NCBI RefSeq assembly: GCF_026343125.1
Contig: NZ_JAPEMB010000001.1
Location: forward strand, 4,965,501 to 5,029,500
Length of the DNA stretch: 64,000 nucleotides
Origin: Streptomyces sp. NBC_00094
Lineage (GTDB): Bacteria; Actinomycetota; Actinomycetes; Streptomycetales; Streptomycetaceae
Direction of reading: 5' to 3'
Part shown: positions 1 through 64,000 of the stretch, one piece after another
How positions within the stretch are numbered: the first letter of the stretch is position 1
How the letters are laid out: each line of letters starts with the position of its first letter
The notes under the pieces: model-generated
The model's input: the letters and a program-made list of their open reading frames with translations, nothing else
Database searches by the model: none
What the model was told of the DNA's origin: nothing
Position numbers and translations under genes: made by a program

Positions 1-1
1 C

Positions 2-547
2 GAGGGGTACGGGGCGGAGGTCGTCGCCGTCGGCGCGGACCGCGACGACATCGTCGGTCTCGAGCGCGCCGAGCGCGCCGGGCTGCCCACCTACGTCTGC
101 CGCGTCAAGGACCACGCCACCCGCGAGGAGTGGGACCGCGCCCTGACCGAGGCCACCGCCGCCCACGAGCCGGACCTCGTCGTCTCGGCCGGGTTCATGA
201 AGATCGTCGGCAAGGAGTTCCTCGCCCGCTTCGGCGGCCGGGTCGTCAACACCCACCCGGCGCTGCTGCCCAGTTTTCCCGGTGCTCACGGAGTGCGCGA
301 CGCCCTCGCGTACGGCGCGAAGGTCACCGGGTGCACCGTCCACTTCGTCGACGACGGTGTCGACACCGGCCCGATCATCGCCCAGGGCGTGGTCGAGGTG
401 CGGGACGAGGACGATGAAGCCGCTCTGCACGAGCGCATCAAGGAAGTCGAGCGCTCGCTGCTCGTCGACGTCGTGGGGCGCCTCGCCCGGCACGGCTATC
501 GCATTGAGGGACGAAAGGTTCATGTCGGTGAACACGGACACCGTTAA
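2..547 (+). CDS. purN: Phosphoribosylglycinamide formyltransferase, 3' part
   Basis: Cytosolic GAR transformylase of purine synthesis; it transfers a formyl group from 10-formyl-THF to glycinamide ribonucleotide. The gene enters the window already open, so the N-terminus and start are outside; 181 codons are visible, close to the whole protein (family about 190-215 aa). The catalytic core is present: the Asn-x-His motif in '[14 protein letters not shown]', the [10 protein letters not shown]-like stretch and the conserved Asp in '[12 protein letters not shown]'. It overlaps purH by 26 bases in another frame, so the two are co-transcribed and probably translationally coupled, as is usual for purN-purH in actinobacteria. 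Identification is firm; only the 5' end is missing. Confidence 0.95.
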
Positions 548-2087
548 GCCCATCCGCCGCGCGCTGGTCAGCGTCTACGACAAGACGGGTCTGGAGGAGC
601 TGGCCCGCGGTCTGCACGAGGCCGGTGTCGAGCTCGTCTCCACCGGCTCCACGGCCGGGAAGATCGCCGCCGCCGGTGTGCCGGTCACCAAGGTCGAGGA
701 GCTGACCGGCTTCCCCGAGTGCCTGGACGGCCGCGTCAAGACCCTGCACCCGCGCGTGCACGCCGGCATCCTCGCCGACCTGCGCCTGGAGTCGCACCGC
801 GCGCAGCTCGCCGAGCTGGGCGTGGAGCCCTTCGACCTGGTCGTCGTGAACCTCTACCCGTTCCGCGAGACGGTCGCCTCCGGCGCCACCCCGGACGAGT
901 GCGTCGAGCAGATCGACATCGGCGGCCCGTCGATGGTCCGCGCCGCGGCGAAGAACCACCCGTCCGTGGCCATCGTCACGAGCCCGGAGCGGTACGCCGA
1001 CGTGCTCGCCGCGGTCGCGGTCGGCGGCTTCGACCTGACCGCCCGCAAGCGCCTCGCCGGCGAGGCCTTCCAGCACACCGCCGCGTACGACGTGGCCGTG
1101 GCCGGCTGGTTCGCCGACGACTACGCCGCCGCCGACGACTCGGGCTTCCCCGACTTCCTGGGCGCCACGTACGCGCGCAAGAACGTCCTGCGCTACGGCG
1201 AGAACCCGCACCAGGGCGCGGCGCTCTACGTCGACGGCACGGGCGGCCTCGCCGAGGCCGAGCAGCTGCACGGCAAGGAGATGTCCTACAACAACTTCAC
1301 GGACACCGACGCCGCGCGCCGGGCCGCGTACGACCACACCGAGCCCTGCGTCGCGATCATCAAGCACGCCAACCCGTGCGGCATCGCGATCGGCGCGGAC
1401 GTCGCCGAGGCCCACCGCAAGGCGCACGCCTGTGACCCGCTGTCGGCGTTCGGCGGCGTCATCGCCGTCAACCGCCCGGTCTCCGTCGCGATGGCCGAGC
1501 AGGTCGCCGAGATCTTCACCGAGGTCATCGTGGCCCCGGCGTACGAGGACGGCGCGGTCGAGGTCCTGGCCAAGAAGAAGAACATCCGCGTGCTCCGCGC
1601 CGACGGCGCCCCGGCCAACCCGGTCGAGGTCAAGCCGATCGACGGCGGCGCGCTCCTCCAGGTCACCGACCGCCTCCAGGCCGAGGGCGACGACCCGGCG
1701 AACTGGACCCTGGCGACGGGCGACGCCCTGTCCGCCGAGGAGCTGGCCGAGCTCGCGTTCGCCTGGAAGGCGTGCCGCGCGGTCAAGTCCAACGCGATCC
1801 TGCTCTCCCGTGACGGCGCCTCGGTCGGCGTCGGCATGGGCCAGGTCAACCGCGTCGACTCGGCGAAGCTGGCCGTCGAGCGGGCGGGCGAGGAGCGGGC
1901 GCGCGGCGCGTACGCCGCCTCGGACGCCTTCTTCCCCTTCCCCGACGGCCTGGAGATCCTGACGGCCGCCGGCGTGAAGGCGGTCGTGCAGCCCGGCGGC
2001 TCGGTCCGTGACGAGCAGGTCGTCGAGGCCGCGCAGAAGGCGGGCGTGACCATGTACTTCACCGGTACGCGCCACTTCTTCCACTGA
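522..2087 (+). CDS. purH: Bifunctional AICAR transformylase/IMP cyclohydrolase
   Basis: Catalyses the last two steps to IMP: formylation of AICAR with 10-formyl-THF, then ring closure. The 521 aa length is normal. The N-terminal MGS-like cyclohydrolase domain (about 1-150) shows '[16 protein letters not shown]' and '[14 protein letters not shown]'; the C-terminal transformylase has '[11 protein letters not shown]'-like, 'KHANPCG' and '[11 protein letters not shown]' motifs with the catalytic Lys-His. The ATG at 522 is chosen because 'gaggga' lies 9-14 bases upstream; the same frame stays open further 5' but only as a shadow of purN. A GTG two codons later is an alternative. Ends before a strong hairpin that separates it from the convergent peptidase gene. 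Confidence 0.97.
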
Positions 2088-2104
2088 CACCTGCTCCGGC
2101 AGAG

Positions 2105-2152
2105 CCCTGGTGGGGGCGTACGGGCCGTTCGGTCCGTACGCCCCCACCAGGG
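2105..2152. terminator. Bidirectional hairpin terminator between purH and the M23 gene
   Basis: Perfect 19-bp inverted repeat (2105-2123 with 2134-2152), loop 'gccgttcggt'-like, placed between two convergent genes. No long T-run, as is common in Streptomyces. Confidence 0.8.
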
Positions 2153-2164
2153 TCGTTCCACGCG

Positions 2165-2764
2165 TCAGCAGTTGCGGCTGGTGACGGACTTCCACTGCTT
2201 GTCGGCGCCGGTGTAGGTCTTGCCGTCGAACTTCACCGGCTTGCGGTCCCGCTCGTGCGTGAGGGTGGCGCCCCGCTTGTAGCGCTGTTCGTAGTGCAGA
2301 TGGGCCCAGCCGCCGGCCTTCCCGGAGGTGCCGATCCGGCCGATCTGCTTGCCCCGCGCGATGCGCTGGCCCTTCCTGACGTACTTGGTGGGGTCGTCCT
2401 TGAGGTGGTAGTAGGCGGTGAACCAGCCGTTGCCGTGGTTGATCTGGATCGTGTTGCCGGAACCCCTGTCCTTGTACGTCGCGGCGACCGTCCCCGTGGC
2501 GGACGAGAGCACCGCCTTGCCGGCGGACCCCGTGTTCCCCTTCACCACGACGTCCAGGGCAGGGCTGTGGGCCCAGGTGTTGAGCTGCCACTTGGTCCCG
2601 CACGTGAAGGGCATCTGGAAGTACGGGGTGCTCACGTAGTCGCCCGGTCCCGGCGGCTGCTCGCTCGCGCCGGCGGGGGAGCCCCCGCCGGCGACGGCGA
2701 CAAGGACGGCACCGGTGACGAGTGCCGGTACGGTCCGGCGTACGAACGTGGAATTGCGCAGCAT
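2165..2764 (-). CDS. Secreted M23-family peptidase
   Basis: Probable exported zinc metallopeptidase acting on peptidoglycan cross-bridges or stems. 199 aa. A signal peptide is clear: 'RNSTFVRRTVPALVTGAVL' followed by a small-residue AGG/GASEQ cleavage region near residue 30. The M23 fold follows, with a first metal-ligand segment 'HSPALDVVV' (H-x4-D, one residue longer than the usual H-x3-D) and the second motif 'AHLHYEQRY' near residue 160, plus glycine-rich 'GNTIQINHGNGWFTAYYHL'. Start ATG is supported by 'gaaggag' seven bases upstream. Convergent with purH and downstream of the kinase gene. The altered spacing of the first motif leaves some doubt that it is a fully active peptidase. Confidence 0.85.
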   Translation of the reverse strand: MLRNSTFVRRTVPALVTGAVLVAVAGGGSPAGASEQPPGPGDYVSTPYFQMPFTCGTKWQLNTWAHSPALDVVVKGNTGSAGKAVLSSATGTVAATYKDRGSGNTIQINHGNGWFTAYYHLKDDPTKYVRKGQRIARGKQIGRIGTSGKAGGWAHLHYEQRYKRGATLTHERDRKPVKFDGKTYTGADKQWKSVTSRNC

Positions 2765-2862
2765 CTTCTGCTCCTTCGGAGCCTCGTGACGCCCACCCCC
2801 GTGGTGGCGTGAGTCCACTCTCGTGAGAGGGCGGGGCGGCCGGTACCTCGGAACTCCGAGGG

Positions 2863-4335
2863 TCAGCAGTTCTCCAGCCACCGGTGGGAGCGGGGCAGGA
2901 CGGGCTTCTCGAAGGTCGTCCTCGTCCCCCGTTCGAGGCAGCCCAGGGGCTCCTTGTGGTTCTTCGCGGCGTAGTAGGCGACGTCGACGAGCCGGGCGCC
3001 CTGGGCGGGGCCGTTGCCGTTGTTGTAGGCCGACCGGACCGGCCGTTCGCGGGTCCAGGGGCAGCGGATGCCCCCGTCGAGCCAGGACACCTCGCTGTCG
3101 AGCCAGCGGCACATCTCGCCCCGGCCGTCCGGCTCGCTGAAGAAGCAGACCTTCCCCGCGTCGCACCGGTCGTATCCGGAGGCTTCGGCGCTGCCGCCGA
3201 GGGCGTTGAGGGTGAAGCCGAGGGCGGTGACCACGGCCGTCGCGGCGGCGGCGACGAGCGGGAGGCGGCGGCGTCTCCCGCGCGAGGCGCCTGAGGCGTA
3301 AGGGAAGCGTGGGGTGTACGGGAAGCGCGCGGAGGCGACGTACGGGAAGCGCCGGAGTCGCGGCGGCCGGGCGGTCCCCGCGGCGGCCGTCACGCGCCGC
3401 AGCAGCGCGTCCGCGTCGTGCGCCGCCCGTTCCGCGTGCGTACGGCTCAGACAGTCCGCGACGATCTCCCGCCACGCGGGCGGAAGCTCCGGCGACAGGC
3501 GCAGATCCTCCTCGCCCCGGGCGTAGCGCACGGCGGCGTCCCGGCGGGCCGCCGGGGTACCGCCGGGGAGGGGCAGGGAACCCGTGAGGACGAGGTGGGC
3601 GAGGACGCCGAAGGCCCAGACGTCGGCGGTGGCGCGTACCCGCACGCCCCGCTCGCCGATCTCCGTCCAGAGCAGCTCGGGCGGCGTGTAGTCGGGGGTG
3701 GCGAAGCCGGGGGCGTAGGCGTGCGTGCCGTCGAGTTCGCTCGCGGTGCTGAAGTCCCCGAGGCGGACGCTGCCGTCCCGCATCAGCAGGACGTTGCCGG
3801 GCTTGAGGTCGCCGTGCACCCAGCCCGCCGTGTGCAGCTGGTGCAGCCCCTCGCAGACCTGGACGAGCAGGGCCGGGCCGGCCGCGGGCGGTGCGGCGCC
3901 CGTGAGGAGTGCCTGGAGGGGACGCTCGGCCTCCTCCAGTACGAGGACGGTCGCGCCGTCCAGCTCGGGGAGGTCCGGGTCGTCGACGGTCAGCGTCTCG
4001 AACATCCGGATCAGACGGGGCGAGCGCAGTCGGCGCAGCAGCTCCACCTCGCGCTCGGCCAGCTCGCGCAGATGGCACAGCTGGCGCGGGGTGTGGGTGC
4101 CGGTCGGCAGGAACTTCAGCGCGACCCGGTCGGGGAGACCCTCCTCCGCGACCTGGTCGGGGAGACCCTCCTCCGCGACCTGGTCGGGGAGACCCTCCTC
4201 ACCCTCGTGCCCGGGCCGGGACTTCGCGCGCCGGGCCGCGTACACACTGGCGAACGCCCCGGCACCCAGCGGCTGCTCGACCGTCCACGCGCCCACCCGG
4301 TAGCCCCGCGGAACGATCAGCGGGAAGGCGGTCAC
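2863..4335 (-). CDS. Receptor-like Ser/Thr protein kinase with extracellular I36-like domain
   Basis: 490 aa. Cytoplasmic kinase domain (about 15-310), proline/arginine linker, one membrane helix (about 356-378) and an extracellular Cys-rich domain of about 105 aa resembling peptidase-inhibitor family I36 ('CDAGKVCFFSEPDGRGEMC', six or more Cys). Kinase motifs: glycine loop 'GAGAFASVY' (24-32), 'VALKF' Lys about 74, catalytic 'HGDLKPGNVLL' (HRD is HGD) and 'LGDFSTAS' (DFG is DFS). Between glycine loop and Lys lies a 9-residue sequence in three copies, encoded by a 27-bp tandem repeat at 4121-4201, lengthening a normally short loop. GTG start shares the four bases GTGA with the stop of the upstream FHA gene, so translation is coupled and FHA is the likely partner or substrate. 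The altered DFG and HRD motifs leave activity uncertain. Confidence 0.85.
   Translation of the reverse strand: MTAFPLIVPRGYRVGAWTVEQPLGAGAFASVYAARRAKSRPGHEGEEGLPDQVAEEGLPDQVAEEGLPDRVALKFLPTGTHTPRQLCHLRELAEREVELLRRLRSPRLIRMFETLTVDDPDLPELDGATVLVLEEAERPLQALLTGAAPPAAGPALLVQVCEGLHQLHTAGWVHGDLKPGNVLLMRDGSVRLGDFSTASELDGTHAYAPGFATPDYTPPELLWTEIGERGVRVRATADVWAFGVLAHLVLTGSLPLPGGTPAARRDAAVRYARGEEDLRLSPELPPAWREIVADCLSRTHAERAAHDADALLRRVTAAAGTARPPRLRRFPYVASARFPYTPRFPYASGASRGRRRRLPLVAAAATAVVTALGFTLNALGGSAEASGYDRCDAGKVCFFSEPDGRGEMCRWLDSEVSWLDGGIRCPWTRERPVRSAYNNGNGPAQGARLVDVAYYAAKNHKEPLGCLERGTRTTFEKPVLPRSHRWLENC
4121..4201. repeat. 27-bp in-frame tandem repeat, three copies, in kinase gene
   Basis: Units begin at 4121, 4148 and 4175; each encodes EEGLPDQVA (last copy DRVA). 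It falls between kinase subdomains I and II. Near-identity of units suggests recent slippage. Confidence 0.9.
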
Positions 4336-5180
4336 CGGGCGGTCGCCAGAGTCGCCAGATCCTCTTCCCGTACGAGGTCGAAGCGGAGCGCCAGCGAGAC
4401 CAGGGCCTCCTTCTTGCCGTTGAGGCGCGGGCCCGTGTCGGCGCTGTCGGGGCCGGGCTTGAGCCGTACCTTCACGGCCAGGTAGTCGATGTTCCACTGC
4501 ACGGAGGCGCGATTCACCGCGGGCCACAGCGGACGGAGCCGGTCCACGATCCGGTCGGCGGTCGGCAGGGGCGCGTGCGGTTCGCCGCGCAGCCGGGGCT
4601 CGCAGAGGGCGGCGAGCACGAGGAAGTACCGCTTCGAGCGGTCGAGGGGGAAGGCGAGTGCGGTGGGCTCGCCGTCCTGGGCGGCGTGGGCGCGCTCCAC
4701 GTAGTCGTGGCGGGGCGCCCAGACCCCGAAGTCGACGAGGTCGTTGCCCGCCGGCAGGACGACCCGGGAGAACTCGAACGGCACCGGGGCGTCGACCCGG
4801 CCCGGCGCGATCTTGATGTGCTCCCCGGCGCCCTCGGGGTTCTCGACGACGTAGGTCGAGGCGGTGCTGAAGTTGCTCAGCGCCCAGTAGCTTCCGGTCG
4901 CCCTGATCTCCCCCGCGGAGCGGGAGATACCGGGGTGGGGGATGCCCAGGGAAGGGATGCCCGGAGTGGAGAAGTCCGGAGAGGGGAAGTCCGGAGTGGA
5001 GAGGTCCGGAGTGGAGAGGTCCGGAGCGGAGAGGTTCGGAGCGGAGAGGTTCGGAGCGGAGAGGTCCGGACAGGGAGCGGTGGCGGAGGAACGGCCGAAC
5101 CGGAGGCTTTCGCCGGGCGCCAGCCTGACCTGGCTCCCGGGATCCGCGGCGTGTGCGGGCACCACGATGATGCTGAACAT
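4332..5180 (-). CDS. FHA-like domain protein coupled to the kinase
   Basis: 282 aa, no signal peptide or membrane segment. The N-terminal 110 residues look like a forkhead-associated fold: 'VRLAPGESLRFGRSSA' (FHA G-R-S) and, after a repeat insert, 'LSNFSTASTYVVEN' (S-N, conserved N). The two halves are separated by about ten copies of a five-residue unit (PDLSA/PNLSA/PDLST and decayed forms) from a 15-bp DNA repeat at 4920-5070. FHA domains bind phosphothreonine, so this is a plausible substrate or adaptor of the kinase read from the next gene, to which it is coupled by GTGA overlap. The C-terminal 130 residues ('PLDRSKRYFLVLAALCEPRL') are unrecognised. The FHA call rests on motifs only. Confidence 0.7.
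   Translation of the reverse strand: MFSIIVVPAHAADPGSQVRLAPGESLRFGRSSATAPCPDLSAPNLSAPNLSAPDLSTPDLSTPDFPSPDFSTPGIPSLGIPHPGISRSAGEIRATGSYWALSNFSTASTYVVENPEGAGEHIKIAPGRVDAPVPFEFSRVVLPAGNDLVDFGVWAPRHDYVERAHAAQDGEPTALAFPLDRSKRYFLVLAALCEPRLRGEPHAPLPTADRIVDRLRPLWPAVNRASVQWNIDYLAVKVRLKPGPDSADTGPRLNGKKEALVSLALRFDLVREEDLATLATAR
4920..5070. repeat. 15-bp tandem repeat inside the FHA gene
   Basis: Repeated 'tccggagyggagagg'-type units, most regular from about 4960 to 5070, becoming degenerate towards 4920. Encodes (D/N)LS(A/T)P pentads. Confidence 0.85.
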
Positions 5181-5387
5181 GACGCTTCCTTTCCCCGAGG
5201 TCTGCGCCGCCAGGTTAGGGAGCTCCGATAAACGAATGCAGAACGTCACGAGAGGCGCCCGGACCGTCACGCCCCCTGGCAGGGTCCTGTCCGGCACCTG
5301 TGGATCCGGCGGCGACAGATCCGCCGATCGGGTGGACTCTGGTCTAATGGGTTGCTCTTTTGTCGGCTGCCGGTAGTGGGGGACGTG

Positions 5388-6821
5388 GTGTTGGACGTAC
5401 TGAACAGGCCCGCTACGGAAACCACCGACGCGGAGGCGCCGGAAGGGCTCTCCCCGGCGCCGCTCAGGCCCTACCTGATCATCGCTGTCGTCCTCTGCGG
5501 TCTGTACTTCCTCTACTCCTGGGTGCAGTACGCGTACTTCCGTACGCCCTCCTGGGACCTCGGGATCTTCGGGCAGTCCGTGCGGGCGTACGCCGAGTTC
5601 CGGGCCCCCGTCGTCGACATCAAGGGCCCCGGCTTCCACATACTCGGCGACCACTTCAGCCCGGTCACCGCGCTGCTCGCGCCCTTGTACTGGATCTGGC
5701 CCTCGCCCGCCTCCCTGCTCTTCGCGCAGGCCGCGCTCTTCGCCGCGTCCGCGGTCGTCGTCGGCCGCACCACGCAGCAGGTCCTCGGCAGCCGGGCCGC
5801 CGGCATCGGACTCACCGTGGCGTACGGGCTCTCCTGGGGGCTCCAGGAAGCCGTCAAGTCCGACTTCCACGAGATCGCCTTCGCCGTCCCGCTGCTCGCC
5901 CTGACCTGCCGGGCCCTGCTCCTGGGGCGCTGGACCGCGGCCGTCGCCTGGTCCGCCCCGCTCGTCCTGGTCAAGGAGGACATGGGGCTGACCGTCGCGA
6001 TGGTCGGCGCGGTCCTCTTCCTGAAGGGACAGAAGCGGCTGGGCGCCGCCCTGGCCGGCTTCGGCGTGGCGGCCTTCGCCCTCACGGTCCTCGTCCTGAT
6101 CCCGGCGGCGAGCCGGGTCGGCGAGTACGACTACTGGTCCAAGATCGAGAAGACGGGCCAGGGCGCGGAGACCTCCGTCGGGCAGGTCATCGGCGACGCC
6201 CTCGTCTCGGGCGAGCGCTGGGAGATGGTGATCTTCCTCCTCGCCGTCACCGGCTTCCTCGCCCTGCGCTCCCCGCTGATCCTGCTCGTCCTGCCGACGC
6301 TCGGCTGGCGCTTCCTGTCCCAGGACCCCAACCACTGGGGCATGCACTGGCACTACAGCGCGATCCTCATGCCGGTGGTCTTCCTGGCCCTCGTGGACGC
6401 GGTCAGGTCGGTGCGCACGTCGCCGCGCGCCTGGCTCGCCGCGTACGGGAGGGTCGCCGTCCCGGTCGCCACGGCGGTCGCGCTGGTCCTCGCCGCGAAC
6501 CTGCCGCTGCGGGAGCTGACGAAGCCGGAGACGTACCGTACGGACGCCCGGGCCGAGCAGGCGCAGGCCGCGGTGGACGCGGTGCCGGAGGGCGTGAGCG
6601 TGGAGGCGGACGTCTCGCTCCTCGCCCACCTCACGGCGGATCACCGGGTCTACTGGGTGGGCACCTCGAAGGGCGCCACCCCGGACTACCTCGCCTTCGA
6701 CCTGCGCGGCTGGTCGCAGCAGATCTCGGACCCGGCGCAGCTGGCCTCCCAGCTGCACCCGGAGGCGCGGTACGAGATCACGTACCGCTCGGACGGCTTC
6801 GCGGTGCTCAAGAGGGTGTGA
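5388..6821 (+). CDS. DUF2079 multi-pass membrane protein
   Basis: 477 aa integral membrane protein with about ten hydrophobic segments ('LIIAVVLCGLYFLYSWV', 'ALLAPLYWIWPSPASLLFAQ' and others), matching the DUF2079 family, which resembles GT-C/PMT-type glycosyltransferases. Typical features: 'TPSWDLGIFGQSV' with Asp-Leu-Gly near the N-terminus, 'DHFSPVTALLAPLYWI', 'KSDFHEIAFAVPL', and 'LVKEDMGLTVA'. No substrate is known. The frame opens with a TTG at 5352; I prefer GTG 5388, which has 'ggggga' upstream, and TTG 5391 or GTG 5385 cannot be excluded. Divergent from the FHA-kinase pair, so the 200-bp gap 5181-5387 carries promoters for both; no clear operator was seen there. Confidence 0.85.
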   Translation: MLDVLNRPATETTDAEAPEGLSPAPLRPYLIIAVVLCGLYFLYSWVQYAYFRTPSWDLGIFGQSVRAYAEFRAPVVDIKGPGFHILGDHFSPVTALLAPLYWIWPSPASLLFAQAALFAASAVVVGRTTQQVLGSRAAGIGLTVAYGLSWGLQEAVKSDFHEIAFAVPLLALTCRALLLGRWTAAVAWSAPLVLVKEDMGLTVAMVGAVLFLKGQKRLGAALAGFGVAAFALTVLVLIPAASRVGEYDYWSKIEKTGQGAETSVGQVIGDALVSGERWEMVIFLLAVTGFLALRSPLILLVLPTLGWRFLSQDPNHWGMHWHYSAILMPVVFLALVDAVRSVRTSPRAWLAAYGRVAVPVATAVALVLAANLPLRELTKPETYRTDARAEQAQAAVDAVPEGVSVEADVSLLAHLTADHRVYWVGTSKGATPDYLAFDLRGWSQQISDPAQLASQLHPEARYEITYRSDGFAVLKRV

Positions 6822-6917
6822 GACACCGCCCCCCGGGGTTCGAGACACCGCCCCCGGAGGGTGAGGCACCCGCCCCGGGTGGGACGCACCCCCGGGTGTG
6901 AGACGCCGCCCCCGGGA
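6817..6917. repeat. Degenerate ~20-22-bp tandem repeats after DUF2079 gene
   Basis: About five variants of 'ggtgtgagacaccgccccc' follow the stop codon; each contains a small gtg...cac dyad. Probably a non-coding minisatellite, possibly acting as terminator. Confidence 0.6.
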
Positions 6918-6922
6918 ACGGG

Positions 6923-6957
6923 CGAGGGCCGCCCGGCGGTGTGCCGGACGGCCCTCG
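6923..6957. terminator. Hairpin between convergent DUF2079 and RDD genes
   Basis: Nine-base arms (6923-6931 with 6949-6957) around a GC-rich loop that can itself pair. Lies 29 bases beyond the RDD stop. Confidence 0.6.
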
Positions 6958-6985
6958 GAGCGGCGGGAGGAACCCGCCTGAATCG

Positions 6986-7705
6986 TTACTTCTTGATGAC
7001 CAGCGTGCCGGCGGCACGGTCGTGCCAGCCCTGCGTCTTGCCGGTGTTGTCGAAGAACGGCGACAGGTAGACCAGGACCTGGCCGATGCCGCAGAGGAGC
7101 GCGCCGGCCATCGGGATGATCCAGCGGATGAAGCCGCCGCCGGCGCCCGGCTTGCCGCCGGTGGTCTCCTTGACGACGCGCAGGCCCACGGCCATCTTGC
7201 CGAGGGTGGCGCCGACGAAGGAGATCATCAGCCACTCGTAGAGCATGGTGGCGATGAACATGAGGAAGAGGAAGCCGAAGAAGGCGGCGAAGATGCCACC
7301 CGCGGCGGCGGCCTGCTCGTTCACGCAGTCCGTGTAGGCCTGGGTCATCGGGTCCATGTTCGTGCAGTCCTCGATGGACTCGGCCGCACCGACCACGCCC
7401 GCCAGACCGATGAACGACAGGATCCAGACGATGGCGCCGATGGCCACACCGTCGATCAGGCGCGCGGCGAACCGCAGACCCATCGAGGCGACCTTCACGG
7501 TGCCGAGGCCGTGCACGCTGATGTAGCCGTTGTTGGCCTGAAGGGTGCCCGGAGCCTGCGGGTACGCGCCCGGCTGCTGCTGCGGGTAGCCGTAGCCCTG
7601 CTGCGGCACACCCTGCGGGGCCTGCTGCGGGTAGCCGTAGCCGGGCTGCTGCGGCTGCTGGCCCTGGGGCTGGCCGTAAGGGTTGTTCGGGTCGCCGAAG
7701 CTCAT
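6986..7705 (-). CDS. RDD family membrane protein with Q/P/Y-rich N-terminus
   Basis: 239 aa. Residues 1-55 are a Gln-Pro-Gly-Tyr repeat region ('GYGYPQQ' twice), as in many actinobacterial RDD proteins. Then an RDD domain: 'GLRFAARLIDGVAIGAIVWI' with the R...D pair, a second helix, 'YEWLMISFVGATLGKMAVGL' with the conserved G-K-x-x-x-G-L, and C-terminal 'HDRAAGTLVI' with H-D-R. Three to four membrane helices. RDD proteins have no agreed single function; transport has been proposed. ATG is supported by 'ggagga' eight bases upstream. Single gene, stop TAA. Confidence 0.9.
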   Translation of the reverse strand: MSFGDPNNPYGQPQGQQPQQPGYGYPQQAPQGVPQQGYGYPQQQPGAYPQAPGTLQANNGYISVHGLGTVKVASMGLRFAARLIDGVAIGAIVWILSFIGLAGVVGAAESIEDCTNMDPMTQAYTDCVNEQAAAAGGIFAAFFGFLFLMFIATMLYEWLMISFVGATLGKMAVGLRVVKETTGGKPGAGGGFIRWIIPMAGALLCGIGQVLVYLSPFFDNTGKTQGWHDRAAGTLVIKK

Positions 7706-7966
7706 CGGGGATTTCCTCCGTGAAGATCTCTGTGCGGGGACGTCGCGGCCCGCGCGGAGGACTTTCACGGCATTTGAGCGGACTTCCCCCCGGCAGTTTC
7801 CGCGGTGCTGCGCCGGTCATCGTCGTCGCTGCGTCGCTTTCTTGTCCAGTCGGTATGTCCATGAGTTGTGCAAGTGCAATCTGTCCTGCCGCTGTCCTGC
7901 CGTATGACGGGCTGCCAGGCGGGAGCGAATTGGAACAAGTCGGGGGTCATCCGGGAGGATGTCTCC

Positions 7967-8827
7967 ATGAGCGCCCAGATTCTCGATGGCAAGGCCACCG
8001 CAGCCGCGATCAAGTCCGATCTGACCGTCCGTGTGGCGGCCCTCAAGGAGCAGGGCGTCACGCCCGGCCTCGGTACGGTCCTGGTCGGTGAAGACGCCGC
8101 CAGCCAGAAGTACGTGGCGGGAAAGCACCGTGACTGCGCCCAGGTCGGCATCGCCTCCATCCAGCGCCACCTCCCGGCCACCGCCACGCAGGAGGAGATC
8201 GAGGCGGTCGTACGGGAGCTGAACGAGGACCCGACCTGCACCGGCTACATCGTCCAACTCCCGCTGCCCAAGGGCATCGACGAGAACCGCATCCTGGAGC
8301 TGATGGACCCGGCCAAGGACGCGGACGGTCTGCACCCGACCAACCTCGGCCGCCTCGTGCTCAACGAGCCCGCGCCGCTGCCCTGCACCCCGAACGGCGT
8401 CATCACCCTGCTCCGCGCGCACGGCGTGGAGATCGACGGCGCGGAGGTCGTGGTCGTCGGCCGCGGCGTGACCATCGGCCGTCCGATGCCGCTCATCCTC
8501 ACCCGCCGTTCCGAGAACGCGACCGTGACCCAGTGCCACACCGGCACCCGGGACCTTTCGGCGCACCTGCGCAACGCCGACATCATCGTGGCGGCGGCCG
8601 GCGTGCCGCACCTGATCAAGCCGGAGGACGTGAAGCCTGGCGCGGCCGTCCTCGACGTCGGCGTCTCGCGCAACGGCGAGGGCAAGATCCTCGGCGACGT
8701 GGACCCCGGTGTCGCCGAGGTGGCCGGCTGGATCTCCCCGAACCCGGGCGGTGTCGGCCCGATGACCCGCGCGCAGCTCCTCGTGAACGTCGTCGAGGCC
8801 GCCGAGCGCGCGGCCGCGGCGCTCTGA
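7967..8827 (+). CDS. folD: Methylene-THF dehydrogenase/methenyl-THF cyclohydrolase
   Basis: Cytosolic bifunctional enzyme linking 5,10-methylene-THF and 10-formyl-THF, the donor used by purN and purH in this window. 286 aa, normal length. Motifs: '[18 protein letters not shown]' with the catalytic Lys, '[15 protein letters not shown]' (PLP motif), '[13 protein letters not shown]' (dinucleotide loop) and '[16 protein letters not shown]'. The family's usual YVxxK appears as YVAGK, with Lys retained. ATG 7967 has 'gggagga' eight bases upstream. DUF3017 gene begins one base after its stop, so they form an operon. No riboswitch hallmark was seen upstream. Confidence 0.97.
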
Positions 8828-8828
8828 C

Positions 8829-9293
8829 ATGGCCGCCGAGGGTGGGGTCTCCGGGGGCGATGCCATCGAGGGCGAGGCGGCCAAGGTGGCCAAGGCGGCC
8901 AAGCGGCGCCGGTTCGGCCTCACCACCGACACGGCGCGGCCCGAGGGCGGCGGCCGGGCGGCGCCCGGCGACGCCTCCGCGCCCGCGCGTCAGTGGCCCC
9001 TGCTGACCGTCCTCGTCCTCGCCGGCATCGGACTGGTCGTGGTCGGGGCGGACCCGTTCCCGCAGGCCTTCCGGGTGGGCACGATCCTGGTCGGGGCCGC
9101 GCTGCTCGTGGGGGCCGTGATGCGCCGGGTGGTGCCGTCCGTGGGCATGCTGGCCGTCCGGTCCCGTTTCACGGACATGATCACGTACGGGGTCATGGGT
9201 GGCCTGATCGTGCTGCTCGCGCTCATGGTGCAGCCGTATCCCTGGCTGCGGATCCCGTTCCTGGAGGACATCCTCCACCTCACGGTGACCTAG
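8829..9293 (+). CDS. DUF3017 small membrane protein
   Basis: 154 aa. Charged N-terminal 60 residues then three hydrophobic helices: 'PLLTVLVLAGIGLVVVG', 'VGTILVGAALLVGAVM', 'YGVMGGLIVLLALMV'. This is the DUF3017 family that directly follows folD in many Streptomyces; function unknown. The ATG lies two bases after the folD stop and relies on coupling or on sequence inside folD for initiation. A strong hairpin follows. Confidence 0.88.
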   Translation: MAAEGGVSGGDAIEGEAAKVAKAAKRRRFGLTTDTARPEGGGRAAPGDASAPARQWPLLTVLVLAGIGLVVVGADPFPQAFRVGTILVGAALLVGAVMRRVVPSVGMLAVRSRFTDMITYGVMGGLIVLLALMVQPYPWLRIPFLEDILHLTVT

Positions 9294-9308
9294 GTTCCCT
9301 CCGCGTAC

Positions 9309-9344
9309 GGAGCCCGCCCTCTCCCCCGTGGGAGGGCGGGCTCC
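9309..9344 (+). terminator. Terminator of folD-DUF3017 operon
   Basis: Inverted repeat 'ggagcccgccct' / 'agggcgggctcc' with one bulged position and loop 'cccccgtg'. Sixteen bases after the stop. Confidence 0.8.
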
Positions 9345-9555
9345 GCTGCGATCAAGGGTCATGTACGCGCCAATGTGGTTCAAGTTCCGGTGGCCCGCTG
9401 TGGCACGGAAGTGACCATTCCGCCACCTCGCCTCCGCATACGGACGCGGAACGCCGCCGGTTCATCCCCTGATCACCCCCGTATGGGCCCCACGTCACGC
9501 CCGGAGCTGCCATCCTTCGGGGACGCAGGGGAGGTCGTGGACAAGGGGGGCGCAC

Positions 9556-10632
9556 ATGCCTGGCTGGAAGGCGCTGTCGGACGAACTCGACCCGGACGTC
9601 CGTGCGTTCACGGAGCGGATCCGTCGGCTGATCGACCGCAGCGGCCTCGCCGTCACGGCCGTCGCCGAACGCACCGGACACGACCGGAGCGCGTGGGACG
9701 CGTACCTGAGCGCGCGTCTGCCCGTCCCGAGGAGCGCGGTCGCGGCACTCGCCGAGGTGACGGGCGCCGACCCCGGGGACCTCGCGCAGGCATGGGACCG
9801 CGCGGACCGTACGTGGCGACGGAGCGACGCACCGGGGGGCCGCCGCGACGGGGACGGCCCCGGCGGCCCTGACGACGGGGAGGCTCCTGGCGGCTCCGTC
9901 GGCCGGGACGGCTCCGAGGGTTCGTACGGCCCCGACGGCTCGTACGACCCCGGCGGCCTCGGTGACGACCGGACCATGCAGATCCGGCGCCTCGAACGGG
10001 CACCGTCCCCGCTCCCCGGCCCCCGGCCCTCCGACGGCTCGCTCTCCGACGACCCGCCCTTCGGCCCCCGGCTCTCCGACAGCCCCCACTCCGACGACCC
10101 GCCCCCCGGCTCCCCGCCCCCGCCCCGCCGGCGGTCACTGCTCCTCTACGGCGCCGGGGTCCTCGGCGCCCTGCTCGTCGTCACCGCCGCCCTCCTCCTC
10201 GTCGACCTGGGCGGTACGGACGGTACGGACGGCGGGGCCGCCGCCCCGCCCTCGTCGACGGCTCCGACCGCCGCGCCCCGCACCAGCCTTCCCGCCGGGG
10301 TGCAGTGCACCGGCCCCGGCTGCACCGGCCGGGACCCGGAGGCCATGGGGTGCGGCGGGCCCCTCGCCACCACCGTCGCCCGCACCCGGGTCGGCGCCGC
10401 CCTGGTCGAGGTCCGCCACAGTGCGACGTGCGCGGCGGCCTGGGCCCGGATCACCGGCGCGGTGCCGGGGGACGCCGTCGACGTGGAGGTCGCGGGTGCC
10501 ACCCGGAGCGCCACGGTCTCCGCCGGGGCCGACACCGACGCGTACACCCCGATGCTCGCCGTCACCTCGGGCGCCGACGCGCGGGCCTGCGCCACGCTGG
10601 CCGACGGGCGCGAGGCCTGTACCGCGAACTGA
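9556..10632 (+). CDS. HTH and DUF2690 domain membrane-anchored protein
   Basis: 358 aa. N-terminal 75 residues form a XRE/Cro-type helix-turn-helix ('LIDRSGLAVTAVAERTGHDR' followed by a recognition-helix-like segment). Residues about 90-190 are a low-complexity Gly/Asp/Pro/Ser linker. One membrane helix follows ('LLLYGAGVLGALLVVTAALL'), then a secreted DUF2690 domain of about 120 aa with paired cysteines ('GVQCTGPGCTGRDPEAMGC', 'ATCAAAWARI', 'CATLADGREACTAN'). The layout suggests a membrane-tethered DNA-binding or RodZ-like protein, but the function of DUF2690 is unknown. Transcribed alone; 'ggg' sequences precede the ATG without a strong Shine-Dalgarno. Confidence 0.82.
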   Translation: MPGWKALSDELDPDVRAFTERIRRLIDRSGLAVTAVAERTGHDRSAWDAYLSARLPVPRSAVAALAEVTGADPGDLAQAWDRADRTWRRSDAPGGRRDGDGPGGPDDGEAPGGSVGRDGSEGSYGPDGSYDPGGLGDDRTMQIRRLERAPSPLPGPRPSDGSLSDDPPFGPRLSDSPHSDDPPPGSPPPPRRRSLLLYGAGVLGALLVVTAALLLVDLGGTDGTDGGAAAPPSSTAPTAAPRTSLPAGVQCTGPGCTGRDPEAMGCGGPLATTVARTRVGAALVEVRHSATCAAAWARITGAVPGDAVDVEVAGATRSATVSAGADTDAYTPMLAVTSGADARACATLADGREACTAN

Positions 10633-10663
10633 CGCGCCGTATGCCTCGGACGAGTGGCAGTGA

Positions 10664-11833
<1,170 letters not shown>

Positions 11834-11860
11834 GCCGTGGCCTGACGGCCTCGCAATGCC

Positions 11861-11912
11861 CGGCGCCCCCGGCCCGTACGACCGACCGTACGGGCCGGGG
11901 GCGCCGTTTTTT
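11861..11912 (+). terminator. Strong intrinsic terminator of mdh
   Basis: Perfect 20-bp stem (11861-11880 with 11887-11906), six-base loop, followed by six T residues; one of the few canonical T-tail terminators in the window. Confidence 0.95.
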
Positions 11913-12009
11913 CCGCGCCGACACGGAGTCCTCCCCTCCCCTATGCTGTCTCCTCGGTTCTCGGCCAAGTGGACCAAAAACAAGGACAGTTCCGCACATC
12001 GGGGGAGTT

Positions 12010-13800
12010 TTGACGCAGTCGTTCGTGCCTCAGCAGCCAGGGCAGCCACCCGCCACGCCACCGAGTGCGGCGCCCGGCACGCCACCGAACGCCCCGCCGA
12101 GCACGCCGCCCGCCGTCGACCCGCGCCGCTTACCTTCCGCCAGCGAGTCGACCCGCCTGCTCTGCGCCGGCACCTACCTCGACGACGGCTTCCGTGACGC
12201 CGTCATCGACCAGCTGTACGTCCACGAGGAGCGTTTCGCCGCCCCCTCGCTCGGCTTCGACGCGAGCCGCGTCCTCGCGCACGCGCTGCGCGCCCGCCGC
12301 GTCGAACTCGCCTGGGCCGCCGGCATCCTCGCCCTCTGGATCATCGCGATCCCGCTCACCAAGGGCCTGATCACCCTCCTGATCGTGCCGTTCCTGGTCC
12401 TCGGCCTCGCCCGCTGGGTCCGCGGCCGGTCCGCCTCCGCACCCGCGTACCGCACCGTCCCCGCCTTCCTCCTGCGCTGGTACGGGCGGATCGTGTTCGT
12501 CCAGTCGGCGCTGCTCCTCCTCTTCCTCGCCTTCGGTGACGACGAGTCCGGCTGGGAGTTCCTCGGCGAGGTCTCCGAGGCGGGCGAGTTCCTCGGCCTC
12601 GCGACGAGTTTCGCCGCCGAGTCGCTGTGGGGCATCGGCCCGCTGGAGGTGTGGATCACCATCGCCGTGCCGCTGCTCGTGGCCTGGGCGGTGGCGACCC
12701 AGCGCGGCCAGTTCGCCCGCGCGCTCACCGAGGAGCTCTCCAGGGAGCGCTTCCCCGACCTCCGCTCCGACCCGGCCGAGCAGACCGAGAGCGCCCGCTC
12801 CCGCCGCCTGCGCGACCGGATCCGCATCGAGCAGCACGCGCGCCTGGTCATGTACGGAGCCGACGACCCGTTCTGCGGAGCGGGAACGCCGTACGAGCCC
12901 TGGTCGCTCTCCATCGAGCTGCGCCCCCGCAAGAACCTCGACGGCGAGGCGCCCGAGCCGCTCGACAACAGCGCGATCATGCGGCACGTCGTGCCGCTGG
13001 TGGAGGCGCTGCGCGTGCCCTCCCCGCACGGTTCGCAGCAGATCCAGGCGGCCGTACGGGACCGGCTGCGCGAACTGGAGATCGACGAGGTCGTCTTCCT
13101 GCCGGTCGACGGCCTGCCGGCCCGCACGGCCGCCCCGTACACCCCCGAGGGGTTCGAGCTGCACCGCTCGGGCTCCATCGAGGAGGGCGGCGAGACCCGC
13201 CGTCACTTCCTCCGCATCCGGGTCGGCGGCTGGGGCGAGGAGGTCGTCGCCACCGTGTTCGTCCGCGTCCACACGCAGGGCGGCATGCTCATGCTGGAGG
13301 TCGCGCCGCACGTCCTGCGGCCGGTGAAGCCGCTCTACCGGTACGCCGACCGGATCGCCCACCGCTACCGGCGCAACCACCACTTCGGGAAGGCCGTCTG
13401 GGCCCTCGGCCAGACCCCGCGCTCCGCCTGGCAGGCCGTCGCCACGCTCTGGCGGGCGCTCGGCAACGGCTGGCGACTGCTCACGGCGGGCCACGCGAAC
13501 GCGCTGCCCGAGGGGCCCGAGCTATCGGTCCGCGAGCTCGGCTCCGACGACGAGGCCTCCCTCTTCCAGGAGATGGACGTCAGCCGCTACCTGAAGAGCA
13601 TTCAGGACCGGGTCGCGAACGGGGTGACCATCGCGCTGCGCGAAGCCGGTTACGAGACCGCCGAGTTCGAGCAGAAGATCGTCCACGTCGCCGAGGGCGG
13701 CACGTTCATCGAGAACACCAAGGGCAACGTCACCCTCGGCAACCACAACACCGTCACCAACAAGACCTTCACCACCTCGACCGGAGGCGACCGTGGCTGA
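12010..13800 (+). CDS. Multi-pass membrane protein of unknown function with C-terminal GNVTLGNHNTV motif
   Basis: 596 aa, not recognised. A Pro-rich head (1-40) precedes a soluble stretch, then four or five hydrophobic helices between about 100 and 250 ('LAWAAGILALWIIAIPL', 'LITLLIVPFLVLGL', 'FVQSALLLLFLAFG', 'VWITIAVPLLVAWAVA'). Residues about 260-520 are soluble and charged with no known motif. The last 30 residues contain 'NTKGNVTLGNHNTVT', nearly repeated at the head of the next protein. The start is a TTG at 12010, only two bases after 'gggggag'; GTG 12025 is an alternative. Overlaps the next gene by eight bases, so the two are coupled. Function cannot be inferred from sequence alone. 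Confidence 0.75.
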   Translation: MTQSFVPQQPGQPPATPPSAAPGTPPNAPPSTPPAVDPRRLPSASESTRLLCAGTYLDDGFRDAVIDQLYVHEERFAAPSLGFDASRVLAHALRARRVELAWAAGILALWIIAIPLTKGLITLLIVPFLVLGLARWVRGRSASAPAYRTVPAFLLRWYGRIVFVQSALLLLFLAFGDDESGWEFLGEVSEAGEFLGLATSFAAESLWGIGPLEVWITIAVPLLVAWAVATQRGQFARALTEELSRERFPDLRSDPAEQTESARSRRLRDRIRIEQHARLVMYGADDPFCGAGTPYEPWSLSIELRPRKNLDGEAPEPLDNSAIMRHVVPLVEALRVPSPHGSQQIQAAVRDRLRELEIDEVVFLPVDGLPARTAAPYTPEGFELHRSGSIEEGGETRRHFLRIRVGGWGEEVVATVFVRVHTQGGMLMLEVAPHVLRPVKPLYRYADRIAHRYRRNHHFGKAVWALGQTPRSAWQAVATLWRALGNGWRLLTAGHANALPEGPELSVRELGSDDEASLFQEMDVSRYLKSIQDRVANGVTIALREAGYETAEFEQKIVHVAEGGTFIENTKGNVTLGNHNTVTNKTFTTSTGGDRG

Positions 13801-14182
13801 CACCGGCAACGACAGCAACGACAGGACCCGCGGCGGCATTCACGTCACCAACACCAGCGGCAACGTCACCATCGGCGACCACAACACCGTCACCACCACG
13901 GTGAGCGGCGCGCAGCCGGCCCGTGACCCCCAGCAGGAGGAGCTGCTCCAGGCCGTCCGCCGGCTCAGGGCCGACCTCGGCGGTGTCGTCGCCTCCGAGC
14001 AGACGACCGTCCTGGACGGCGAACTCGCCGACGCCGAGGACGAGATCGAGGGCACGGGACGTGCCGGTACGGGCCGGCTGACGCGGCTGCGCCAGGCGCT
14101 CGTGGACGCGGGGGCCGTGACCGGGATCCTCGCCTCGGGGGTGGCCGTCGGCCAAGCCGTCGGCGCCCTCCTCGGAGGGTGA
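13793..14182 (+). CDS. Small protein with N-terminal GNVTIGDHNTV motif and Gly-zipper tail
   Basis: 129 aa, not recognised. Residues about 15-40 carry 'NTSGNVTIGDHNTVT', matching the tail of the upstream protein at 13 of 15 positions. A charged helical middle follows ('LLQAVRRLRADLGG', 'LADAEDEIEGTGRAG') and the end is Gly/Ala-rich and hydrophobic ('AVTGILASGVAVGQAVGALL'), like a glycine-zipper membrane-active helix. GTG start within the last codons of the upstream gene, with 'ggaggcg' as ribosome site. The next gene starts two bases after its stop. The layout, a short motif shared between neighbours plus a helical domain with a membrane-seeking tail, recalls amyloid-type signalling pairs, but that is inference. 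Confidence 0.72.
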   Translation: MADTGNDSNDRTRGGIHVTNTSGNVTIGDHNTVTTTVSGAQPARDPQQEELLQAVRRLRADLGGVVASEQTTVLDGELADAEDEIEGTGRAGTGRLTRLRQALVDAGAVTGILASGVAVGQAVGALLGG

Positions 14183-14183
14183 G

Positions 14184-15110
14184 ATGAGCACCCGCTGGAA
14201 CGACGAGACGCAGAGCTGGGAGACGGGCGGGGGCGTCACGGGCCAGGCCCCCGTTCCCGCCCCGCCCCCCGTTCCCGTCGTGCCCCCGCCGCCGCCCTCG
14301 TACACACCGGAGTACGTACCGGAGACGGGGGAGTGGCAGTACCCCGTCTCCTCGGCCCCGGCCCCGGCCGGCCGGCCGCGTGCGCGCGGCGCGGTCGTGG
14401 CGGGGGTCGCCGTCGCCGTCCTGGCGGCCGGTTCGGTGGGCACGTGGCTGATCTGGGACGGGGGCGAGGGGGACAGGGCCGGGGTGGCGGGAGCGCCGCC
14501 GGCCTCGGTCACGGCCTCGCAGGAGACGACGTCCTCGGACGACACGACGGACTCCCCGACGGGCTCCCCGACGGACTATCCGTCGGACACGGAGACCTCG
14601 TACGGGACGGACTCCCCGTCGCCCTCCGACTCCGCCACCACCCCGCCCATGGACGACATCCCCCCGCCCGGCTACCACGCCGTCGAGGACATCAAGGGCT
14701 TCACGGTCGCGGTCCCCGAGGGCTGGGACCGCACCGAGTCCGACCAGGGCGTCTTCTACAACGCGCCGGACGGACGGAGCCTCCTCCAGATCTTCGTCAT
14801 CGTCGAGCCGGGCATGACCCCGTACGAGGCCCTGCGCGGGGCCTCCGAGGACGGCAGGGCCAACAAGCCCGGCTACGAGGAGATCAGCCTCGACCGGGTC
14901 ACCGGCGAGCCGGGCGCCCCGCCCGACGCCGCCGAGCTGGTGTACGCGTACTCCCGTGAGGGCGGCCGTCGCAAGGTCGTCGACCGCGCCTTCACGGCGG
15001 CGGACGGCAACCACTACGCCATCCTCTCCGCGGGCCCGGAGGCCGACTGGCCCAAGCAGCGGGAGGTCCTGCGCGTGGCGCTGGACTTCTTCCGCCCGGG
15101 CGCGCACTGA
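14184..15110 (+). CDS. Single-pass membrane protein with Ser/Thr-rich stalk
   Basis: 308 aa. Cytoplasmic Pro/Glu-rich head (1-70) with two 'W' segments ('TRWNDETQSWETGGG', 'PETGEWQYPV'), a membrane helix ('GAVVAGVAVAVLAAGSVGTWLIW', about 72-94), a Ser/Thr/Asp-rich extracellular stalk (about 100-155) and a globular C-terminal domain of about 150 aa ('VEDIKGFTVAVPEGWDRTES' ... 'EVLRVALDFFRPG') with the look of the PsbP/Mog1-like fold that many Streptomyces membrane proteins display outside. Third gene of the operon, starting two bases after the upstream stop with 'ggaggg' as ribosome site. Confidence 0.75.
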   Translation: MSTRWNDETQSWETGGGVTGQAPVPAPPPVPVVPPPPPSYTPEYVPETGEWQYPVSSAPAPAGRPRARGAVVAGVAVAVLAAGSVGTWLIWDGGEGDRAGVAGAPPASVTASQETTSSDDTTDSPTGSPTDYPSDTETSYGTDSPSPSDSATTPPMDDIPPPGYHAVEDIKGFTVAVPEGWDRTESDQGVFYNAPDGRSLLQIFVIVEPGMTPYEALRGASEDGRANKPGYEEISLDRVTGEPGAPPDAAELVYAYSREGGRRKVVDRAFTAADGNHYAILSAGPEADWPKQREVLRVALDFFRPGAH

Positions 15111-15138
15111 CGGACCGGCTCCCCGGGGCGGCCCGCGC

Positions 15139-15900
15139 TCAGCCCATGAGCGCGCCGCCGTCCCGGAGCCCCGCCGCCAGGGCCGTCAGGTCGGCCGTGG
15201 CGCGCACGAGCAGGCCGTCGCCGAAGGTGACGCGGCTCGCGCCCAGCAGTCCCAGCTCGGTGCAGGACAGGCCGCCGGGGACGGAGAGGGCGTTGAGCGG
15301 CAGGTCGCCGAGCGCGGCGCGCAGGGCCGGCAGGTCGGCGGGCGGGGCCGCGATCGGGTAGACGCAGTCGGCGCCCGCCTCGGCGTAGAGCCGGGCGCGG
15401 GCCACCGCCGCGTCCCTCACCACGGTCCCGTCGGGCGCCCGCCGGATGTACACGTCCACGCGCGCGTTGACGAAGAGTCCGGGGCCCGCGGCCTCCCGTA
15501 CCTCCGCCAGCCACTCCGCATGGGCCCGCGGGTCCCTGAGCCGGCCGGTCGGTCCCGTGTCCTCCAGGTTCACGCCGACGGCGCCGGACTCCCGTACGCG
15601 CTCCACCAGTTCGGCGGCCGGCAGTCCGTAGCCGCCCTCCAGGTCCGCCGTGACGGGTACGGAGACGGAGCGGACGATGCGCGCCACGGCGGCGAACATC
15701 TCCGCGGCCGGCGTCTCCCCGTCCTCGTACCCCAGTGCGGCGGCGATCCCGGCGCTGGGCGTCGCGAGCGCCGGGAAACCGGCCTCCTCGAAGGCACGGG
15801 CGCTCACCGCGTCCCACGGGCCGGGCAGCACCAGCGGATCGTCCGCGGCCCGGCCCCGGTGCAGGGCGCGCAGGACCTCGGCGGTCGCGTCCCCGCTCAC
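15139..15900 (-). CDS. Isocitrate lyase/PEP mutase superfamily protein
   Basis: 253 aa cytosolic TIM-barrel enzyme of the PEP mutase/isocitrate lyase group. Seen: 'LPGPWDAVSARAFEEAGFPA', 'VTADLEGGYG' (Mg-binding Asp region), 'GVNLEDTG' and 'VNARVDVYIR'. The catalytic-loop KKCGH signature of true isocitrate lyases is absent, so C-C or P-C bond activity on a small oxo-acid is likely but the substrate is unknown. GTG start overlaps the stop of the upstream AhpD-like gene by GTGA, so the two are coupled. Convergent with the 12-15 kb operon. Confidence 0.85.
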   Translation of the reverse strand: MSGDATAEVLRALHRGRAADDPLVLPGPWDAVSARAFEEAGFPALATPSAGIAAALGYEDGETPAAEMFAAVARIVRSVSVPVTADLEGGYGLPAAELVERVRESGAVGVNLEDTGPTGRLRDPRAHAEWLAEVREAAGPGLFVNARVDVYIRRAPDGTVVRDAAVARARLYAEAGADCVYPIAAPPADLPALRAALGDLPLNALSVPGGLSCTELGLLGASRVTFGDGLLVRATADLTALAAGLRDGGALMG

Positions 15901-16394
15901 GAGGCGCGCGGGGTGTAGTGGCCGGGGGTCATCCGGGTCGTCACGCCGATCCGGTTCCAGGCGTTGATGGTGACGATCGCGGCGATCACCCGGGCGAGCT
16001 CGGTCTCGTCGAAGTGCGCGGCGGCCCGCGCGTACACCTCGTCGGGGACGAAGCCGTCGGTGAGGACGGTGACGGCCTCGGTCAGCGCGAGCGCGGCGAG
16101 CTCCCGCTCGGTGTAGAAGTGCCGGGACTCCTCCCAGGCGGTGAGCTGCACGATCCGCTCGACGCTCTCGCCCTCCGCCAGCGCGTCCTTGGTGTGCATG
16201 TCGAGGCAGAAAGCACAGCGGTTGACCTGCGAGGCCCGGATCTTGATCAGGTGGTACAGGGTCGGGTCGACGTCCTTCGCGGCCGCCGCCTCAAGCCGGA
16301 TCATCGCCCGGTAGAACTCGGGGACCCGCTCGGCCAGGGGGAGGCGGGGCGGGTGCTCGTGCGCGGTCTTCTCCGCTGCCGTGGTCGTCGTCAT
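15897..16394 (-). CDS. Carboxymuconolactone decarboxylase family (AhpD-like) protein
   Basis: 165 aa, cytosolic, all helical. The family's redox signature C-x-x-C-x-x-x-H is present as 'NRCAFCLDMHTKDAL' near residue 65, implying AhpD-type alkylhydroperoxidase or disulfide chemistry rather than decarboxylation. ATG 16394 is chosen since 'ggtgaga' lies nearby upstream; an in-frame GTG three codons earlier is less well placed. First gene of a two-gene operon with the PEP-mutase-like gene and divergent from a MocR regulator with only 47 bases between starts, so it is a likely target of that regulator. Confidence 0.88.
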   Translation of the reverse strand: MTTTTAAEKTAHEHPPRLPLAERVPEFYRAMIRLEAAAAKDVDPTLYHLIKIRASQVNRCAFCLDMHTKDALAEGESVERIVQLTAWEESRHFYTERELAALALTEAVTVLTDGFVPDEVYARAAAHFDETELARVIAAIVTINAWNRIGVTTRMTPGHYTPRAS

Positions 16395-16441
16395 GCTTCT
16401 CACCGTAGGAGCCGGATGGCGCAGGAGTATGGTCCATTTCC
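16395..16441. promoter_or_regulatory. Divergent promoter region, probable MocR operator
   Basis: 47-bp gap between divergent genes containing 'atggtccat', a short palindrome immediately before the MocR start. MocR/PdxR proteins commonly bind in such divergent gaps; the exact site is a guess. Confidence 0.4.
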
Positions 16442-17899
16442 ATGCCGAACGACTGGGCCACTTTCGGGGCCGACCTCCATCTGGAGCTGCGCGGACCGCG
16501 CCTGCGCGCGGGCCTCATGGACGCGCTCCGGGAGGCGGTGCGGAGCGGGCGGCTGGAGGCGGGCACCCGCCTGCCGTCCTCCCGGTCGCTCGCCGCGGAC
16601 CTCGGCATGGCCCGCAACACCGTTGCCGACGCGTACGCCGAACTGGTCGCCGAGGGCTGGCTGACGGCCCGGCAGGGCTCGGGCACCCGGGTCGCCCGGA
16701 GGGCCGCGCCACGCAGGGCCGCGCCCTCCTCGGCGGCTGCCCGGCCCTCGACGGCGGGACGGCCCCGACCGGACGCTCCGGCGCACAACCTGAAGGCCGG
16801 CACCCCCGACCTCGCCTCCTTCCCGCGCGCCGAGTGGCTCAAGGCGTACCGGCGGGCGCTCACCGCCGCCCCGAACGAGGCCTTCGGCTACGGCGATCCG
16901 CGCGGCCGGACCGAACTGCGCACCGCGCTCGCCGAGTACCTGGCCCGCGCGCGGGGCGTGCACGCCCGGCCCGAACGGATCGTGATCTGCGCGGGCTTCG
17001 TGCACGGACTGATGCTGCTGGGCGAGGTGCTGCGGGACCGCGGAGTGCGGGACGTGGCGGTCGAGTCGTACGGACTGGGCCTCCACGCCGACCTCCTGAG
17101 CCGGGCCGGACTCGGAACCCCGCCCCTGCCCTTCGACGGACGCGGCACGCGCGTCGAGGAGCTGACGGGGGAGTCGGGGGAGACCGAGGGGCCGGGGGAG
17201 CCGAGGGAGTACGGAGGGGTCGGGGCCGTCCTCATGACGGCGGCGCACCAGTTCCCCCTGGGCGGCGCGCTGCCCCCGGACCGGCGGGCGGCGGTCGTCG
17301 ACTGGGCGCGCGGCTCGGGGGGCTTCGTCCTGGAGGACGACTACGACGGGGAGTTCCGTTACGACCGGCAGCGGGTGGGTGCGCTGCAGGGTCTGGACCC
17401 CGAGCGGGTCGTCTATCTCGGGACCGCGAGCAAGTCCCTGGCGCCCGGGCTGCGGCTGGCGTGGATGGTGGTGCCGGAGGGCCTGGTGGGCGAGGTGGTG
17501 GCCGCGAAGGGGGCCGTGGACTCGTCGTCGAGCGCGCCGGACCAGCTGGCGTTCGCGGAGTTCCTGGGCTCGGGGGCGTACGACCGGCACGTACGGGCCA
17601 TGCGGCTGCGCTACCGGCGGCGCCGGGACCAGCTGGTGGCGGCGGTGGCCGCGCACTCGCCGCGGACCCGGGTCAGCGGGATCGCGGCCGGCCTCCACGC
17701 GGTCCTCGCCCTGCCGCCCGGCACCGAACAGGACGTCCTGAGGGCCGCCGCCTGGCACGGTCTCGCGGTCCAGGGCGTGAACCACTTCCGCCGCCCCGCG
17801 GTGGAACCGACCCTGGACGGCCTGGTCGTCGGCTACGGCACGCCCCCGGACAGCGGCTGGCAGGGGGCGCTCCAGGCCCTGTGCAGGGTGCTGCCCTGA
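16442..17899 (+). CDS. MocR/PdxR-type regulator (GntR HTH fused to PLP aminotransferase fold)
   Basis: 485 aa. N-terminal winged helix (about 10-80: 'LPSSRSLAADLGMARNTVAD', 'GWLTARQGSGTRV') joined by an Ala/Pro/Arg linker to a fold-type I aminotransferase domain. PLP-site features are visible: 'FGYGDPRGRTELR', 'EDDYDGEFRYDR' (Asp contacting pyridine N) and 'YLGTASKSLAPGLRLAW', where Lys is the expected Schiff-base residue. Such proteins sense PLP or an amino compound. The ATG lies 47 bases from the divergent AhpD-like gene, the obvious candidate target along with itself. Confidence 0.93.
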   Translation: MPNDWATFGADLHLELRGPRLRAGLMDALREAVRSGRLEAGTRLPSSRSLAADLGMARNTVADAYAELVAEGWLTARQGSGTRVARRAAPRRAAPSSAAARPSTAGRPRPDAPAHNLKAGTPDLASFPRAEWLKAYRRALTAAPNEAFGYGDPRGRTELRTALAEYLARARGVHARPERIVICAGFVHGLMLLGEVLRDRGVRDVAVESYGLGLHADLLSRAGLGTPPLPFDGRGTRVEELTGESGETEGPGEPREYGGVGAVLMTAAHQFPLGGALPPDRRAAVVDWARGSGGFVLEDDYDGEFRYDRQRVGALQGLDPERVVYLGTASKSLAPGLRLAWMVVPEGLVGEVVAAKGAVDSSSSAPDQLAFAEFLGSGAYDRHVRAMRLRYRRRRDQLVAAVAAHSPRTRVSGIAAGLHAVLALPPGTEQDVLRAAAWHGLAVQGVNHFRRPAVEPTLDGLVVGYGTPPDSGWQGALQALCRVLP

Positions 17900-17918
17900 G
17901 CGAAACCGCTGCGCGCGG

Positions 17919-18866
17919 TCAGGGCGTACGGGGCTCCCGCTCCGGTGCCGGCCCCGTGTCCGGGGTCGCGCCCGAGGTCACGTCCGGGGTCGCGTCCAAG
18001 GTCGCGTCCAAGGTCGCGTCCAGGGTCTTCGCCCCGCCGGCCACGTCCTCCGGCGGCGGCTCGCCGAAGCGGGCCAGGGCCAGGGAGCCCGCGACGGCCA
18101 CGGCGAAGCCGGCGATCGCCAGCCACTCCAGCCCCTCCTTCGTACGGTCCCCGAGCCAGACCACCCCGACCGCCGCGGGTCCGATCGTCTCGCCGAGCAC
18201 CATGCCCGCCGTCGCCGTGGTCACGGAGCCCCGCTGGAGCGCCGAGGTCATCAACAGGAACGCCGCCCCGCCGCCCAGGAGCAGCGCGTACCAGACCGGA
18301 TCGGCGAAGTCGACGCCGTCGATCAGCCGGACCGCGACCTCCACCACCCCGAAGCCGAAGCCAGCCCCGAGGCCGAGGACGAGCGCGCGCGGCTTCTCCG
18401 GCAGCCGGCCCGCCCCCACACCCAGCAGCAGCACCCCGAAGGCGACGGCGAGGAGCGCCCACCGCAGCGCCTCCGAGCCCTCCCCGTGGCCCTCCTCCCC
18501 GGAGGCGAGCGCCAGCATCGCGAGCCCCGCGCACACCACGGCGACGGCCGTCCACTCCACCCGGCTCAGCCGCACGTGCAGCAGTCGCGAGGCGACGACG
18601 GCCGTGACCGCCAGGCTCGCGGCGAGCGAAGCCCCCACGGCGTAGATGGGCAGCGTCCGCAGCGCCACGACCTGCAGGGCGAAGCCCAGGGTGTCCATCC
18701 CGAGGCCGGCGATGTAGCGCCACTGCCGCAACGCCCGCCACATCAGCGCGACGTCGACACCTCCACCCGTCCCCGGCTCCGCGGCACGGGCCGCCATCGC
18801 CTGGAGGACAGAGGCCGTACCGAAGCAGAAGGCCGAAGCAAGCGCGCAAATCATCCCAAGAAGCAC
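17919..18866 (-). CDS. DMT (EamA-type) transporter
   Basis: 315 aa with about nine or ten hydrophobic helices in the pattern of drug/metabolite exporters ('MICALASAFCFGTASVLQAMA' start, 'GASLAASLAVTAVVAS', 'TAVAVVCAGLAMLALAS', 'GMVLGETIGPAAVGVVWLGD', 'WLAIAGFAVAVAGSLALA'). Substrate unknown. The C-terminal 45 residues are a hydrophilic tail made of repeated LDAT/PDVT tetrads from a 12-bp DNA repeat (about 17962-18029), not expected in the family. The GTG at 18866 is the frame's outermost start; ATG 18854 is an alternative. Convergent with the MocR gene, 20 bases apart. Confidence 0.85.
   Translation of the reverse strand: MLLGMICALASAFCFGTASVLQAMAARAAEPGTGGGVDVALMWRALRQWRYIAGLGMDTLGFALQVVALRTLPIYAVGASLAASLAVTAVVASRLLHVRLSRVEWTAVAVVCAGLAMLALASGEEGHGEGSEALRWALLAVAFGVLLLGVGAGRLPEKPRALVLGLGAGFGFGVVEVAVRLIDGVDFADPVWYALLLGGGAAFLLMTSALQRGSVTTATAGMVLGETIGPAAVGVVWLGDRTKEGLEWLAIAGFAVAVAGSLALARFGEPPPEDVAGGAKTLDATLDATLDATPDVTSGATPDTGPAPEREPRTP
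17962..18029. repeat. 12-bp repeats encoding the DMT transporter tail
   Basis: Repeated 'ggtcgcgtccaa'-type units, at least three near-identical and two to three degenerate. In frame, giving LDAT tetrads. Confidence 0.75.
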
Positions 18867-18968
18867 GAAGCGACTCTAGAGGTTGAGGCGTGAAACCACC
18901 GGCCTACACTGTGCGGTCGCGACTGTCGTGGCCACGACGGCCATGACCGCGAAGGGGAGGCGACGGAC

Positions 18969-19268
18969 ATGCGGAGGCTGAGGTCGAGCACGGTGGTGCT
19001 CGGCGGGATGGGTGTGCTCGCGGCGACGATCACCGCGTGCGGTTCGGAGCCGGACAAGCGGTGTGTGGACCCGCTGACCCGGGAGGAACTGCCCAGCTAC
19101 CGGTGCGAGAGCGGCGGCGGCAGCGACGACGACGATGACGGCACCACGACCCGGGGCTCGTACTACTACGGCGGTTCCGTCCGGAGCGGCACGGTGAGCG
19201 GTGGCAGCTTCAACAAGACGGCCGTCGACACCGGCGGCTTCGGCTGCTCGGGCTCCGGCGGCGGCTGA
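18969..19268 (+). CDS. YgiB-like small lipoprotein
   Basis: 99 aa. Signal 'RSSTVVLGGMGVLAATITACG' with a lipobox (ITAC) near residue 24, then a short secreted chain: 'CVDPLTREELPSYRCESGGG', an Asp run, 'GSYYYGGSV' and a Ser/Gly end 'TAVDTGGFGCSGSGGG'. The organisation (lipoprotein leader, Ser/Gly-rich end with GGFG) and its place directly before a glutathionylspermidine-synthase-like gene match the enterobacterial ygiB/yjfM-ygiC/yjfC pairs (DUF1190), though overall identity must be low. Start ATG sits after 'aggggaggcg'. Its stop codon overlaps the ribosome site of the next gene. Confidence 0.75.
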   Translation: MRRLRSSTVVLGGMGVLAATITACGSEPDKRCVDPLTREELPSYRCESGGGSDDDDDGTTTRGSYYYGGSVRSGTVSGGSFNKTAVDTGGFGCSGSGGG

Positions 19269-19281
19269 GGAGGCCCGGCAC

Positions 19282-20466
19282 ATGAAGCGGCACACCATCG
19301 AGCCCCGGCCCGACTGGCAGCGGATCGTCGAGGAGCAGGGGGTCGTCTACCCCCTGACCCGCTACCCGGACGGTTCGCTGCGTCCGTACTGGGACGAGAG
19401 CGCGTACTACTCCTTCACCCTGCCCGAGGTCGAGGCGCTGGAGGAGGTCGTCGAGGAGCTGCACGCGATGTGCCTGGCGGCCGCCGCGCACATCGTCGAG
19501 CACGACCGCTTCGCCGACCTCGGGATCACCGACCCGAAGCTCGCCTCCCTGGTCGCCGAGTCCTGGCGGCGCCGCGCCGAACTCCCCTCCCTCTACGGGC
19601 GGTTCGACCTGCGGTACGACGGCACCGGCCCGGCCAAGATGCTGGAGTACAACGCCGACACCCCCACCTCGCTGGTGGAGGCCGCCAGCCCGCAGTGGTT
19701 CTGGATGGAGGAGCGGTTCCCCGGCGCCGACCAGTGGAACTCCCTCCACGAGCGGCTCGTCGACGCCTGGAAGAAGCAGGCGCACCTGCTGCCGCCGGGG
19801 CCCGTCCACTTCGTCCACTCGGACGGCGACGAGCTCGGCGAGGACCTGATGACGGTCGCGTACCTGCGTGAGACCGCCCAGCAGGCCGGGCTCGACACGG
19901 AGGCGCTCTCCGTCGAGGCGATCGGCTGGGACCGGCTCTCGCGCCGGTTCGTCGACGACCGGCTCCGCTTCATCCGCAGCTGCTTCAAGCTCTACCCGTG
20001 GGAGTGGCTGACCACCGACCGCTTCGGGAAGCACGTCCTCGACACCCTCGACAACGGCGGCGGGACCGGCACCACCTGCTGGATCGAGCCGGCCTGGAAG
20101 ATGCTCCTCTCCAACAAGGCGCTGCTCGCGATCCTGTGGGAGCTGAACCCGGGCCACCCGAACCTGCTCCCCGCCTACCTCGACGGCCCGCGCGAACTCG
20201 CCTCGACCACGGGGTGGGTCGCCAAGCCGCTGCTCGGCCGCGAGGGCGCGGGCGTCACCCTGCACGAGGCCGGTACGGAGCCCTTCGTACGGGACGGGGA
20301 GCCCTGCTGCTACCAGGAGCTGGCCCCGCTGGCCGACTTCGACGGCAACCGGGTGGTGCTCGGCGCGTGGGTCGTCGAGAACGAGGCCGCGGGGCTCGGG
20401 ATCCGGGAGTCCGCGGGCCTCGTCACCGACGAGTACGCCCGCTTCCTCCCGCACGTGATCCTGTAG
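19282..20466 (+). CDS. Glutathionylspermidine synthase-like (YgiC-type) ATP-grasp protein
   Basis: 394 aa, cytosolic. Matches the C-terminal synthetase half of Gsp/YgiC: 'SLYGRFDLRYDGTGPAKMLE', 'YNADTPTSLVEAA', 'LMTVAYLRETAQQAGLDTE', 'CFKLYPWEW', 'IEPAWKMLLSNKALLAIL' and 'KPLLGREGAGV', the ATP-grasp nucleotide-binding Lys/Gly-loop segments. YgiC-type proteins form an amide between an amine and a carboxylate, but streptomycetes use mycothiol, so glutathionylspermidine is unlikely as product; the substrate is unknown. ATG supported by 'gaggagg' overlapping the upstream stop. Convergent with the deacetylase gene, 18 bases between stops. Confidence 0.88.
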   Translation: MKRHTIEPRPDWQRIVEEQGVVYPLTRYPDGSLRPYWDESAYYSFTLPEVEALEEVVEELHAMCLAAAAHIVEHDRFADLGITDPKLASLVAESWRRRAELPSLYGRFDLRYDGTGPAKMLEYNADTPTSLVEAASPQWFWMEERFPGADQWNSLHERLVDAWKKQAHLLPPGPVHFVHSDGDELGEDLMTVAYLRETAQQAGLDTEALSVEAIGWDRLSRRFVDDRLRFIRSCFKLYPWEWLTTDRFGKHVLDTLDNGGGTGTTCWIEPAWKMLLSNKALLAILWELNPGHPNLLPAYLDGPRELASTTGWVAKPLLGREGAGVTLHEAGTEPFVRDGEPCCYQELAPLADFDGNRVVLGAWVVENEAAGLGIRESAGLVTDEYARFLPHVIL

Positions 20467-20484
20467 GAGGTGTCTCCCCAGGGG

Positions 20485-21180
20485 CTACTCGGGGACGTAC
20501 TCCCGCAGTGGCGCGGGCTTGAGTCCGGCCGCCTCGGCCAGGTCCAGGGCCCGCTTCAGGTCCTGCTCCAGGGTCTCGTTGAAGTGGAGCAGGATGATGT
20601 CGCCGGCCTTGAGGGCCGGTGTCGGAGGGGTCCACTGGCCCCAGGTGGTGAGGTCGTACGTCCACGTCACCACGGCCTTCGCCCCGCAGGAGCGGGCGGT
20701 GGTCCGGGTGGTCGCGTCGTACGTGCCGTACGGCGGGCGCAGCAGCCGCGGGCCGTCGCCGAACTGGGCGAGGTGCTGGTCGCGGGCCCCGCAGACCTCC
20801 GCCTTCTGGCCGGCGGCGTCGAGTGTGGTGAGGTCGGGGTGGTTGACCGTGTGGTTCTCGACGCGGGAGCGGCCCTGGTTCAGCAGGGTGTGGAAGTAGC
20901 CGGAGTCGTACGAGTAGGCGCCGGGCAGCAGGAAGAGCGAGGCGGGCACCCGGCGGTCGAGCAGCAGCTTCGCCGCCGCGGGGTCGTGGAACCAGCCGTC
21001 GTCGATGGTGATGAAGACGACCGGGTCGGTGGTCTCGACGTGCGAGACCACCGGGACGGGCTCGGGCCAGGCCGCCTTCGGGGCGGAGTGCGCGGGTCCC
21101 GTGAACGCGCCGAGGAGCGCGACCGGAACGAGGGCGGCGAGCGCGGCACGCAGGGCGTGACGCAGACGGAGTCTCGGCAT
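20485..21180 (-). CDS. Secreted polysaccharide deacetylase (CE4/NodB-like)
   Basis: 231 aa with a signal peptide ('HALRAALAALVPVALLGAFTG', cleavage after AHS-A about residue 33). NodB-type motifs: 'FITIDDGWFHD' (TxDD catalytic base and metal Asp), 'VENHTVNHPDL' (HxxxH zinc ligands), 'LRPPYGTYDATT' (RPPxG), 'VTWTYDLTTWG' and 'GDIILLHF'. This is a complete metal-dependent N- or O-deacetylase set, probably acting on wall or exopolysaccharide outside the cell. ATG start; own transcript, promoter presumably in 21181-21283. Confidence 0.92.
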   Translation of the reverse strand: MPRLRLRHALRAALAALVPVALLGAFTGPAHSAPKAAWPEPVPVVSHVETTDPVVFITIDDGWFHDPAAAKLLLDRRVPASLFLLPGAYSYDSGYFHTLLNQGRSRVENHTVNHPDLTTLDAAGQKAEVCGARDQHLAQFGDGPRLLRPPYGTYDATTRTTARSCGAKAVVTWTYDLTTWGQWTPPTPALKAGDIILLHFNETLEQDLKRALDLAEAAGLKPAPLREYVPE

Positions 21181-21283
21181 GGCGGCATCATTGGCCTAGA
21201 CCAACTGTCGTGTCAATGCCCCGAGTTGTCCCCTGGCCCGGCCCGCGCGGTGGCGCGGGCCGCCCCTACTCAAGTGGACTCGG

Positions 21284-22489
21284 TCAGTCCGACAGCACCC
21301 CCCTCAGCTGTTCGAGGCCCCAGTCCAGGTCCTCCTTCGAGATGACCAGCGGCGGCGCGATCCGGATCGTCGAGCCGTGGGTGTCCTTCACCAGGACCCC
21401 CCGCTCCATCAACTTCTCCGAGATCTCCCGGCCCGTGCCCCGGGCCGGGGCGATGTCCACCCCGGCCCACAGGCCGCGTCCGCGCACCGCCTCCACCGCG
21501 CCGCCGCCCACCAGCAGCCCCAGCTCGGAGTGGAGGTGCTCGCCCAGCTCCGTCGCCCGCTCCTGGAACTCGCCCGTCCGCAGCATCGCGATCACCTCCA
21601 GGGCCACCGCGCAGGCCAGCGGATTCCCGCCGAAGGTCGACCCGTGCTCGCCCGGCCGGAACACCCCGAGCACCGAACGGTCGGCGACCACCGCCGACAC
21701 CGGCACCACCCCGCCGCCCAGCGCCTTCCCCAGGATGTACACGTCCGGCACCACGCCCTCGTGCTCGCACGCGAACGTCCTGCCCGTCCGGCCGAGGCCC
21801 GACTGGATCTCGTCCGCCATGAACAGCACGTTCCGCCGCCGCGTCAGCTCCCGGACGCCCGGCAGATAGCCGGCCGGCGGCACCAGGACACCCGCCTCGC
21901 CCTGGATCGGTTCGAGCAGCACCGCCACCGTGTTCTCGGTGACCGCGGCGTCGAGCGCCGTCAGGTCCCCGTACGGAACGATCTCGAACCCCGGCGTGTA
22001 CGGGCCGAAGTGGTCGCGCGCCTCGTGGTCCGTGGAGAAGCTGACGATCGTCGTCGTCCGGCCGTGGAAGTTGTTCCCCGCGACCACGATCTTCGCGTGC
22101 CCGTCCGGCACGCCCTTCACCTCGTACCCCCACTTCCGGGCGGTCTTCACGGCCGTCTCGACCGCCTCCGCCCCCGTGTTCATCGGCAGCACCGCCTCCT
22201 TGCCGCACAACTCCGCGAGCTGCGTGCAGAACTCGGCGAAGCGGTCGTGGTGGAAGGCGCGCGAGGTGAGCGTCACGCGCTCCAGCTGCGCCTTCGCGGC
22301 CTCGATCAGCCGCCGGTTGCCGTGCCCGAAGTTGAGCGCCGAGTACCCGGCGAGCATGTCCAGATAGCGGCGCCCCTCGACATCGGTCATCCAGGCCCCG
22401 TCCGCCGAGGCGACGACGACCGGAAGGGGGTGGTAGTTGTGAGCGCTGTGCGCCTCCGCGGAAGCGATCGCGTCTTGCGTTCTCGACAC
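21284..22489 (-). CDS. rocD: Ornithine aminotransferase
   Basis: PLP enzyme converting ornithine and 2-oxoglutarate to glutamate semialdehyde and glutamate. 401 aa, class III aminotransferase. Seen: 'HNYHPLPVVVASADGAWMTD', 'YLDMLAGYSALNFGHGNRRL', 'NTGAEAVETAVKTARKWGY', 'NNFHGRTTT', 'EPIQGEAGVLVP', 'DEIQSGLGRTGRTFACEHE' and 'YILGKALGGGVVPVSAV' with the PLP Lys, and 'STFGGNPLACAVAL'. GTG 22489 is preferred to ATG 22516 because 'cggaga' lies about six bases upstream and the family usually begins a few residues before 'AIASAEAHSAHNY'. Divergent from glyA. Confidence 0.95.
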   Translation of the reverse strand: MSRTQDAIASAEAHSAHNYHPLPVVVASADGAWMTDVEGRRYLDMLAGYSALNFGHGNRRLIEAAKAQLERVTLTSRAFHHDRFAEFCTQLAELCGKEAVLPMNTGAEAVETAVKTARKWGYEVKGVPDGHAKIVVAGNNFHGRTTTIVSFSTDHEARDHFGPYTPGFEIVPYGDLTALDAAVTENTVAVLLEPIQGEAGVLVPPAGYLPGVRELTRRRNVLFMADEIQSGLGRTGRTFACEHEGVVPDVYILGKALGGGVVPVSAVVADRSVLGVFRPGEHGSTFGGNPLACAVALEVIAMLRTGEFQERATELGEHLHSELGLLVGGGAVEAVRGRGLWAGVDIAPARGTGREISEKLMERGVLVKDTHGSTIRIAPPLVISKEDLDWGLEQLRGVLSD

Positions 22490-22590
22490 GGGATCTCCGT
22501 TCGTCCTGCGGCTCATGGGGTGGCTCGTGGCTCCCCTTCTTATCGTCGCTCGTATGCCGGACGTGGAAACCTCGACGACGGCGCGCCCGC

Positions 22591-22596
22591 TAGTCT
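22591..22596 (+). promoter_or_regulatory. Probable -10 element for glyA riboswitch transcript
   Basis: 'tagtct' placed about seven bases before the first helix of the riboswitch. The -35 is not clear. Confidence 0.45.
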
Positions 22597-22602
22597 GGAA
22601 AC

Positions 22603-22690
22603 ACGCACGGCGACTGGCGTACGGGGAAGCGACCCCGGGGGAGCCGTGCGCGGCAGACCACACGAGGCGCCGCTCGCCTGGGCGTCACGG
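22603..22690 (+). ncRNA. ZTP (pfl motif) riboswitch upstream of glyA
   Basis: Senses ZTP/ZMP, the purine intermediate that builds up when 10-formyl-THF is short, and raises one-carbon genes. Helix P1 pairs gcacggc (22605-22611) with gccgtgc (22643-22649); P2 pairs cgggg (22622-22626) with ccccg (22633-22637); the conserved 'gactggcg' (22612-22619) and 'gggggagc' flank them, and the 3' domain holds the hallmark 'cgcctgggc' (22675-22683), whose CGCC can pair with GGCG of the first domain as the known pseudoknot. A further hairpin follows at once (22685-22710) and could be the expression platform. glyA supplies the methylene-THF pool, a known ZTP-riboswitch role. Confidence 0.85.
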
Positions 22691-22711
22691 GACCCGACAG
22701 TCCCGCGTGGC
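22685..22711 (+). promoter_or_regulatory. Hairpin after the ZTP aptamer, candidate expression platform
   Basis: 'tcacgggac' can pair with 'gtcccgcgtg' around 'ccgaca'. It overlaps the 3' edge of the aptamer, so ligand binding could compete with it. No T-run. Confidence 0.5.
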
Positions 22712-22768
22712 GCCGCGCCTCTCACCGCAGTGTCCCGGGACCCGCCGCAACGCCCGGAGGACACCATC

Positions 22769-24037
22769 GTGACCACGCCCCAGCAGCACCCCGCCCTCGC
22801 CACGGCCGACCCCGAACTCGCCGCCCTCGTCGGCGCCGAGGAACGGCTCCAGGGCGAGACCCTCCGCCTCATCCCCAGCGAGAACTACGTCTCCGCCGCC
22901 GTCCTCGAAGCCTCCGGCACCGTCCTCCAGAACAAGTACAGCGAGGGCTACCCCGGCCGCCGCTACTACGAGGGCCAGCAGAACATCGACCGGGTCGAGA
23001 CCCTCGCCGTCGAGCGCGCCAAGGCGCTCTTCGGCGTCGACCACGCCAACGTCCAGCCCTACTCCGGCTCCCCGGCCAACCTCGCCGTCTACCTCGCCTT
23101 CGCCGAGCCCGGCGACACCGTCATGGGCATGGCCCTGCCGATGGGCGGTCACCTCACCCACGGCTGGGGCGTCTCCGCCACCGGCAAGTGGTTCCGGGGC
23201 GTCCAGTACGGCGTACGCCAGGACACGGGCCTCATCGACCTCGACGAGGTCCGCGAGATCGCCCTCAGGGAACGCCCGAAGGTGATCTTCTGCGGCGGCA
23301 CCGCGCTGCCCCGCACGATCGACTTCGCCGCCTTCGGCGAGATCGCCCGCGAGGCAGGCGCCGTGCTCGTCGCCGACGTCGCCCACATCGCCGGCCTCAT
23401 CGCGGGCGGCGCCCACCCGTCCCCGGTCCCGCACGTCGACGTGATCTCCACGACCACCCACAAGACCCTGCGCGGCCCGCGCGGCGCGATGCTGATGTCC
23501 CGCGAGGAGCACGCCAAGGCCCTCGACAAGGCCGTCTTCCCCGGCCTCCAGGGCGGCCCGCACAACCAGACCACCGCGGCCATCGCCGTCGCCCTCCGCG
23601 AGGCGGCCCAGCCCTCCTTCCGTGACTACGCCCACGCCGTCGTCGCCAACGCCAAGGCCCTCGCCGAGGCACTCCTCGCCCGCGGCTTCGACCTGGTCTC
23701 CGGCGGCACCGACAACCACCTGATCCTGATGGACCTCACGCCCAAGCAGGTCCCGGGCAAGATCGCCGCGAAGGCCCTCGACCGGGCGGGGATCGTCGTC
23801 AACTACAACACCGTCCCGTACGACCCCCGGAAGCCCTTCGACCCCTCCGGCGTCCGCATCGGCACCCCCTCCCTCACCTCCCGTGGTCTCGGTACGGAGC
23901 ACATGGCCCAGGTCGCGGAGTGGATCGACCGCGGTGTCGCCGCCGCAGGCACGGGCGACGAGGAAACGCTCGGCCTCATCCGCAAGGAGGTCGCCGACCT
24001 CCTCTCCACCTACCCGGCCCCGGGCCTCCCGACCTGA
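22769..24037 (+). CDS. glyA: Serine hydroxymethyltransferase
   Basis: PLP enzyme interconverting serine + THF and glycine + 5,10-methylene-THF, feeding the one-carbon pool used by folD, purN and purH nearby. 422 aa, normal. Motifs: 'RLIPSENYVS', 'NKYSEGYPGRRYYEGQQNID', 'VQPYSGSPANLAVYLAF', 'MGGHLTHGW', 'VADVAHIAGLI', 'STTTHKTLRGPRGAML' containing the PLP Lys and 'GIVVNYNTVPYDPRKP'. GTG 22769 is fixed by 'ggagg' eight bases upstream; the open frame reaches much further 5' through the rocD shadow. Preceded by a ZTP riboswitch. The stop is followed by simple-sequence repeats. Confidence 0.97.
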   Translation: MTTPQQHPALATADPELAALVGAEERLQGETLRLIPSENYVSAAVLEASGTVLQNKYSEGYPGRRYYEGQQNIDRVETLAVERAKALFGVDHANVQPYSGSPANLAVYLAFAEPGDTVMGMALPMGGHLTHGWGVSATGKWFRGVQYGVRQDTGLIDLDEVREIALRERPKVIFCGGTALPRTIDFAAFGEIAREAGAVLVADVAHIAGLIAGGAHPSPVPHVDVISTTTHKTLRGPRGAMLMSREEHAKALDKAVFPGLQGGPHNQTTAAIAVALREAAQPSFRDYAHAVVANAKALAEALLARGFDLVSGGTDNHLILMDLTPKQVPGKIAAKALDRAGIVVNYNTVPYDPRKPFDPSGVRIGTPSLTSRGLGTEHMAQVAEWIDRGVAAAGTGDEETLGLIRKEVADLLSTYPAPGLPT

Positions 24038-24185
24038 CCTGACCCGACCCGACCCGGGCGGACCCGACCCGGGCGGACGCGACCCGGGCGGACGTGACCC
24101 GGTCCGGTCCGACGCGGTCCGGTCCGGCGTGACCCGACCCGGTCCGACGTGACCCGGTCCGGGCCCGGCGCGGTCCGGTCCGCGT
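24038..24185. repeat. Low-complexity gacccg/ggtccg repeats after glyA
   Basis: About 150 bases made of 'gacccgacccgggcg' and 'cggtccggtccg' units of 5-17 bases between two convergent genes. No gene in it. Possible terminator function through local dyads (cggaccg). Confidence 0.8.
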
Positions 24186-24196
24186 GACCCGGCCCG

Positions 24197-25012
24197 TCAG
24201 CCGGTCGACTCCGCCGTCCGCCGGGCCTCCTCCGGGTCCGGTATGCCTTCCAGGCGGAAGGTGAGCGCGCCCCCGTTCCTCGTCCAGAGGAGCGTGGGGC
24301 CCGCCGTACGGACCTCGTGGGTCCACACCGAGCCCGTCCCGTCCGTCAGCGGGAAGGTCAGCAGGTGCGGCGCCGCGAACCAGTACCCCTGGGCGCCGTC
24401 CGGGAGGTCCACCCACCGCGGCTGCGTCCTGACCTCCTTGGCGAAGCCGATGTCGAGACGGGCCGGGAACTCGTCCAGCCGGACCGTCCGCTCCCCGTCG
24501 CGCCAGCAGAGGCTGATCACCGCCCGGCCCCCCTCGGCCGACCCGGTCACCGCGACCGCGTCCGGCGAGCCGAGGGAGCGGGGTATCACCGGCTCGAACC
24601 CGGCTCTTCGCCCGGCCTCCGTGAGGGCCACCGGGTCGGGGCAGCCCGGCACCACCCCGGCGGCCGGCGCGTGGCCGCCGTCCGCCTCGTACCGCACGGA
24701 GACCCCGCCGAAGCCGAACCAGTCCGCCACCGCCGCCCGCACGGGAGGGGTGAGCACCAGCACGATCAGCACCCCGGTCAGGCCCGCCACCAGCGCGCGC
24801 CACCGCTCGCGCACCCAGGCCCACCGTCGCCGCCGGACCGGCACGGACGGTGTCGGGACGTGCTCGGCGAGCAGCTGCGCGAGCACCCGCTCGGCCATGG
24901 ACTCGCCGTCCACGTCCGGCAGTCGCAGCCGCCGCCCGAGCCCCCGCAGCTCCTCCGGCAGCCCCTCGGTGGAAGACCCGCGCTCCTCCACCCCGCGCTC
25001 CTCCTCAGCCAC
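24197..25012 (-). CDS. Membrane-anchored anti-sigma-factor-like protein
   Basis: 271 aa, partner of the ECF sigma gene it overlaps. Cytoplasmic N-terminus of about 70 charged residues, one membrane helix ('ALVAGLTGVLIVLVLTP') and an extracytoplasmic domain of about 170 aa ('FGFGGVSVRYEADG', 'LPDGAQGYWFAAPHLLTFPL', 'LTFRLEGIPDPEEARR'). No zinc-binding H-x3-C-x2-C is present, so this is not a ZAS-type anti-sigma; assignment rests on gene order and topology. GTG 25012 has 'ggagg' about nine bases upstream and overlaps the sigma gene by eight bases; GTG 25021 is possible. Confidence 0.75.
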   Translation of the reverse strand: MAEEERGVEERGSSTEGLPEELRGLGRRLRLPDVDGESMAERVLAQLLAEHVPTPSVPVRRRRWAWVRERWRALVAGLTGVLIVLVLTPPVRAAVADWFGFGGVSVRYEADGGHAPAAGVVPGCPDPVALTEAGRRAGFEPVIPRSLGSPDAVAVTGSAEGGRAVISLCWRDGERTVRLDEFPARLDIGFAKEVRTQPRWVDLPDGAQGYWFAAPHLLTFPLTDGTGSVWTHEVRTAGPTLLWTRNGGALTFRLEGIPDPEEARRTAESTG

Positions 25013-25589
25013 GCCCCTCACCTCCCTCCAGCACGCGTCCCAGCTTCTTCAGCGCCCGGCTCAGCCGCGACTTCACCGTCCCTCTCGGCCAGCCCAGGGC
25101 CTCCGCGGTCTCCCCCTCGTCCAGCTCCAGCAGATAGCGGTGGATCACCACCCGCCGATGGTCCTCGGAGAGGCCGTCCAACGCGTCGAAGAGCCGCCGG
25201 CTCCGCTCCCGCTCCTCCGCCGCGACCGCCGGATCCGCCGACTCCGGTATCCGCGGCTCGCCCCCGAGCAGGTCCGCCTCCCGCCCCGCGACGGCCCGCT
25301 GCCGACCCGCCGAGCGCACTGTGTTCCTGGTCTCATTGACGACGATCCGCAGCAGCCACGGCCGGAACGCCGCGCCCTCCTCGAAACGCCCCAGCGCCTG
25401 GTACGCCTTGAAGAACGCCTGCTGCACCACGTCCTCGGCCTCCGGGCCCGCGCCGCACGCCACGGCCGCCCTCAGCGCCACCGCCGTGTAGGCGCGGACC
25501 AGCTCCGCGTACGCCTCCGGCTCTCCGGCGCGCACCCGTGCGATCACCACGGCCTCGTCGTCGACCAGGCCCCCCTCCCGCGTCCTCAC
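25005..25589 (-). CDS. ECF-type RNA polymerase sigma factor
   Basis: 194 aa. Region 2 (about 15-90): 'AYAELVRAYTAVALRAAVAC', 'AEDVVQQAFFKAYQALGRFE', 'FRPWLLRIVVNETRN'. Region 4 (about 135-188): 'LSEDHRRVVIHRYLLELDEG' and 'AEALGWPRGTVKSRLSRALK'. GTG 25589 is the likely start; the ribosome site is weak ('aaaggt'). Followed by a coupled membrane protein, the expected anti-sigma. Divergent from trpS with 56 bases between starts, so promoters overlap there. Confidence 0.9.
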   Translation of the reverse strand: MRTREGGLVDDEAVVIARVRAGEPEAYAELVRAYTAVALRAAVACGAGPEAEDVVQQAFFKAYQALGRFEEGAAFRPWLLRIVVNETRNTVRSAGRQRAVAGREADLLGGEPRIPESADPAVAAEERERSRRLFDALDGLSEDHRRVVIHRYLLELDEGETAEALGWPRGTVKSRLSRALKKLGRVLEGGEGRG

Positions 25590-25597
25590 ACCTTTGA

Positions 25598-26659
<1,062 letters not shown>

Positions 26660-26761
26660 GTCCTAGGGCCCTGGCCACGAGGGTGGTGCAGGACGCACAC
26701 TGGCGGCTGCACCACCACACAGCACCGACCGACCACTCGACGGACGACGGAGGAGAACGAC

Positions 26762-27358
26762 GTGGGGACCGTAACGCTCGGCGTTTCGATCGCGGTCCCG
26801 GAGCCTTACGGCAGCCTGCTCCAGGAGCGGCGCGCGGGCTTCGGTGATCCCGCCGCGCACGGCATCCCCACCCACGTCACCCTCGTCCCGCCGACCGAGG
26901 TCGCCGAGGAGCGGCTCCCGGAGATCGAGGCGCACCTCGCCGGTGTCGCCGCCGAGTACCAGCCCTTCCCCCTCCGTCTGAAGGGCACCGGGACCTTCCG
27001 TCCGCTCTCCCCGGTCGTCTTCGTGAAGCTCAAGGAGGGCGTCCCCCTCTGCAACCGGCTCCAGCACCAGATCCGGGACGAGGCGGGACCGCTCGCGCGC
27101 GAGCTGCAGTTCCCGTACCACCCGCACGTCACCGTGGCGCACGCCATCTCCGAGGAGGGGATGGACCGGGCGTTCGAGGAGCTCGCGGACTACGAGGCGG
27201 CCTGGACGTGCCGCGCCTTCTCGCTGTACGAGCAGGGCCCGGACGGCGTGTGGCGGAAGCTGTACGACTACGAGTTCGGCAGCGGCCGCCCGATCTCGGC
27301 CGTCCCGACGCAGGGCGGCGCCCCGGTCCACGCACCGAGGGCCACCCCCGCCGGCTGA
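26762..27358 (+). CDS. 2'-5' RNA ligase/2H phosphoesterase family protein
   Basis: 198 aa, cytosolic. Two H-x-T/S motifs define the 2H superfamily: 'GIPTHVTLVPP' (about residue 38) and 'PYHPHVTVAHAI' (about 120), each at the expected place in two pseudo-symmetric lobes. Members hydrolyse cyclic phosphates or join RNA ends; the exact reaction is not known for this type. GTG start with 'ggaggag' six bases upstream. Follows trpS by about 100 bases and could share its transcript. A minisatellite starts at its stop codon. Confidence 0.9.
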   Translation: MGTVTLGVSIAVPEPYGSLLQERRAGFGDPAAHGIPTHVTLVPPTEVAEERLPEIEAHLAGVAAEYQPFPLRLKGTGTFRPLSPVVFVKLKEGVPLCNRLQHQIRDEAGPLARELQFPYHPHVTVAHAISEEGMDRAFEELADYEAAWTCRAFSLYEQGPDGVWRKLYDYEFGSGRPISAVPTQGGAPVHAPRATPAG

Positions 27359-27560
27359 TCCCGCCGGCCGAGCCCGCCCGGCCGCCGTCCGAGCCCGCCG
27401 GCCGAGCCCGCCCGGCCGCCGTCCGAGCCTGCCGGCCGAGCCCGCCCGGGCGCCGTCCGAGCCTGCCGGCCGAGCCCGCCCGGGCGCCGTCCGAGCCTGC
27501 CGGCCGAGCCCGCCCGGCCGCCGACTGATCCCGCCGGCCGAGCCCGCAGGCCCGCCCGCC
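27357..27560. repeat. 34-bp minisatellite, about six copies
   Basis: Units start at 27357, 27391, 27425, 27459, 27493 and 27527. Consensus begins gagcctgccggccgagcc and ends with cgccgtcc. The middle copies differ by one or two bases, the outer ones more. 34 is not a multiple of three and no frame is kept, so it is non-coding; it lies between convergent genes. Not a CRISPR: there are no spacers. Confidence 0.9.
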
Positions 27561-27594
27561 GAGCCCGCAGTCCGAGCAAGCCGGCGCCGTACTC

Positions 27595-28560
27595 TCAGAT
27601 CGGCAGGAGCCGGAAGAGCGGCCTCGGTACGTGTCGTACCGCCGCCATCACCATCCGCAGCGTCCCCGGCACCCACACCGTCTCCGAGCCGCGCCGCAGC
27701 CCCAGCTCGATCGCCGTCGCGACCGCCTCCGGGGTCGTCGCGAGCCGCGCCCCCGCCCGCCTGGCCGCCATCTCCGCCCGCCCGGCCGCCACTTCCGCCC
27801 GTCGGGCGACCGCCTTCCCGCGACCGCCCGCCGCCTCCCCGCGCCAGACCGCGGCCGCTCCGTACCCAGGCACGGTCGCTCCGTACCCAGGCACGGCCGC
27901 TCCGTGCCCGGCCATGGCGGCCACCCGCCCGGCCGCCGTCTCCTCGCGCCTTCCCGTCACCGCCCCGCGCCCGCCCGCGCCCCTCGCGCGCACCGACCCG
28001 GGACGGACGACCATGACGTGCACCCCGGTGCCGTACAGCGCGTCCCCGAGCCCCTGGGCGAAGACGTCGAGCCCCGCCTTCGACGAGCCGTAGAGGAAGT
28101 CGGCGCGCCGGGCCCGCTCGCCCGCCACCGAGGAGAGCACCACCAGCGAGCCGTGTCCCTGCGTCTGGAGCGCGCCCGCGCACACGAGCCCGGCCGAGAC
28201 GGCGCCCGTGTAGTTGGTCTGCGCGACCCGGACGGCGGCGACGGGGTCGGACTCGTCGTGCGCCTGGTCGCCGAGGATCCCGAAGGCGAGAAGCACGATG
28301 TCGACGGCGCCCTCCGCGAAGATCTTGCCGAGCCGCTCCTCGTGCGACTCGGTGTCGAGCGCGTCGAAGGGTACGGCGCGCACGTCCGCGCCGAGCGCGC
28401 GCAGCGAGTCCGCGGCGGCGGCGAGCGCGGGGGAGGGCCGGCCGGCCAGCCAGACCGTACGGACGCCGCGGACGATCAGCCGTCGCGCGGTGGCGAGCCC
28501 GATCTCGGAGGTGCCGCCGAGGACGAGCAGGGACTGCGGGGTGCCGAAGGCGTCCTTCAT
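27595..28560 (-). CDS. DprE2-like SDR (decaprenylphosphoryl-2-keto-ribose reductase type) with large insert
   Basis: 321 aa NAD(P)H-dependent short-chain dehydrogenase. N-terminal 'SLLVLGGTSEIGLATARRL' is the glycine-rich loop typical of DprE2-like reductases; 'LLAFGILGDQ', 'NYTGAVSAGL', 'VLSSVAGERARRADFLYGSS' + K (catalytic S-Y-K) and 'VHVMVVRPGSVRAR' follow. In the family the next 15 residues lead to 'LATTPEAVA'; here about 80 Ala/Arg/Gly-rich residues intervene, including a 21-bp DNA repeat in three copies (27853-27915). It ends 'GTLRMVMAAVRHVPRPLFRL', a membrane-attaching tail. DprE1 is not in the window. The insert could be a tolerated surface loop or impair the enzyme. Confidence 0.82.
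   Translation of the reverse strand: MKDAFGTPQSLLVLGGTSEIGLATARRLIVRGVRTVWLAGRPSPALAAAADSLRALGADVRAVPFDALDTESHEERLGKIFAEGAVDIVLLAFGILGDQAHDESDPVAAVRVAQTNYTGAVSAGLVCAGALQTQGHGSLVVLSSVAGERARRADFLYGSSKAGLDVFAQGLGDALYGTGVHVMVVRPGSVRARGAGGRGAVTGRREETAAGRVAAMAGHGAAVPGYGATVPGYGAAAVWRGEAAGGRGKAVARRAEVAAGRAEMAARRAGARLATTPEAVATAIELGLRRGSETVWVPGTLRMVMAAVRHVPRPLFRLLPI
27853..27915. repeat. 21-bp tandem repeat inside the DprE2-like gene
   Basis: Three units of 'ggccgctccgtacccaggca' type starting at 27853, 27874 and 27895, the last degenerate; within the coding insert. Confidence 0.8.
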
Positions 28561-28793
28561 GGTGGGGGTGCTCCTCAGAGGGCGGTGGGTCTCTTCAGCC
28601 TTGAGGGTGACCGTATAGCCGCTTCTGTCGCTTATGTCGTATTGCGTGGCGGTTCGCCGACATGGCCGTACGGGATGTCGGTCACGTACCCGCGCGCGGT
28701 GCCGGGGGATTCTCGTAACCGGTCCCTCGCGGACCGGACGGAACGGATCATCTGGATCTCACGGATCAACGGACCAAGGGGTACGCGCACGAC

Positions 28794-29711
28794 ATGGACT
28801 GGCTGACCAAGCTCCCCGTCATCGGCCCCATGGCCACCCGCCTCATGCGGACCCACGCCTGGCACTCGTACGAGACCCTCGACGAGGTCCACTGGAGCCG
28901 GCTCGCCGCCGCGATCACCTTCCTCTCCTTCCTCGCCCTCTTCCCGCTGATCACCGTCGCGGCCGCGATCGGCGCAGCGCTCCTCTCCCAGGAGCAGCTC
29001 GACCGGATCGAGGAGAAGGTCTCCGACCAGGTGCCCGGCATCTCCGACCAGCTCGACATCGACGGGCTCGTCGCCAACGCCGGCACCGTCGGACTCATCG
29101 CCGGCGTCCTCCTGCTCGTCACCGGCATCGGCTGGATCGGCTCCATGCGGGACTGTCTGCGTGCCGTGTGGGGCCTCGACGGCAAGGACGAGGGCAATCC
29201 GGTGGTCCGCAAGGGCAAGGACGCGCTCGTACTCGTCGGACTCGGCGGCGTCGCGCTCTGCTCGCTCGCCGCGTCCTGGCTCGGCTCCACCACCGTCGGC
29301 TGGACCGCCGACCGGCTGGGCATCTCCGGCGACGGAGCGGGCGGCTACCTGCTCCAGGGGGCCGCCGTCCTCGTCGGCGTCGTCGCCGACTTCCTGATCC
29401 TGCTGTACATCCTGACGCTGCTGCCCGGCGTGCAGCCGCCCCGCCGTCGGCTCGTGGTGGCCGCGCTCATCGGCGCGGTCGGCTTCGAGCTGCTCAAGCT
29501 GCTGCTCGGCGGCTACATGCGGGGCGTCGCGTCGAAGTCGATGTACGGGGCGTTCGGCACCCCGATCGCCCTGATGCTGTGGATCAACTTCACCGCGAAA
29601 CTGCTGCTGTTCTGCGCGGCCTGGACGGCTACGGGTTCACGTCGGGATCCAGCGGCTCCCGGGAACGACGACGACGCGATCCCGGAGCGGACAGCGGCCA
29701 ACGGCGGTTGA
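28794..29711 (+). CDS. YihY/BrkB family membrane protein
   Basis: 305 aa, six hydrophobic segments. Family features: 'LDEVHWSRLAAAITFLSFLA' with the conserved A-A-A-I-T-[FY], 'FPLITVAAAIGAAL', 'LIAGVLLLVTGIGWIGSMRD' + 'CLRAVWGLD', 'LLYILTLLPGVQPPRRRLVV', 'FELLKLLLGGYMRGVAS' and 'MYGAFGTPIALMLWINFTAK'. Despite the historical label RNase BN this family consists of integral membrane proteins of unsettled function. ATG 28794; the last 83 bases overlap the convergent carboxypeptidase gene on the other strand. Confidence 0.9.
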   Translation: MDWLTKLPVIGPMATRLMRTHAWHSYETLDEVHWSRLAAAITFLSFLALFPLITVAAAIGAALLSQEQLDRIEEKVSDQVPGISDQLDIDGLVANAGTVGLIAGVLLLVTGIGWIGSMRDCLRAVWGLDGKDEGNPVVRKGKDALVLVGLGGVALCSLAASWLGSTTVGWTADRLGISGDGAGGYLLQGAAVLVGVVADFLILLYILTLLPGVQPPRRRLVVAALIGAVGFELLKLLLGGYMRGVASKSMYGAFGTPIALMLWINFTAKLLLFCAAWTATGSRRDPAAPGNDDDAIPERTAANGG

Positions 29712-30918
29712 CGAGGAAGACGGCGCCGGCGAGCAGGACGAGCACCCCGCCGGCGATGCTCAGCGCGATGCCGACCCCGCCGGACTTCTCCTCGGCCGCG
29801 ACGGGGGCCGCCGAATCGTCCGGGGCGTTCTTGCCGGGCGCCGGCTCCGAACCGTCCTCGGCCGTCCCCGTCTCCGTACGGGCCGACGTGGGCGGCACCA
29901 GATCGCCCACCGGGGTCACCTTCCCGGCCGCCGCGAAGCCCCAGTCGAGCAGCCGGGCGGTCTCCTGGTAGACCGCGTGCTGCTCCTTCGACGACGGGTT
30001 CATGACGGTGACGAGCAGCACCTTCCCGCCCCGCTCCGCGACACCCGTGAAGGTGGATCCGGCATGGGTGGTGTTGCCGTTCTTCACCCCCGCGATCCCC
30101 TGGTACGGGGCGACGCCGAGGTCACCGGTCAGCAGCCGGTTGGTGTTCTGGATCTCGAAGGTCTCGCGCTTCTTGCCCGGCTTCTGCTCGCCGGGGAAGG
30201 CGGCGCGGGGCGTCGCCGCGTACTCCCGGAAGTCCTTGTTCTGCATCCCGCTGCGGGCGATGAGCGTGAGGTCGTACGCGGAGGAGACCTGGCCCGGGGC
30301 GTCGTAGCCGTCCGGGGACACCACGTGGGTGTCGAGCGCCTGGAGCTCGGCCGCGCGGTCGTTCATGTCCTTCACGGTCTGGCGGACGCCGTTGTTCATG
30401 CTCGACAGGACGTGCACGGCGTCGTTGCCGGAGCGGAGGAAGACGCCGAGCCACAGGTCGTGGACGCTGTAGGTCTGCTTCTCCTTGATGCCGACCAGGC
30501 TGGAGCCCGAGCCGATCCCGGCCAGGTCCTGCGGAGTGACGAGGTGGTTCGTCGTCCTGGGGAACTTCGGCAGCAGGGTGTCCGCGAAGAGCATCTTGAG
30601 CGTGGACGCCGGGGCGAGCCGCCAGTGCGCGTTGTGCGCCGCGAGGACCTTGCCGCTCTCCGCGTCCGCGACGATCCACGAACGGGCGGACAGCTCCTTC
30701 GGCAGGACGGGTGCGCCGAGGCCCAGCTGCACCTGCGTACCGGGCCTGCCCAGCAGCGTGCCGCCGACCGTGGACATGATCGCGGGCGGTTTCGGCTGCT
30801 TGTCCTTCTCGTCCTTCTTCCCGTCCTTCCCGTCAGCGTGAGCTGCGGGCGCGACGGTGACGAGCGGCAGGAGTACAGCAGCGGCGACCGCCCAAGCGGT
30901 CCTCTTCGAAACAGACAC
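29629..30918 (-). CDS. D-alanyl-D-alanine carboxypeptidase (S11 family)
   Basis: 429 aa. Signal peptide ('KRTAWAVAAAVLLPLVTVAP', cleavage after AHA about 27), Lys/Asp-rich spacer, penicillin-binding domain and a C-terminal membrane helix ('GIALSIAGGVLVLLAGAVFLV') with an Arg-rich cytoplasmic end. Active-site motifs: 'LAPASTLKML' (SxxK), 'LRSGNDAVHVL' (SxN) and 'AGVKNGNTTHAG' where the third motif is KNG rather than KTG. It trims the terminal D-Ala of wall stem peptides outside the membrane. Start GTG 30918, weak ribosome site. Convergent and overlapping with the BrkB gene by 83 bases; divergent from a decayed SCO4848-family gene. Confidence 0.9.
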   Translation of the reverse strand: MSVSKRTAWAVAAAVLLPLVTVAPAAHADGKDGKKDEKDKQPKPPAIMSTVGGTLLGRPGTQVQLGLGAPVLPKELSARSWIVADAESGKVLAAHNAHWRLAPASTLKMLFADTLLPKFPRTTNHLVTPQDLAGIGSGSSLVGIKEKQTYSVHDLWLGVFLRSGNDAVHVLSSMNNGVRQTVKDMNDRAAELQALDTHVVSPDGYDAPGQVSSAYDLTLIARSGMQNKDFREYAATPRAAFPGEQKPGKKRETFEIQNTNRLLTGDLGVAPYQGIAGVKNGNTTHAGSTFTGVAERGGKVLLVTVMNPSSKEQHAVYQETARLLDWGFAAAGKVTPVGDLVPPTSARTETGTAEDGSEPAPGKNAPDDSAAPVAAEEKSGGVGIALSIAGGVLVLLAGAVFLVNRRWPLSAPGSRRRRSREPLDPDVNP

Positions 30919-31002
30919 GGTCGAGAACGTACAGGCACGGAACAGGTATCCGAACCCCGCCGGGCGGTTCGTCCGGGCTCGTCCACCCGGACGCGGGGGC
31001 CG

Positions 31003-31075
31003 GGCCCGCTTCTCCTGGTTCCCGCTCGCGTTCGGGGCGTGGAGCTGGTTCATCTGGATCACCTTTTATACGTAA
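31003..31075 (+). pseudogene. N-terminal fragment of an SCO4848-family membrane gene
   Basis: Reading 'RFSWFPLAFGAWSWFIWITF' then YT and a TAA stop, it matches the first third of the intact copy at 33467-33703 ('RVSWFLLAFGVWSWVIWATF') at 15 of 20 residues. There is no start codon in the expected place. It lies divergent from the carboxypeptidase gene, probably the native position. Homology stops at 'tggatcacctt' (31055-31065), the same eleven bases at which the other fragment resumes (33804-33814). Confidence 0.75.
31055..31065 (+). repeat. Left 11-bp direct repeat, possible att/target duplication
   Basis: 'tggatcacctt', identical to 33804-33814; see the two pseudogene fragments. Confidence 0.6.
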
Positions 31076-31228
31076 GCAACTGGGCACAGTCGGCGGCTGG
31101 CCGGGGGTGGGAGGTGGTTCACCCCTTCAAGACGTCGTCAGGCCCGGTCGGGATCCAAAAACTGTCCGCCCGGCTTTCGACGACTCATGGCCGCCGTGCG
31201 CCCGGCACGTACTCCGCCCGTACGGCCC

Positions 31229-31369
31229 TTACCGCTGCGCCCACCACGTCCCCGCTGCCCCGCCGGCGGTGGTGATCAGGGCGACGAGCCATCCGGGGAT
31301 GCGCTGGACGGTCAAGTGCAGTCCGCCGACGCGGAGTTCGAGGGCGGGGCGTGTGGGTGTGGACGACAT
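31229..31369 (-). CDS. 46-aa single-pass membrane peptide
   Basis: Sequence begins 'SSTPTRPALELRVGGLHLTV' and continues into a hydrophobic helix ('GWLVALITTAGGAAGTWW') ending AQR. I recall similar very small membrane proteins beside XRE regulators and mobile-element genes of Streptomyces, but no function. ATG 31369 has 'gggagag' upstream. Lies in the island between the two SCO4848-family fragments, downstream of the Nudix gene by about 280 bases on the same strand; that gap (31370-31652) holds only a small dyad acggat/atccgt at 31429-31447 and no gene. Confidence 0.65.
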   Translation of the reverse strand: MSSTPTRPALELRVGGLHLTVQRIPGWLVALITTAGGAAGTWWAQR

Positions 31370-31652
31370 GGCGCTCTCCCTGTTCGACGAGATGAATCGA
31401 CGCTCTGAGGGTGTGCCCACGTTGCGCTACGGATCATAACTATCCGTGCCAGCGCATGATCCGGTGCCAAGAGCACGGGGGGCGCACAGCCCGCTAGGCG
31501 AGGCGCATCCGGCTGGTGGGGCGGCCACAGTCGGCGGTTTTACTCGGAGACAGCACGCGCTCATCTGCTGTGGGCTGGTCGCGGCAACCATCCCCGACGC
31601 CCCCCGTACGGGTAGTCCGCTTGGTCGGTTCCCCCTCCGTGGCCGGTAGCCC

Positions 31653-32123
31653 CTAGCCCAGGTGCGGTGCGGTGCGGTGTTCCAGGAAGTGTCGGATGCG
31701 CAGCCGTTGCGTGTGGTGCATGGGAAGCGAGTCGAGTTCTTCGGGCGCCACGAAGCGGAGTTCCGTGCTCTCTTCCGAGATGGCCAGGACGCCGCCGACG
31801 ACGCGGGCGGTGAAGCAGACGTTGAACTGTCGGCGTACCTCTCCGTCGCTGTACGCGATGACATGCCGGGGGTCGGTGTACGTGCCGACGAGTCCCGTGA
31901 TCTCGACGTCCAGGCCGGTTTCCTCCTTGACCTCCCGTACGGCCGTGCCGGGCAGGGAGTCGTCCATGTCCATCGCCCCGCCTGGCAGCGCCCACAAGTC
32001 GTTGTCCCGGCGTCGTTGGAGGAGTACGCGGCCAAGCTCGTTTGTGACGACGGCAGAGGCTGCCACGACCAGGCTGTTCGGCTGGGGGGCGTCCGGATCG
32101 TCGTAGTACTCGGTTCGTGCCAC
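31653..32123 (-). CDS. Nudix hydrolase
   Basis: 156 aa cytosolic enzyme cleaving a nucleoside diphosphate linked to another moiety. Complete Nudix box G-x5-E-x7-REUXEEXGU near residue 50: 'GGAMDMDDSLPGTAVREVKE' then ETGLD. Upstream 'NDLWALPGGA' and downstream 'RHVIAYSDGEVRRQFNVCF' and 'RFVAPEELDSL' fit the family. Starts with GTG five bases after the stop of the XRE regulator, forming a two-gene operon. In the integrative plasmid pSAM2 a Nudix protein (Pif) mediates transfer immunity, which makes its place in a possible integrated island notable. Substrate unknown. Confidence 0.92.
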   Translation of the reverse strand: MARTEYYDDPDAPQPNSLVVAASAVVTNELGRVLLQRRRDNDLWALPGGAMDMDDSLPGTAVREVKEETGLDVEITGLVGTYTDPRHVIAYSDGEVRRQFNVCFTARVVGGVLAISEESTELRFVAPEELDSLPMHHTQRLRIRHFLEHRTAPHLG

Positions 32124-32128
32124 GGCGC

Positions 32129-32869
32129 TCAGCTTTCCACGGGGCGGGCCGATTCCCATACGGCGTCGAAGCTCCCCGCGCAAGTGTCGAACATGCCCCC
32201 GTCGCCGTGGCGCCGAAGGTGCCACACCGGCGCACCGTAGGCGTTGACGCCCCACACATGCGCGTTGACCAGCATCTGATCGTCGGCGCGGTACAGGCTG
32301 TTGTAGAGGGTCGTTCCGTGCGTGCGCAGCTCGATTCCCGGCACGTCCGCGAGGGGCCGGTAATGCAGGAGAGCGAGACGGCAGCGGGATTCGATTCCGT
32401 GGCCGAACTTCTCTTCCCGTCCGCGCTGGCGGACGTTGGGATCGTCGGCGTCACCCACCGCGATGCGGACCGTACAACCATCACCAGCCCGTTCGCGCAA
32501 GAGGTCGTTGAGACGGGGGTACGCCTGGTGCAGGAAGACGGCCGCGTACACCAGCACGTCGATTCGCTTCCGCGCCTGGGAGAGGAGATCCACGAAGACC
32601 GACACGGGCAGATCCGCCCGCTGCCCGTAGAGGGCGACGAGTTCGGGGCTGACAGCGCGCGCGGCACGTGCCTGCCGGAGTTCCGGCCACAGGGCATGCA
32701 CGTCTTCTCCGAGTGCTTCCGCTGCCTCCAGCGCGGTTGCCCGTCGTGGAGTACGCCCGAGATCGACCCACCGTTCCACGGACTTGGGGTCGACACCAGT
32801 GGCTTCAGCCAGGGCGGCGTGTGTCCAACCGCCTGCCTCCATGACGGCTCGAAGTCGCTCGTTCGGCAC
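32129..32869 (-). CDS. XRE regulator with DUF5919-like (PLD-like) C-terminal domain
   Basis: 246 aa. Helix-turn-helix at 8-60: 'GGWTHAALAEATGVDPKSVE' and 'RWVDLGRTPRRATALEAAEA'. From about 95 on a domain like DUF5919: 'SVFVDLLSQARKRIDVLVYA', 'CTVRIAVGDADDPNVRQRG', 'IELRTHGTTLYNSLYRADDQ' and 'MLVNAHVWGVNAYGAPVWHL'. It resembles a phospholipase-D/HKD fold (H-G-T then N/D) with degenerate catalytic residues, probably a ligand sensor. GTG start; divergent from two small genes across a 116-bp gap with repeated ggacgtt boxes. First gene of an operon with Nudix. Confidence 0.85.
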   Translation of the reverse strand: MPNERLRAVMEAGGWTHAALAEATGVDPKSVERWVDLGRTPRRATALEAAEALGEDVHALWPELRQARAARAVSPELVALYGQRADLPVSVFVDLLSQARKRIDVLVYAAVFLHQAYPRLNDLLRERAGDGCTVRIAVGDADDPNVRQRGREEKFGHGIESRCRLALLHYRPLADVPGIELRTHGTTLYNSLYRADDQMLVNAHVWGVNAYGAPVWHLRRHGDGGMFDTCAGSFDAVWESARPVES

Positions 32870-32889
32870 GCTTGCGCCCCTTGGCTTCC

Positions 32890-32929
32890 GGACGTTCTGA
32901 GGGACGTTCTACACGTGACGGGACGTCCC
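32890..32929. promoter_or_regulatory. Repeated operator boxes in the XRE divergent promoter
   Basis: Two 'ggacgttct' direct repeats (32890-32898, 32902-32910) and a perfect palindrome 'gggacgtccc' (32920-32929), with a further 'gggaaacgt' after it. Likely binding sites of the XRE regulator. Confidence 0.55.
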
Positions 32930-32985
32930 GAAGTGGGAAACGTACGAGGTTCCTCCGTCCTGACGACCGGCGCGACGATCACGCC

Positions 32986-33180
32986 ATGAGTGAGCCCACG
33001 CGATACAGCACCCCACCGATCGAGCTGCCGCTGGACCTGGAACGAGAACCGGAGCCTGCCGACGGGTGCGCGGGGTGCGCCGAGCTGGAGGCCGTACGGG
33101 CCCGTGCCCGAGTCGTAGGCGACTGGACGACCGTGAGCGACTGCAACGTCTACGTGCGGCGCCACCCCGAGGGGCACTGA
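32986..33180 (+). CDS. 64-aa protein with CxxC motif
   Basis: Acidic head ('PPIELPLDLEREPEPADG'), then 'CAGCAELEAVRARARVVGDW' and 'VSDCNVYVRRHPEGH'. Proteins of this form (C-x-x-C followed by a helix and 'DCNV..RRH') occur beside XRE regulators in Streptomyces accessory regions; function unknown. ATG start divergent from the XRE gene. Overlaps the next gene by one base (TGATG). Confidence 0.7.
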   Translation: MSEPTRYSTPPIELPLDLEREPEPADGCAGCAELEAVRARARVVGDWTTVSDCNVYVRRHPEGH

Positions 33181-33377
33181 TGGTCGTCCGCGCGGACATC
33201 GGCAAGCCGGTCAGGGACCACGCTGGAAGGGTCGGCATCCTGCGTGACGTGATCCGGGACTACGAGGACCCTGCCGACATGCCCGGAGAGCGCAGGAGGC
33301 GGCCGACGGCGTTCGTGTGGCCCGAGGGCGGGGGCCGTGAGTGGTTGGTCCCGCCGGACACCGTGACGCGTATCTGA
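33180..33377 (+). CDS. 65-aa basic protein of unknown function
   Basis: 'VVRADIGKPVRDHAGRVGIL', 'DVIRDYEDPADMPG' and 'PTAFVWPEGGGREWLVPPDT'. A likely small beta-barrel with Trp/Gly-rich end; not recognised. ATG overlaps the stop of the preceding small gene, so translation is coupled. A hairpin cccgtcc/ggacggg at 33414-33432 lies beyond its stop, facing the intact SCO4848-family gene. Confidence 0.65.
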   Translation: MVVRADIGKPVRDHAGRVGILRDVIRDYEDPADMPGERRRRPTAFVWPEGGGREWLVPPDTVTRI

Positions 33378-33466
33378 GACCCCACCCCCGGTGAGGCCCA
33401 GTCGTCAGTGGTCCCGTCCAGCCGGGGACGGGTCCACTTCCTCGCGCCCCCCGTGGTGCCGGGGCT

Positions 33467-33703
33467 TTACTTCTTGCCCGCTCGGACGCCCCGGAAGCCG
33501 ATCACGCCGACGGCCGTCCCTAGGATGAACGACGTGACAGCGAGGGCGAGGTGGACCCAGAAGTACGCAGTCGGGTTTCCCGCGTCGTCGAAGGCGAGAC
33601 CGCTGCCGTCCTTCCAGAGGTTCTTCGCGAAGGTCGCCCAGATCACCCAAGACCACACGCCGAACGCGAGCAGGAACCAGGAGACGCGGCGGCTGAGCTT
33701 CAT
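33467..33703 (-). CDS. SCO4848-family small membrane protein, intact copy
   Basis: 78 aa with two membrane helices: 'VSWFLLAFGVWSWVIWATF' and 'FWVHLALAVTSFILGTAVGV' + IGFRGVRAGKK. The middle 'DGSGLAFDDAGNPTAYFW' is the conserved extracellular loop of the family. Function unknown. ATG has 'aagga' upstream. Members usually lie next to the carboxypeptidase and metallophosphoesterase genes; here the copy at that native position, on the plus strand, is broken and this intact one is on the minus strand inside the island. Confidence 0.85.
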   Translation of the reverse strand: MKLSRRVSWFLLAFGVWSWVIWATFAKNLWKDGSGLAFDDAGNPTAYFWVHLALAVTSFILGTAVGVIGFRGVRAGKK

Positions 33704-33788
33704 GGGGTGTCCTTCGGGGTGGGCTGGGCGTTCCCTGCCAGTATCGAACCGGCCCCGCCGGGCCTTACAGGTGGGGCTCTGTACGCTG

Positions 33789-33994
33789 GCGGTCAGCTGC
33801 GTATGGATCACCTTCATCGAGAACCTCCGGACCGACGCAAGCGGCGTCGCGTTCGACGACGCGGGTGACCCGACGGCCTGTATCCGGGTCCATCTGCCGC
33901 TCGCCGTCACGTCCTGTGTCCTGGGGCGGTGATCGGTGTGCTCGGGTTGCGTGGAGTGCGCGCCACGCGCCGCGACTCCGGTCACAGCTCCTAG
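33789..33994 (+). pseudogene. C-terminal fragment of an SCO4848-family gene
   Basis: Reads 'WITFIENLRTDASGVAFDDA' then GDPTACIRVHLPLAVTSCVLG, matching residues about 20-60 of the intact copy; near 33927 the frame shifts and the homologous end 'AVIGVLGLRGVRA' continues in another frame to a TAG about 30 bases before the metallophosphoesterase start. Its left limit is 'tggatcacctt' (33804-33814), identical to the right limit of the N-terminal fragment at 31055-31065. Upstream 'gtatcgaacc' (33741) also resembles the region before the left fragment. Confidence 0.75.
33804..33814 (+). repeat. Right 11-bp direct repeat, possible att/target duplication
   Basis: 'tggatcacctt', identical to 31055-31065. 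Confidence 0.6.
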
Positions 33995-34024
33995 TCCGCG
34001 AGAGAGAAAGAGGGGGTTCGGGGC

Positions 34025-35368
34025 GTGCTCGCCTTCCTGCTGGTCCTGGTCGTGGTCCTCGCCGTGCTTGTCGGGGTCCACTGGTACGTGTGGCGGCGGC
34101 TCGTGCGCGACGTGACGGTGCCGGGTGGCCTGCCCCGTCGGCTGGGTACGGCCGTGCTCGTCGCCCTGCCGTTGTTCTCGCTCGCGGCCCTGACCTCCGG
34201 GCGCCTCCGCGCGCCCTTCGGGTTCCAGCAGGCGGTGGCCTGGCCGGGCTTCATGTGGCTCGCCACGCTCCTGTACCTGACCCTCGCCCTGGTCGTCGGG
34301 GAGGCCGTGCGCCCCGCCCTGCGCGCCTGGCTCGCCCGCCGCGCGACGGCCGCGGCTCCGGCGGCGGAGGCCCCGGCGCCCGCGCCGGCCCCTGTTCCCG
34401 AGCCCGTCTCCGTACCGTCGTCTGCGTCTGCGTCTGCGTCTGCGTCCGCGTCCGAGACCGCGTCCGCGTCCGAGCCCGCGCCCGCCGCGGACACGGTGGC
34501 GGCCCCGGCCCCCGCCGACGCCTCCGCGACCCCCGCCGACGTCTCCCGCCGCCTGTTCGTCTCGCGTGTGGTCGGCGGCTCCGCCGCGGCCGTCGCGCTC
34601 GGGACCGTCGGGTACGGCACGTACGGCGTGCTGCGCGGCCCCCGGATCAAGCGCGTCACCGTCCCGCTCGCCAAGGTGCCGCGCGCCGCGCACGGCTACC
34701 GGATCGCCGTCGTCTCCGACATCCACCTCGGGCCGATCCTCGGCAGGGCCCACAGCCGGCGGATCGTGGACACGATCAACTCCACCCAGCCCGACCTGAT
34801 CGCGATCGTCGGCGACCTCGTCGACGGCACCGTCGAGGACCTCGGCTCCGCCGCCGAACCGCTCGCCCGGCTCCGCGCCCGCCACGGCTCCTTCTTCGTG
34901 ACGGGCAACCACGAGTACTTCTCGGGCGCCGACGCCTGGGTCGACCACGTACGCGAACTCGGTCTGCGCCCGCTGCGCAACGAGCGCGTGGAGATCGCGG
35001 CCGGCTTCGACCTCGCCGGCGTCGACGACGTCGCGGGGGAGAGCGAGGGCGAGGGCCCCGACTTCGTCCGCGCCCTCGGCGACCGCGACCGGGCCCGCGC
35101 CTCCGTCCTCCTCGCGCACCAGCCGATCGTCGTCCACGACGCCGTACGCCACGGCGTGGACCTCCAGCTCTCCGGCCACACCCACGGCGGGCAGCTCTGG
35201 CCGGGCAACTACATCGCCGAGCTGGCCAACCCGACGGTCGCGGGTCTCGAACGGTACGGCGACACGCAGCTGTACGTCTCGCGGGGCGCGGGCGCCTGGG
35301 GGCCCCCGGTCCGGGTCGGTGCCCCCTCCGACATCACGATCGTCGAACTCGCCTCGAAACAGGCTTAA
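34025..35368 (+). CDS. Membrane-anchored metallophosphoesterase
   Basis: 447 aa. Four N-terminal membrane helices ('MLAFLLVLVVVLAVLVGVHW' onward), a Pro/Ala spacer with (Ser-Ala) repeats (about 125-160) and a calcineurin-like phosphoesterase domain (about 220-440). Metal motifs: 'AVVSDIHLGP' (D-x-H), 'AIVGDLVDG' (GDxxD), 'FVTGNHEYFSG' (GNHE), 'LLAHQPIV' and 'LQLSGHTHGGQLWPG' (GHxH). The set is complete. GTG start, ribosome site 'gagggggttcgggg'. Probably once followed the plus-strand SCO4848-family gene in an operon. Substrate unknown. Confidence 0.9.
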   Translation: MLAFLLVLVVVLAVLVGVHWYVWRRLVRDVTVPGGLPRRLGTAVLVALPLFSLAALTSGRLRAPFGFQQAVAWPGFMWLATLLYLTLALVVGEAVRPALRAWLARRATAAAPAAEAPAPAPAPVPEPVSVPSSASASASASASETASASEPAPAADTVAAPAPADASATPADVSRRLFVSRVVGGSAAAVALGTVGYGTYGVLRGPRIKRVTVPLAKVPRAAHGYRIAVVSDIHLGPILGRAHSRRIVDTINSTQPDLIAIVGDLVDGTVEDLGSAAEPLARLRARHGSFFVTGNHEYFSGADAWVDHVRELGLRPLRNERVEIAAGFDLAGVDDVAGESEGEGPDFVRALGDRDRARASVLLAHQPIVVHDAVRHGVDLQLSGHTHGGQLWPGNYIAELANPTVAGLERYGDTQLYVSRGAGAWGPPVRVGAPSDITIVELASKQA

Positions 35369-35561
35369 TCGGGAAACGTCACTCCCCGCGCCGAGGTCGA
35401 TACGTGCTGCTCATCGGCTTAAATTCTCATATCCCGGACATATACCTGCTGTGTGAAAGTTTCCTCTTCCACTTGTGAAAGTCGTGTGATTGGCTGACGC
35501 CAATGCGGCGCTTTCGGGGGGCGTCGTGCCCTGGGGTGGTACGAAAAAAGGAAGCACGGCA

Positions 35562-37115
35562 ATGCGGTCGACGGTCCGTCTACGGATCCTCATCACTTGT
35601 GGAGTACTGGTGGCCGCCGGAGTCGGGGGCTGGCAACTCCTGCCCTCCGACGACGTCCGGACGGATCCGATCAGCGTCGGCACAACCGACGAAGTCACTT
35701 CACTCGACCCGGCCGGCGCGTACGACGCCGGTTCCTGGGCCATGTACAGCAACGTCTTCCAGTCGCTGCTGACGTTCAAGCCGGGATTCACGACTCCGGT
35801 GCCGGACGCGGCAGAGAGCTGCAAGTTCGTGGGGACCAGACTCACCACGTACCAGTGCACGCTCCGCGACGACCTCACCTTCGCCAACGGGCGCAAGGTG
35901 ACGGCCGAGGACGTCAAGTACTCCTTCGAGCGGATGCTGCGCATCAAGACGGACGTCGGTCCGCAGCCGCTCTTCCCGACGCTGAAGAACGTGGTGGCTG
36001 AGGGCCGCACCGTCACCTTCAACCTGAGCGGCCGGGACGCCACCTTCCCGCTCAAGGTGGCCACGGGCGCCGGCTCGATCGTCGACAAGGACCAGTACCC
36101 GGCCGACGGCCTGCGCACCGGCCTGGCCGTCGACGGCTCGGGCCCGTACGTCCTCAAGGAGTACAAGCCCGGCGAGTCCGCGCTCCTGGAGCCCAACCCG
36201 AAGTACAGGGGCGCCATCACCAAGGCCGGTGCACCGGTCCTCGTGAAGTACTTCGGCAAGTCCGAGGACCTCGCGACCGCGTGGAAGTCGAAGCAGGTCG
36301 AGGTCACGCACCGGCAGCTGCCGCCGAACTTCCTCTCGACCCTGGAGACCGAGGACGGGACCCGGCTCACCGAGGCGGAGAGCGCGGAGATCCGCAACCT
36401 CAACTTCAACGTCCGGCCCGGCTCGCCGATGGCCGACAAGTCCGTACGCCAGGCCGTCGCCGCGGTCATCGACCGCCCCGAGATCACCACGGGCGCCTAC
36501 AAGGGCACGGTCGAACCGCTGTACTCCCTCATCCCGCAGGGCTTCGTGGGGCACAGCACCGCCTTCTACGACGTCAACCCCGCCCCGAGCGTGAAGAAGG
36601 CGCGGAAGCTCCTGAAGGACGCCGGCGTGCAGACGCCGGTGACGTTCACCTTCGGCTTCCGCCAGGACGCGACGTACGCCGCCGAGGCCGCCGAGATCAA
36701 GCAGCAGCTGGAGGAGACCGGCCTCTTCAAGGTCAAGGTCGTCGAGGCCGACTGGCAGAGCTTCCAGAAGGCGTACGCGCGCGGCTCCTACGACGCGTAC
36801 ACCGTCGGCTGGCTCCCCGACTTCCCGGACTCCGACAGCTTCACCGCGCCCCTCGTCGGCACGGCCAACACGCTGCACAACGGCTTCTCCAGCAAGCGGA
36901 TCGACTCGCTGATCGCCTCGACGCAGCAGTACAGCGACCGGTCCCGGGCGACCGGGGACTTCCGGGCGATCCAGTCCGAGGTCGCCGACGACATCCCGCT
37001 CATCCCGCTGTGGCAGAAGAAGGACTACGTCCTCTCCACGGAGGCCGTCGGCGGCTCCCAGTACCTCACGGACGGGACCGGCATCTGGCGCCTCTGGGAG
37101 CTCGGCTGGATCTAG
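35562..37115 (+). CDS. ABC transporter substrate-binding protein, family 5 (oligopeptide type)
   Basis: 517 aa exported binding protein. N-terminal hydrophobic segment 'LRILITCGVLVAAGVGGWQL' acts as signal or anchor; the only Cys lacks a proper lipobox. SBP_bac_5 features: 'SVGTTDEVTSLDPAGAYDAG', 'CTLRDDLTFANGRKVTAEDV' + KYSFERML, 'GSGPYVLKEYKPGESALLEP', 'VRQAVAAVIDRPEI', 'DAYTVGWLPDFPDSDSF' and 'IPLIPLWQKKDYVLSTEAV'. ATG 35562 is preferred to TTG 35490 because 'aaggaa' is well placed. No permease or ATPase genes adjoin it, so it is an orphan in this window. The upstream gap (35369-35561) is unusually AT-rich. Confidence 0.9.
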   Translation: MRSTVRLRILITCGVLVAAGVGGWQLLPSDDVRTDPISVGTTDEVTSLDPAGAYDAGSWAMYSNVFQSLLTFKPGFTTPVPDAAESCKFVGTRLTTYQCTLRDDLTFANGRKVTAEDVKYSFERMLRIKTDVGPQPLFPTLKNVVAEGRTVTFNLSGRDATFPLKVATGAGSIVDKDQYPADGLRTGLAVDGSGPYVLKEYKPGESALLEPNPKYRGAITKAGAPVLVKYFGKSEDLATAWKSKQVEVTHRQLPPNFLSTLETEDGTRLTEAESAEIRNLNFNVRPGSPMADKSVRQAVAAVIDRPEITTGAYKGTVEPLYSLIPQGFVGHSTAFYDVNPAPSVKKARKLLKDAGVQTPVTFTFGFRQDATYAAEAAEIKQQLEETGLFKVKVVEADWQSFQKAYARGSYDAYTVGWLPDFPDSDSFTAPLVGTANTLHNGFSSKRIDSLIASTQQYSDRSRATGDFRAIQSEVADDIPLIPLWQKKDYVLSTEAVGGSQYLTDGTGIWRLWELGWI

Positions 37116-37203
37116 CGGGCCGGCGGGTGCCGACGGGCCGGCGGGCTTGAGGGCTGGCCGGTCGCCCGGCCGGCCGGCCGGGGCCCGGCCGGCGTCCGGC
37201 CGG

Positions 37204-37950
37204 TCATGGAGTCGGCGGCTTCGGGGTGGCCCGCTTGGGCTTGCCCGAGGCCGCCATCCCGGCCGCCGTCGGCATGAAGTCGGAGAGCAGCTCGTGCGTC
37301 TCCTTGACGAGCGGCCGGAGGATCCGGAAGCGGGAGAGCGAGATCGCGCGGGCCGTGACCGGTGCGAGCCGCTCCACGAGCCGCCTGCTGTTCGCGGCGT
37401 TCTCCGAGCGGTCGTACACCCAGAACAGCACCAGGCCCATCTGCTGGAGCCACAGCAGCTGCGGGAGCGCCTCGGCGAGCTCCGGGTCGACCTTCACCGA
37501 GGCGCCGGAGATGACCCTCCGGTGGACCTCGATCGCCGCCTCGCGCGGGCCCTCGGACTCCGGTGAGAACGGGCTGAGCGGGCTGTCCGGGTCGGCGGCG
37601 TTCTTGAAGAACTGGGACGCGAACTCGTGGTACGGCTCCGCGATGTCGAGCCAGCCGAGGTAGACCCCGCGGATCCGGGCCGTCAGGTCCTTCTCGCCGC
37701 CGGTCAGGATGGGCTCGACGGCCGCCTGGTGCTCCTCGGCGATCCGGTCGTAGAAGCCCTGGACCAGGTGCTCCTTGGACGAGAAGTAGTAGTACGCGTT
37801 GCCGACGGAGACCCCGGCCTCCTGGGCGATGGCCCGCATCGTCGTCTTGTCGTAACCGCGCTCCTTGAACAGCCGGAGCGCGGTCTCGAGGATGAGCGTG
37901 CGGGTCTGCTCGCTCTTCGGGGCCTTCTTCTCTTCCTTCACGTCCTTCAC
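37204..37950 (-). CDS. TetR family regulator
   Basis: 248 aa. N-terminal HTH: 'ILETALRLFKERGYDKTTMR', 'AIAQEAGVSVGNAYYYFSSK' (recognition helix with Y-Y-F). Ligand-binding C-terminal helices ('FFKNAADPDSPLSPFSPESE', 'LPQLLWLQQMGLVLFWVYDR'). Last gene of a three-gene minus-strand operon (membrane protein, DCC protein, TetR; gaps 12 and 9 bases) whose promoter region holds two ttgaac/gttcaa palindromes, the expected autoregulatory sites. GTG 37950 starts the frame; a second GTG three codons on is possible. Confidence 0.93.
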   Translation of the reverse strand: MKDVKEEKKAPKSEQTRTLILETALRLFKERGYDKTTMRAIAQEAGVSVGNAYYYFSSKEHLVQGFYDRIAEEHQAAVEPILTGGEKDLTARIRGVYLGWLDIAEPYHEFASQFFKNAADPDSPLSPFSPESEGPREAAIEVHRRVISGASVKVDPELAEALPQLLWLQQMGLVLFWVYDRSENAANSRRLVERLAPVTARAISLSRFRILRPLVKETHELLSDFMPTAAGMAASGKPKRATPKPPTP

Positions 37951-37960
37951 GGGGCCGAGC

Positions 37961-38440
37961 CTAGTCGGGTGGGCGGGGCGCCTCGCAGCGCCCGTCCTCG
38001 CAGGTCCCGTCCCCGGGCCCTCCGTCCCCGTGGTCCGGCCCCTTGAGGGCCTCGCGCCACTTCGCGGCGGCGAGGACGGTCACCCGGGCGAAGGGCTGCC
38101 CGGCGGGGGTGGCGAGCCAGTGGGCCTTGGCCCGGTGGTCGGCCAGCGCCCAGAGGCAGACGATCCAGGCGCCGGTCTCCCGGTAGACCTGGCCCCGGTC
38201 CCCGACCACGGTGATCTCCCGCAGGGTGGCGGAGTGGTCGAGGTCCGGGAAGCGGCGCACGGCCTCCCGTGAGCCGGCCGGGACGAGATCCAGCGGTACG
38301 AGCTGCCGCTGTCGCAGCAGCCAGTGCCGGAGGTGCACGCAGAGCGGGCAGTCGGCGTCGTACAGCACGGTCAGACGTCTCACGGGTGTCGTCACGGGGT
38401 GCGTCACGGGCCTCGGCCCGATCGGCGCCGGTGTCGCCAT
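37961..38440 (-). CDS. DCC family (DUF393) thiol-disulfide oxidoreductase-like protein
   Basis: 159 aa, cytosolic. The family's D-x-x-C-x-x-C signature is 'LTVLYDADCPLCVHLRHWLL' near residue 30, a thioredoxin-like redox pair; then 'PDLDHSATLREITVVGDRGQ' and 'GAWIVCLWALADHR' fit the domain. Reaction unknown. ATG has only a weak ribosome site ('gagggg'). Middle gene of the TetR operon. Confidence 0.87.
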   Translation of the reverse strand: MATPAPIGPRPVTHPVTTPVRRLTVLYDADCPLCVHLRHWLLRQRQLVPLDLVPAGSREAVRRFPDLDHSATLREITVVGDRGQVYRETGAWIVCLWALADHRAKAHWLATPAGQPFARVTVLAAAKWREALKGPDHGDGGPGDGTCEDGRCEAPRPPD

Positions 38441-38452
38441 GGCCGGGGCCCC

Positions 38453-38887
38453 TCAGGCCTGCGGCGCGGGCGGGGCCCAAGGGCCGCCCTTGGGGGTGGT
38501 GGTCCAGCCCTGCGGGCCGACCGGCGGCACCTGCTCGCGCTCCATCACGCCCCGGCGACGGATCTTGTTGAGCACGTACACGTTGCCCAGGTGCATCACG
38601 CCGAGGACGAGCAGGACCACCCCGAGCTTGACGGAGAGGGCCTCGAAGAGCGCGCGGGCGTCGAGGACGGCCTCCTCCTGACCCAGGTAGAGGGCGACGA
38701 AGCCGAAGTTGACGAGGTAGAAGCCGACCACGAGGAGGTGGTTGACGGCTTCCGCGAGCTTCTCGTTCCCGTGCAGGACGTCGGCGAGGAAGATCCTTCC
38801 GTTGCGGCTGAGCGTGCGGGCGACCCAGACGGTCAGCGCCACGCTGATCAGCAGGTAGACGATGTACGCGATGACAGTGAGGTCCAT
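38453..38887 (-). CDS. Four-helix membrane protein of TetR-controlled operon
   Basis: 144 aa with four hydrophobic segments ('VIAYIVYLLISVALTVWV', 'NHLLVVGFYLVNFGFVALYL', 'LSVKLGVVLLVLGVMHLGNV') and a Pro-rich end ('PPVGPQGWTTTPKGGP'). Family not named by me; it looks like a widespread actinobacterial integral membrane protein. ATG 38887 has 'gggagggtggggc' upstream. First gene of the operon with DCC and TetR; the operators lie 14 to 72 bases upstream of its start. Confidence 0.8.
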   Translation of the reverse strand: MDLTVIAYIVYLLISVALTVWVARTLSRNGRIFLADVLHGNEKLAEAVNHLLVVGFYLVNFGFVALYLGQEEAVLDARALFEALSVKLGVVLLVLGVMHLGNVYVLNKIRRRGVMEREQVPPVGPQGWTTTPKGGPWAPPAPQA

Positions 38888-38900
38888 GCCCCACCCTCCC

Positions 38901-38914
38901 TTGAACGCGTTCAA
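38901..38914. promoter_or_regulatory. TetR operator 1
   Basis: Perfect palindrome ttgaacgcgttcaa, 14 bases before the operon's first ATG. Confidence 0.75.
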
Positions 38915-38943
38915 AAGCTGTTGGGCATGACTGTAGACCTACT

Positions 38944-38959
38944 CTTGAACGTGTTCAAG
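38944..38959. promoter_or_regulatory. TetR operator 2
   Basis: cttgaacgtgttcaag, same half-site as operator 1, centre 44 bases away; a further half-site 'gttcaa' at 38966-38971. Also lies upstream of the divergent hydrolase gene. Confidence 0.75.
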
Positions 38960-39012
38960 TCGCTTGTTCAAAGCAGTGGCCGCCCCCTGCCCACCCGCCC
39001 TAGGATCACCGG

Positions 39013-39789
39013 GTGACGCTCTCTCATGACCTGGCCGGCCAAGGCCCCTCGACCGTCGTCCTTCTGCACTCCGGGGTCTGCGACCGCCGCATGTGGGACG
39101 GGCAGTTCTCCGCACTCGCCGAGGCGGGCCACCGTGTCGTCCGCTGCGACCTCCGCGGCTTCGGCGAGTCCCTCATAGACGCCCCGCACACCCACGCCGA
39201 CGACGTCCGGGACCTCCTGGACCACCTCGGCGTCGACAGCGCCGCCGTCGTCGGCTCCTCCTTCGGCGGCCGTGTCGCCCTGGAGTTCGCCGTCCGCAAC
39301 CCCGACCGCGTCTCCGCGCTCGCCCTGCTCGCCTCCGCTGTCCCCGGCATGCAGCCGAGCGACGACCTGCGGGCCTGGGGAGCCCGCGAGGACGTGCTCC
39401 TCGAGGCCGGCGACATCGACGGCGCCGTCGAGCTCAACGTCGACACCTGGCTCGGCCCCGAGGCCGACGACGCCGCCCGCGCCCGCGTACGGGAGATGCA
39501 GCGCCGCGCCTTCGACATCCAGCTGACCGTCCCCGACGAGTTCTCCCCGATCCACCCCGAGGTCACCCGGGAGGACCTCGCCCGGATCGAGGCGCCCGCC
39601 CTCGTCGTCGTCGGCGGCCACGACGTGCCCGACTTCCGGGCGATCGGCGACGACCTCACGAGCCTTCTGCCCGCAGCCCGCCGGGTCGACCTCGACTGGG
39701 CCGGGCACCTGCCGGCCCTGGAGCGCCCGGACGAGACCGCCCGACTGCTCGTCGACTTCCTCGCGGAGACCTCCGCCCCGACCCCCTAG
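39013..39789 (+). CDS. Alpha/beta hydrolase
   Basis: 258 aa cytosolic hydrolase. Catalytic triad: Ser in 'VVGSSFGGRVALEFAV' (G-x-S-x-G about residue 80), Asp in 'VVGGHDVPDFRAI', His in 'LDWAGHLPALERPDE'. Oxyanion 'LLHSGVCDRRMWDGQ' and 'RCDLRGFGES' are normal. Substrate unknown. GTG 39013 follows 'taggat' by six bases with no ribosome site, so the mRNA is probably leaderless. Divergent from the TetR operon, sharing a 125-bp gap with its operators, so it may belong to the same regulon. Confidence 0.9.
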   Translation: MTLSHDLAGQGPSTVVLLHSGVCDRRMWDGQFSALAEAGHRVVRCDLRGFGESLIDAPHTHADDVRDLLDHLGVDSAAVVGSSFGGRVALEFAVRNPDRVSALALLASAVPGMQPSDDLRAWGAREDVLLEAGDIDGAVELNVDTWLGPEADDAARARVREMQRRAFDIQLTVPDEFSPIHPEVTREDLARIEAPALVVVGGHDVPDFRAIGDDLTSLLPAARRVDLDWAGHLPALERPDETARLLVDFLAETSAPTP

Positions 39790-39928
39790 GGGGTCCCGGC
39801 GTAGGCGCCGCACCGCTCTTCGCGGCGCAGCGCCTGCGCGGCACCCACCGGATCACCGCTGGTGAACACCCTGACGCCACGGCCGAAGGGAACGGGAGCG
39901 AGCCCGATCGCCGACGTACGATCCCGTC

Positions 39929-40453
39929 ATGCCGCTCCCCGAGGAACCGCGTGCCCCCCGCGAACCCCGTGACTGGACCGACGAGCACGTCGCCCACTGG
40001 CAGCCCGTCCTGCCCGACCTCGACCCCGTGGTCGAGGGCGCCGTCACCCGGATGAAGAAGCTCTCCGTCCACCTCCGCCGGGTCAGGGAGCAGTCCCTCG
40101 TCGACTTCGGCCTGGAGCGCCACGAGTTCGACACCCTCCACAGGCTCGCCGGCCGCGGCGGCACCGCCGCCCCCTCCGAGCTCGCCCAGGACCTCGACCT
40201 CGGCCCCGCCTCCGTCTCCGGCCGCCTCGACGCGCTGGAGAAGCGCGGACTCGTCCGCCGTACCACCGCCACGACCGACCGCCACAGGGTCGTCGTCGAA
40301 CTCACCGACTCCGGTCACGGGGCCTGGCTCGGCGCGATGGAGGTCCTCGGCCGTGAGGAGGTCCGCCTCCTCGGCGTCCTCGCTCCCGAGGAGCGGGCTC
40401 AGCTCAACGACCTGCTGCGCCGGGTCCTGATCGAGACCGAGCGGACGGAGTGA
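39929..40453 (+). CDS. MarR family regulator
   Basis: 174 aa. Winged helix: 'QSLVDFGLERHEFDTLHRLA', 'APSELAQDLDLGPASVSGRL' (recognition helix), 'LEKRGLVRRTTATTDRHRVV' (wing). N-terminal Pro/Glu-rich head. ATG directly follows 'tacgat' by about six bases without a ribosome site, suggesting a leaderless transcript. Stands alone between the hydrolase and sdhB; target unknown. Confidence 0.92.
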   Translation: MPLPEEPRAPREPRDWTDEHVAHWQPVLPDLDPVVEGAVTRMKKLSVHLRRVREQSLVDFGLERHEFDTLHRLAGRGGTAAPSELAQDLDLGPASVSGRLDALEKRGLVRRTTATTDRHRVVVELTDSGHGAWLGAMEVLGREEVRLLGVLAPEERAQLNDLLRRVLIETERTE

Positions 40454-40525
40454 CCGAAGCCGGCGCCCGGCATCGCCGGGGTCGTGAACGGCGGGCTCCG
40501 CTCGGCCGCCCCGCCGGACACGACA

Positions 40526-40566
40526 AAGCCCGCTCCCGCACGCGCGGTGGCGTACGGAAGCGGGCT
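40526..40566 (-). terminator. Terminator after sdhB
   Basis: 'aagcccgctcc' with 'ggaagcgggct' as arms of a hairpin, 20 bases past the sdhB stop. Confidence 0.65.
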
Positions 40567-40585
40567 CTGGCAGCCGGCGGAGACG

Positions 40586-41344
40586 TCAGAAGCGACGCGT
40601 GATCAGCGCACGCTTGACTTCCTGGATCGCCTTCGTGACCTCGATGCCACGCGGGCATGCGTCGGTGCAGTTGAACGTCGTGCGGCAACGCCACACGCCG
40701 TCCTTGTCGTTCAGGATCTCCAGGCGCTGCTCGCCCGCCTCGTCACGCGAGTCGAAGATGAAGCGGTGCGCGTTGACGATCGCGGCCGGACCGAAGTACT
40801 GGCCGTCGTTCCAGAAGACCGGGCAGGACGACGTGCACGCGGCGCACAGGATGCACTTGGTGGTGTCGTCGAAGCGCTCGCGGTCCTCGGCGGTCTGCAG
40901 GCGCTCGCGCGTCGGCTCGTTGCCCTTGGTGACCAGGAACGGCATGACGTCCCGGTACGCCTGGAAGAAGGGCTCCATGTCGACGACAAGGTCCTTCAGC
41001 ACCGTCAGGCCCTTGATGGCCTCGACCGTGATCGGCTTGTCGGGGTTGAGGTCCTTGATCAGCGTCTTGCAGGCGAGCCTGTTCTTGCCGTTGATCCGCA
41101 TCGCGTCCGAGCCGCAGATGCCGTGCGCGCACGACCGGCGGAAGGTCAGCGTGCCGTCGACGTCCCACTTGATCTTGTGGAGGGCGTCGAGGACGCGCTC
41201 CTTCGGGTCGATCTCGATCTGGAAGTCTTCCCAGACCGAGGCGTCCGAGATCTCGGGGTTGAAGCGGCGGATCCGCATCGTGACCGTGATGTACGGGGAG
41301 GCGGCGGACTCCGCCTCGACCTTGTCCAGTACGGGGGTAGCCAT
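40586..41344 (-). CDS. sdhB: Succinate dehydrogenase iron-sulfur subunit
   Basis: 252 aa subunit carrying electrons from SdhA flavin to the membrane quinone site. [2Fe-2S]: 'CAHGICGSDAMRINGKNRLA' with a further Cys; [4Fe-4S]/[3Fe-4S]: 'CILCAACTSSCPVFW' and 'CRTTFNCTDACPRGIEV'. ATG overlaps the sdhA stop by one base, so the pair is coupled. Last gene of sdhCDAB. Confidence 0.98.
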   Translation of the reverse strand: MATPVLDKVEAESAASPYITVTMRIRRFNPEISDASVWEDFQIEIDPKERVLDALHKIKWDVDGTLTFRRSCAHGICGSDAMRINGKNRLACKTLIKDLNPDKPITVEAIKGLTVLKDLVVDMEPFFQAYRDVMPFLVTKGNEPTRERLQTAEDRERFDDTTKCILCAACTSSCPVFWNDGQYFGPAAIVNAHRFIFDSRDEAGEQRLEILNDKDGVWRCRTTFNCTDACPRGIEVTKAIQEVKRALITRRF

Positions 41345-43098
41345 CAGTACTTACGCTCCATCGGCTGGTAGCGGGTCTGGACGACCGGCTTGTAGTCGAG
41401 ACGGACGGTCTCGGAGCCGTCCTCGCCGACCTCGCGGTACGCCATGGTGTGGCGCATGAAGTTGACGTCGTCGCGGTTCGGGTAGTCCTCGCGGTAGTGA
41501 CCGCCGCGGGACTCCTTGCGCGCCAGGGCCGAGACGGCCATGACCTCGGCCAGTTCGAGCAGGTTGCCCAGCTCGATCGCCTCAAGGAGGTCCGTGTTGA
41601 AGCGCTTGCCCTTGTCCTGGATGGACACGTTCTCGTAGCGCTCGCGCAGCTCGGCGATCTTCTCGACGGCCGTCTTGATCGTCTGCTCGGTACGGAACAC
41701 CATCACGTTGGCGTCCATGGTCTCCTGCAGCTCGCGGCGGATGTCCGCCACGCGCTCGTGACCCGTGGAGTTGCGCAGCTTCTCGATCGTCGCGACGACG
41801 AGGGACTCCGGGTTCTCCGGCAGCTCGACGTAGTCGTGCTTGGCGGAGTACTCGGCGGCGGCGATGCCGGAGCGCTTGCCGAAGACGTTGATGTCGAGCA
41901 GCGAGTTGGTGCCGAGGCGGTTGGCGCCGTGCACCGACACGCAGGCGACCTCGCCGGCCGCGTACAGACCCGGGACGACGGTGGTGTTGTCCGAGAGGAC
42001 CTCACCCTCGACGTTGGTCGGGATGCCGCCCATGGCGTAGTGCGCGGTGGGCTGGATCGGGATCGGGTCCGTGTACGGCTCGATGCCGAGGTACGTACGG
42101 GCGAACTCGGTGATGTCCGGGAGTTTGGCGTCGAGCTGCTCCGGCGGAAGGTGCGTCAGGTCCAGGTAGACGTGGTCGCCCTCGGGACCGCAGCCGCGGC
42201 CCTCGCGGATCTCCGTGTAGATGGAGCGGGAGACGACGTCACGGGACGCGAGGTCCTTCATGACCGGCGCGTACTTCTCCATGAAGCGCTCGCCGTCCTT
42301 GTTGCGGAGGATGCCGCCCTCACCGCGGGCGCCCTCCGTCAGCAGGATGCCCATGCGCCAGATGCCCGTCGGGTGGAACTGGAAGAACTCCATGTCCTCC
42401 AGGGGCAGACCGCGGCGGTAGCACGCGGCCTGGCCGTCACCGGTCAGGGTGTGGGCGTTGGAGGTCACCTTGAAGAACTTGCCGGTGCCGCCGGACGCGT
42501 AGATCACGGCCTTGGCCTGGAAGATGTGGATCTCGCCGGTGGCCAGCTCGTAGGCGACGACGCCCGCGGAGTGCTTCACACCGTCGACCTCGACGATGAG
42601 CTGGTCCAGGACGTAGAACTCGTTGAAGAACTCCACACCCTCCTTGACGCAGTTCTGGTACAGCGTCTGGAGGATCATGTGGCCGGTGCGGTCCGCGGCG
42701 TAGCAGGACCGGCGGACCGGGGCCTCGCCGTGGTTGCGGGAGTGACCGCCGAAGCGGCGCTGGTCGATGGTGCCGTTCGGGGTCCGGTTGAACGGCAGGC
42801 CCATCTTCTCCAGGTCGAGGACGGCGTCGATGGCCTCCTTCGCCAGGATCTCGGCGGCGTCCTGGTCGACCAGGTAGTCACCGCCCTTGACCGTGTCGAA
42901 GGTGTGCCACTCCCAGTTGTCCTCCTCCACGTTGGCGAGCGCGGCGGCCATGCCGCCCTGCGCCGCGCCCGTGTGGGAGCGGGTGGGGTAGAGCTTCGTC
43001 AGGACGGCGGTGCGGCTGCGCTTCGTCGACTCGATGGCGGCGCGCATGCCGGCGCCGCCGGCGCCGACGATGACGGTGTCGTACTTGTGGATCTTCAT
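41344..43098 (-). CDS. sdhA: Succinate dehydrogenase flavoprotein subunit
   Basis: 584 aa. Oxidises succinate to fumarate with covalent FAD. 'YDTVIVGAGGAGMRAAIEST' (FAD Rossmann), 'LYPTRSHTGAAQGGMAAALA' with the FAD-linking His, 'HPTGIWRMGILLTEGARGEG', 'DLASRDVVSRSIYTEI' (Arg/His active site), 'HYAMGGIPTN' and 'VPGLYAAGEVACVSVHGANR' with 'LGTNSLLD'. ATG start; 25 bases after sdhD stop. Third gene of the operon. Confidence 0.98.
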   Translation of the reverse strand: MKIHKYDTVIVGAGGAGMRAAIESTKRSRTAVLTKLYPTRSHTGAAQGGMAAALANVEEDNWEWHTFDTVKGGDYLVDQDAAEILAKEAIDAVLDLEKMGLPFNRTPNGTIDQRRFGGHSRNHGEAPVRRSCYAADRTGHMILQTLYQNCVKEGVEFFNEFYVLDQLIVEVDGVKHSAGVVAYELATGEIHIFQAKAVIYASGGTGKFFKVTSNAHTLTGDGQAACYRRGLPLEDMEFFQFHPTGIWRMGILLTEGARGEGGILRNKDGERFMEKYAPVMKDLASRDVVSRSIYTEIREGRGCGPEGDHVYLDLTHLPPEQLDAKLPDITEFARTYLGIEPYTDPIPIQPTAHYAMGGIPTNVEGEVLSDNTTVVPGLYAAGEVACVSVHGANRLGTNSLLDINVFGKRSGIAAAEYSAKHDYVELPENPESLVVATIEKLRNSTGHERVADIRRELQETMDANVMVFRTEQTIKTAVEKIAELRERYENVSIQDKGKRFNTDLLEAIELGNLLELAEVMAVSALARKESRGGHYREDYPNRDDVNFMRHTMAYREVGEDGSETVRLDYKPVVQTRYQPMERKY

Positions 43099-43123
43099 GA
43101 CGTGGATTACCTCAGCCCCGTGC

Positions 43124-43597
43124 CTAGCGGATGTTCGGGTCGAAGGTGAAGATCACCAGCGTGCCCAGAAGGATGGTGAACACCGTGGCGGTGTACAGCA
43201 GGCCCTTGAGCCACAGGCGCGTGTTGGCCCGCTCCGCGTAGTCGTTGATGACCGTACGGAGGCCGTTGGCGCCGTGCAGCATGGCGAGCCAGAGCATCAG
43301 CAGGTCCCAGACCTGCCAGAACGGGGACGCCCAACGGCCGGCCACGAAGGCGAAGCCGATCTTGGAGACGCCGCCGTCGAGGAAGAGCTGGATCAGCAGG
43401 TGGCCGAGGACCAGGACGACCAGGACCACGCCGGAGAGGCGCATGAAGAGCCACGCGGCCATCTCGAAGTTGCCGCGGGTCGCCTTCGGCGTCTTGCCGG
43501 TGCGCTTGCGCGGGGCCTCGATGTACGGCGCGGGGTTGTCCACGTCGTAGTGGGCCCCCTCGACGGGGCCGATCGCGGAGGTGGTGTCAGCAGACAT
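43124..43597 (-). CDS. sdhD: Succinate dehydrogenase membrane anchor SdhD
   Basis: 157 aa with three membrane helices ('LSGVVLVVLVLGHLLIQLFL', 'WDLLMLWLAMLHGANGLRTV', 'LLYTATVFTILLGTLVIFTF'); heme/quinone-site His in 'LVLGHLL' and 'MLHGANGLR'. Hydrophilic head of about 45 residues. ATG; eight bases after the sdhC stop. Confidence 0.93.
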   Translation of the reverse strand: MSADTTSAIGPVEGAHYDVDNPAPYIEAPRKRTGKTPKATRGNFEMAAWLFMRLSGVVLVVLVLGHLLIQLFLDGGVSKIGFAFVAGRWASPFWQVWDLLMLWLAMLHGANGLRTVINDYAERANTRLWLKGLLYTATVFTILLGTLVIFTFDPNIR

Positions 43598-43605
43598 ATC
43601 TGGCG

Positions 43606-43986
43606 TCAGCTCCCGAACAGTTCACGTGCGGCGTGGCCGAGGACGGGGTACAACGAGCCCGCCATCAGCACGACCCAGATGCCCACGACGGTCCAGAGCA
43701 TCTGCTTCTGGTAGCGCGGGCCCTTGGACCAGAAGTCCACGGCGATGACACGGAGACCGTTCAGCGCGTGGAAGAGGATGGCGGCGACGAGGCCGTACTC
43801 CAGAAGAGCGACGATCGGCGTCTTGTAGGTCGCGACGACCTCGTCGTACGCCTCGGGGGAGACGCGGACGAGAGCGGTGTCCAGCACGTGTACGAACAGG
43901 AAGAAGAAGATGAGGACGCCGGTGACTCGATGAGCCACCCAGCTCCACATTCCTTCCCGGCCGCGGTACAGCGTTCCAGCCGGCAC
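43606..43986 (-). CDS. sdhC: Succinate dehydrogenase cytochrome b556 subunit SdhC
   Basis: 126 aa, three membrane helices: 'MWSWVAHRVTGVLIFFFLFV' (with the S/H-R-x-T-G quinone-site motif), 'YGLVAAILFHALNGLRVIAV' (heme His) and 'MLWTVVGIWVVLMAGSLYPV'. GTG start with 'ggaggg' seven bases upstream. First gene of sdhCDAB, so the operon promoter lies in 43987-44178. Confidence 0.94.
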   Translation of the reverse strand: MPAGTLYRGREGMWSWVAHRVTGVLIFFFLFVHVLDTALVRVSPEAYDEVVATYKTPIVALLEYGLVAAILFHALNGLRVIAVDFWSKGPRYQKQMLWTVVGIWVVLMAGSLYPVLGHAARELFGS

Positions 43987-44178
43987 GGAAAAACCCTCCG
44001 GGAGCGGGGATCAGGGTCGGCCGGCTTCTCTGTCGGTCTGACCCGGCCGGGTACGGTCCACCGGCCCCGGTCATCGTAGCGACGACTTGTCGGTTCGCTC
44101 GCGCGGGGGCCATCGGTGTGATCAAACAGGCACGGACGGGCTATCCCACAAGCCGAAATCGCCCTGTTCCGGTCGGAA

Positions 44179-44805
44179 TCACGCTTCGGAGTGTCGGAGC
44201 GTGAGGCCCTCGGACAGACGGAAGGCCAGCCGGGCGCGGGCGAGCCGCCTCAGTTCGTCGGCGGCGATCACGCGCTCTTCCTCCGGTTCGTTGCCGAGAC
44301 GTGACCGAATGCCTGCCAATACCTGGTCGAGACGCTCCCCGGGCCGCACTCCTTCGAGGCTGATCACGAACGCGTGTCCGAAGCTGCTCTCGTACGCGGC
44401 GTGGGCGGCCCGCAGCGCGGTCCGCGCCGCCGACGGGGCGTCGGGGTGCGGCAGGGCGGAGGACTCGGCGGCCAGTGCCCCGTCGAGGTCGGCGCGGGAC
44501 AGGTCGTAACCGGCCTCGTCGGCGGCGGCGAGCAGGGCGTCGACGGTCGGGTACGGGCGGTGCGCCGCCACCCGTTCGGCCCAGCGGGGGCTGTGGCAGC
44601 AGGAGAGGAGCAGGGTCTCGGCCTCGGCGGGCGAGGCCGCGTTGAAACGCGTGAGCCCGTGGGTCGAGGCCTGGGGATTCGGGCCCTTGTTCTGGGCAGG
44701 TATGGCAGGCGTGTCCGTGGAGCCCGGTTTCCGGTAGGGGGCGTGGGTGTCGCTGGTCAGCGTGGGCTCCGGTACTCCGGGACGGGTGGGGTGGGCGTAA
44801 CGCAA
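44179..44805 (-). CDS. OHCU decarboxylase-like protein (uric acid degradation)
   Basis: About 208 aa. The C-terminal 165 residues match 2-oxo-4-hydroxy-4-carboxy-5-ureidoimidazoline decarboxylase (UraD): 'LTRFNAASPAEAETLLLSCC' + HSPRW, 'RPYPTVDALLAAADEAGYDL', 'ALPHPDAPSAARTALRAAHA' and 'AYESSFGHAFVISLEGVRPG'. This enzyme gives (S)-allantoin from a uricase product. The start is unclear: upstream of 'LTRFN' the only usual in-frame starts are TTG 44805 and GTG 44853, neither with a ribosome site, leaving a 55-residue odd leader. No other urate genes adjoin. Confidence 0.7.
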   Translation of the reverse strand: MRYAHPTRPGVPEPTLTSDTHAPYRKPGSTDTPAIPAQNKGPNPQASTHGLTRFNAASPAEAETLLLSCCHSPRWAERVAAHRPYPTVDALLAAADEAGYDLSRADLDGALAAESSALPHPDAPSAARTALRAAHAAYESSFGHAFVISLEGVRPGERLDQVLAGIRSRLGNEPEEERVIAADELRRLARARLAFRLSEGLTLRHSEA

Positions 44806-44966
44806 CGTTATCGACGGGATGAGGGAAGTGTCCGACGGATGCGCGAATTTCACCCGGAAGGGAGAGTTTCGGAACACATGATGGACGATCGCGTTCCGGA
44901 CCGTCCTGTCCCGCCCGGTTCCGTCCCCCGATTGGCCGGACCGCCATCCGTACGGGAGGATTCCGA

Positions 44967-46598
44967 ATGATGCGGTACTCCATACGGGTGCCCCGCCGGG
45001 GCCCCGCACTTCTGGCGACCGCGGTGGCGCTGGCCACCGTGGCGGCCTGTTCGAACGGATCTCCGTCCGGAACGCAGCCGCCCTCCTCTCCCTCCGGCGG
45101 TACGTCGACGAGCGCCGCGCCCACCAGCGTGCCCCCGCCCTCGCCGACACCCACGCCGACGCCGACCCGGACGTACCCGCTCTCCTCGGCGCCCCGCACC
45201 GTCCCCGCCGTCCGCGACCACGAGGCCGCCCGCGGCCCCGGCTGGAAGCCCGCGCCCGCCGCCGGGATCGTCCTCGGCCCGAACAGCGCGGGCCTCGCCG
45301 ACGAGGGGAGACTGCTCGCCGGCGAGCTCGGCGTCCCGTACCGCGGCGCCGTCGCCGCCGGACCCGGGGACGTGGAGCTGGCGCTGGGGGCGAAGGGCGC
45401 CCCCGAGTCGTACACGCTCGCCGTCCGCGACGGCCGGGTGCGGATCAGCGGGCCCGACGAGGCCGGGGTCTTCTACGGCACCCGCACGCTCAAGCAGTCG
45501 GTCAGGGCGACCGGCGCGATGCCCGAGGGGACGGTCACCGACCGGCCCGCGAAGCCGCAGCGCGGGCTCATGGTCGACATCGCCCGCAAGCACTTCACCG
45601 CCGCCTGGATCGAGGACCGCATCCGCGAGATGGGCGACCTCAAGCTCAACCAGCTCGGTCTGCACTTCTCCGACGACCAGGGCTTCCGCGTCGCCTCCGA
45701 CAGCCACCCCGAGGTCGTCTCCGCCCAGCACCTCACCAAGGCGGAGGTGCGGCGGATCCTCGCGCTCGCGGCGAGCCGCCACATCACCGTCATCCCGGAG
45801 ATCGACTCGCCGGGACACCTCGGCGCCGTCATCGCCGCCCACCCGGACCTCCAGCTCACCAGCGCGAGCGGGCGGGCCCCCCGCGGGGCCGTGGACATCT
45901 CCGACCCCGACTCGGCCCGGATCGTCGACGATCTGCTGCGCGAGTACACGCAGCTCTTCCCCGGCGCGTACTGGCACCTCGGCGCCGACGAGTACGTCGC
46001 GCTCATGTCCCAGAACCCGGAGGCAAGCTATCCGCAGCTGGCGAGCGCCGCCCGGGCGAAGTACGGGGCGTCCGCCCGCGTGCAGGACCTGGCCACCGGC
46101 TGGCTCAACGACCGCGCCGCCGTCGTCCGGCCCACCGGCAAGACCCTCAAGGCGTGGAACGACGGCTTCTTCCCGGGGGGCGTGGTGAGCGCCGACCGGG
46201 ACATCGAGGTCGAGTACTGGACCGGCAAGGAGATCGGCGCCCGGCCGCCCACCGCGTACCTGAGCGCGGGCCGCAAGCTGGTCAACCTCAACGACGAGTA
46301 CCTCTACTACGTCCTGGGCCAGCCCAACGACTTCACGTACCCCACCGGCCGCCGCATCTACGAGCAGTGGACCCCGCTCGTCGTCCGCGGCACGACCCCG
46401 GTCCCGGCGCGGTACGACCCCCAGATCCTCGGCGCCCGCTTCGCGGTCTGGTGCGACCTGTCGGGCGCCCAGACGCAGGCGCAGGTGGCGGACGGGATCC
46501 GGCTGCCGCTGGCGGCGCTGGCGCAGAAGGTGTGGGATCCGGCGAAACCGACGCTGACCTGGGACCAGTTCCGGGCGCTGGCGGCGAAGGTGCGCTGA
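44967..46598 (+). CDS. Family 20 beta-N-acetylhexosaminidase lipoprotein
   Basis: 543 aa. Lipobox in 'ALATVAACSNGSP' (Cys about residue 30), a Ser/Pro/Thr spacer, a GH20b-like domain ('YTLAVRDGRVRISGPDEAGV'), then the GH20 barrel from 'KPQRGLMVDIARKHFTAAWI': 'LNQLGLHFSDDQGFR', 'VIPEIDSPGHLGAVIAAHPD', catalytic Asp-Glu in 'AYWHLGADEYVALM' and 'LKAWNDGFFPG'. Cleaves terminal GlcNAc/GalNAc, e.g. from chitin oligomers or wall fragments, outside the membrane. ATG 44967 (or 44970) after 'gggagga'. Confidence 0.94.
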   Translation: MMRYSIRVPRRGPALLATAVALATVAACSNGSPSGTQPPSSPSGGTSTSAAPTSVPPPSPTPTPTPTRTYPLSSAPRTVPAVRDHEAARGPGWKPAPAAGIVLGPNSAGLADEGRLLAGELGVPYRGAVAAGPGDVELALGAKGAPESYTLAVRDGRVRISGPDEAGVFYGTRTLKQSVRATGAMPEGTVTDRPAKPQRGLMVDIARKHFTAAWIEDRIREMGDLKLNQLGLHFSDDQGFRVASDSHPEVVSAQHLTKAEVRRILALAASRHITVIPEIDSPGHLGAVIAAHPDLQLTSASGRAPRGAVDISDPDSARIVDDLLREYTQLFPGAYWHLGADEYVALMSQNPEASYPQLASAARAKYGASARVQDLATGWLNDRAAVVRPTGKTLKAWNDGFFPGGVVSADRDIEVEYWTGKEIGARPPTAYLSAGRKLVNLNDEYLYYVLGQPNDFTYPTGRRIYEQWTPLVVRGTTPVPARYDPQILGARFAVWCDLSGAQTQAQVADGIRLPLAALAQKVWDPAKPTLTWDQFRALAAKVR

Positions 46599-46650
46599 GG
46601 CGACCTGACATTCCCCGTGGACGTGGCCGTTCCGGGTCGCGTACGTTCCC

Positions 46651-46678
46651 CCGGCGGCGGCCGCGCGGCCGCCGCCGG
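46651..46678. repeat. Perfect 28-bp GC palindrome before DUF4328 gene
   Basis: Arms ccggcggcggccgc / gcggccgccgccgg with no loop, between GH20 stop and DUF4328 start. May terminate GH20 transcription or form a leader hairpin. Confidence 0.7.
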
Positions 46679-46725
46679 CGCCTCGGGGAGGGGCGCCGCA
46701 CGTTCCTGGGGGGAACCGCACACCC

Positions 46726-47385
46726 ATGCAGCTCCGCAATCCGAACGGCCTCTCGTATGCCGTGATCGTCCTGCTCGCGCTCAACATCGTCTTCGACCTG
46801 GTGCTCGCCGCCTCCGAGATCCGGGCGCTGTCCGGTCCGGACGAGGCCCTCTGGGCGACGACCTTCGTCGGGATCAACCTGAATCTCGCCTACAGCGTGG
46901 CCTTCACCCTGTACGTGGCGACCGGGATCGTCTTCATCGTCTGGTTCCACCGGCTGCGGAAGAACGCCGAGGTCTGGGCCGGTGACCTGCAGAGCCGGAA
47001 GCCGGGCTGGGCCATCGGCGGCTGGTTCATCCCCATCGCCAACCTCTGGATCCCGCGGGGAGTCGCCGTCGACATCTGGCGGGCCAGCCGCTGGCAGCCG
47101 CACGCCGCCGTCGGCAGGGGTGAGCTGGTGCTCCTCAACAGCTGGTGGACGGTCTGGGTCGCCTGCATGGTCGTGGACCGGATCGCTTCGCAGCTATACA
47201 AGCAGGCGGTGACCGCCGACGCCCTCACCACCGCCGCGACCTGGTCCCTCGCCGGTTATCTGCTGGACGCCGCCGCCGCCGTCCTCGCGATCCTCTTCGT
47301 CCGGCGTCTGACCTCTATGCAGCAGGCCAAGGCCACTGGCATGATTCCGGCCGCAGTGACGAAAACGCACCCCTCGGCGCAGTAG
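46726..47385 (+). CDS. DUF4328 membrane protein
   Basis: 219 aa with about five or six hydrophobic helices. Family signature 'KPGWAIGGWFIPIANLWIPR' (GWFIPxxNLWxP) followed by 'DIWRAS' and a 'WW..W' helix 'LNSWWTVWVACMVVDRIAS'. Function unknown. ATG 46726 after 'ggggggaaccgcacaccc'. Confidence 0.9.
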   Translation: MQLRNPNGLSYAVIVLLALNIVFDLVLAASEIRALSGPDEALWATTFVGINLNLAYSVAFTLYVATGIVFIVWFHRLRKNAEVWAGDLQSRKPGWAIGGWFIPIANLWIPRGVAVDIWRASRWQPHAAVGRGELVLLNSWWTVWVACMVVDRIASQLYKQAVTADALTTAATWSLAGYLLDAAAAVLAILFVRRLTSMQQAKATGMIPAAVTKTHPSAQ

Positions 47386-47425
47386 GGGACGTACTGCGTC
47401 CGCATACGGTGGCGAGGAGGCGTCC

Positions 47426-47998
47426 ATGACGTCGGCGACGAGCCGGAGCCTGCTGGAACTGATCGACGGGGCCGACGAGCGAGGTCTGGCCGCGGCCGGT
47501 CTCGCCTGCCTCGACCGCTGTCTGCCGCTGCTCGCCGCCGACCGCGGGGACACCCTGCGGCCCGTGTGGGCGGCCGTCGCGCGCGGCGACGGGGGAGCGT
47601 GGGGCGAGGCCGCGGCCAAGGCCCTCGCCGAACTGGACGCCGAGGATGGCGAGGACGGCGACGGTACGGGAGGGGACGTACGCGCCATGCTGGCGACCGC
47701 CCCGCCCGACTGGACGGTCGAGGCCCTCCGCACCTGGGCCGGTGCCTGCTCCGTCACCGCCCTCGCCCTGCACGGCCGGTTCGACGCCGCCGGGGTGCCG
47801 GACGGGCTCGTCGAGCGCTGCCGCGCCGGGGACCCGACCGGTGCGGGCCCGCTGCTCGCCGGGGAGGTCCGCCGCCAGCAGGCCGTCCTCGAATCGGCCG
47901 CCCACGGCCCGACCGGTCTGCGCCGGGCCCGTGAACTCTCCGTCGAGGGCGGCCGGGTGCTGCGCGCGGTCGTCTCGCGCAGGGCCCGCACCGCCTGA
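47426..47998 (+). CDS. Conserved hypothetical protein, 190 aa
   Basis: Soluble, Ala/Leu-rich helical protein with no motif I recognise: 'LLELIDGADERGLAAAGLAC', 'LDRCLPLLAADRGDTLRPVW', 'RTWAGACSVTALALHGRFDA'. Its spacing of paired helices suggests a helical-repeat fold. 'gaggagg' precedes the ATG. Follows DUF4328 by 40 bases and probably shares its transcript. Confidence 0.75.
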   Translation: MTSATSRSLLELIDGADERGLAAAGLACLDRCLPLLAADRGDTLRPVWAAVARGDGGAWGEAAAKALAELDAEDGEDGDGTGGDVRAMLATAPPDWTVEALRTWAGACSVTALALHGRFDAAGVPDGLVERCRAGDPTGAGPLLAGEVRRQQAVLESAAHGPTGLRRARELSVEGGRVLRAVVSRRARTA

Positions 47999-48021
47999 CC
48001 GGCGGCATGACAGGCCGACGG

Positions 48022-48042
48022 CCTGACGGTCCGACCGTCAGG
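48022..48042. terminator. Hairpin between convergent genes
   Basis: cctgacggt / accgtcagg with three-base loop, followed by three more partial copies of gaccgtcaggtc up to 48075. Confidence 0.6.
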
Positions 48043-48079
48043 TCGTCAGGTCGTCCGACCGTCAGGTCGACCGTCGGTC

Positions 48080-48835
48080 TCAGGACTCCTGGGCGGAGTC
48101 CGGGGCCGGGGTCTGGATCGTCACCGAGGCGATCGTCTCGGCGATCTCCCGCTCCGCCGTGGCCTTGTCGAGCCCGAGCCCGGTCAGTACGCCCGTGCCG
48201 TCCTCGTGCTCCAGGAGCGCCAGCAGGATGTGCTCGGTGCCGACGTAGTTGTGCCCGAGGCGCAGGGCCTCGCGGAACGTCAGCTCCAGGACCTTCTTCG
48301 CCGCCGCGTCGTACGGGACGAGCGCGGGCGCCTCGGCGACGGCCGGCGGCAGGGTCGCGGCGGCGGCCTCGCGGACCTGGTCGAGGGTCACGCCCCGCGA
48401 GGTGATCCAGTGCGCCGCGAGCCCCTCGGGCTCGGCGAGCAGGCCGAGGGCGAGGTGGGCGGGGAGGATCTCGTCGTTTCCGGCGGCCGTGGCCTCGTTC
48501 TGGGAGGCCATGACCACGTTCCGGGCCCGGGGGGTGAAGCGGCTGAACCCCGCGTTCGGGTCCATCTTCTCCGCGTCCGGCTCCTTGGGGACGAAACGCT
48601 TCTGGGCCGCCTGGCGGGTGACGCCCATGCTGCGGCCGATGTCGGTCCAGGAGGCGCCGGAGCGGCGGGCCTGGTCCACGAAGTGGCCGATGAGGTGGTC
48701 GGCGACATCGCCGAGGTGGTCCGCCGCGATGACCGCTCCGGAGAGCTGATCCAGGGCGTCCGGGTGGACCTTCTTGATCGCTTCGATGAGCTCGTCGAGA
48801 CGGACGGGAACGTTCAGGCCGGCTGGATTCGTCAT
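48080..48835 (-). CDS. HTH and Clp-N domain regulator-like protein
   Basis: 251 aa. N-terminal 85 residues include an HTH-like pair ('RSGASWTDIGRSMGVTRQAA' + QKRF). The rest holds two ClpA/C-type N-domain repeats: 'SRFTPRARNVVMASQNEATA' ... 'LPAHLALGLLAEPEGLAAHW' and 'AKKVLELTFREALRLGHNYV' ... 'TEHILLALLEHEDGTGVLTG'. There are no AAA+ modules, so it is not a Clp ATPase; it may act as transcription factor or adaptor of the Clp system. ATG 48835 sits six bases after a -10 box, implying a leaderless mRNA, and the promoter overlaps a perfect palindrome, implying autoregulation. Confidence 0.87.
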   Translation of the reverse strand: MTNPAGLNVPVRLDELIEAIKKVHPDALDQLSGAVIAADHLGDVADHLIGHFVDQARRSGASWTDIGRSMGVTRQAAQKRFVPKEPDAEKMDPNAGFSRFTPRARNVVMASQNEATAAGNDEILPAHLALGLLAEPEGLAAHWITSRGVTLDQVREAAAATLPPAVAEAPALVPYDAAAKKVLELTFREALRLGHNYVGTEHILLALLEHEDGTGVLTGLGLDKATAEREIAETIASVTIQTPAPDSAQES

Positions 48836-48841
48836 GAGGCA

Positions 48842-48870
48842 ACCCTAGGTTGACACCCCCGCACTGTCAA
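48842..48870 (-). promoter_or_regulatory. Consensus promoter of the Clp-N gene
   Basis: On the minus strand TTGACA (48870-48865), 17-base spacer, TAGGGT (48847-48842), then six bases to the ATG. Confidence 0.8.
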
Positions 48871-48886
48871 CCATCGGTTGACAGTG
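48862..48886. promoter_or_regulatory. 25-bp operator palindrome overlapping the -35
   Basis: Eleven-base arms cactgtcaacc / ggttgacagtg around 'atc', fully symmetric. A further half-site ggttgaca lies at 48848-48855 in the promoter spacer. Confidence 0.75.
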
Positions 48887-49182
48887 AAAAGGGTGCAGTG
48901 CGCCCAGCCCGTGCAGAGGGAGAAAGGGGGGAGGAGGTGAGGGGGAAAAGGGAGACGACCGGGGCCGCCACCCCCCACAGGAGAGGCCCCGGTCGTCATC
49001 CACGGAGCCGCAGCACGGCTCCGTACTCCATACAGCGCCAGGGGTGCGTTTTCTGTCACACCGGCACGTGCACCCGCACGTGCATGCGAGCCCGCCTCCG
49101 GAGGTTGCGAGTTGTACAAAGACTCGGGACTGCGTGGACGCGGTGCCGGGGCACGACGTAGCGTGCAGGTGCGCGAGGCAGC
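48887..49182. other. Gene-free gap with two hairpins
   Basis: About 300 bases between divergent genes. Contains a purine-rich tract (48900-48955), a 12-bp-arm hairpin (48955-48966 with 48985-48996) and a second hairpin cggagccg/cggctccg (49002-49022). Read on the minus strand the first hairpin is followed by a pyrimidine tract with four T's, like an attenuator. The promoter of the sigma gene must lie near 49100-49160, but no consensus was evident. Confidence 0.5.
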
Positions 49183-49992
49183 GTGGCGGATGTGACCAGC
49201 CGCGACGACGCGACGACGCGACCGACGAACAGGGTTTGGGGAGTGCTGGGGGACGACGCGGAGCTGACCGCCGCGGTGCTCGCTGCGCAGGACGGGGACG
49301 AGAACGCGTTCCGTACTGTGTATCGCGCCGTGCATCCTCGGTTGGTCGGCTACATACGCACACTGGTCGGCGACGGCGACGCCGAGGATGTCGCCTCGGA
49401 GTCCTGGCTCCAGATCGCGCGCGACCTCGACCGCTTCAGCGGTGACGCGGACCGGTTCCGAGGCTGGGCGGCCCGTATCGCCCGCAACCGCGCCCTCGAC
49501 CACATCCGGATGCGCGGCAGGCGCCCCGCCGTGGGAGCCGACGAGACCGAACTCACCGACAAGCCCTCCGCGTCCGACACCGCGGACGAGGCACTGGAAG
49601 CCCTGGCCACCAGCCACACCATGCACCTGATCGCCCAACTCCCACAGGACCAGGCCGAGGCCGTCGTCCTGCGCGTCGTCGTCGGCCTCGACGCCAAGAG
49701 CGCCGCCGACACCCTGGGGAAGCGCCCCGGTGCCGTACGGACCGCCGCGCACCGAGGCCTCAAGAAGCTCGCCGAACTGCTCGGGGCCGACGCGGCGGCC
49801 GGCGCGGCGGCCGGAACGGCCGTCGGGGCTGCGGGTGGGGCGGCCGAGGAAGCCTCGGAGGGAGTCGCCGGCGGGACCGGCGAAGACGTCGTCCCCCTGG
49901 ACGCCGTCCCTCCGCAACGCGGGCGCGGGCCGGGGCCCGGGAGCCCCGGCGGTGTGACGCATTCACGTCCGCGTACGCAGAAGGACATGTGA
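49183..49992 (+). CDS. ECF-type RNA polymerase sigma factor with long tail
   Basis: 269 aa. Region 2: 'AFRTVYRAVHPRLVGYIRTL', 'DAEDVASESWLQIARDLDRF', 'FRGWAARIARNRALDHIRMR'. Region 4: 'LPQDQAEAVVLRVVVGLDAK', 'SAADTLGKRPGAVRTAAHRG' + LKKL. The last 70 residues are an Ala/Gly/Pro low-complexity tail that is not part of the sigma fold. GTG 49183 opens the frame with a weak ribosome site; GTG 49243 ('GVLGDDAELTAAVLAAQDGD') is also plausible. Its stop overlaps the next start by one base, the arrangement expected for a sigma/anti-sigma pair. Confidence 0.9.
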   Translation: MADVTSRDDATTRPTNRVWGVLGDDAELTAAVLAAQDGDENAFRTVYRAVHPRLVGYIRTLVGDGDAEDVASESWLQIARDLDRFSGDADRFRGWAARIARNRALDHIRMRGRRPAVGADETELTDKPSASDTADEALEALATSHTMHLIAQLPQDQAEAVVLRVVVGLDAKSAADTLGKRPGAVRTAAHRGLKKLAELLGADAAAGAAAGTAVGAAGGAAEEASEGVAGGTGEDVVPLDAVPPQRGRGPGPGSPGGVTHSRPRTQKDM

Positions 49993-51089
49993 TGGCCGAC
50001 GAGCGCTACCAGTGGCTCGACCAGGAGGCCGCGGAGCGGCTGCTCCGTGGCGAGCCGGTCGACGCCCTCGACGACCCCGCGCGGTCCGAGGCCCGGCGCC
50101 TCGCGGAGGCCCTCGACTCGACCCGTACGCGCTCCGTGTCCCAGGCCGCTCTCGCCGCCCGGACCGAGCTGCCCGGCGAGGCGGCCGCGCTGACCGCCTT
50201 CCGCGAGGCCACCGCCGCCCGCGCCGCCCGCGCGACGGCCGTGGCCGCGGGCGGGACCGCCCACGCCGAACTGGGACGGGTCCGGCTCGCCCCCGTCACC
50301 GCGCCCGCGCGCCGCTGGGGACGTTCCGTCCGGTACGGCCTTGCCGCCGCGGTCGCCGCCGTCACGGTCGGCGGGGTCGCCGTCGCCGCCGGTACGGGCA
50401 TGCTGCCCCTGACGGGCCCCGAACCCGCGTCCTCCGTCACGGCCGTGGACGGCCCGGACCCGGTCGCCTCCGGCTCGTCCGGCATACGGAAGGACCCCGA
50501 GGTGCCTTCCCGGGGACCTGACGGCGACGACGGCTCACCGGGCTCGTCCCCCTCGGCCCCGCACTCCTCCCTCACCTCTCCCTCCTCGACCGCGTCCCCC
50601 TCCGTCTCCTCCCCGCCGGACATCCGGCCCACCCCGGACCCGGGCAGGACGACACCGGCCCCGGGTGGCACCAAGGGCGGGTCGGACGTGAAGGAGAAGG
50701 CCCTCAAGGCCTGTCAGGACTACCGGGCGGGCCGGCTCGACGCCGAGGGCCGCCGGCAGCTCGCGAGCACCCTGCGCAGTGGCGAGACCCTGCGCAGGTA
50801 CTGCGACCGCATCGTCTCCGGCGGTACGGGCGGTACGGGCGATTCCGGTACGTCCGCCGAGCCCCGCGAGGGCGGCAAGGACGACGGCAAGGACGACGGG
50901 AAGAGCGACGGGGACGGGGACGGGAACGGGAACGGCGGCGGCAGCGGTGACGCGCCGGTCGACGGCAGGCGTTCGCCCGCGGCCGGCGGCGTCGGCGAGC
51001 CCACGACCGGCGGCGCGGGCGACACCACGAACGGCACCGGCGAGCGCCGGGACAGCGGCGCCGAGGACCAGGACAAGACCCGCCGCTGA
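49992..51089 (+). CDS. Membrane protein coupled to sigma factor, possible anti-sigma
   Basis: 365 aa. Cytoplasmic part about 110 residues ('RYQWLDQEAAERLLRGEPVD', 'ARSEARRLAEALDSTRTRSV'), one membrane helix ('RYGLAAAVAAVTVGGVAVAAG') and a long extracellular Ser/Pro/Gly/Asp-rich region with a small conserved patch 'KEKALKACQDYRAGRLDAEG' + RRQLA and a 'GGKDDGKDDGKSDGDGDGNG' run. ATG 49992 follows 'aagga'. Overlap with the sigma gene supports an anti-sigma role; no zinc motif is present. Confidence 0.75.
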   Translation: MADERYQWLDQEAAERLLRGEPVDALDDPARSEARRLAEALDSTRTRSVSQAALAARTELPGEAAALTAFREATAARAARATAVAAGGTAHAELGRVRLAPVTAPARRWGRSVRYGLAAAVAAVTVGGVAVAAGTGMLPLTGPEPASSVTAVDGPDPVASGSSGIRKDPEVPSRGPDGDDGSPGSSPSAPHSSLTSPSSTASPSVSSPPDIRPTPDPGRTTPAPGGTKGGSDVKEKALKACQDYRAGRLDAEGRRQLASTLRSGETLRRYCDRIVSGGTGGTGDSGTSAEPREGGKDDGKDDGKSDGDGDGNGNGGGSGDAPVDGRRSPAAGGVGEPTTGGAGDTTNGTGERRDSGAEDQDKTRR

Positions 51090-51207
51090 GCCCGTCCCGC
51101 TCCAGGTGTGACACTTTTCGGGCCGTCGGCGCAGTACTGAGTGAGCCGACTGGTCATCGGCCGCGCGACGAGCCGGGGTTCCCCCCGTACCTACGGCTCC
51201 GCGCACC

Positions 51208-51246
51208 GGCGCGGGTGGGGCACGTTCCCCCGGTCCCACCCGCGCC
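51208..51246. terminator. Terminator between convergent genes
   Basis: Perfect 12-base arms ggcgcgggtggg / cccacccgcgcc around a 15-base loop, between the membrane protein and L,D-transpeptidase genes. Confidence 0.75.
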
Positions 51247-51281
51247 CCTTCTCCTTCCAGGGCCTGCCGGCCTCCTCGGAC

Positions 51282-52169
51282 CTACCAGTGGACGACGACC
51301 TTGTCGCCGACCTTCACCTGGTCGAAGAGGGCCGAGAGCTTCGCCCGGTCCCGGACGTTGACACAGCCGTGCGAGGCCCCGTTGTAGCCGCGGGCCGCGA
51401 AGTCCGCCGAGTAGTGCACCGCCTGGCCGCCGCTGAAGAACATCGCGTACGGCATGGGCGTGTGGTAGATCGTCGACGTCCACGTACGGGCCTTCCAGCC
51501 CACGCTGAACGTGCCCTCGCGCGTCGGGGTGTTCTCCGAACCGAAGCGGACGTCCATCGACGAGACGACCTTGCCGTCGATCATCCAGGCGAGGGTCCGG
51601 CTCTCCTTGCTGATGCACAGCACCCGGCCGGTCATACAGCGCGCATCCGGGGTGTCCAGCTTGTTCGTGGTCGACGGCTTCAGCTCGTCGGCGGTCGGCT
51701 TCCGGCTGGCCGCGAGCAGCCGCTGCCAGGTCGTCTCGTCGACGGAGCCCGTCGGCGGCAGCCCCTGCTTCTTCTGGAACGCCGTGACCGAGCCCGCCGT
51801 CATCGTCCCGTAGAAGCCGGTGGGGGCCCGGTCGAAGTGGCCGAGCTGCCGCAGCCGCGCCTGGAGCTCGCGCACCTGCTCGCTCTCGTCGCCGTCGCCC
51901 ATGAGGGCCTTGGGCGTCGGCGCCCCCGTGGTGGGAGTGGCGGAGGGGGACGGCGGCTTGCCGTCCGTCGTCGGAGTCGGCGCCGTCGTCGGGTCGGCGG
52001 TCGGTCCTGTGGACGTCGGGTCGGCCGTCGGGCCGGTCGTCGTCGGCGCCTTCGGCGACGGGCTCGCGCTGCCCCCCGGGTCGGACGCCTGCGGCGTACA
52101 GCCCACGGCGATCACCACCGCTGCCGCTGCCAGTACCGCTCTGTGTATGACCGACGAAGACCGCTTCAT
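51282..52169 (-). CDS. L,D-transpeptidase lipoprotein with PG-binding domain
   Basis: 295 aa. Lipobox in '[13 protein letters not shown]' (Cys about 23), a Thr/Pro/Ser spacer with TGPTADPT repeats, a PG_binding_1 domain ('[20 protein letters not shown]', '[20 protein letters not shown]') and a YkuD domain with '[20 protein letters not shown]' holding the catalytic His and Cys (SHGCVNVRD). Forms 3-3 cross-links in peptidoglycan outside the membrane. ATG 52169 has 'ggggggcaacc' upstream; earlier in-frame starts lie in a region without coding character. Confidence 0.93.
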
Positions 52170-52413
52170 GGTTGCCCCCCGGGACGAGTCGTGTGTACGT
52201 AGGGATGCTTCCCGCGCGCGTGCGGTTGCGCACGGGTGTACGGAAGGCGGAAGCATGTACGCGGAAGGCGCCGGCGCGTACGAGGCAAGGGGAAGCGCGC
52301 AGGTTGTGAGCAAGGTCCCAGCGTGCTGCCCTCCACCGGCCGCACGCCCGCCGCTACAGTCCGTCGCGAGGGTCGGTACCGCTGAGCAGCAGGTCTATCG
52401 GGAGGCACAACAC

Positions 52414-53994
<1,581 letters not shown>

Positions 53995-54025
53995 GAGCTC
54001 TCCAGGCCCCGTAGACGCAGGTCAC

Positions 54026-54059
54026 AGCGGAGTGTCGTACCCATGTGCGACACTCCGCT
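54026..54059. promoter_or_regulatory. 12-10-12 inverted repeat just before the LysE gene
   Basis: agcggagtgtcg / cgacactccgct with a ten-base centre containing 'tacccat'. It ends two bases before the ATG at 54062, so it can be an operator over a leaderless promoter or a hairpin ending the mutase mRNA. Confidence 0.6.
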
Positions 54060-54061
54060 CC

Positions 54062-54718
54062 ATGCTGGGTGTCATCGATCTGCCGACCTATCTCGCGGGA
54101 CTCGTCCTCATCATCCTTCTGCCGGGGCCGAACTCGCTGTACGTGCTGTCCGTCGCCGCCCGCAAGGGCAGCCGGACGGCTTACAAGGCCGCCGCCGGGG
54201 TGTTCACCGGCGACGCGGTCCTCATGACGCTCGCCGCACTCGGCGCCGCCTCGCTCCTCCAGACCACCCCGCTCCTCTTCATGATCGTGAAGTACGCGGG
54301 CGCGGGCTATCTGACCTGGATGGCCATCGGCATGCTGCGGGCCGCCTGGAGCATGTGGCGCACCCGCCACGAGACGACGGACGAGGAGCCGGAGCAGGCC
54401 ACCGTCGGCGCCCCCGGCGAGAACCCGTACCGCCGCGCGCTGATCATCAGCCTCTTCAACCCGAAGGCGATCCTCTTCCTGATCTCCTTCTTCGTGCAGT
54501 TCGTGGACCCGGCGTACGCCTACCCGGCCCTGTCGTTCCTGGTGCTCGGCACGCTGCTCCAGATCGGCAGCTTCCTCTACCTCACGATGCTGATATTCGG
54601 CGGGACGCGGCTCGCGGCCGCGTTCCGGAGCCGCCGGCGGCTGTCCGCCGGGGCGACCTCGGCGGCGGGCGCGCTCTTCCTCGGCTTCGCCGCGAAGCTC
54701 TCGTTCGGCAGCGCCTGA
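54062..54718 (+). CDS. LysE family exporter
   Basis: 218 aa, six membrane helices. Signature 'LVLIILLPGPNSLYVLSVAA' + RKGSRTAYKAAAGVFTGD matches the LysE/RhtB start (PGPn...G...G). 'NPYRRALIISLFNPKAILFL' and 'FFVQFVDP' are also typical. Exports an amino acid or related amine; substrate unknown. ATG 54062 has no ribosome site and lies two bases after a strong inverted repeat; the frame extends to 54032 but overlaps that repeat. Confidence 0.9.
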   Translation: MLGVIDLPTYLAGLVLIILLPGPNSLYVLSVAARKGSRTAYKAAAGVFTGDAVLMTLAALGAASLLQTTPLLFMIVKYAGAGYLTWMAIGMLRAAWSMWRTRHETTDEEPEQATVGAPGENPYRRALIISLFNPKAILFLISFFVQFVDPAYAYPALSFLVLGTLLQIGSFLYLTMLIFGGTRLAAAFRSRRRLSAGATSAAGALFLGFAAKLSFGSA

Positions 54719-54740
54719 CCCCCGACACGCAGCCTTCGCC

Positions 54741-54763
54741 TTGACCCTGACACGGTGTGAGGG
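54741..54763 (+). promoter_or_regulatory. MerR-type promoter/operator
   Basis: -35 'ttgacc' (54741) merges with the dyad ccctgacac-g-gtgtgaggg (54745-54763, eight of nine pairs), the usual place for a MerR site in an over-long spacer. Confidence 0.6.
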
Positions 54764-54781
54764 CGTTCCGTAGGAGTCGTC

Positions 54782-55603
54782 ATGTTCACCATCGGAGACT
54801 TCGCCCGGCACGGGCGGGTGTCGGTCCGGATGCTGCGCCACTACGACGCCATCGGACTGCTGCGCCCGACCCGGGTCGACCCGCACACGGGCTACCGCTT
54901 CTACACCGCGGAGCAGCTCGCCCGGCTCAACCGTGTCATCGCGCTCAAGGACCTCGGCTTCACCCTCGAACAGGTGGGGGCGATCCTCGACGAGCAGATC
55001 GACGCGGACGAGCTGCGGGGAATGCTGCGTCTGCGCCGGGCCGAGCTGGAAGCGGCCCTGGAAGCGGCGCGGGCCCGGCTCGCCCAGGTCGGCGCGCGTC
55101 TCCGAGCCATCGAGACGGAGGGACGCATGTCCACCCAGGACGTCGTCGTCAAGAAGATCCCCGCCGTGCGCGTCGCCGAGCTGAGCGCGGTCGTACCGAG
55201 CTTCGGCCCGCACGACATCGGCCCGGCCATCGGTCCGCTGTACGAGGAGCTGTGCGGCCGCCTGGAGGCCGCGGGCCTCACCGGCTTCGGTCCCGGGATC
55301 GCGTACTACGAGGACGCGGGCAAGGGGGACGGCTCGGTCGTCGTGCACGCCGCCATGACGGTCCCCGAGGGGACGTCCGTGGAGGGCGTCGAGGTGCGCG
55401 TCCTGCCCGCCATCGAGGAGGCGGCGACCATCGTCCACCGGGGCTCGATGGACGACATCCTGCCGACCGTGCAGACCCTGGCCCGCTGGATCGAGACGAA
55501 CGGCTACGCGTCGGAGCACTACGCGCGCGAGCTCTACCTGGAGTGCCCGGACGACCGGTCGCGGTGGGTGACGGAGATCCAGGAGCCGATCGTCCGCGCC
55601 TGA
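54782..55603 (+). CDS. MerR family regulator with GyrI-like effector domain
   Basis: 273 aa. N-terminal winged helix 'MFTIGDFARHGRVSVRMLRH' + YDAIGLLRP and 'GYRFYTAEQLARLNRVIALK'; coiled-coil 'ELRGMLRLRRAELEAALEAA'; C-terminal GyrI/BmrR-like ligand domain (about 120-273: 'VVVKKIPAVRVAELSAVVPS', 'YASEHYARELYLECPDD'). It therefore resembles BmrR/TipA-like multidrug sensors. Lies 64 bases after lysE on the same strand, with its own MerR-like promoter, and may control lysE or itself. ATG with 'taggag' at five bases. Confidence 0.93.
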   Translation: MFTIGDFARHGRVSVRMLRHYDAIGLLRPTRVDPHTGYRFYTAEQLARLNRVIALKDLGFTLEQVGAILDEQIDADELRGMLRLRRAELEAALEAARARLAQVGARLRAIETEGRMSTQDVVVKKIPAVRVAELSAVVPSFGPHDIGPAIGPLYEELCGRLEAAGLTGFGPGIAYYEDAGKGDGSVVVHAAMTVPEGTSVEGVEVRVLPAIEEAATIVHRGSMDDILPTVQTLARWIETNGYASEHYARELYLECPDDRSRWVTEIQEPIVRA

Positions 55604-55637
55604 TCGGAGGCGGCCCCCGGGCCGTGGAGACGTACGG

Positions 55638-55673
55638 GCGAGCCCGGGACCCCCGCACGGGTCCCGGGCTCGC
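55638..55673. terminator. Terminator between convergent merR and glycosyltransferase genes
   Basis: Perfect 15-base arms gcgagcccgggaccc / gggtcccgggctcgc, six-base loop. Confidence 0.85.
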
Positions 55674-55693
55674 CGCTGTCGGGCCGCCGGCTC

Positions 55694-57022
55694 CTACTTC
55701 CGCAGTGCCTTGCGCAGCCGCAGGGCGCGGCGCGCCAGGCGGCGGACCCGCGGGTGCCGGGGGACGGGAAGACCGCCCGGCAGGTCGAGGACGGTGAGGC
55801 GCCGCCGGGTGAAGTGGTGCCGGGTGCGCTCGACGTGCGGGCCCGACAGGTGCCGTGCCGCGGCCTCCCACAGATCGGCCCGAATCTTCGGCTGCATCGC
55901 GAAGCCGACGGCCGCGACCAGGTCGTTCAGCGCGGCCACGTCCGGGTCCGGGCCGCCCGGCTCGTCCGTGCCGCCCTCCTCCAGGGGCGGGACGACCGCG
56001 TCCACGACGGTCAGCGGGATCCGGTTGCTGTTCTGGAACGGGGTGAGCCGCTCCAGGAGGGTCCCCGTGCCGACGCGGGCGACCGGCAGCCCGTAGAAGG
56101 AGCGTGCCGTGAGCAGCGCCGTCGAGAAGCAGCCGACGACGAGGGCGGGCCGCGCCTCGCGGTAGAGCACCTCGGCGAGGACGGGCCGGTCCTCGACGGT
56201 CAGTACGGCACCGAGCCGCTCCGCCTCGCGCACCAGCGTCCGCGACCCGGAGTCCGGGGCCGTCGGGTGTGGCTTGAAGACGAGCCGGCGGTGGCCTCGG
56301 GCGACCGCGCCGCGGACCATCCGGAGGTGCAGCTCCTCCTCCTCGGCGGCGGTGAGCAGGTTCAGAGCGGTGAGGTACTGGCCGAGGAGCAGCGCGGGGC
56401 CCTCGTCCGACGCCCCCGTGACCGGCCCGGACAGCTCCTCGACGACCTTGGTGAACGCCTCCGCCGGTACGGTCTCGGGCACCGCCCCGAACTCCGCGAG
56501 CAGCAGCGGCGTGAGCCCGGGGACGAGGTCGAGGTGGAGCAGTCGGCGCATCCGCCCGCCGATCAGCGGGTCGATCTTGTTACGGGTCGGCCCGTAGCTC
56601 ATCAGACCGTCGGCGTACACGGTGACGGGCGCCTCGGGCAGCAGCTGCGCGATGGCGAGCGCCGGGGTCACCTGGGGGGACTCCAGGGCGAGTTCGACCC
56701 GGTCGTCGCCGAGCTCCCAGAGCCGCCGCAGATGGCGCTGGAGCATCGGCAGGTCGCTCGCGCGGGGGGTCCAGCCCGCGGGGTGGAGCGGGGAGATCGT
56801 CTCGTTCCAGGACAGTACGGAGTCGAAGCGGCCGCGCAGCCGCTCGAAGCCCTCGGCCTCCTGGACGGTCGGGGTCGTCTCGGGCACGGCCGCGTTGTCG
56901 GTGACGAGGAGGATGCGGCGGTCGGCCGGGCCGAAGCAGCCGCTGTCGAGCGCGGCGGCGAGCGTCGCCACTCCGTAGAAGGTGGAGGCGCAGAAGATCT
57001 GGGTGGTCCGACGGGCGCTCAT
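55694..57022 (-). CDS. Polysialyltransferase-like glycosyltransferase
   Basis: 442 aa, cytosolic or membrane-associated with a basic C-terminal end ('RHPRVRRLARRALRLRKALR'). Resembles the bacterial alpha-2,8-polysialyltransferase family: 'TQIFCASTFYGVATLAAALD', 'RRILLVTDNAAVPE', 'VTVYADGLMSYGPTRNKI', 'HRRLVFKPHPTAPDSGS' (KPHP, the CMP-site His-Pro motif) and 'ALVVGCFSTALLTARSFYGL' (S-T pair). Probably adds nonulosonic acid units to a wall polymer. ATG overlaps the GT2 stop by ATGA, so the two are one operon. Neighbouring NeuA and NeuB homologues support the role. Confidence 0.8.
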   Translation of the reverse strand: MSARRTTQIFCASTFYGVATLAAALDSGCFGPADRRILLVTDNAAVPETTPTVQEAEGFERLRGRFDSVLSWNETISPLHPAGWTPRASDLPMLQRHLRRLWELGDDRVELALESPQVTPALAIAQLLPEAPVTVYADGLMSYGPTRNKIDPLIGGRMRRLLHLDLVPGLTPLLLAEFGAVPETVPAEAFTKVVEELSGPVTGASDEGPALLLGQYLTALNLLTAAEEEELHLRMVRGAVARGHRRLVFKPHPTAPDSGSRTLVREAERLGAVLTVEDRPVLAEVLYREARPALVVGCFSTALLTARSFYGLPVARVGTGTLLERLTPFQNSNRIPLTVVDAVVPPLEEGGTDEPGGPDPDVAALNDLVAAVGFAMQPKIRADLWEAAARHLSGPHVERTRHHFTRRRLTVLDLPGGLPVPRHPRVRRLARRALRLRKALRK

Positions 57023-58113
57023 GCCGCCACCTCCGGGGAGGCGTTCGCCGCAGTGGACACGGGGGCGGAGGCGGAAGCGGGGGCGGAGGGCGAGGTGGAG
57101 GCCGCCGTCACCGTCACCGAGACCGGCACCGGGTCCGGCGTCGCCGGCGGTGGCGCCGGACGCCTCCTCCGCAGCTTGCGCAGCATCGTCGCGCGGTCCC
57201 CGCCCATCGCCTTGAGGGCGTCGTCGAGGACCCCCTGCGGCATCCGTCGCAGCGCGCCCGCACTCATCGCCGTCAGCTGACGTGCCACCTCGGGCTCGAA
57301 TCGTCCGATGCCGCCGATGTGATGGGAAATCAGCGCGCAATAGGTGCGAACGGCCTTGGGGAGAAGTCGGTCCGCGTCCGGGTCCTTCGATGTCTCCTCG
57401 ATCACCTGGTCGAATGCGCGGATGAAATCCAATTGCCGGATGTCGCCGATCTGGGTGAGTGAGGTCGCGACCCCGCGCCGATAGAAGACGCCGAGCTCTC
57501 CGATCGCCGCGAACGATTCCGCCTCGCGGTGCAGCTTCCAGATCCAGGGCCGGTCCTCGGCGGTCCGCAGCCCGTGCGGGAAGTGGAGCAGCCCGCGTTC
57601 CAGGAGCCGCCGGTGGTAGATCCCGGCCCATGCGTACGGATAGTCGACCGAGGTCGTCCGGTGGGCCGGCAGTATCGCGTCGCGGGGGCTGAACACCTCG
57701 CCGCGGCGGGGGACCGGAGCCCGGCGGACGGCGCGGTCGCGGCCGGCGACGGAGACGTGGTCGGTGCGCAGGAAGTCGCAGCGCAGCTCGTCCATGGCGG
57801 CGACGAGCCGCCCGTAGTAGCCGGGGGAGAGCCAGTCGTCCCCGTCGAGGAAGGTGAGGTACTCGCCGCGGGCCGCGTCGAGCCCGGTGTTACGGGCCGT
57901 GGCGAGGCCCTCGTTGCGCTCGTGCCTGAGCAGGACGGCACCCGGGACGTCACGTACGGCCCGTTCGAGGATCTCCGGCGTGCCGTCCGACGAGCAGTCG
58001 TCGACCAGCAGGAACTCGAAGTCCTCGCGGGCGTTGGCACGCAGGCTTGCGAGGGTGTCGGGGGCATATGTCTGCACGTTGTAGAACGGCACGACCACGG
58101 AGAGCTTGACCAC
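57019..58113 (-). CDS. GT-A family 2 glycosyltransferase
   Basis: 364 aa. N-terminal GT2 domain: 'VKLSVVVPFYNVQTYAPDTL', 'FEFLLVDDCSSDGTPEILER', 'NEGLATARNTGLDAARGEYL' and 'TFLDGDDWLSPGYYG' (DxD-type metal site). A middle 'RPWIWKLHREAESFAAI' (acceptor/base region, ED-x-W variant) and a helical tail, then a Pro/Thr/Ala low-complexity end (about 320-364). First gene of the minus-strand operon with the polysialyltransferase-like gene; GTG start. Transfers a sugar from a nucleotide donor; identity unknown. Confidence 0.9.
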   Translation of the reverse strand: MVKLSVVVPFYNVQTYAPDTLASLRANAREDFEFLLVDDCSSDGTPEILERAVRDVPGAVLLRHERNEGLATARNTGLDAARGEYLTFLDGDDWLSPGYYGRLVAAMDELRCDFLRTDHVSVAGRDRAVRRAPVPRRGEVFSPRDAILPAHRTTSVDYPYAWAGIYHRRLLERGLLHFPHGLRTAEDRPWIWKLHREAESFAAIGELGVFYRRGVATSLTQIGDIRQLDFIRAFDQVIEETSKDPDADRLLPKAVRTYCALISHHIGGIGRFEPEVARQLTAMSAGALRRMPQGVLDDALKAMGGDRATMLRKLRRRRPAPPPATPDPVPVSVTVTAASTSPSAPASASAPVSTAANASPEVAA

Positions 58114-58342
58114 GCGGCCGACGCTAGGTGCCGACCCGGCATTCCCCCCGACCGGTGGGGGGACATTCGGTGAACACCAAGAGGCGGGCCGCTTAACCGC
58201 CTTTCGACAAAAGGGAATCGGGCCTTGATCATCGCGATTTCGGCCTTTGATCGACCTGCTTCAGAAGTCGGAGAGACGCTGTTCACCCGTTGTTGTGGCC
58301 CAGTTGGCACGGAAAGCGGAATGCCCTTCTAGCGTCCTCGGC
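58114..58342. promoter_or_regulatory. Divergent promoter region of the glycopolymer cluster
   Basis: 229-bp AT-richer gap. Contains the palindrome ccccccgaccggtgggggg (58145-58163), gatcatcgcgatttcggc/gatcgacc segments, and for the plus operon 'ttggca' (58304) and 'tctagcgt' (58328) about eight bases before a GTG without ribosome site. No gene seen. Confidence 0.5.
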
Positions 58343-59632
58343 GTGCCAGCAAGTACCCATGAAGCAGTACGGGTAGCCGTACTCGCCGACTCCGACACCC
58401 GGTGGAAATGGGGCGCCCTCACCGCGCGCCGCATCACCACGGCGACAGCCGAACCCACCGGATTCGTCCTCCGCGGACGGGCCACTCCCACCGCGCGCCA
58501 GCTCGCCGAGACCGGGGTGTCCACGACCGCCCCGCGCGAGGTGACGGGCGCGGAGTTCCTGCGCGCGGTACGGGACGCGGAGGCGCGCGGCGAGGGATAC
58601 GACGTCCTCGTCCTCGCGCTCGTCGGCGGCACCGTCCGGGCCGTCCTCCAGGGTCTCGCCGACCTCGCCCTGGACCGGCGCCCGGTGATCGTCACCGGAT
58701 ACGTCGGGGTGGTCTACGAGAAGCTCACCGACGGGCTCCTCCTGCGCCACGGCGCCGATGTGGTCCTCGCCAACTCCCGTCACGACGCCGAGCGTTTCCG
58801 CGCCGTCTACGAGGGCGTGGGCGCCGGTGCCGACTCGGTCGTCGAGGCCGCGCTGCCCTTCCTCGGCGGAGCCCCGTACGCCCCCGAGGCCGGCCGCGAC
58901 ACCCTCGTCTTCGCCGCCCAGCCGTCCGTGCCCGCCACCCGGGCCGAACGGAGCCACGTCCTGGACCGGCTGATCCGGCACGCCCGCCTCCACCCGGGCC
59001 GCGAGGTACTCCTCAAGCTCCGCTCCAAGCCGGGCGAACACACCACGCACCTGGAGGAGTTCCCGTTCCAGAAGCTGGTCCGGGAGCTCGACCCGCCGGC
59101 CAACTTCCGCCTCGTGTACGGGCACATGGGCGAGGTCCTCGACCGCACCGACCTCCTGGTCACCGTCTCCTCCACGGCCGCGCTCGAAGCCCTCCACCGC
59201 CGGATCCCCACCGCGATCCTCACCGACCTCGGGGTCCGCGAGGCGCTCGGCAACCACCACTTCGTCGGCTCCGGCCTGCTGGCCTCCTTCGAGGCGCTCG
59301 ACAAGGGGCTCGTACCGACGCCGGACGAGACCTGGCTCGCCCGGCAGGGCGTGGCATCCGCCAGTCCGTACGAGGCGGCCTTCGACGCGGCCCGCGACCG
59401 GGTCGCCGCACTCCTGGCGCTCCCCGCGCCGCCCCCGATCACCCCCTACTACACAGCGGAGACGGCCCCCGGCTACCTGCCCGGGATCCTCGCCCGCCAC
59501 CGCCTGGACGTCACCGCGCAGGAGCCCCGCGAGAGCGGCCTCCGCCGGATCGTCCGGGAGGCGGCGCGGGGCGCGTACCGGCACGGCGTGCAGCGCGTGG
59601 CCCCCGTCATCCGCCGGCTGGGAGAACTCTGA
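58343..59632 (+). CDS. Putative glycosyltransferase (DUF6716-like)
   Basis: 429 aa, cytosolic. GT-B-like layout: 'AVRVAVLADSDTRWKWGALT' at the start, 'VLVLALVGGTVRAVLQGLAD', 'VIVTGYVGVVYEKLTDGLLL' + RHGADVVLANS, 'HPGREVLLKLRSKPGEHTTH' and 'LLVTVSSTAALEALHRRIPT' (S-S/T pair as in polysialyltransferase-type folds), basic C-terminus. I recall this family (DUF6716) beside neuA/neuB in Streptomyces. First gene of the plus-strand operon; GTG start without ribosome site, likely leaderless. Its stop overlaps the NeuA start by one base. Confidence 0.78.
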   Translation: MPASTHEAVRVAVLADSDTRWKWGALTARRITTATAEPTGFVLRGRATPTARQLAETGVSTTAPREVTGAEFLRAVRDAEARGEGYDVLVLALVGGTVRAVLQGLADLALDRRPVIVTGYVGVVYEKLTDGLLLRHGADVVLANSRHDAERFRAVYEGVGAGADSVVEAALPFLGGAPYAPEAGRDTLVFAAQPSVPATRAERSHVLDRLIRHARLHPGREVLLKLRSKPGEHTTHLEEFPFQKLVRELDPPANFRLVYGHMGEVLDRTDLLVTVSSTAALEALHRRIPTAILTDLGVREALGNHHFVGSGLLASFEALDKGLVPTPDETWLARQGVASASPYEAAFDAARDRVAALLALPAPPPITPYYTAETAPGYLPGILARHRLDVTAQEPRESGLRRIVREAARGAYRHGVQRVAPVIRRLGEL

Positions 59633-60927
59633 TGACGTCCACCGCCACCGTGCTCGCCGTGATCCCCGCGAGGGGCGGCTCGAAGGGCGTCCCCGCCAAG
59701 AACCTCACCCCGGTCGCCGGTGTCCCGCTGGTGGCCCGCGCCGTCCGCGCCTGCCTCGGCGCCCGGCCCGTCACCCACGTCGTGGTCTCCACCGACGACT
59801 CCGCCATCGCGGCGGCGGCCCGTACGGCCGGAGCCGAGGCCGTGCGGCGCCCCGCCGAGATCGCGGGCGACACCGCCACCAGCGAGGCGGCCGTCCTGCA
59901 CGCGATGGACGTCTTCGAGGCCACCCACGGCCGCCCGGCCGACGTCGTCCTCCTCGTCCAGTGCACGAGCCCCTTCCTCACCTCCGCCGAGGTCGCCGAG
60001 ACCGTCGAGCGCGTCACCTCGGGCGCCGCCGACACGGCCTTCACGGCCGCCCCGTCCCACGGCTTCCTCTGGCGCGACACGGTCACGGACGGCGCCACCG
60101 GCGTCAACCACGACAAGGCGCACCGCCCCCGCCGCCAGGACCGCGAACCCGAGTACCTGGAGACCGGGGCCGTCTACGCCATGGACGCGGCAGGCTTCCG
60201 TACGCACGGACACCGCTTCTTCGGCCGTACGGCGCTCGTCGTCACCGACCCCGCCCGGGTCCTGGAGATCGACGACCCGCACGACCTCGCCCGCGCCAAG
60301 GCCCTCGCGCCCCTGCTCGACGAGCCCGCCACCCCGGGCTTCGCCGACGTCGACGCCGTCGTCCTCGACTTCGACGGCACCCAGACCGACGACCGGGTCC
60401 ATCTCGACGCGGAGGGACGCGAGTTCGTCTCCGCGCACCGTGGCGACGGCCTCGGCATCGCCGCCCTGCGCCGCGCCGGACTCCCCGTCCTCATCCTCTC
60501 CACCGAGCAGAACGCCGTCGTCGCCGCCCGCGCCCGCAAGCTCAAGATCCCCGTCCTGCACGGCATCGACCGCAAGGACCGGGCCCTCAAGGAGTGGTGC
60601 GAGGCCGAGGGCATCGACCCGCAGCGCGTGCTCTACGCCGGAAACGACGTCAACGACCTGCCCTGCTTCCGCCTCGTCGGCTGGCCCGTCGCGGTGAGCA
60701 GCGCCCACGACTCCGTACGGGCCGCTGCCCGGGCGGTCACCGAAACACCCGGCGGCTTCGGAGCGATCCGCGAGATCGCCGCCTGGCTCCTCGGACCCGA
60801 GCTCGACACCCCCGCACTCGACACCCCCGCGCCGGACACGTCCGCACGCGACACGTCCGGGCTCGACACCCCCGCACCTCACACCCCCGCCATCGGCACC
60901 CCCGCACTCAGCACCCCCAACGCGTAA
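59632..60927 (+). CDS. CMP-nonulosonate cytidylyltransferase fused to HAD phosphatase
   Basis: 431 aa. Residues 1-230: NeuA-type domain, 'VLAVIPARGGSKGVPAKNLT' (CTP loop), 'VVVSTDDSAIAAAARTAGAE', 'VVLLVQCTSPFLTSAEVAET', 'YLETGAVYAMDAAGF'. Residues about 240-390: class C0 HAD phosphatase, 'AVVLDFDGTQTDDRVHLDAE', 'ILSTEQNAVVAARARKLKIP' and 'VLYAGNDVNDLPCFRLVGWP'. Such fusions are known for Kdn: the phosphatase removes the 9-phosphate from Kdn-9-P and the other half makes CMP-Kdn. The last 40 residues are xDTPA repeats from a 15-bp DNA unit (60809-60910). ATG overlaps the upstream stop, 'gggaga' as ribosome site. Confidence 0.9.
   Translation: MTSTATVLAVIPARGGSKGVPAKNLTPVAGVPLVARAVRACLGARPVTHVVVSTDDSAIAAAARTAGAEAVRRPAEIAGDTATSEAAVLHAMDVFEATHGRPADVVLLVQCTSPFLTSAEVAETVERVTSGAADTAFTAAPSHGFLWRDTVTDGATGVNHDKAHRPRRQDREPEYLETGAVYAMDAAGFRTHGHRFFGRTALVVTDPARVLEIDDPHDLARAKALAPLLDEPATPGFADVDAVVLDFDGTQTDDRVHLDAEGREFVSAHRGDGLGIAALRRAGLPVLILSTEQNAVVAARARKLKIPVLHGIDRKDRALKEWCEAEGIDPQRVLYAGNDVNDLPCFRLVGWPVAVSSAHDSVRAAARAVTETPGGFGAIREIAAWLLGPELDTPALDTPAPDTSARDTSGLDTPAPHTPAIGTPALSTPNA
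60809..60910. repeat. 15-bp repeats encoding the NeuA-HAD tail
   Basis: About seven units of 'ctcgacacccccgca' type, giving LDTPA/PDTSA/HTPAI pentads at the C-terminus. Confidence 0.8.
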
Positions 60928-60938
60928 GGAAAAGCACC

Positions 60939-61832
60939 ATGAGCACCCGTCTGCGCACCTTCGGCGAGAAGACCGCCGGCCCCGGCCGCCCCGTCTACAT
61001 CACCGGCGAGATCGGCATCAACCACAACGGCGAGCTCGAGAACGCCCTCGCGCTCGTCGACGTCGCCGCCGAGGCCGGCTGCGACGCCGTCAAGTTCCAG
61101 AAGCGCACCCCGGAGATCTGCACCCCGCGCGACCAGTGGGACATCGAGCGAGACACCCCCTGGGGCCGGATGACGTACATCGACTACCGCCACCGCGTGG
61201 AGTTCGGCGAGGACGAGTACCGCGCCATCGACGAGCACTGCAGGAAGCGCGGCATCGACTGGTTCGCCTCCCCGTGGGACACCGAGGCCGTCGCCTTCCT
61301 GGAGAAGTTCGACGTCCCCGCCCACAAGGTCGCCTCGGCCTCCCTCACCGACGACGAACTGCTCCGCGCCCTGCGCGGCACCGGCCGTACGGTCATCCTC
61401 TCCACGGGCATGTCCACCCCGAAGCAGATCCGCCACGCGGTCGAGGTCCTCGGCTCGGACAACATCCTGCTCTGCCACGCCACCTCGACGTACCCGGCCA
61501 AGGCCGAGGAGCTCAACCTCCGCGTGATCAACACGCTGAAGGAGGAGTACCCGAACGTCCCGATCGGCTACTCCGGCCACGAGACCGGCCTGCAGACCAC
61601 CCTCGCCGCCGTCGCCCTCGGCGCCACCTTCGTCGAGCGCCACATCACCCTCGACCGCGCCATGTGGGGCTCCGACCAGGCCGCCTCCGTCGAGCCGCAG
61701 GGCCTCCAGCGCCTGGTCCGCGACATCCGCACCATCGAGACCGCCCTCGGTGACGGCGTCAAGAAGGTCTACGAGTCGGAGCTCGGCCCGATGAAGAAGC
61801 TGCGCCGGGTCCAGGGGCTCGTCGCCGCATGA
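60939..61832 (+). CDS. NeuB-type nonulosonic acid synthase without SAF domain
   Basis: 297 aa TIM-barrel synthase condensing phosphoenolpyruvate with a hexose. Seen: 'VYITGEIGINHNGELENALA' (EIGINHNG), 'CDAVKFQKRTPEICTPRDQW', 'WFASPWDTEAVAFLEKF', 'KVASASLTDDELLRAL' (K-x-A-S), 'VILSTGMSTPKQIRHAV', 'LLCHATSTYPA' and 'IGYSGHETGLQTTLAAVALG' + ATFVERHITLDR. NeuB proteins normally have about 350 aa with a C-terminal antifreeze-like SAF domain; this ends right after the barrel. With the HAD-fused NeuA it fits Kdn-9-P synthesis from mannose-6-P. ATG after 'aagga', 11 bases past NeuA. Confidence 0.9.
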   Translation: MSTRLRTFGEKTAGPGRPVYITGEIGINHNGELENALALVDVAAEAGCDAVKFQKRTPEICTPRDQWDIERDTPWGRMTYIDYRHRVEFGEDEYRAIDEHCRKRGIDWFASPWDTEAVAFLEKFDVPAHKVASASLTDDELLRALRGTGRTVILSTGMSTPKQIRHAVEVLGSDNILLCHATSTYPAKAEELNLRVINTLKEEYPNVPIGYSGHETGLQTTLAAVALGATFVERHITLDRAMWGSDQAASVEPQGLQRLVRDIRTIETALGDGVKKVYESELGPMKKLRRVQGLVAA

Positions 61833-62881
61833 CCGGGCAGCTGGCGTTCGTCGAGAGCCCGGTCCAGCTCCTCAACGTCCTGGAATGGGCGCACACGCAG
61901 GCGCCCGACCGGGCCCCCGGCGAGGCGCCCGCGCCCGCCCTCACGGTCGTCGTCCTCTCGCCGACCGACCCCATGTCGCGGGGCCAGCTGCGCCGGATGG
62001 CCCAGCTGGCCCGCGACGAGGGCCTCACCGTCCGCTGGCAGGAGGCCCGCGGCGGCCGGGGCGCGCTCGTCCGCACACTGCGGCAGCTCGCCCGGCCGCT
62101 GCGCTCGGCGGAGCGCGTCATCATCGGCGACCCGTTCTCCCGCTACGTACAGCTGCTCCTGACGCTCTTCTCGCCCCGGCACCTGACGGTGGTCGACGAC
62201 GGCACCGCCACCATGGAGTTCGCCGCCCAGCTCGGCCGCGGCGAGCGCCTGGTGCGCTGGCACCGCAAGGGCAGCCTGGGCCCGCGCGAGCTGGTCCTCG
62301 CCCCGGTGACCTCGATGGCCCGGCGGCGCCTCGCCCCGGCCCGGGGCCGTACGGTCGAGGTCTTCACCTCCCTGCCCGTCGAGGCCCCGGCCGGCATCCG
62401 GGTCACGGAGAACTCCTACGCCTGGACCCGGACCCGCTTCGGCCCCCCGCTGCTCACCGGCGGCGCGGACCTGGTCGGCACCTCCCTCGTCGAGACGGGT
62501 GTGGTCGACGCCGGGCACTACGCCCGGGTCGTCGCCGAACTCGCCCGTACGTACGGGGCGACCCGCTACTTCGCGCACCGCAGGGAGAGCGCCGAGAAGC
62601 TGCACGCGATCGCCGTCGAGACCGGCCTCCAGGTGGTCAGGCCCGACCTGCCCCTGGAGCTGATCGCCCGCCGCGGCCCGATCGGCCGCACGGTCGTCAG
62701 CTTCCCTTCCACGGTCGTCCACACCCTGCCGCTGGCCCTCGCCGGTACGGGGGTGAAGGTCGCCGTCATCGAGGTCGCGCCCGAGTGGCTGCGGGCGACC
62801 GCCTCGCCGCGCGCCCAGGGCTTCCTGTCCGGAGTGGCGGGCACGGCGGCCCACGACGTGGCCCGGCTCGAATTCGGCTGA
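61829..62881 (+). CDS. Putative glycosyltransferase (sialyltransferase/GT52-like)
   Basis: 350 aa. 'GQLAFVESPVQLLNVLEWAH' resembles the start of GT52/polysialyltransferase-type enzymes; then 'AERVIIGDPFSRYVQLLLTL', 'LTVVDDGTATMEFAAQLGRG', 'ARTYGATRYFAHRRESAEKL' (H-R-R-E-S) and 'TVVSFPSTVVHTLPLALAGT' (S-x-S/T pair). Probably GT-B; attaches nonulosonic acid to a polymer or lipid. ATG overlaps the NeuB stop by four bases (ATGA), so it ends a four-gene operon. Identification rests on distant motifs and gene order. Confidence 0.72.
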   Translation: MTGQLAFVESPVQLLNVLEWAHTQAPDRAPGEAPAPALTVVVLSPTDPMSRGQLRRMAQLARDEGLTVRWQEARGGRGALVRTLRQLARPLRSAERVIIGDPFSRYVQLLLTLFSPRHLTVVDDGTATMEFAAQLGRGERLVRWHRKGSLGPRELVLAPVTSMARRRLAPARGRTVEVFTSLPVEAPAGIRVTENSYAWTRTRFGPPLLTGGADLVGTSLVETGVVDAGHYARVVAELARTYGATRYFAHRRESAEKLHAIAVETGLQVVRPDLPLELIARRGPIGRTVVSFPSTVVHTLPLALAGTGVKVAVIEVAPEWLRATASPRAQGFLSGVAGTAAHDVARLEFG

Positions 62882-62953
62882 GCGTACCCACACAGAAGGG
62901 GCTTCATGCCTGGCAAACCGAGATTCTTTCCCCTAAGGGGCTGAACTTTTCGT

Positions 62954-62972
62954 GATCAACGGGCAGTTGATC
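62954..62972. promoter_or_regulatory. Inverted repeat upstream of the M20 gene
   Basis: gatcaac / gttgatc around 'gggca', 26 bases before the GTG; 'taccct' (62985) may be the -10 of a leaderless mRNA. Confidence 0.5.
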
Positions 62973-62997
62973 TCCGAAGGGGCCTACCCTTCAAAAG

Positions 62998-64000
62998 GTG
63001 AACCAGTTGAAGTCCCGTGAGCCAGGCTCCGTCACCCTGCCCGGAACGCTGTCCGCACCCCTGCGCGCCGAACTGATCGCCTTCCGCAGGGACTTGCACA
63101 TGCACCCCGAGCTGGGCAACCAGGAGTTCCGTACGACCGCCGCGCTCAAGGCCCGCCTGGAGGCGGCCGGCCTCGCGCCGAAGGTCCTGCCGGGCGGCAC
63201 CGGACTGATCTGTGACATCGGCACCCCGGACCGCCGCCGGCCGATGCTGGCGATCCGCGCCGATCTCGACGCGCTGCCCATCCCCGACGTCAAGACCGTC
63301 GCCTACCGCTCCACCGTGGCCAACCGCGCGCACGCCTGCGGACACGATGTCCACACCACCACCGTCCTGGGCGCCGGACTCGTCCTCGCCGACCTCGACC
63401 GGCAGGGCCTGCTCCCGAGCGCGGTACGGCTCCTCTTCCAGCCCGCCGAGGAAGTGCTGCCCGGCGGCGCCGCCGACGCGATCGAGGCCGGCGTGCTCGA
63501 CGGGGTCGGCCGGATCATCGCCGTCCACTGCGACCCCAAGGTGGACGCGGGCAGGATCGGGCTCCGTACCGGCCCCATCACCTCCGCCTGCGACCGGCTC
63601 GAAGTGACCCTCGACGGCCCCGGCGGCCACACCGCCCGCCCGCACCTCACCACCGACCTCGTCACCGCCGCCGCCCGGATCGCCACCGACGTCCCCGCCG
63701 TCCTGGCCCGGCGCGTCGACGCCCGCTCGGGCCTCTCGGTCACCTGGGGGCGCATCGAGGCCGGTCACGCCTGCAACGTCATCCCGCAGCACGCCGAGCT
63801 CTCCGGCACCGTCCGCTGCCTCGACCTGCCGACCTGGCGCGACGCGCCGGACCTGGTCCACGCGGCGATCGACGAGATCGCGACCCTGCACCGGGCGAAG
63901 TCGACCGTGAACTACGTCCGGGGCGTCCCCCCGGTCGTCAACGACCCGGTCGTCACCGAACTGCTCGCCGACGCCATGACCGCCCGCCGCGGACCGTATG
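62998..64000 (+). CDS. M20-family amidohydrolase, 5' part
   Basis: 334 residues visible; the gene runs off the window. Metal-dependent amidohydrolase of the AmhX/IAA-amino-acid hydrolase group: 'FRRDLHMHPELGNQEFRTT', 'LAIRADLDALPIPD', 'AHACGHDVHTTTVLGAGLVL' (CGHDxH metal ligands), 'RLLFQPAEEVLPGGA' (catalytic Glu pair) and 'GPGGHTARPHLTTDLV' (dimerisation-domain His). Cleaves an N-acyl amino acid or similar; substrate unknown. GTG 62998 lies seven bases after 'taccct' without a ribosome site, probably leaderless. Separated from the glycopolymer operon by a 116-base gap with an inverted repeat. Confidence 0.92.
   Translation, partial: MNQLKSREPGSVTLPGTLSAPLRAELIAFRRDLHMHPELGNQEFRTTAALKARLEAAGLAPKVLPGGTGLICDIGTPDRRRPMLAIRADLDALPIPDVKTVAYRSTVANRAHACGHDVHTTTVLGAGLVLADLDRQGLLPSAVRLLFQPAEEVLPGGAADAIEAGVLDGVGRIIAVHCDPKVDAGRIGLRTGPITSACDRLEVTLDGPGGHTARPHLTTDLVTAAARIATDVPAVLARRVDARSGLSVTWGRIEAGHACNVIPQHAELSGTVRCLDLPTWRDAPDLVHAAIDEIATLHRAKSTVNYVRGVPPVVNDPVVTELLADAMTARRGPY

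Follow-up and report, generated by a model that had tools for sequence, protein, structure and literature searches.

An island inside SCO4848 of a Streptomyces genome is probably a decayed phiBT1-type element carrying a replacement for the gene it split

Results

An SCO4848 gene split by an island

The stretch of DNA analysed here (hereafter the window) comprises 64,000 nucleotides of Streptomyces sp. NBC_00094 and contains an island of 2,749 bp sited inside SCO4848. Between the flanking carboxypeptidase and metallophosphoesterase genes, tblastn detected three matches to SCO4848, two on the plus strand covering residues 6–26 (71%) and residues 20–64 (60%, with one stop), and a third on the minus strand that corresponds to an intact 78-aa copy. 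The features of the locus are as follows.

29629–30918, minus strand: D-Ala-D-Ala carboxypeptidase gene, host left flank (PF00768; same neighbour at canonical loci)
31003–31065, plus strand: 5' fragment of the resident SCO4848, without start codon (sequence, tblastn)
31055–31065, plus strand: attL crossover core TGGATCACCTT; an element arm follows as far as about 31090 (repeat D15, comparison with relatives)
31092–31205, plus strand: remnant of a phiBT1-type large serine integrase, about 114 of 1,750 bp, frameshifted (nucleotide identity)
31229–31369, minus strand: 46-codon ORF, also in elements L043 and L151 and prophage contig L131 (no Pfam, NCBIfam or PHROG match)
31653–32123, minus strand: Nudix hydrolase cargo gene (PF00293, E 2e-20; 85% in L151)
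32129–32869, minus strand: cargo gene for an XRE-type HTH regulator whose C-terminus is weakly DUF5919-like (in L151, 86% over 194 aa)
32986–33180, plus strand: 64-codon ORF, cargo (no Pfam, NCBIfam or PHROG match)
33180–33377, plus strand: 65-codon ORF, cargo (73% relative in L045)
33467–33703, minus strand: intact carried SCO4848 replacement, 78 aa (NF046117 'SCO4848 family', 106.2 bits, cut-off 45; carried clade 100/100)
33740–33745, minus strand: GATACT, a -10-like box for the carried copy (in all 16 carried copies)
33778–33814, plus strand: attR, consisting of element arm CTCTGTACGCT... and core TGGATCACCTT at 33804–33814 (comparison with relatives)
33804–33994, plus strand: 3' fragment of the resident SCO4848, frameshifted (sequence, tblastn; 30 bits against NF046117, below cut-off)
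34025–35368, plus strand: metallophosphoesterase gene, host right flank (PF00149; adjacent in 60 of the 69 canonical loci, not detected in the remaining 9)

The initial annotation had described the plus-strand pieces as fragments of one gene family that meet in the same codons, and both sequence and tblastn bear this out, with the single 11-mer TGGATCACCTT ending the N-fragment and beginning the C-fragment. The intact minus-strand family member that it placed inside the island is equally clear from the NF046117 score. Its reading of the cargo held in part: the Nudix assignment stands, the XRE-type HTH domain passes barely (27.6 against a cut-off of 27), and DUF5919 falls below its cut-off (16.3 against 23.5).

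No terminase, portal or capsid genes were found among the window genes searched with Pfam, NCBIfam and PHROGs, and the window contains no tRNA. TraB/FtsK-type transfer and Rep genes had no Pfam match among the window genes or the relatives' tested cargo (part of the ORFs), and the cargo proteins tested, also part of the ORFs, matched no conjugation genes. When six proteins were compared with PADLOC-DB for anti-phage defence, the window Nudix protein and a kinase-like protein of L040 gave weak to moderate matches only, and the other four none. The phage-gene search gave one weak match to a portal family, Nudix-like in character.

The split lies at the phiBT1 attachment site

SCO4848 is the target of phage phiBT1, whose attB lies in the gene and shares with attP a common sequence of 9 bp with a GT core, according to two reports (PMC5937489, PMC3836970). 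The split point in the window is the phiBT1 attB core: the island is inserted at the TGGATCAC core of attB within SCO4848, and the phiBT1 attP record contains the same core. Among related elements, a core at the attL position is recognisable in L040-L043, L045, L047, L067 and L151, with one change in L042, L045 and L047; the sequence TGGATCAC is exact at both element ends in L041 and L151, and elsewhere one or both ends are changed. The 11-mer was also flagged as family D15 in the repeat listing of the window. A shared 11-mer within 6 kb is not unusual alone, another having three copies; this repeat is meaningful because it falls in the same codons of one family, because the known phiBT1 att core lies inside it, and because of the exact cores in L041 and L151.

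A target duplication of the IS type was rejected, since no transposase was matched among the window genes and the repeat is the att core. We also dropped CTCTGTACGCT as an outward promoter for the metallophosphoesterase gene, a motif not seen in L034, L040, L043, L044, L049, L152 and L153.

Related elements occupy the same spot in other genomes

In the canonical Streptomyces order, SCO4848 is divergent from the carboxypeptidase gene, an arrangement found at 69 of the 80 retrieved loci (the best 80 matches), orientation being judged against the carboxypeptidase gene only in the 9 where the metallophosphoesterase gene was not found. All but one of the 69 come from records with a Streptomyces title, the exception, L095, bearing the title Microtetraspora glauca. 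These 69 loci provide the uninterrupted plus-strand gene that the initial annotation had proposed looking for in island-free relatives. The flanks of L151 meet in island-free L063, overlapping by 8 bp; in island-free L104, the flanks of L067 meet to within 25 bp. A minus-strand gene without an island, which would speak against an insertion, was not seen among the 11 inverted loci of the 80; in nine, extra DNA separates the gene from the carboxypeptidase gene, the shortest being L041, with 570 bp core to core that hold an integrase remnant, and in the other two (L048, L049) the contig edge is reached first.

Altogether, 16 genomes (the window and 15 others) have an inverted SCO4848 at this spot, only 8 of them with both resident fragments recognisable. 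The element order in relatives is N-fragment, integrase, cargo, SCO4848 on the minus strand, C-fragment. The near-complete relative L151 (genome G346) measures 5,623 bp core to core and has a 590-aa integrase frame; its flanks, when joined, yield an intact 81-aa SCO4848 ORF, so the insertion there looks recent. Cargo varies between carriers, and window positions 31655–32716 align collinearly with L151 at 79% identity. In the phage records of the collection, phiBT1 included, SCO4848 had no match at E 1, and in plasmids two distant matches only. A scan of viral contigs with the carried copy returned 24 stretches fitting a pattern, none confirmed, and a scan with alignment A1 gave two loci.

The window encodes no functional phiBT1-type serine integrase, retaining only the remnant at about 31092–31205, which is 77–81% identical to the integrase DNA of L041, L043, L045, L046, L067 and L151; elsewhere in the window's genome there is no close integrase relative (best 30%). 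Because so little of its integrase is left, past movement of the window copy cannot be demonstrated. Across the 16 carriers, a full integrase frame is present in 5 and integrase or its remains in 13, with none detected in L040, L048 and L049, the contigs of the last two ending early. Compared with the phiBT1 integrase, the complete L045 protein shows 65% identity and the integrase half of S. diastatochromogenes 69%; the other phages among the 30 records listed of 227 reach at most 34%. In a search beyond the genus, 121 genomes of the family, which include some congeners, gave only two matches at E 1e-100 (44–45% identical). The phiBT1 recombination directionality factor (RDF) gp3 was not found in the 16 element regions or L131 (tblastn, E 0.1).

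The carried copy has an ancestry of its own

In a gene tree based on about 228 nt, 15 carried copies form one clade with support of 100/100, and the clade persists at 100/100 with 17 rows after addition of L153 and L163, whose placement is less certain since the trees have no true outgroup genus. Broken resident fragments cluster with the normal genes of their hosts, and grouping the carried copy of L067 with its host group is rejected (AU p 0.0003). The first tree was built without L042_fragC and L153_carried and the enlarged one without L042_fragC; C-fragment rows from L034, L040, L043, L044, L046, L049, L152 and L153 are in neither. The canonical genes in the trees are those of the 69 loci. 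The carried copy is therefore of other ancestry than the broken resident gene, and this pattern of one carried clade beside host-like fragments shows that the copy arrived with the element.

Purifying selection acts on the carried copies, with a median dN/dS of 0.105 (14 copies, 91 pairs; L152 and L153 left out) and no internal stop in any of the 16 carried stretches translated. The GATACT box stands directly before the ATG in the canonical genes listed (16 of 69). Judging indirectly from the intact frame and the low dN/dS, the carried copy presumably works in the resident's place.

Discussion

We estimate a probability of about 0.9 that the island is a decayed small integrative element with a phiBT1-type integrase, inserted in attB within SCO4848 and carrying a complete inverted replacement that was later kept by selection. 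The initial annotation had suggested an integrative element that used the gene as target and brought a copy, a proposal now supported by island-free loci, the phiBT1 attB site and the gene trees. The window example is old and decayed, one of a family of target-gene-carrying elements. A phiBT1-type large serine integrase would have recombined the element attP with attB inside the host SCO4848, splitting the resident gene into plus-strand N- and C-fragments, and the complete inverted SCO4848 borne near the right end, with a promoter box and a ribosome-binding site of its own, would have replaced the function destroyed by the insertion. Later, the integrase and resident fragments would have decayed, with the replacement kept through selection. 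That integrase catalysis caused the insertion is what we infer.

It is only slightly less than an even bet that the small elements are not stand-alone but remnants of full-length phiBT1-like prophages with deleted structural genes. Besides the 65–69% identity of the integrases to that of phiBT1, an HNH gene follows the integrase in L151 and L042 and also in the 40.5-kb IMG/VR contig L133 (L151 and L133 HNH 47% identical), and contig L131 combines the carboxypeptidase gene, an N-fragment of SCO4848 and attL with an 80% identical integrase, which terminase, portal and capsid genes follow. However, past the integrase, the only matches of L131 proteins in the 16 islands lie around the 46-codon ORF. 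Similarly, the 43.4-kb record G490 bears portal and capsid genes, with a serine integrase at one of its ends and an inverted carried-clade SCO4848 at the opposite end, but its integrase belongs to another type (at E 1 it did not match that of L151), and since L195 and L196, with integrases 96–97% identical to that of G490, have no SCO4848 in their records, the copy at the G490 record end may be host DNA. G120 and G121, with integrases 63% identical to that of G490, contain no SCO4848 or neighbour genes in the stretches fetched. Stand-alone elements are further favoured by the recurrence in different hosts of elements of little beyond integrase and SCO4848 (L047, about 2.2 kb; L152, with the two genes spanning about 2.1 kb), and by dN/dS of 0.11–0.23 among the five intact integrases (10 pairs). 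The missing RDF and the phage-like integrase–HNH end give a hint, but only a hint, of a phage satellite.

We consider it very improbable that a single ancient insertion was vertically inherited and the gene restored in island-free relatives, even though the window and eleven carriers share one broad host clade with island-free L063, L068, L082, L095 and L097. Carriers are patchy across the host tree, requiring a minimum of 7 changes on a quick FastTree phylogeny with some weak branches, built without seven low-coverage loci and L151, L152 and L153; the S. anulatus-group carrier L067 lies far from the other carriers, the G346 insertion looks recent, its joined gene being intact, and cargo content is unlike between carriers. 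Neighbouring carriers (the window and L044; L034, L040 and L041) may nevertheless share one old insertion. The resident gene might instead have been duplicated in tandem or inverted locally, one copy then decaying; the initial annotation had weighed tandem duplication because 33741–33763 resembles 30946–30965 (by eye, promoter-like sequence in common). This account is very improbable too and, unless the gene trees are wrong, rejected by them, since carried and resident copies form separate clades there; moreover, cargo, integrase remains and att arms sit between the two copies and recur elsewhere.

These islands resemble phiBT1 (Lomovskayavirus BT1) in target gene, att core, integrase and the position of int beside attP, but differ in their att arms, in their SCO4848, which found no match in the phiBT1 record, and in tested cargo without matched structural genes. 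Actinomycete integrative and conjugative elements include comparably small Streptomyces elements with integrase, HTH and Nudix genes, whereas the window element has no tRNA target and no matched transfer or replication gene. Islands in tRNA and tmRNA genes restore the gene end through sequence at the crossover. One account describes integration of such islands as splitting the gene, which island sequence restores (PMC4383910); in contrast, the copy carried by the elements described here is complete and inverted, evolves separately and has a leader of its own. The phiBT1 vectors pNG1-4 (PMC7460540) carry an extra gene cancelling the cost of integration in SCO4848, but are man-made and use SCO4849 under the SCO4848 promoter rather than SCO4848. 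Within titles and abstract openings of the literature, we recognised no report of a natural element carrying its own target gene. With a whole replacement of the broken gene on board, the elements seem to solve in nature a problem similar to that of the vectors, and they offer a clean system in which to test how mobile DNA compensates for the cost of integrating. Our analysis suggests that SCO4848 matters to the host.

Carried copies differ from attB at 8–11 of 36 bases, compared with a canonical median of 2, and their mismatch density inside and outside attB is 0.25 and 0.12, against 0.08 and 0.06 in canonical genes. At the sequence level, this divergence suggests self-protection; strict fixed-difference tests for att-site recoding were not significant (Fisher p 0.12–0.71, six comparisons). 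A speculative and rather doubtful extension is that the carried gene has been recoded so that it is no longer attB and the element avoids self-recombination, while the split resident attB would shut the phiBT1 site to competing phages with the host gene kept working, a gene-preserving occupation of the site, with the element possibly spread as a phage satellite. A normal phiBT1 attB, a widely used Streptomyces vector site, is probably missing from genomes in which SCO4848 is inverted, which, if true, would be useful to know for vector choice.

An integrative element in SCO4848

The initial annotation was right in its main inference, that an integrative element had targeted SCO4848 and brought a copy of the gene with it, and the split gene, the 11-mer common to its halves and the inverted intact copy had all been placed correctly, as judged from the sequence, a repeat list and tblastn. 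In a family profile search, the intact minus-strand copy is a clear SCO4848-family member. A Nudix gene and small ORFs were found between the SCO4848 halves, as was the HTH of a gene proposed to be XRE/DUF5919-like, for which the DUF5919 match was weak. Proteins ~80% identical to this HTH protein (32129–32869) occur on the large Streptomyces plasmids NZ_CP109476, NZ_CP108236 and NZ_CP108578, so this cargo is common to other mobile DNA. No tRNA was found in the window, which also contains:

about 31092–31205, serine integrase gene fragment, 77–81% identical to integrase genes of six relatives

No close relative of this integrase was found elsewhere in the same genome (best match 30%).

SCO4848 receives phage φBT1 on integration, with 9 bp common to attB and attP, a minimal attB of 36 bp and a GT core (parts of PMC5937489, PMC3836970). 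The sequence TGGATCAC is common to the annotated φBT1 attP and the window split point. A genome scan gave 426 confirmed stretches, of which the best 80 were kept as loci; SCO4848 is divergent from the carboxypeptidase gene (canonical) in 69 of these and inverted in 11. In these 69 canonical loci, the metallophosphoesterase was found in 60, and the split point reads TGGATCAC in 43, TGGGTCAC in 25 and TGGACCAC in one.

The best-preserved element, in locus L151, measures 5,623 bp core to core, in this order:

SCO4848 N-fragment
integrase, a 590-aa open frame (582 aa if counted from a GTG)
HNH gene
46-codon-type ORF
Nudix gene
HTH gene
DUF7848 gene
SCO4848, minus strand
SCO4848 C-fragment

Window positions 31655–32716 match L151 in order at 79% identity, and joining the L151 flanks restores an uninterrupted 81-aa SCO4848. 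Alignment to island-free relatives agreed with the initial annotation: the L151 flanks meet in L063 (8-bp overlap, 84–86% identity) and in L095 (85–90%), and the flanks of the element in L067 lie 25 bp apart in S. anulatus JCM 4721 (L104), aligning at 93–94% on each side. The L095 record is titled Microtetraspora glauca; its locus groups within Streptomyces beside S. hydrogenans, and the name therefore looks wrong.

Carriers, decay and ancestry

Sixteen carriers were identified, namely the 11 inverted loci, the window, G015 (L034), G346 (L151), G385 (L152) and G333 (L153); G224 and L046 are one record. Named carriers include S. diastatochromogenes ATCC 21481, S. bikiniensis, S. filamentosus, S. 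roseicoloratus, S. wedmorensis and S. anulatus NRRL B-2873. Their state of decay varies. Both fragments of the resident gene were detected in 8 of the 16 (window, L041, L042, L045, L047, L067, L151, L153). In L040 and L043 the N-part alone was detected, in L048 and L152 the C-part alone, and in L034, L044, L046 and L049 neither. Five carriers have a complete integrase frame (L042, L045, L047, L067 and L151); it is frameshifted in L046, interrupted by one stop in L152 and in pieces in L034, L041, L043, L044, L153 and the window; no integrase was detected in L040, L048 and L049. The L153 locus (1847–10219) is rearranged, with a second integrase fragment adjoining a C-fragment, which suggests two successive insertions.

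A tree was built from 91 SCO4848 rows; the 15 carried copies in it fall into a single clade (100/100), which held as 17 rows when L153 and the copy in phage record L163 were added. Seven resident C-fragments fall among canonical genes, that of L067 with the S. anulatus group to which its host belongs. A topology uniting the L067 carried copy with its fragment and five host-group genes was rejected (AU p 0.0003). Mapped onto a host tree (82 loci), carrier status requires at least seven changes. Carried copies are under constraint (median dN/dS 0.105, 91 pairs), as are five integrases (0.11–0.23, 10 pairs).

Proposed mechanism and cost of the site

The integrase would probably recombine attP with attB inside SCO4848, and the element's right end would probably deliver SCO4848 in reverse orientation, to be read, most probably, from a GATACT box. 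This box lies ~35 nt upstream of the start in 16/16 carried copies, which have a GAAGGA-like ribosome site. TACTG occurs within 75 nt upstream in 67 of 69 canonical genes (from the best 80 of 426 stretches). In the canonical genes shown, a GATACTG-type box sits directly before the ATG, which suggests that canonical SCO4848 may be transcribed leaderless; the carried copies differ in this, so their cassette brings a leader of its own. Antisense RNA across the φBT1 site is described in three species (part of PMC3765725), and parts of two reports describe integration in SCO4848 as costly, with vectors in the gene delaying spore germination (PMC7460540) or sporulation (PMC13346255) through co-transcribed SCO4849, whose counterpart in carriers, by position, would be the downstream gene.

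All 16 carried copies, whose common ancestry limits the comparison, show 8–11 mismatches to the canonical attB consensus over its 36 positions; canonical genes show a median of 2 (range 0–9; 69 genes from the best 80 of 426 stretches). One left-arm base is C in 69/69 canonical genes and G in 16/16 carried copies. Mismatch density is higher inside attB than outside. Self-protection is suggestive only, because fixed differences are not significantly concentrated inside attB, the copies are related and the φBT1 integrase tolerates many attB changes (part of PMC5937489).

Origin and frequency

The element belongs to a known general kind; what looks new is that it carries a complete target-gene replacement that evolves separately, and no report of this was recognised in a search of open-licence literature. 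The short elements may be satellites, stand-alone elements or prophage remnants. The left ends of L151 and L042 resemble that of phage contig L133, with an integrase followed by HNH. Contig L131 (IMGVR_UViG_2811995052_000005, 2328–14083) holds a φBT1-like prophage with terminase, portal and capsid genes at the same insertion point in SCO4848, and ends before the right-hand attR. In the 43.4-kb phage-like record G490 (L163/L168, IMGVR_UViG_2739367648_000002), a serine integrase of another type occupies one end, and the opposite end has an inverted SCO4848 belonging to the carried clade. Since the last 3.9 kb of the record did not match the terminal stretches of two close relatives, the SCO4848 end may hold host DNA.

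Integrases of at least 75% identity occur in 5/392 genus genomes (G224, G333, G346, G371, G385), which sets a lower bound on carriers, since an integrase search misses decayed examples like the window and G015; overlapping samples gave G224 only (n=295) and G224 with G333 (n=343). An SCO4848 match at E 0.01 was absent from 10/295 genus genomes, most of them rated >90% complete (G037, G050, G112, G120, G121, G152, G156, G186, G201, G271). G120 and G121 hold integrases 63% identical to that of G490.
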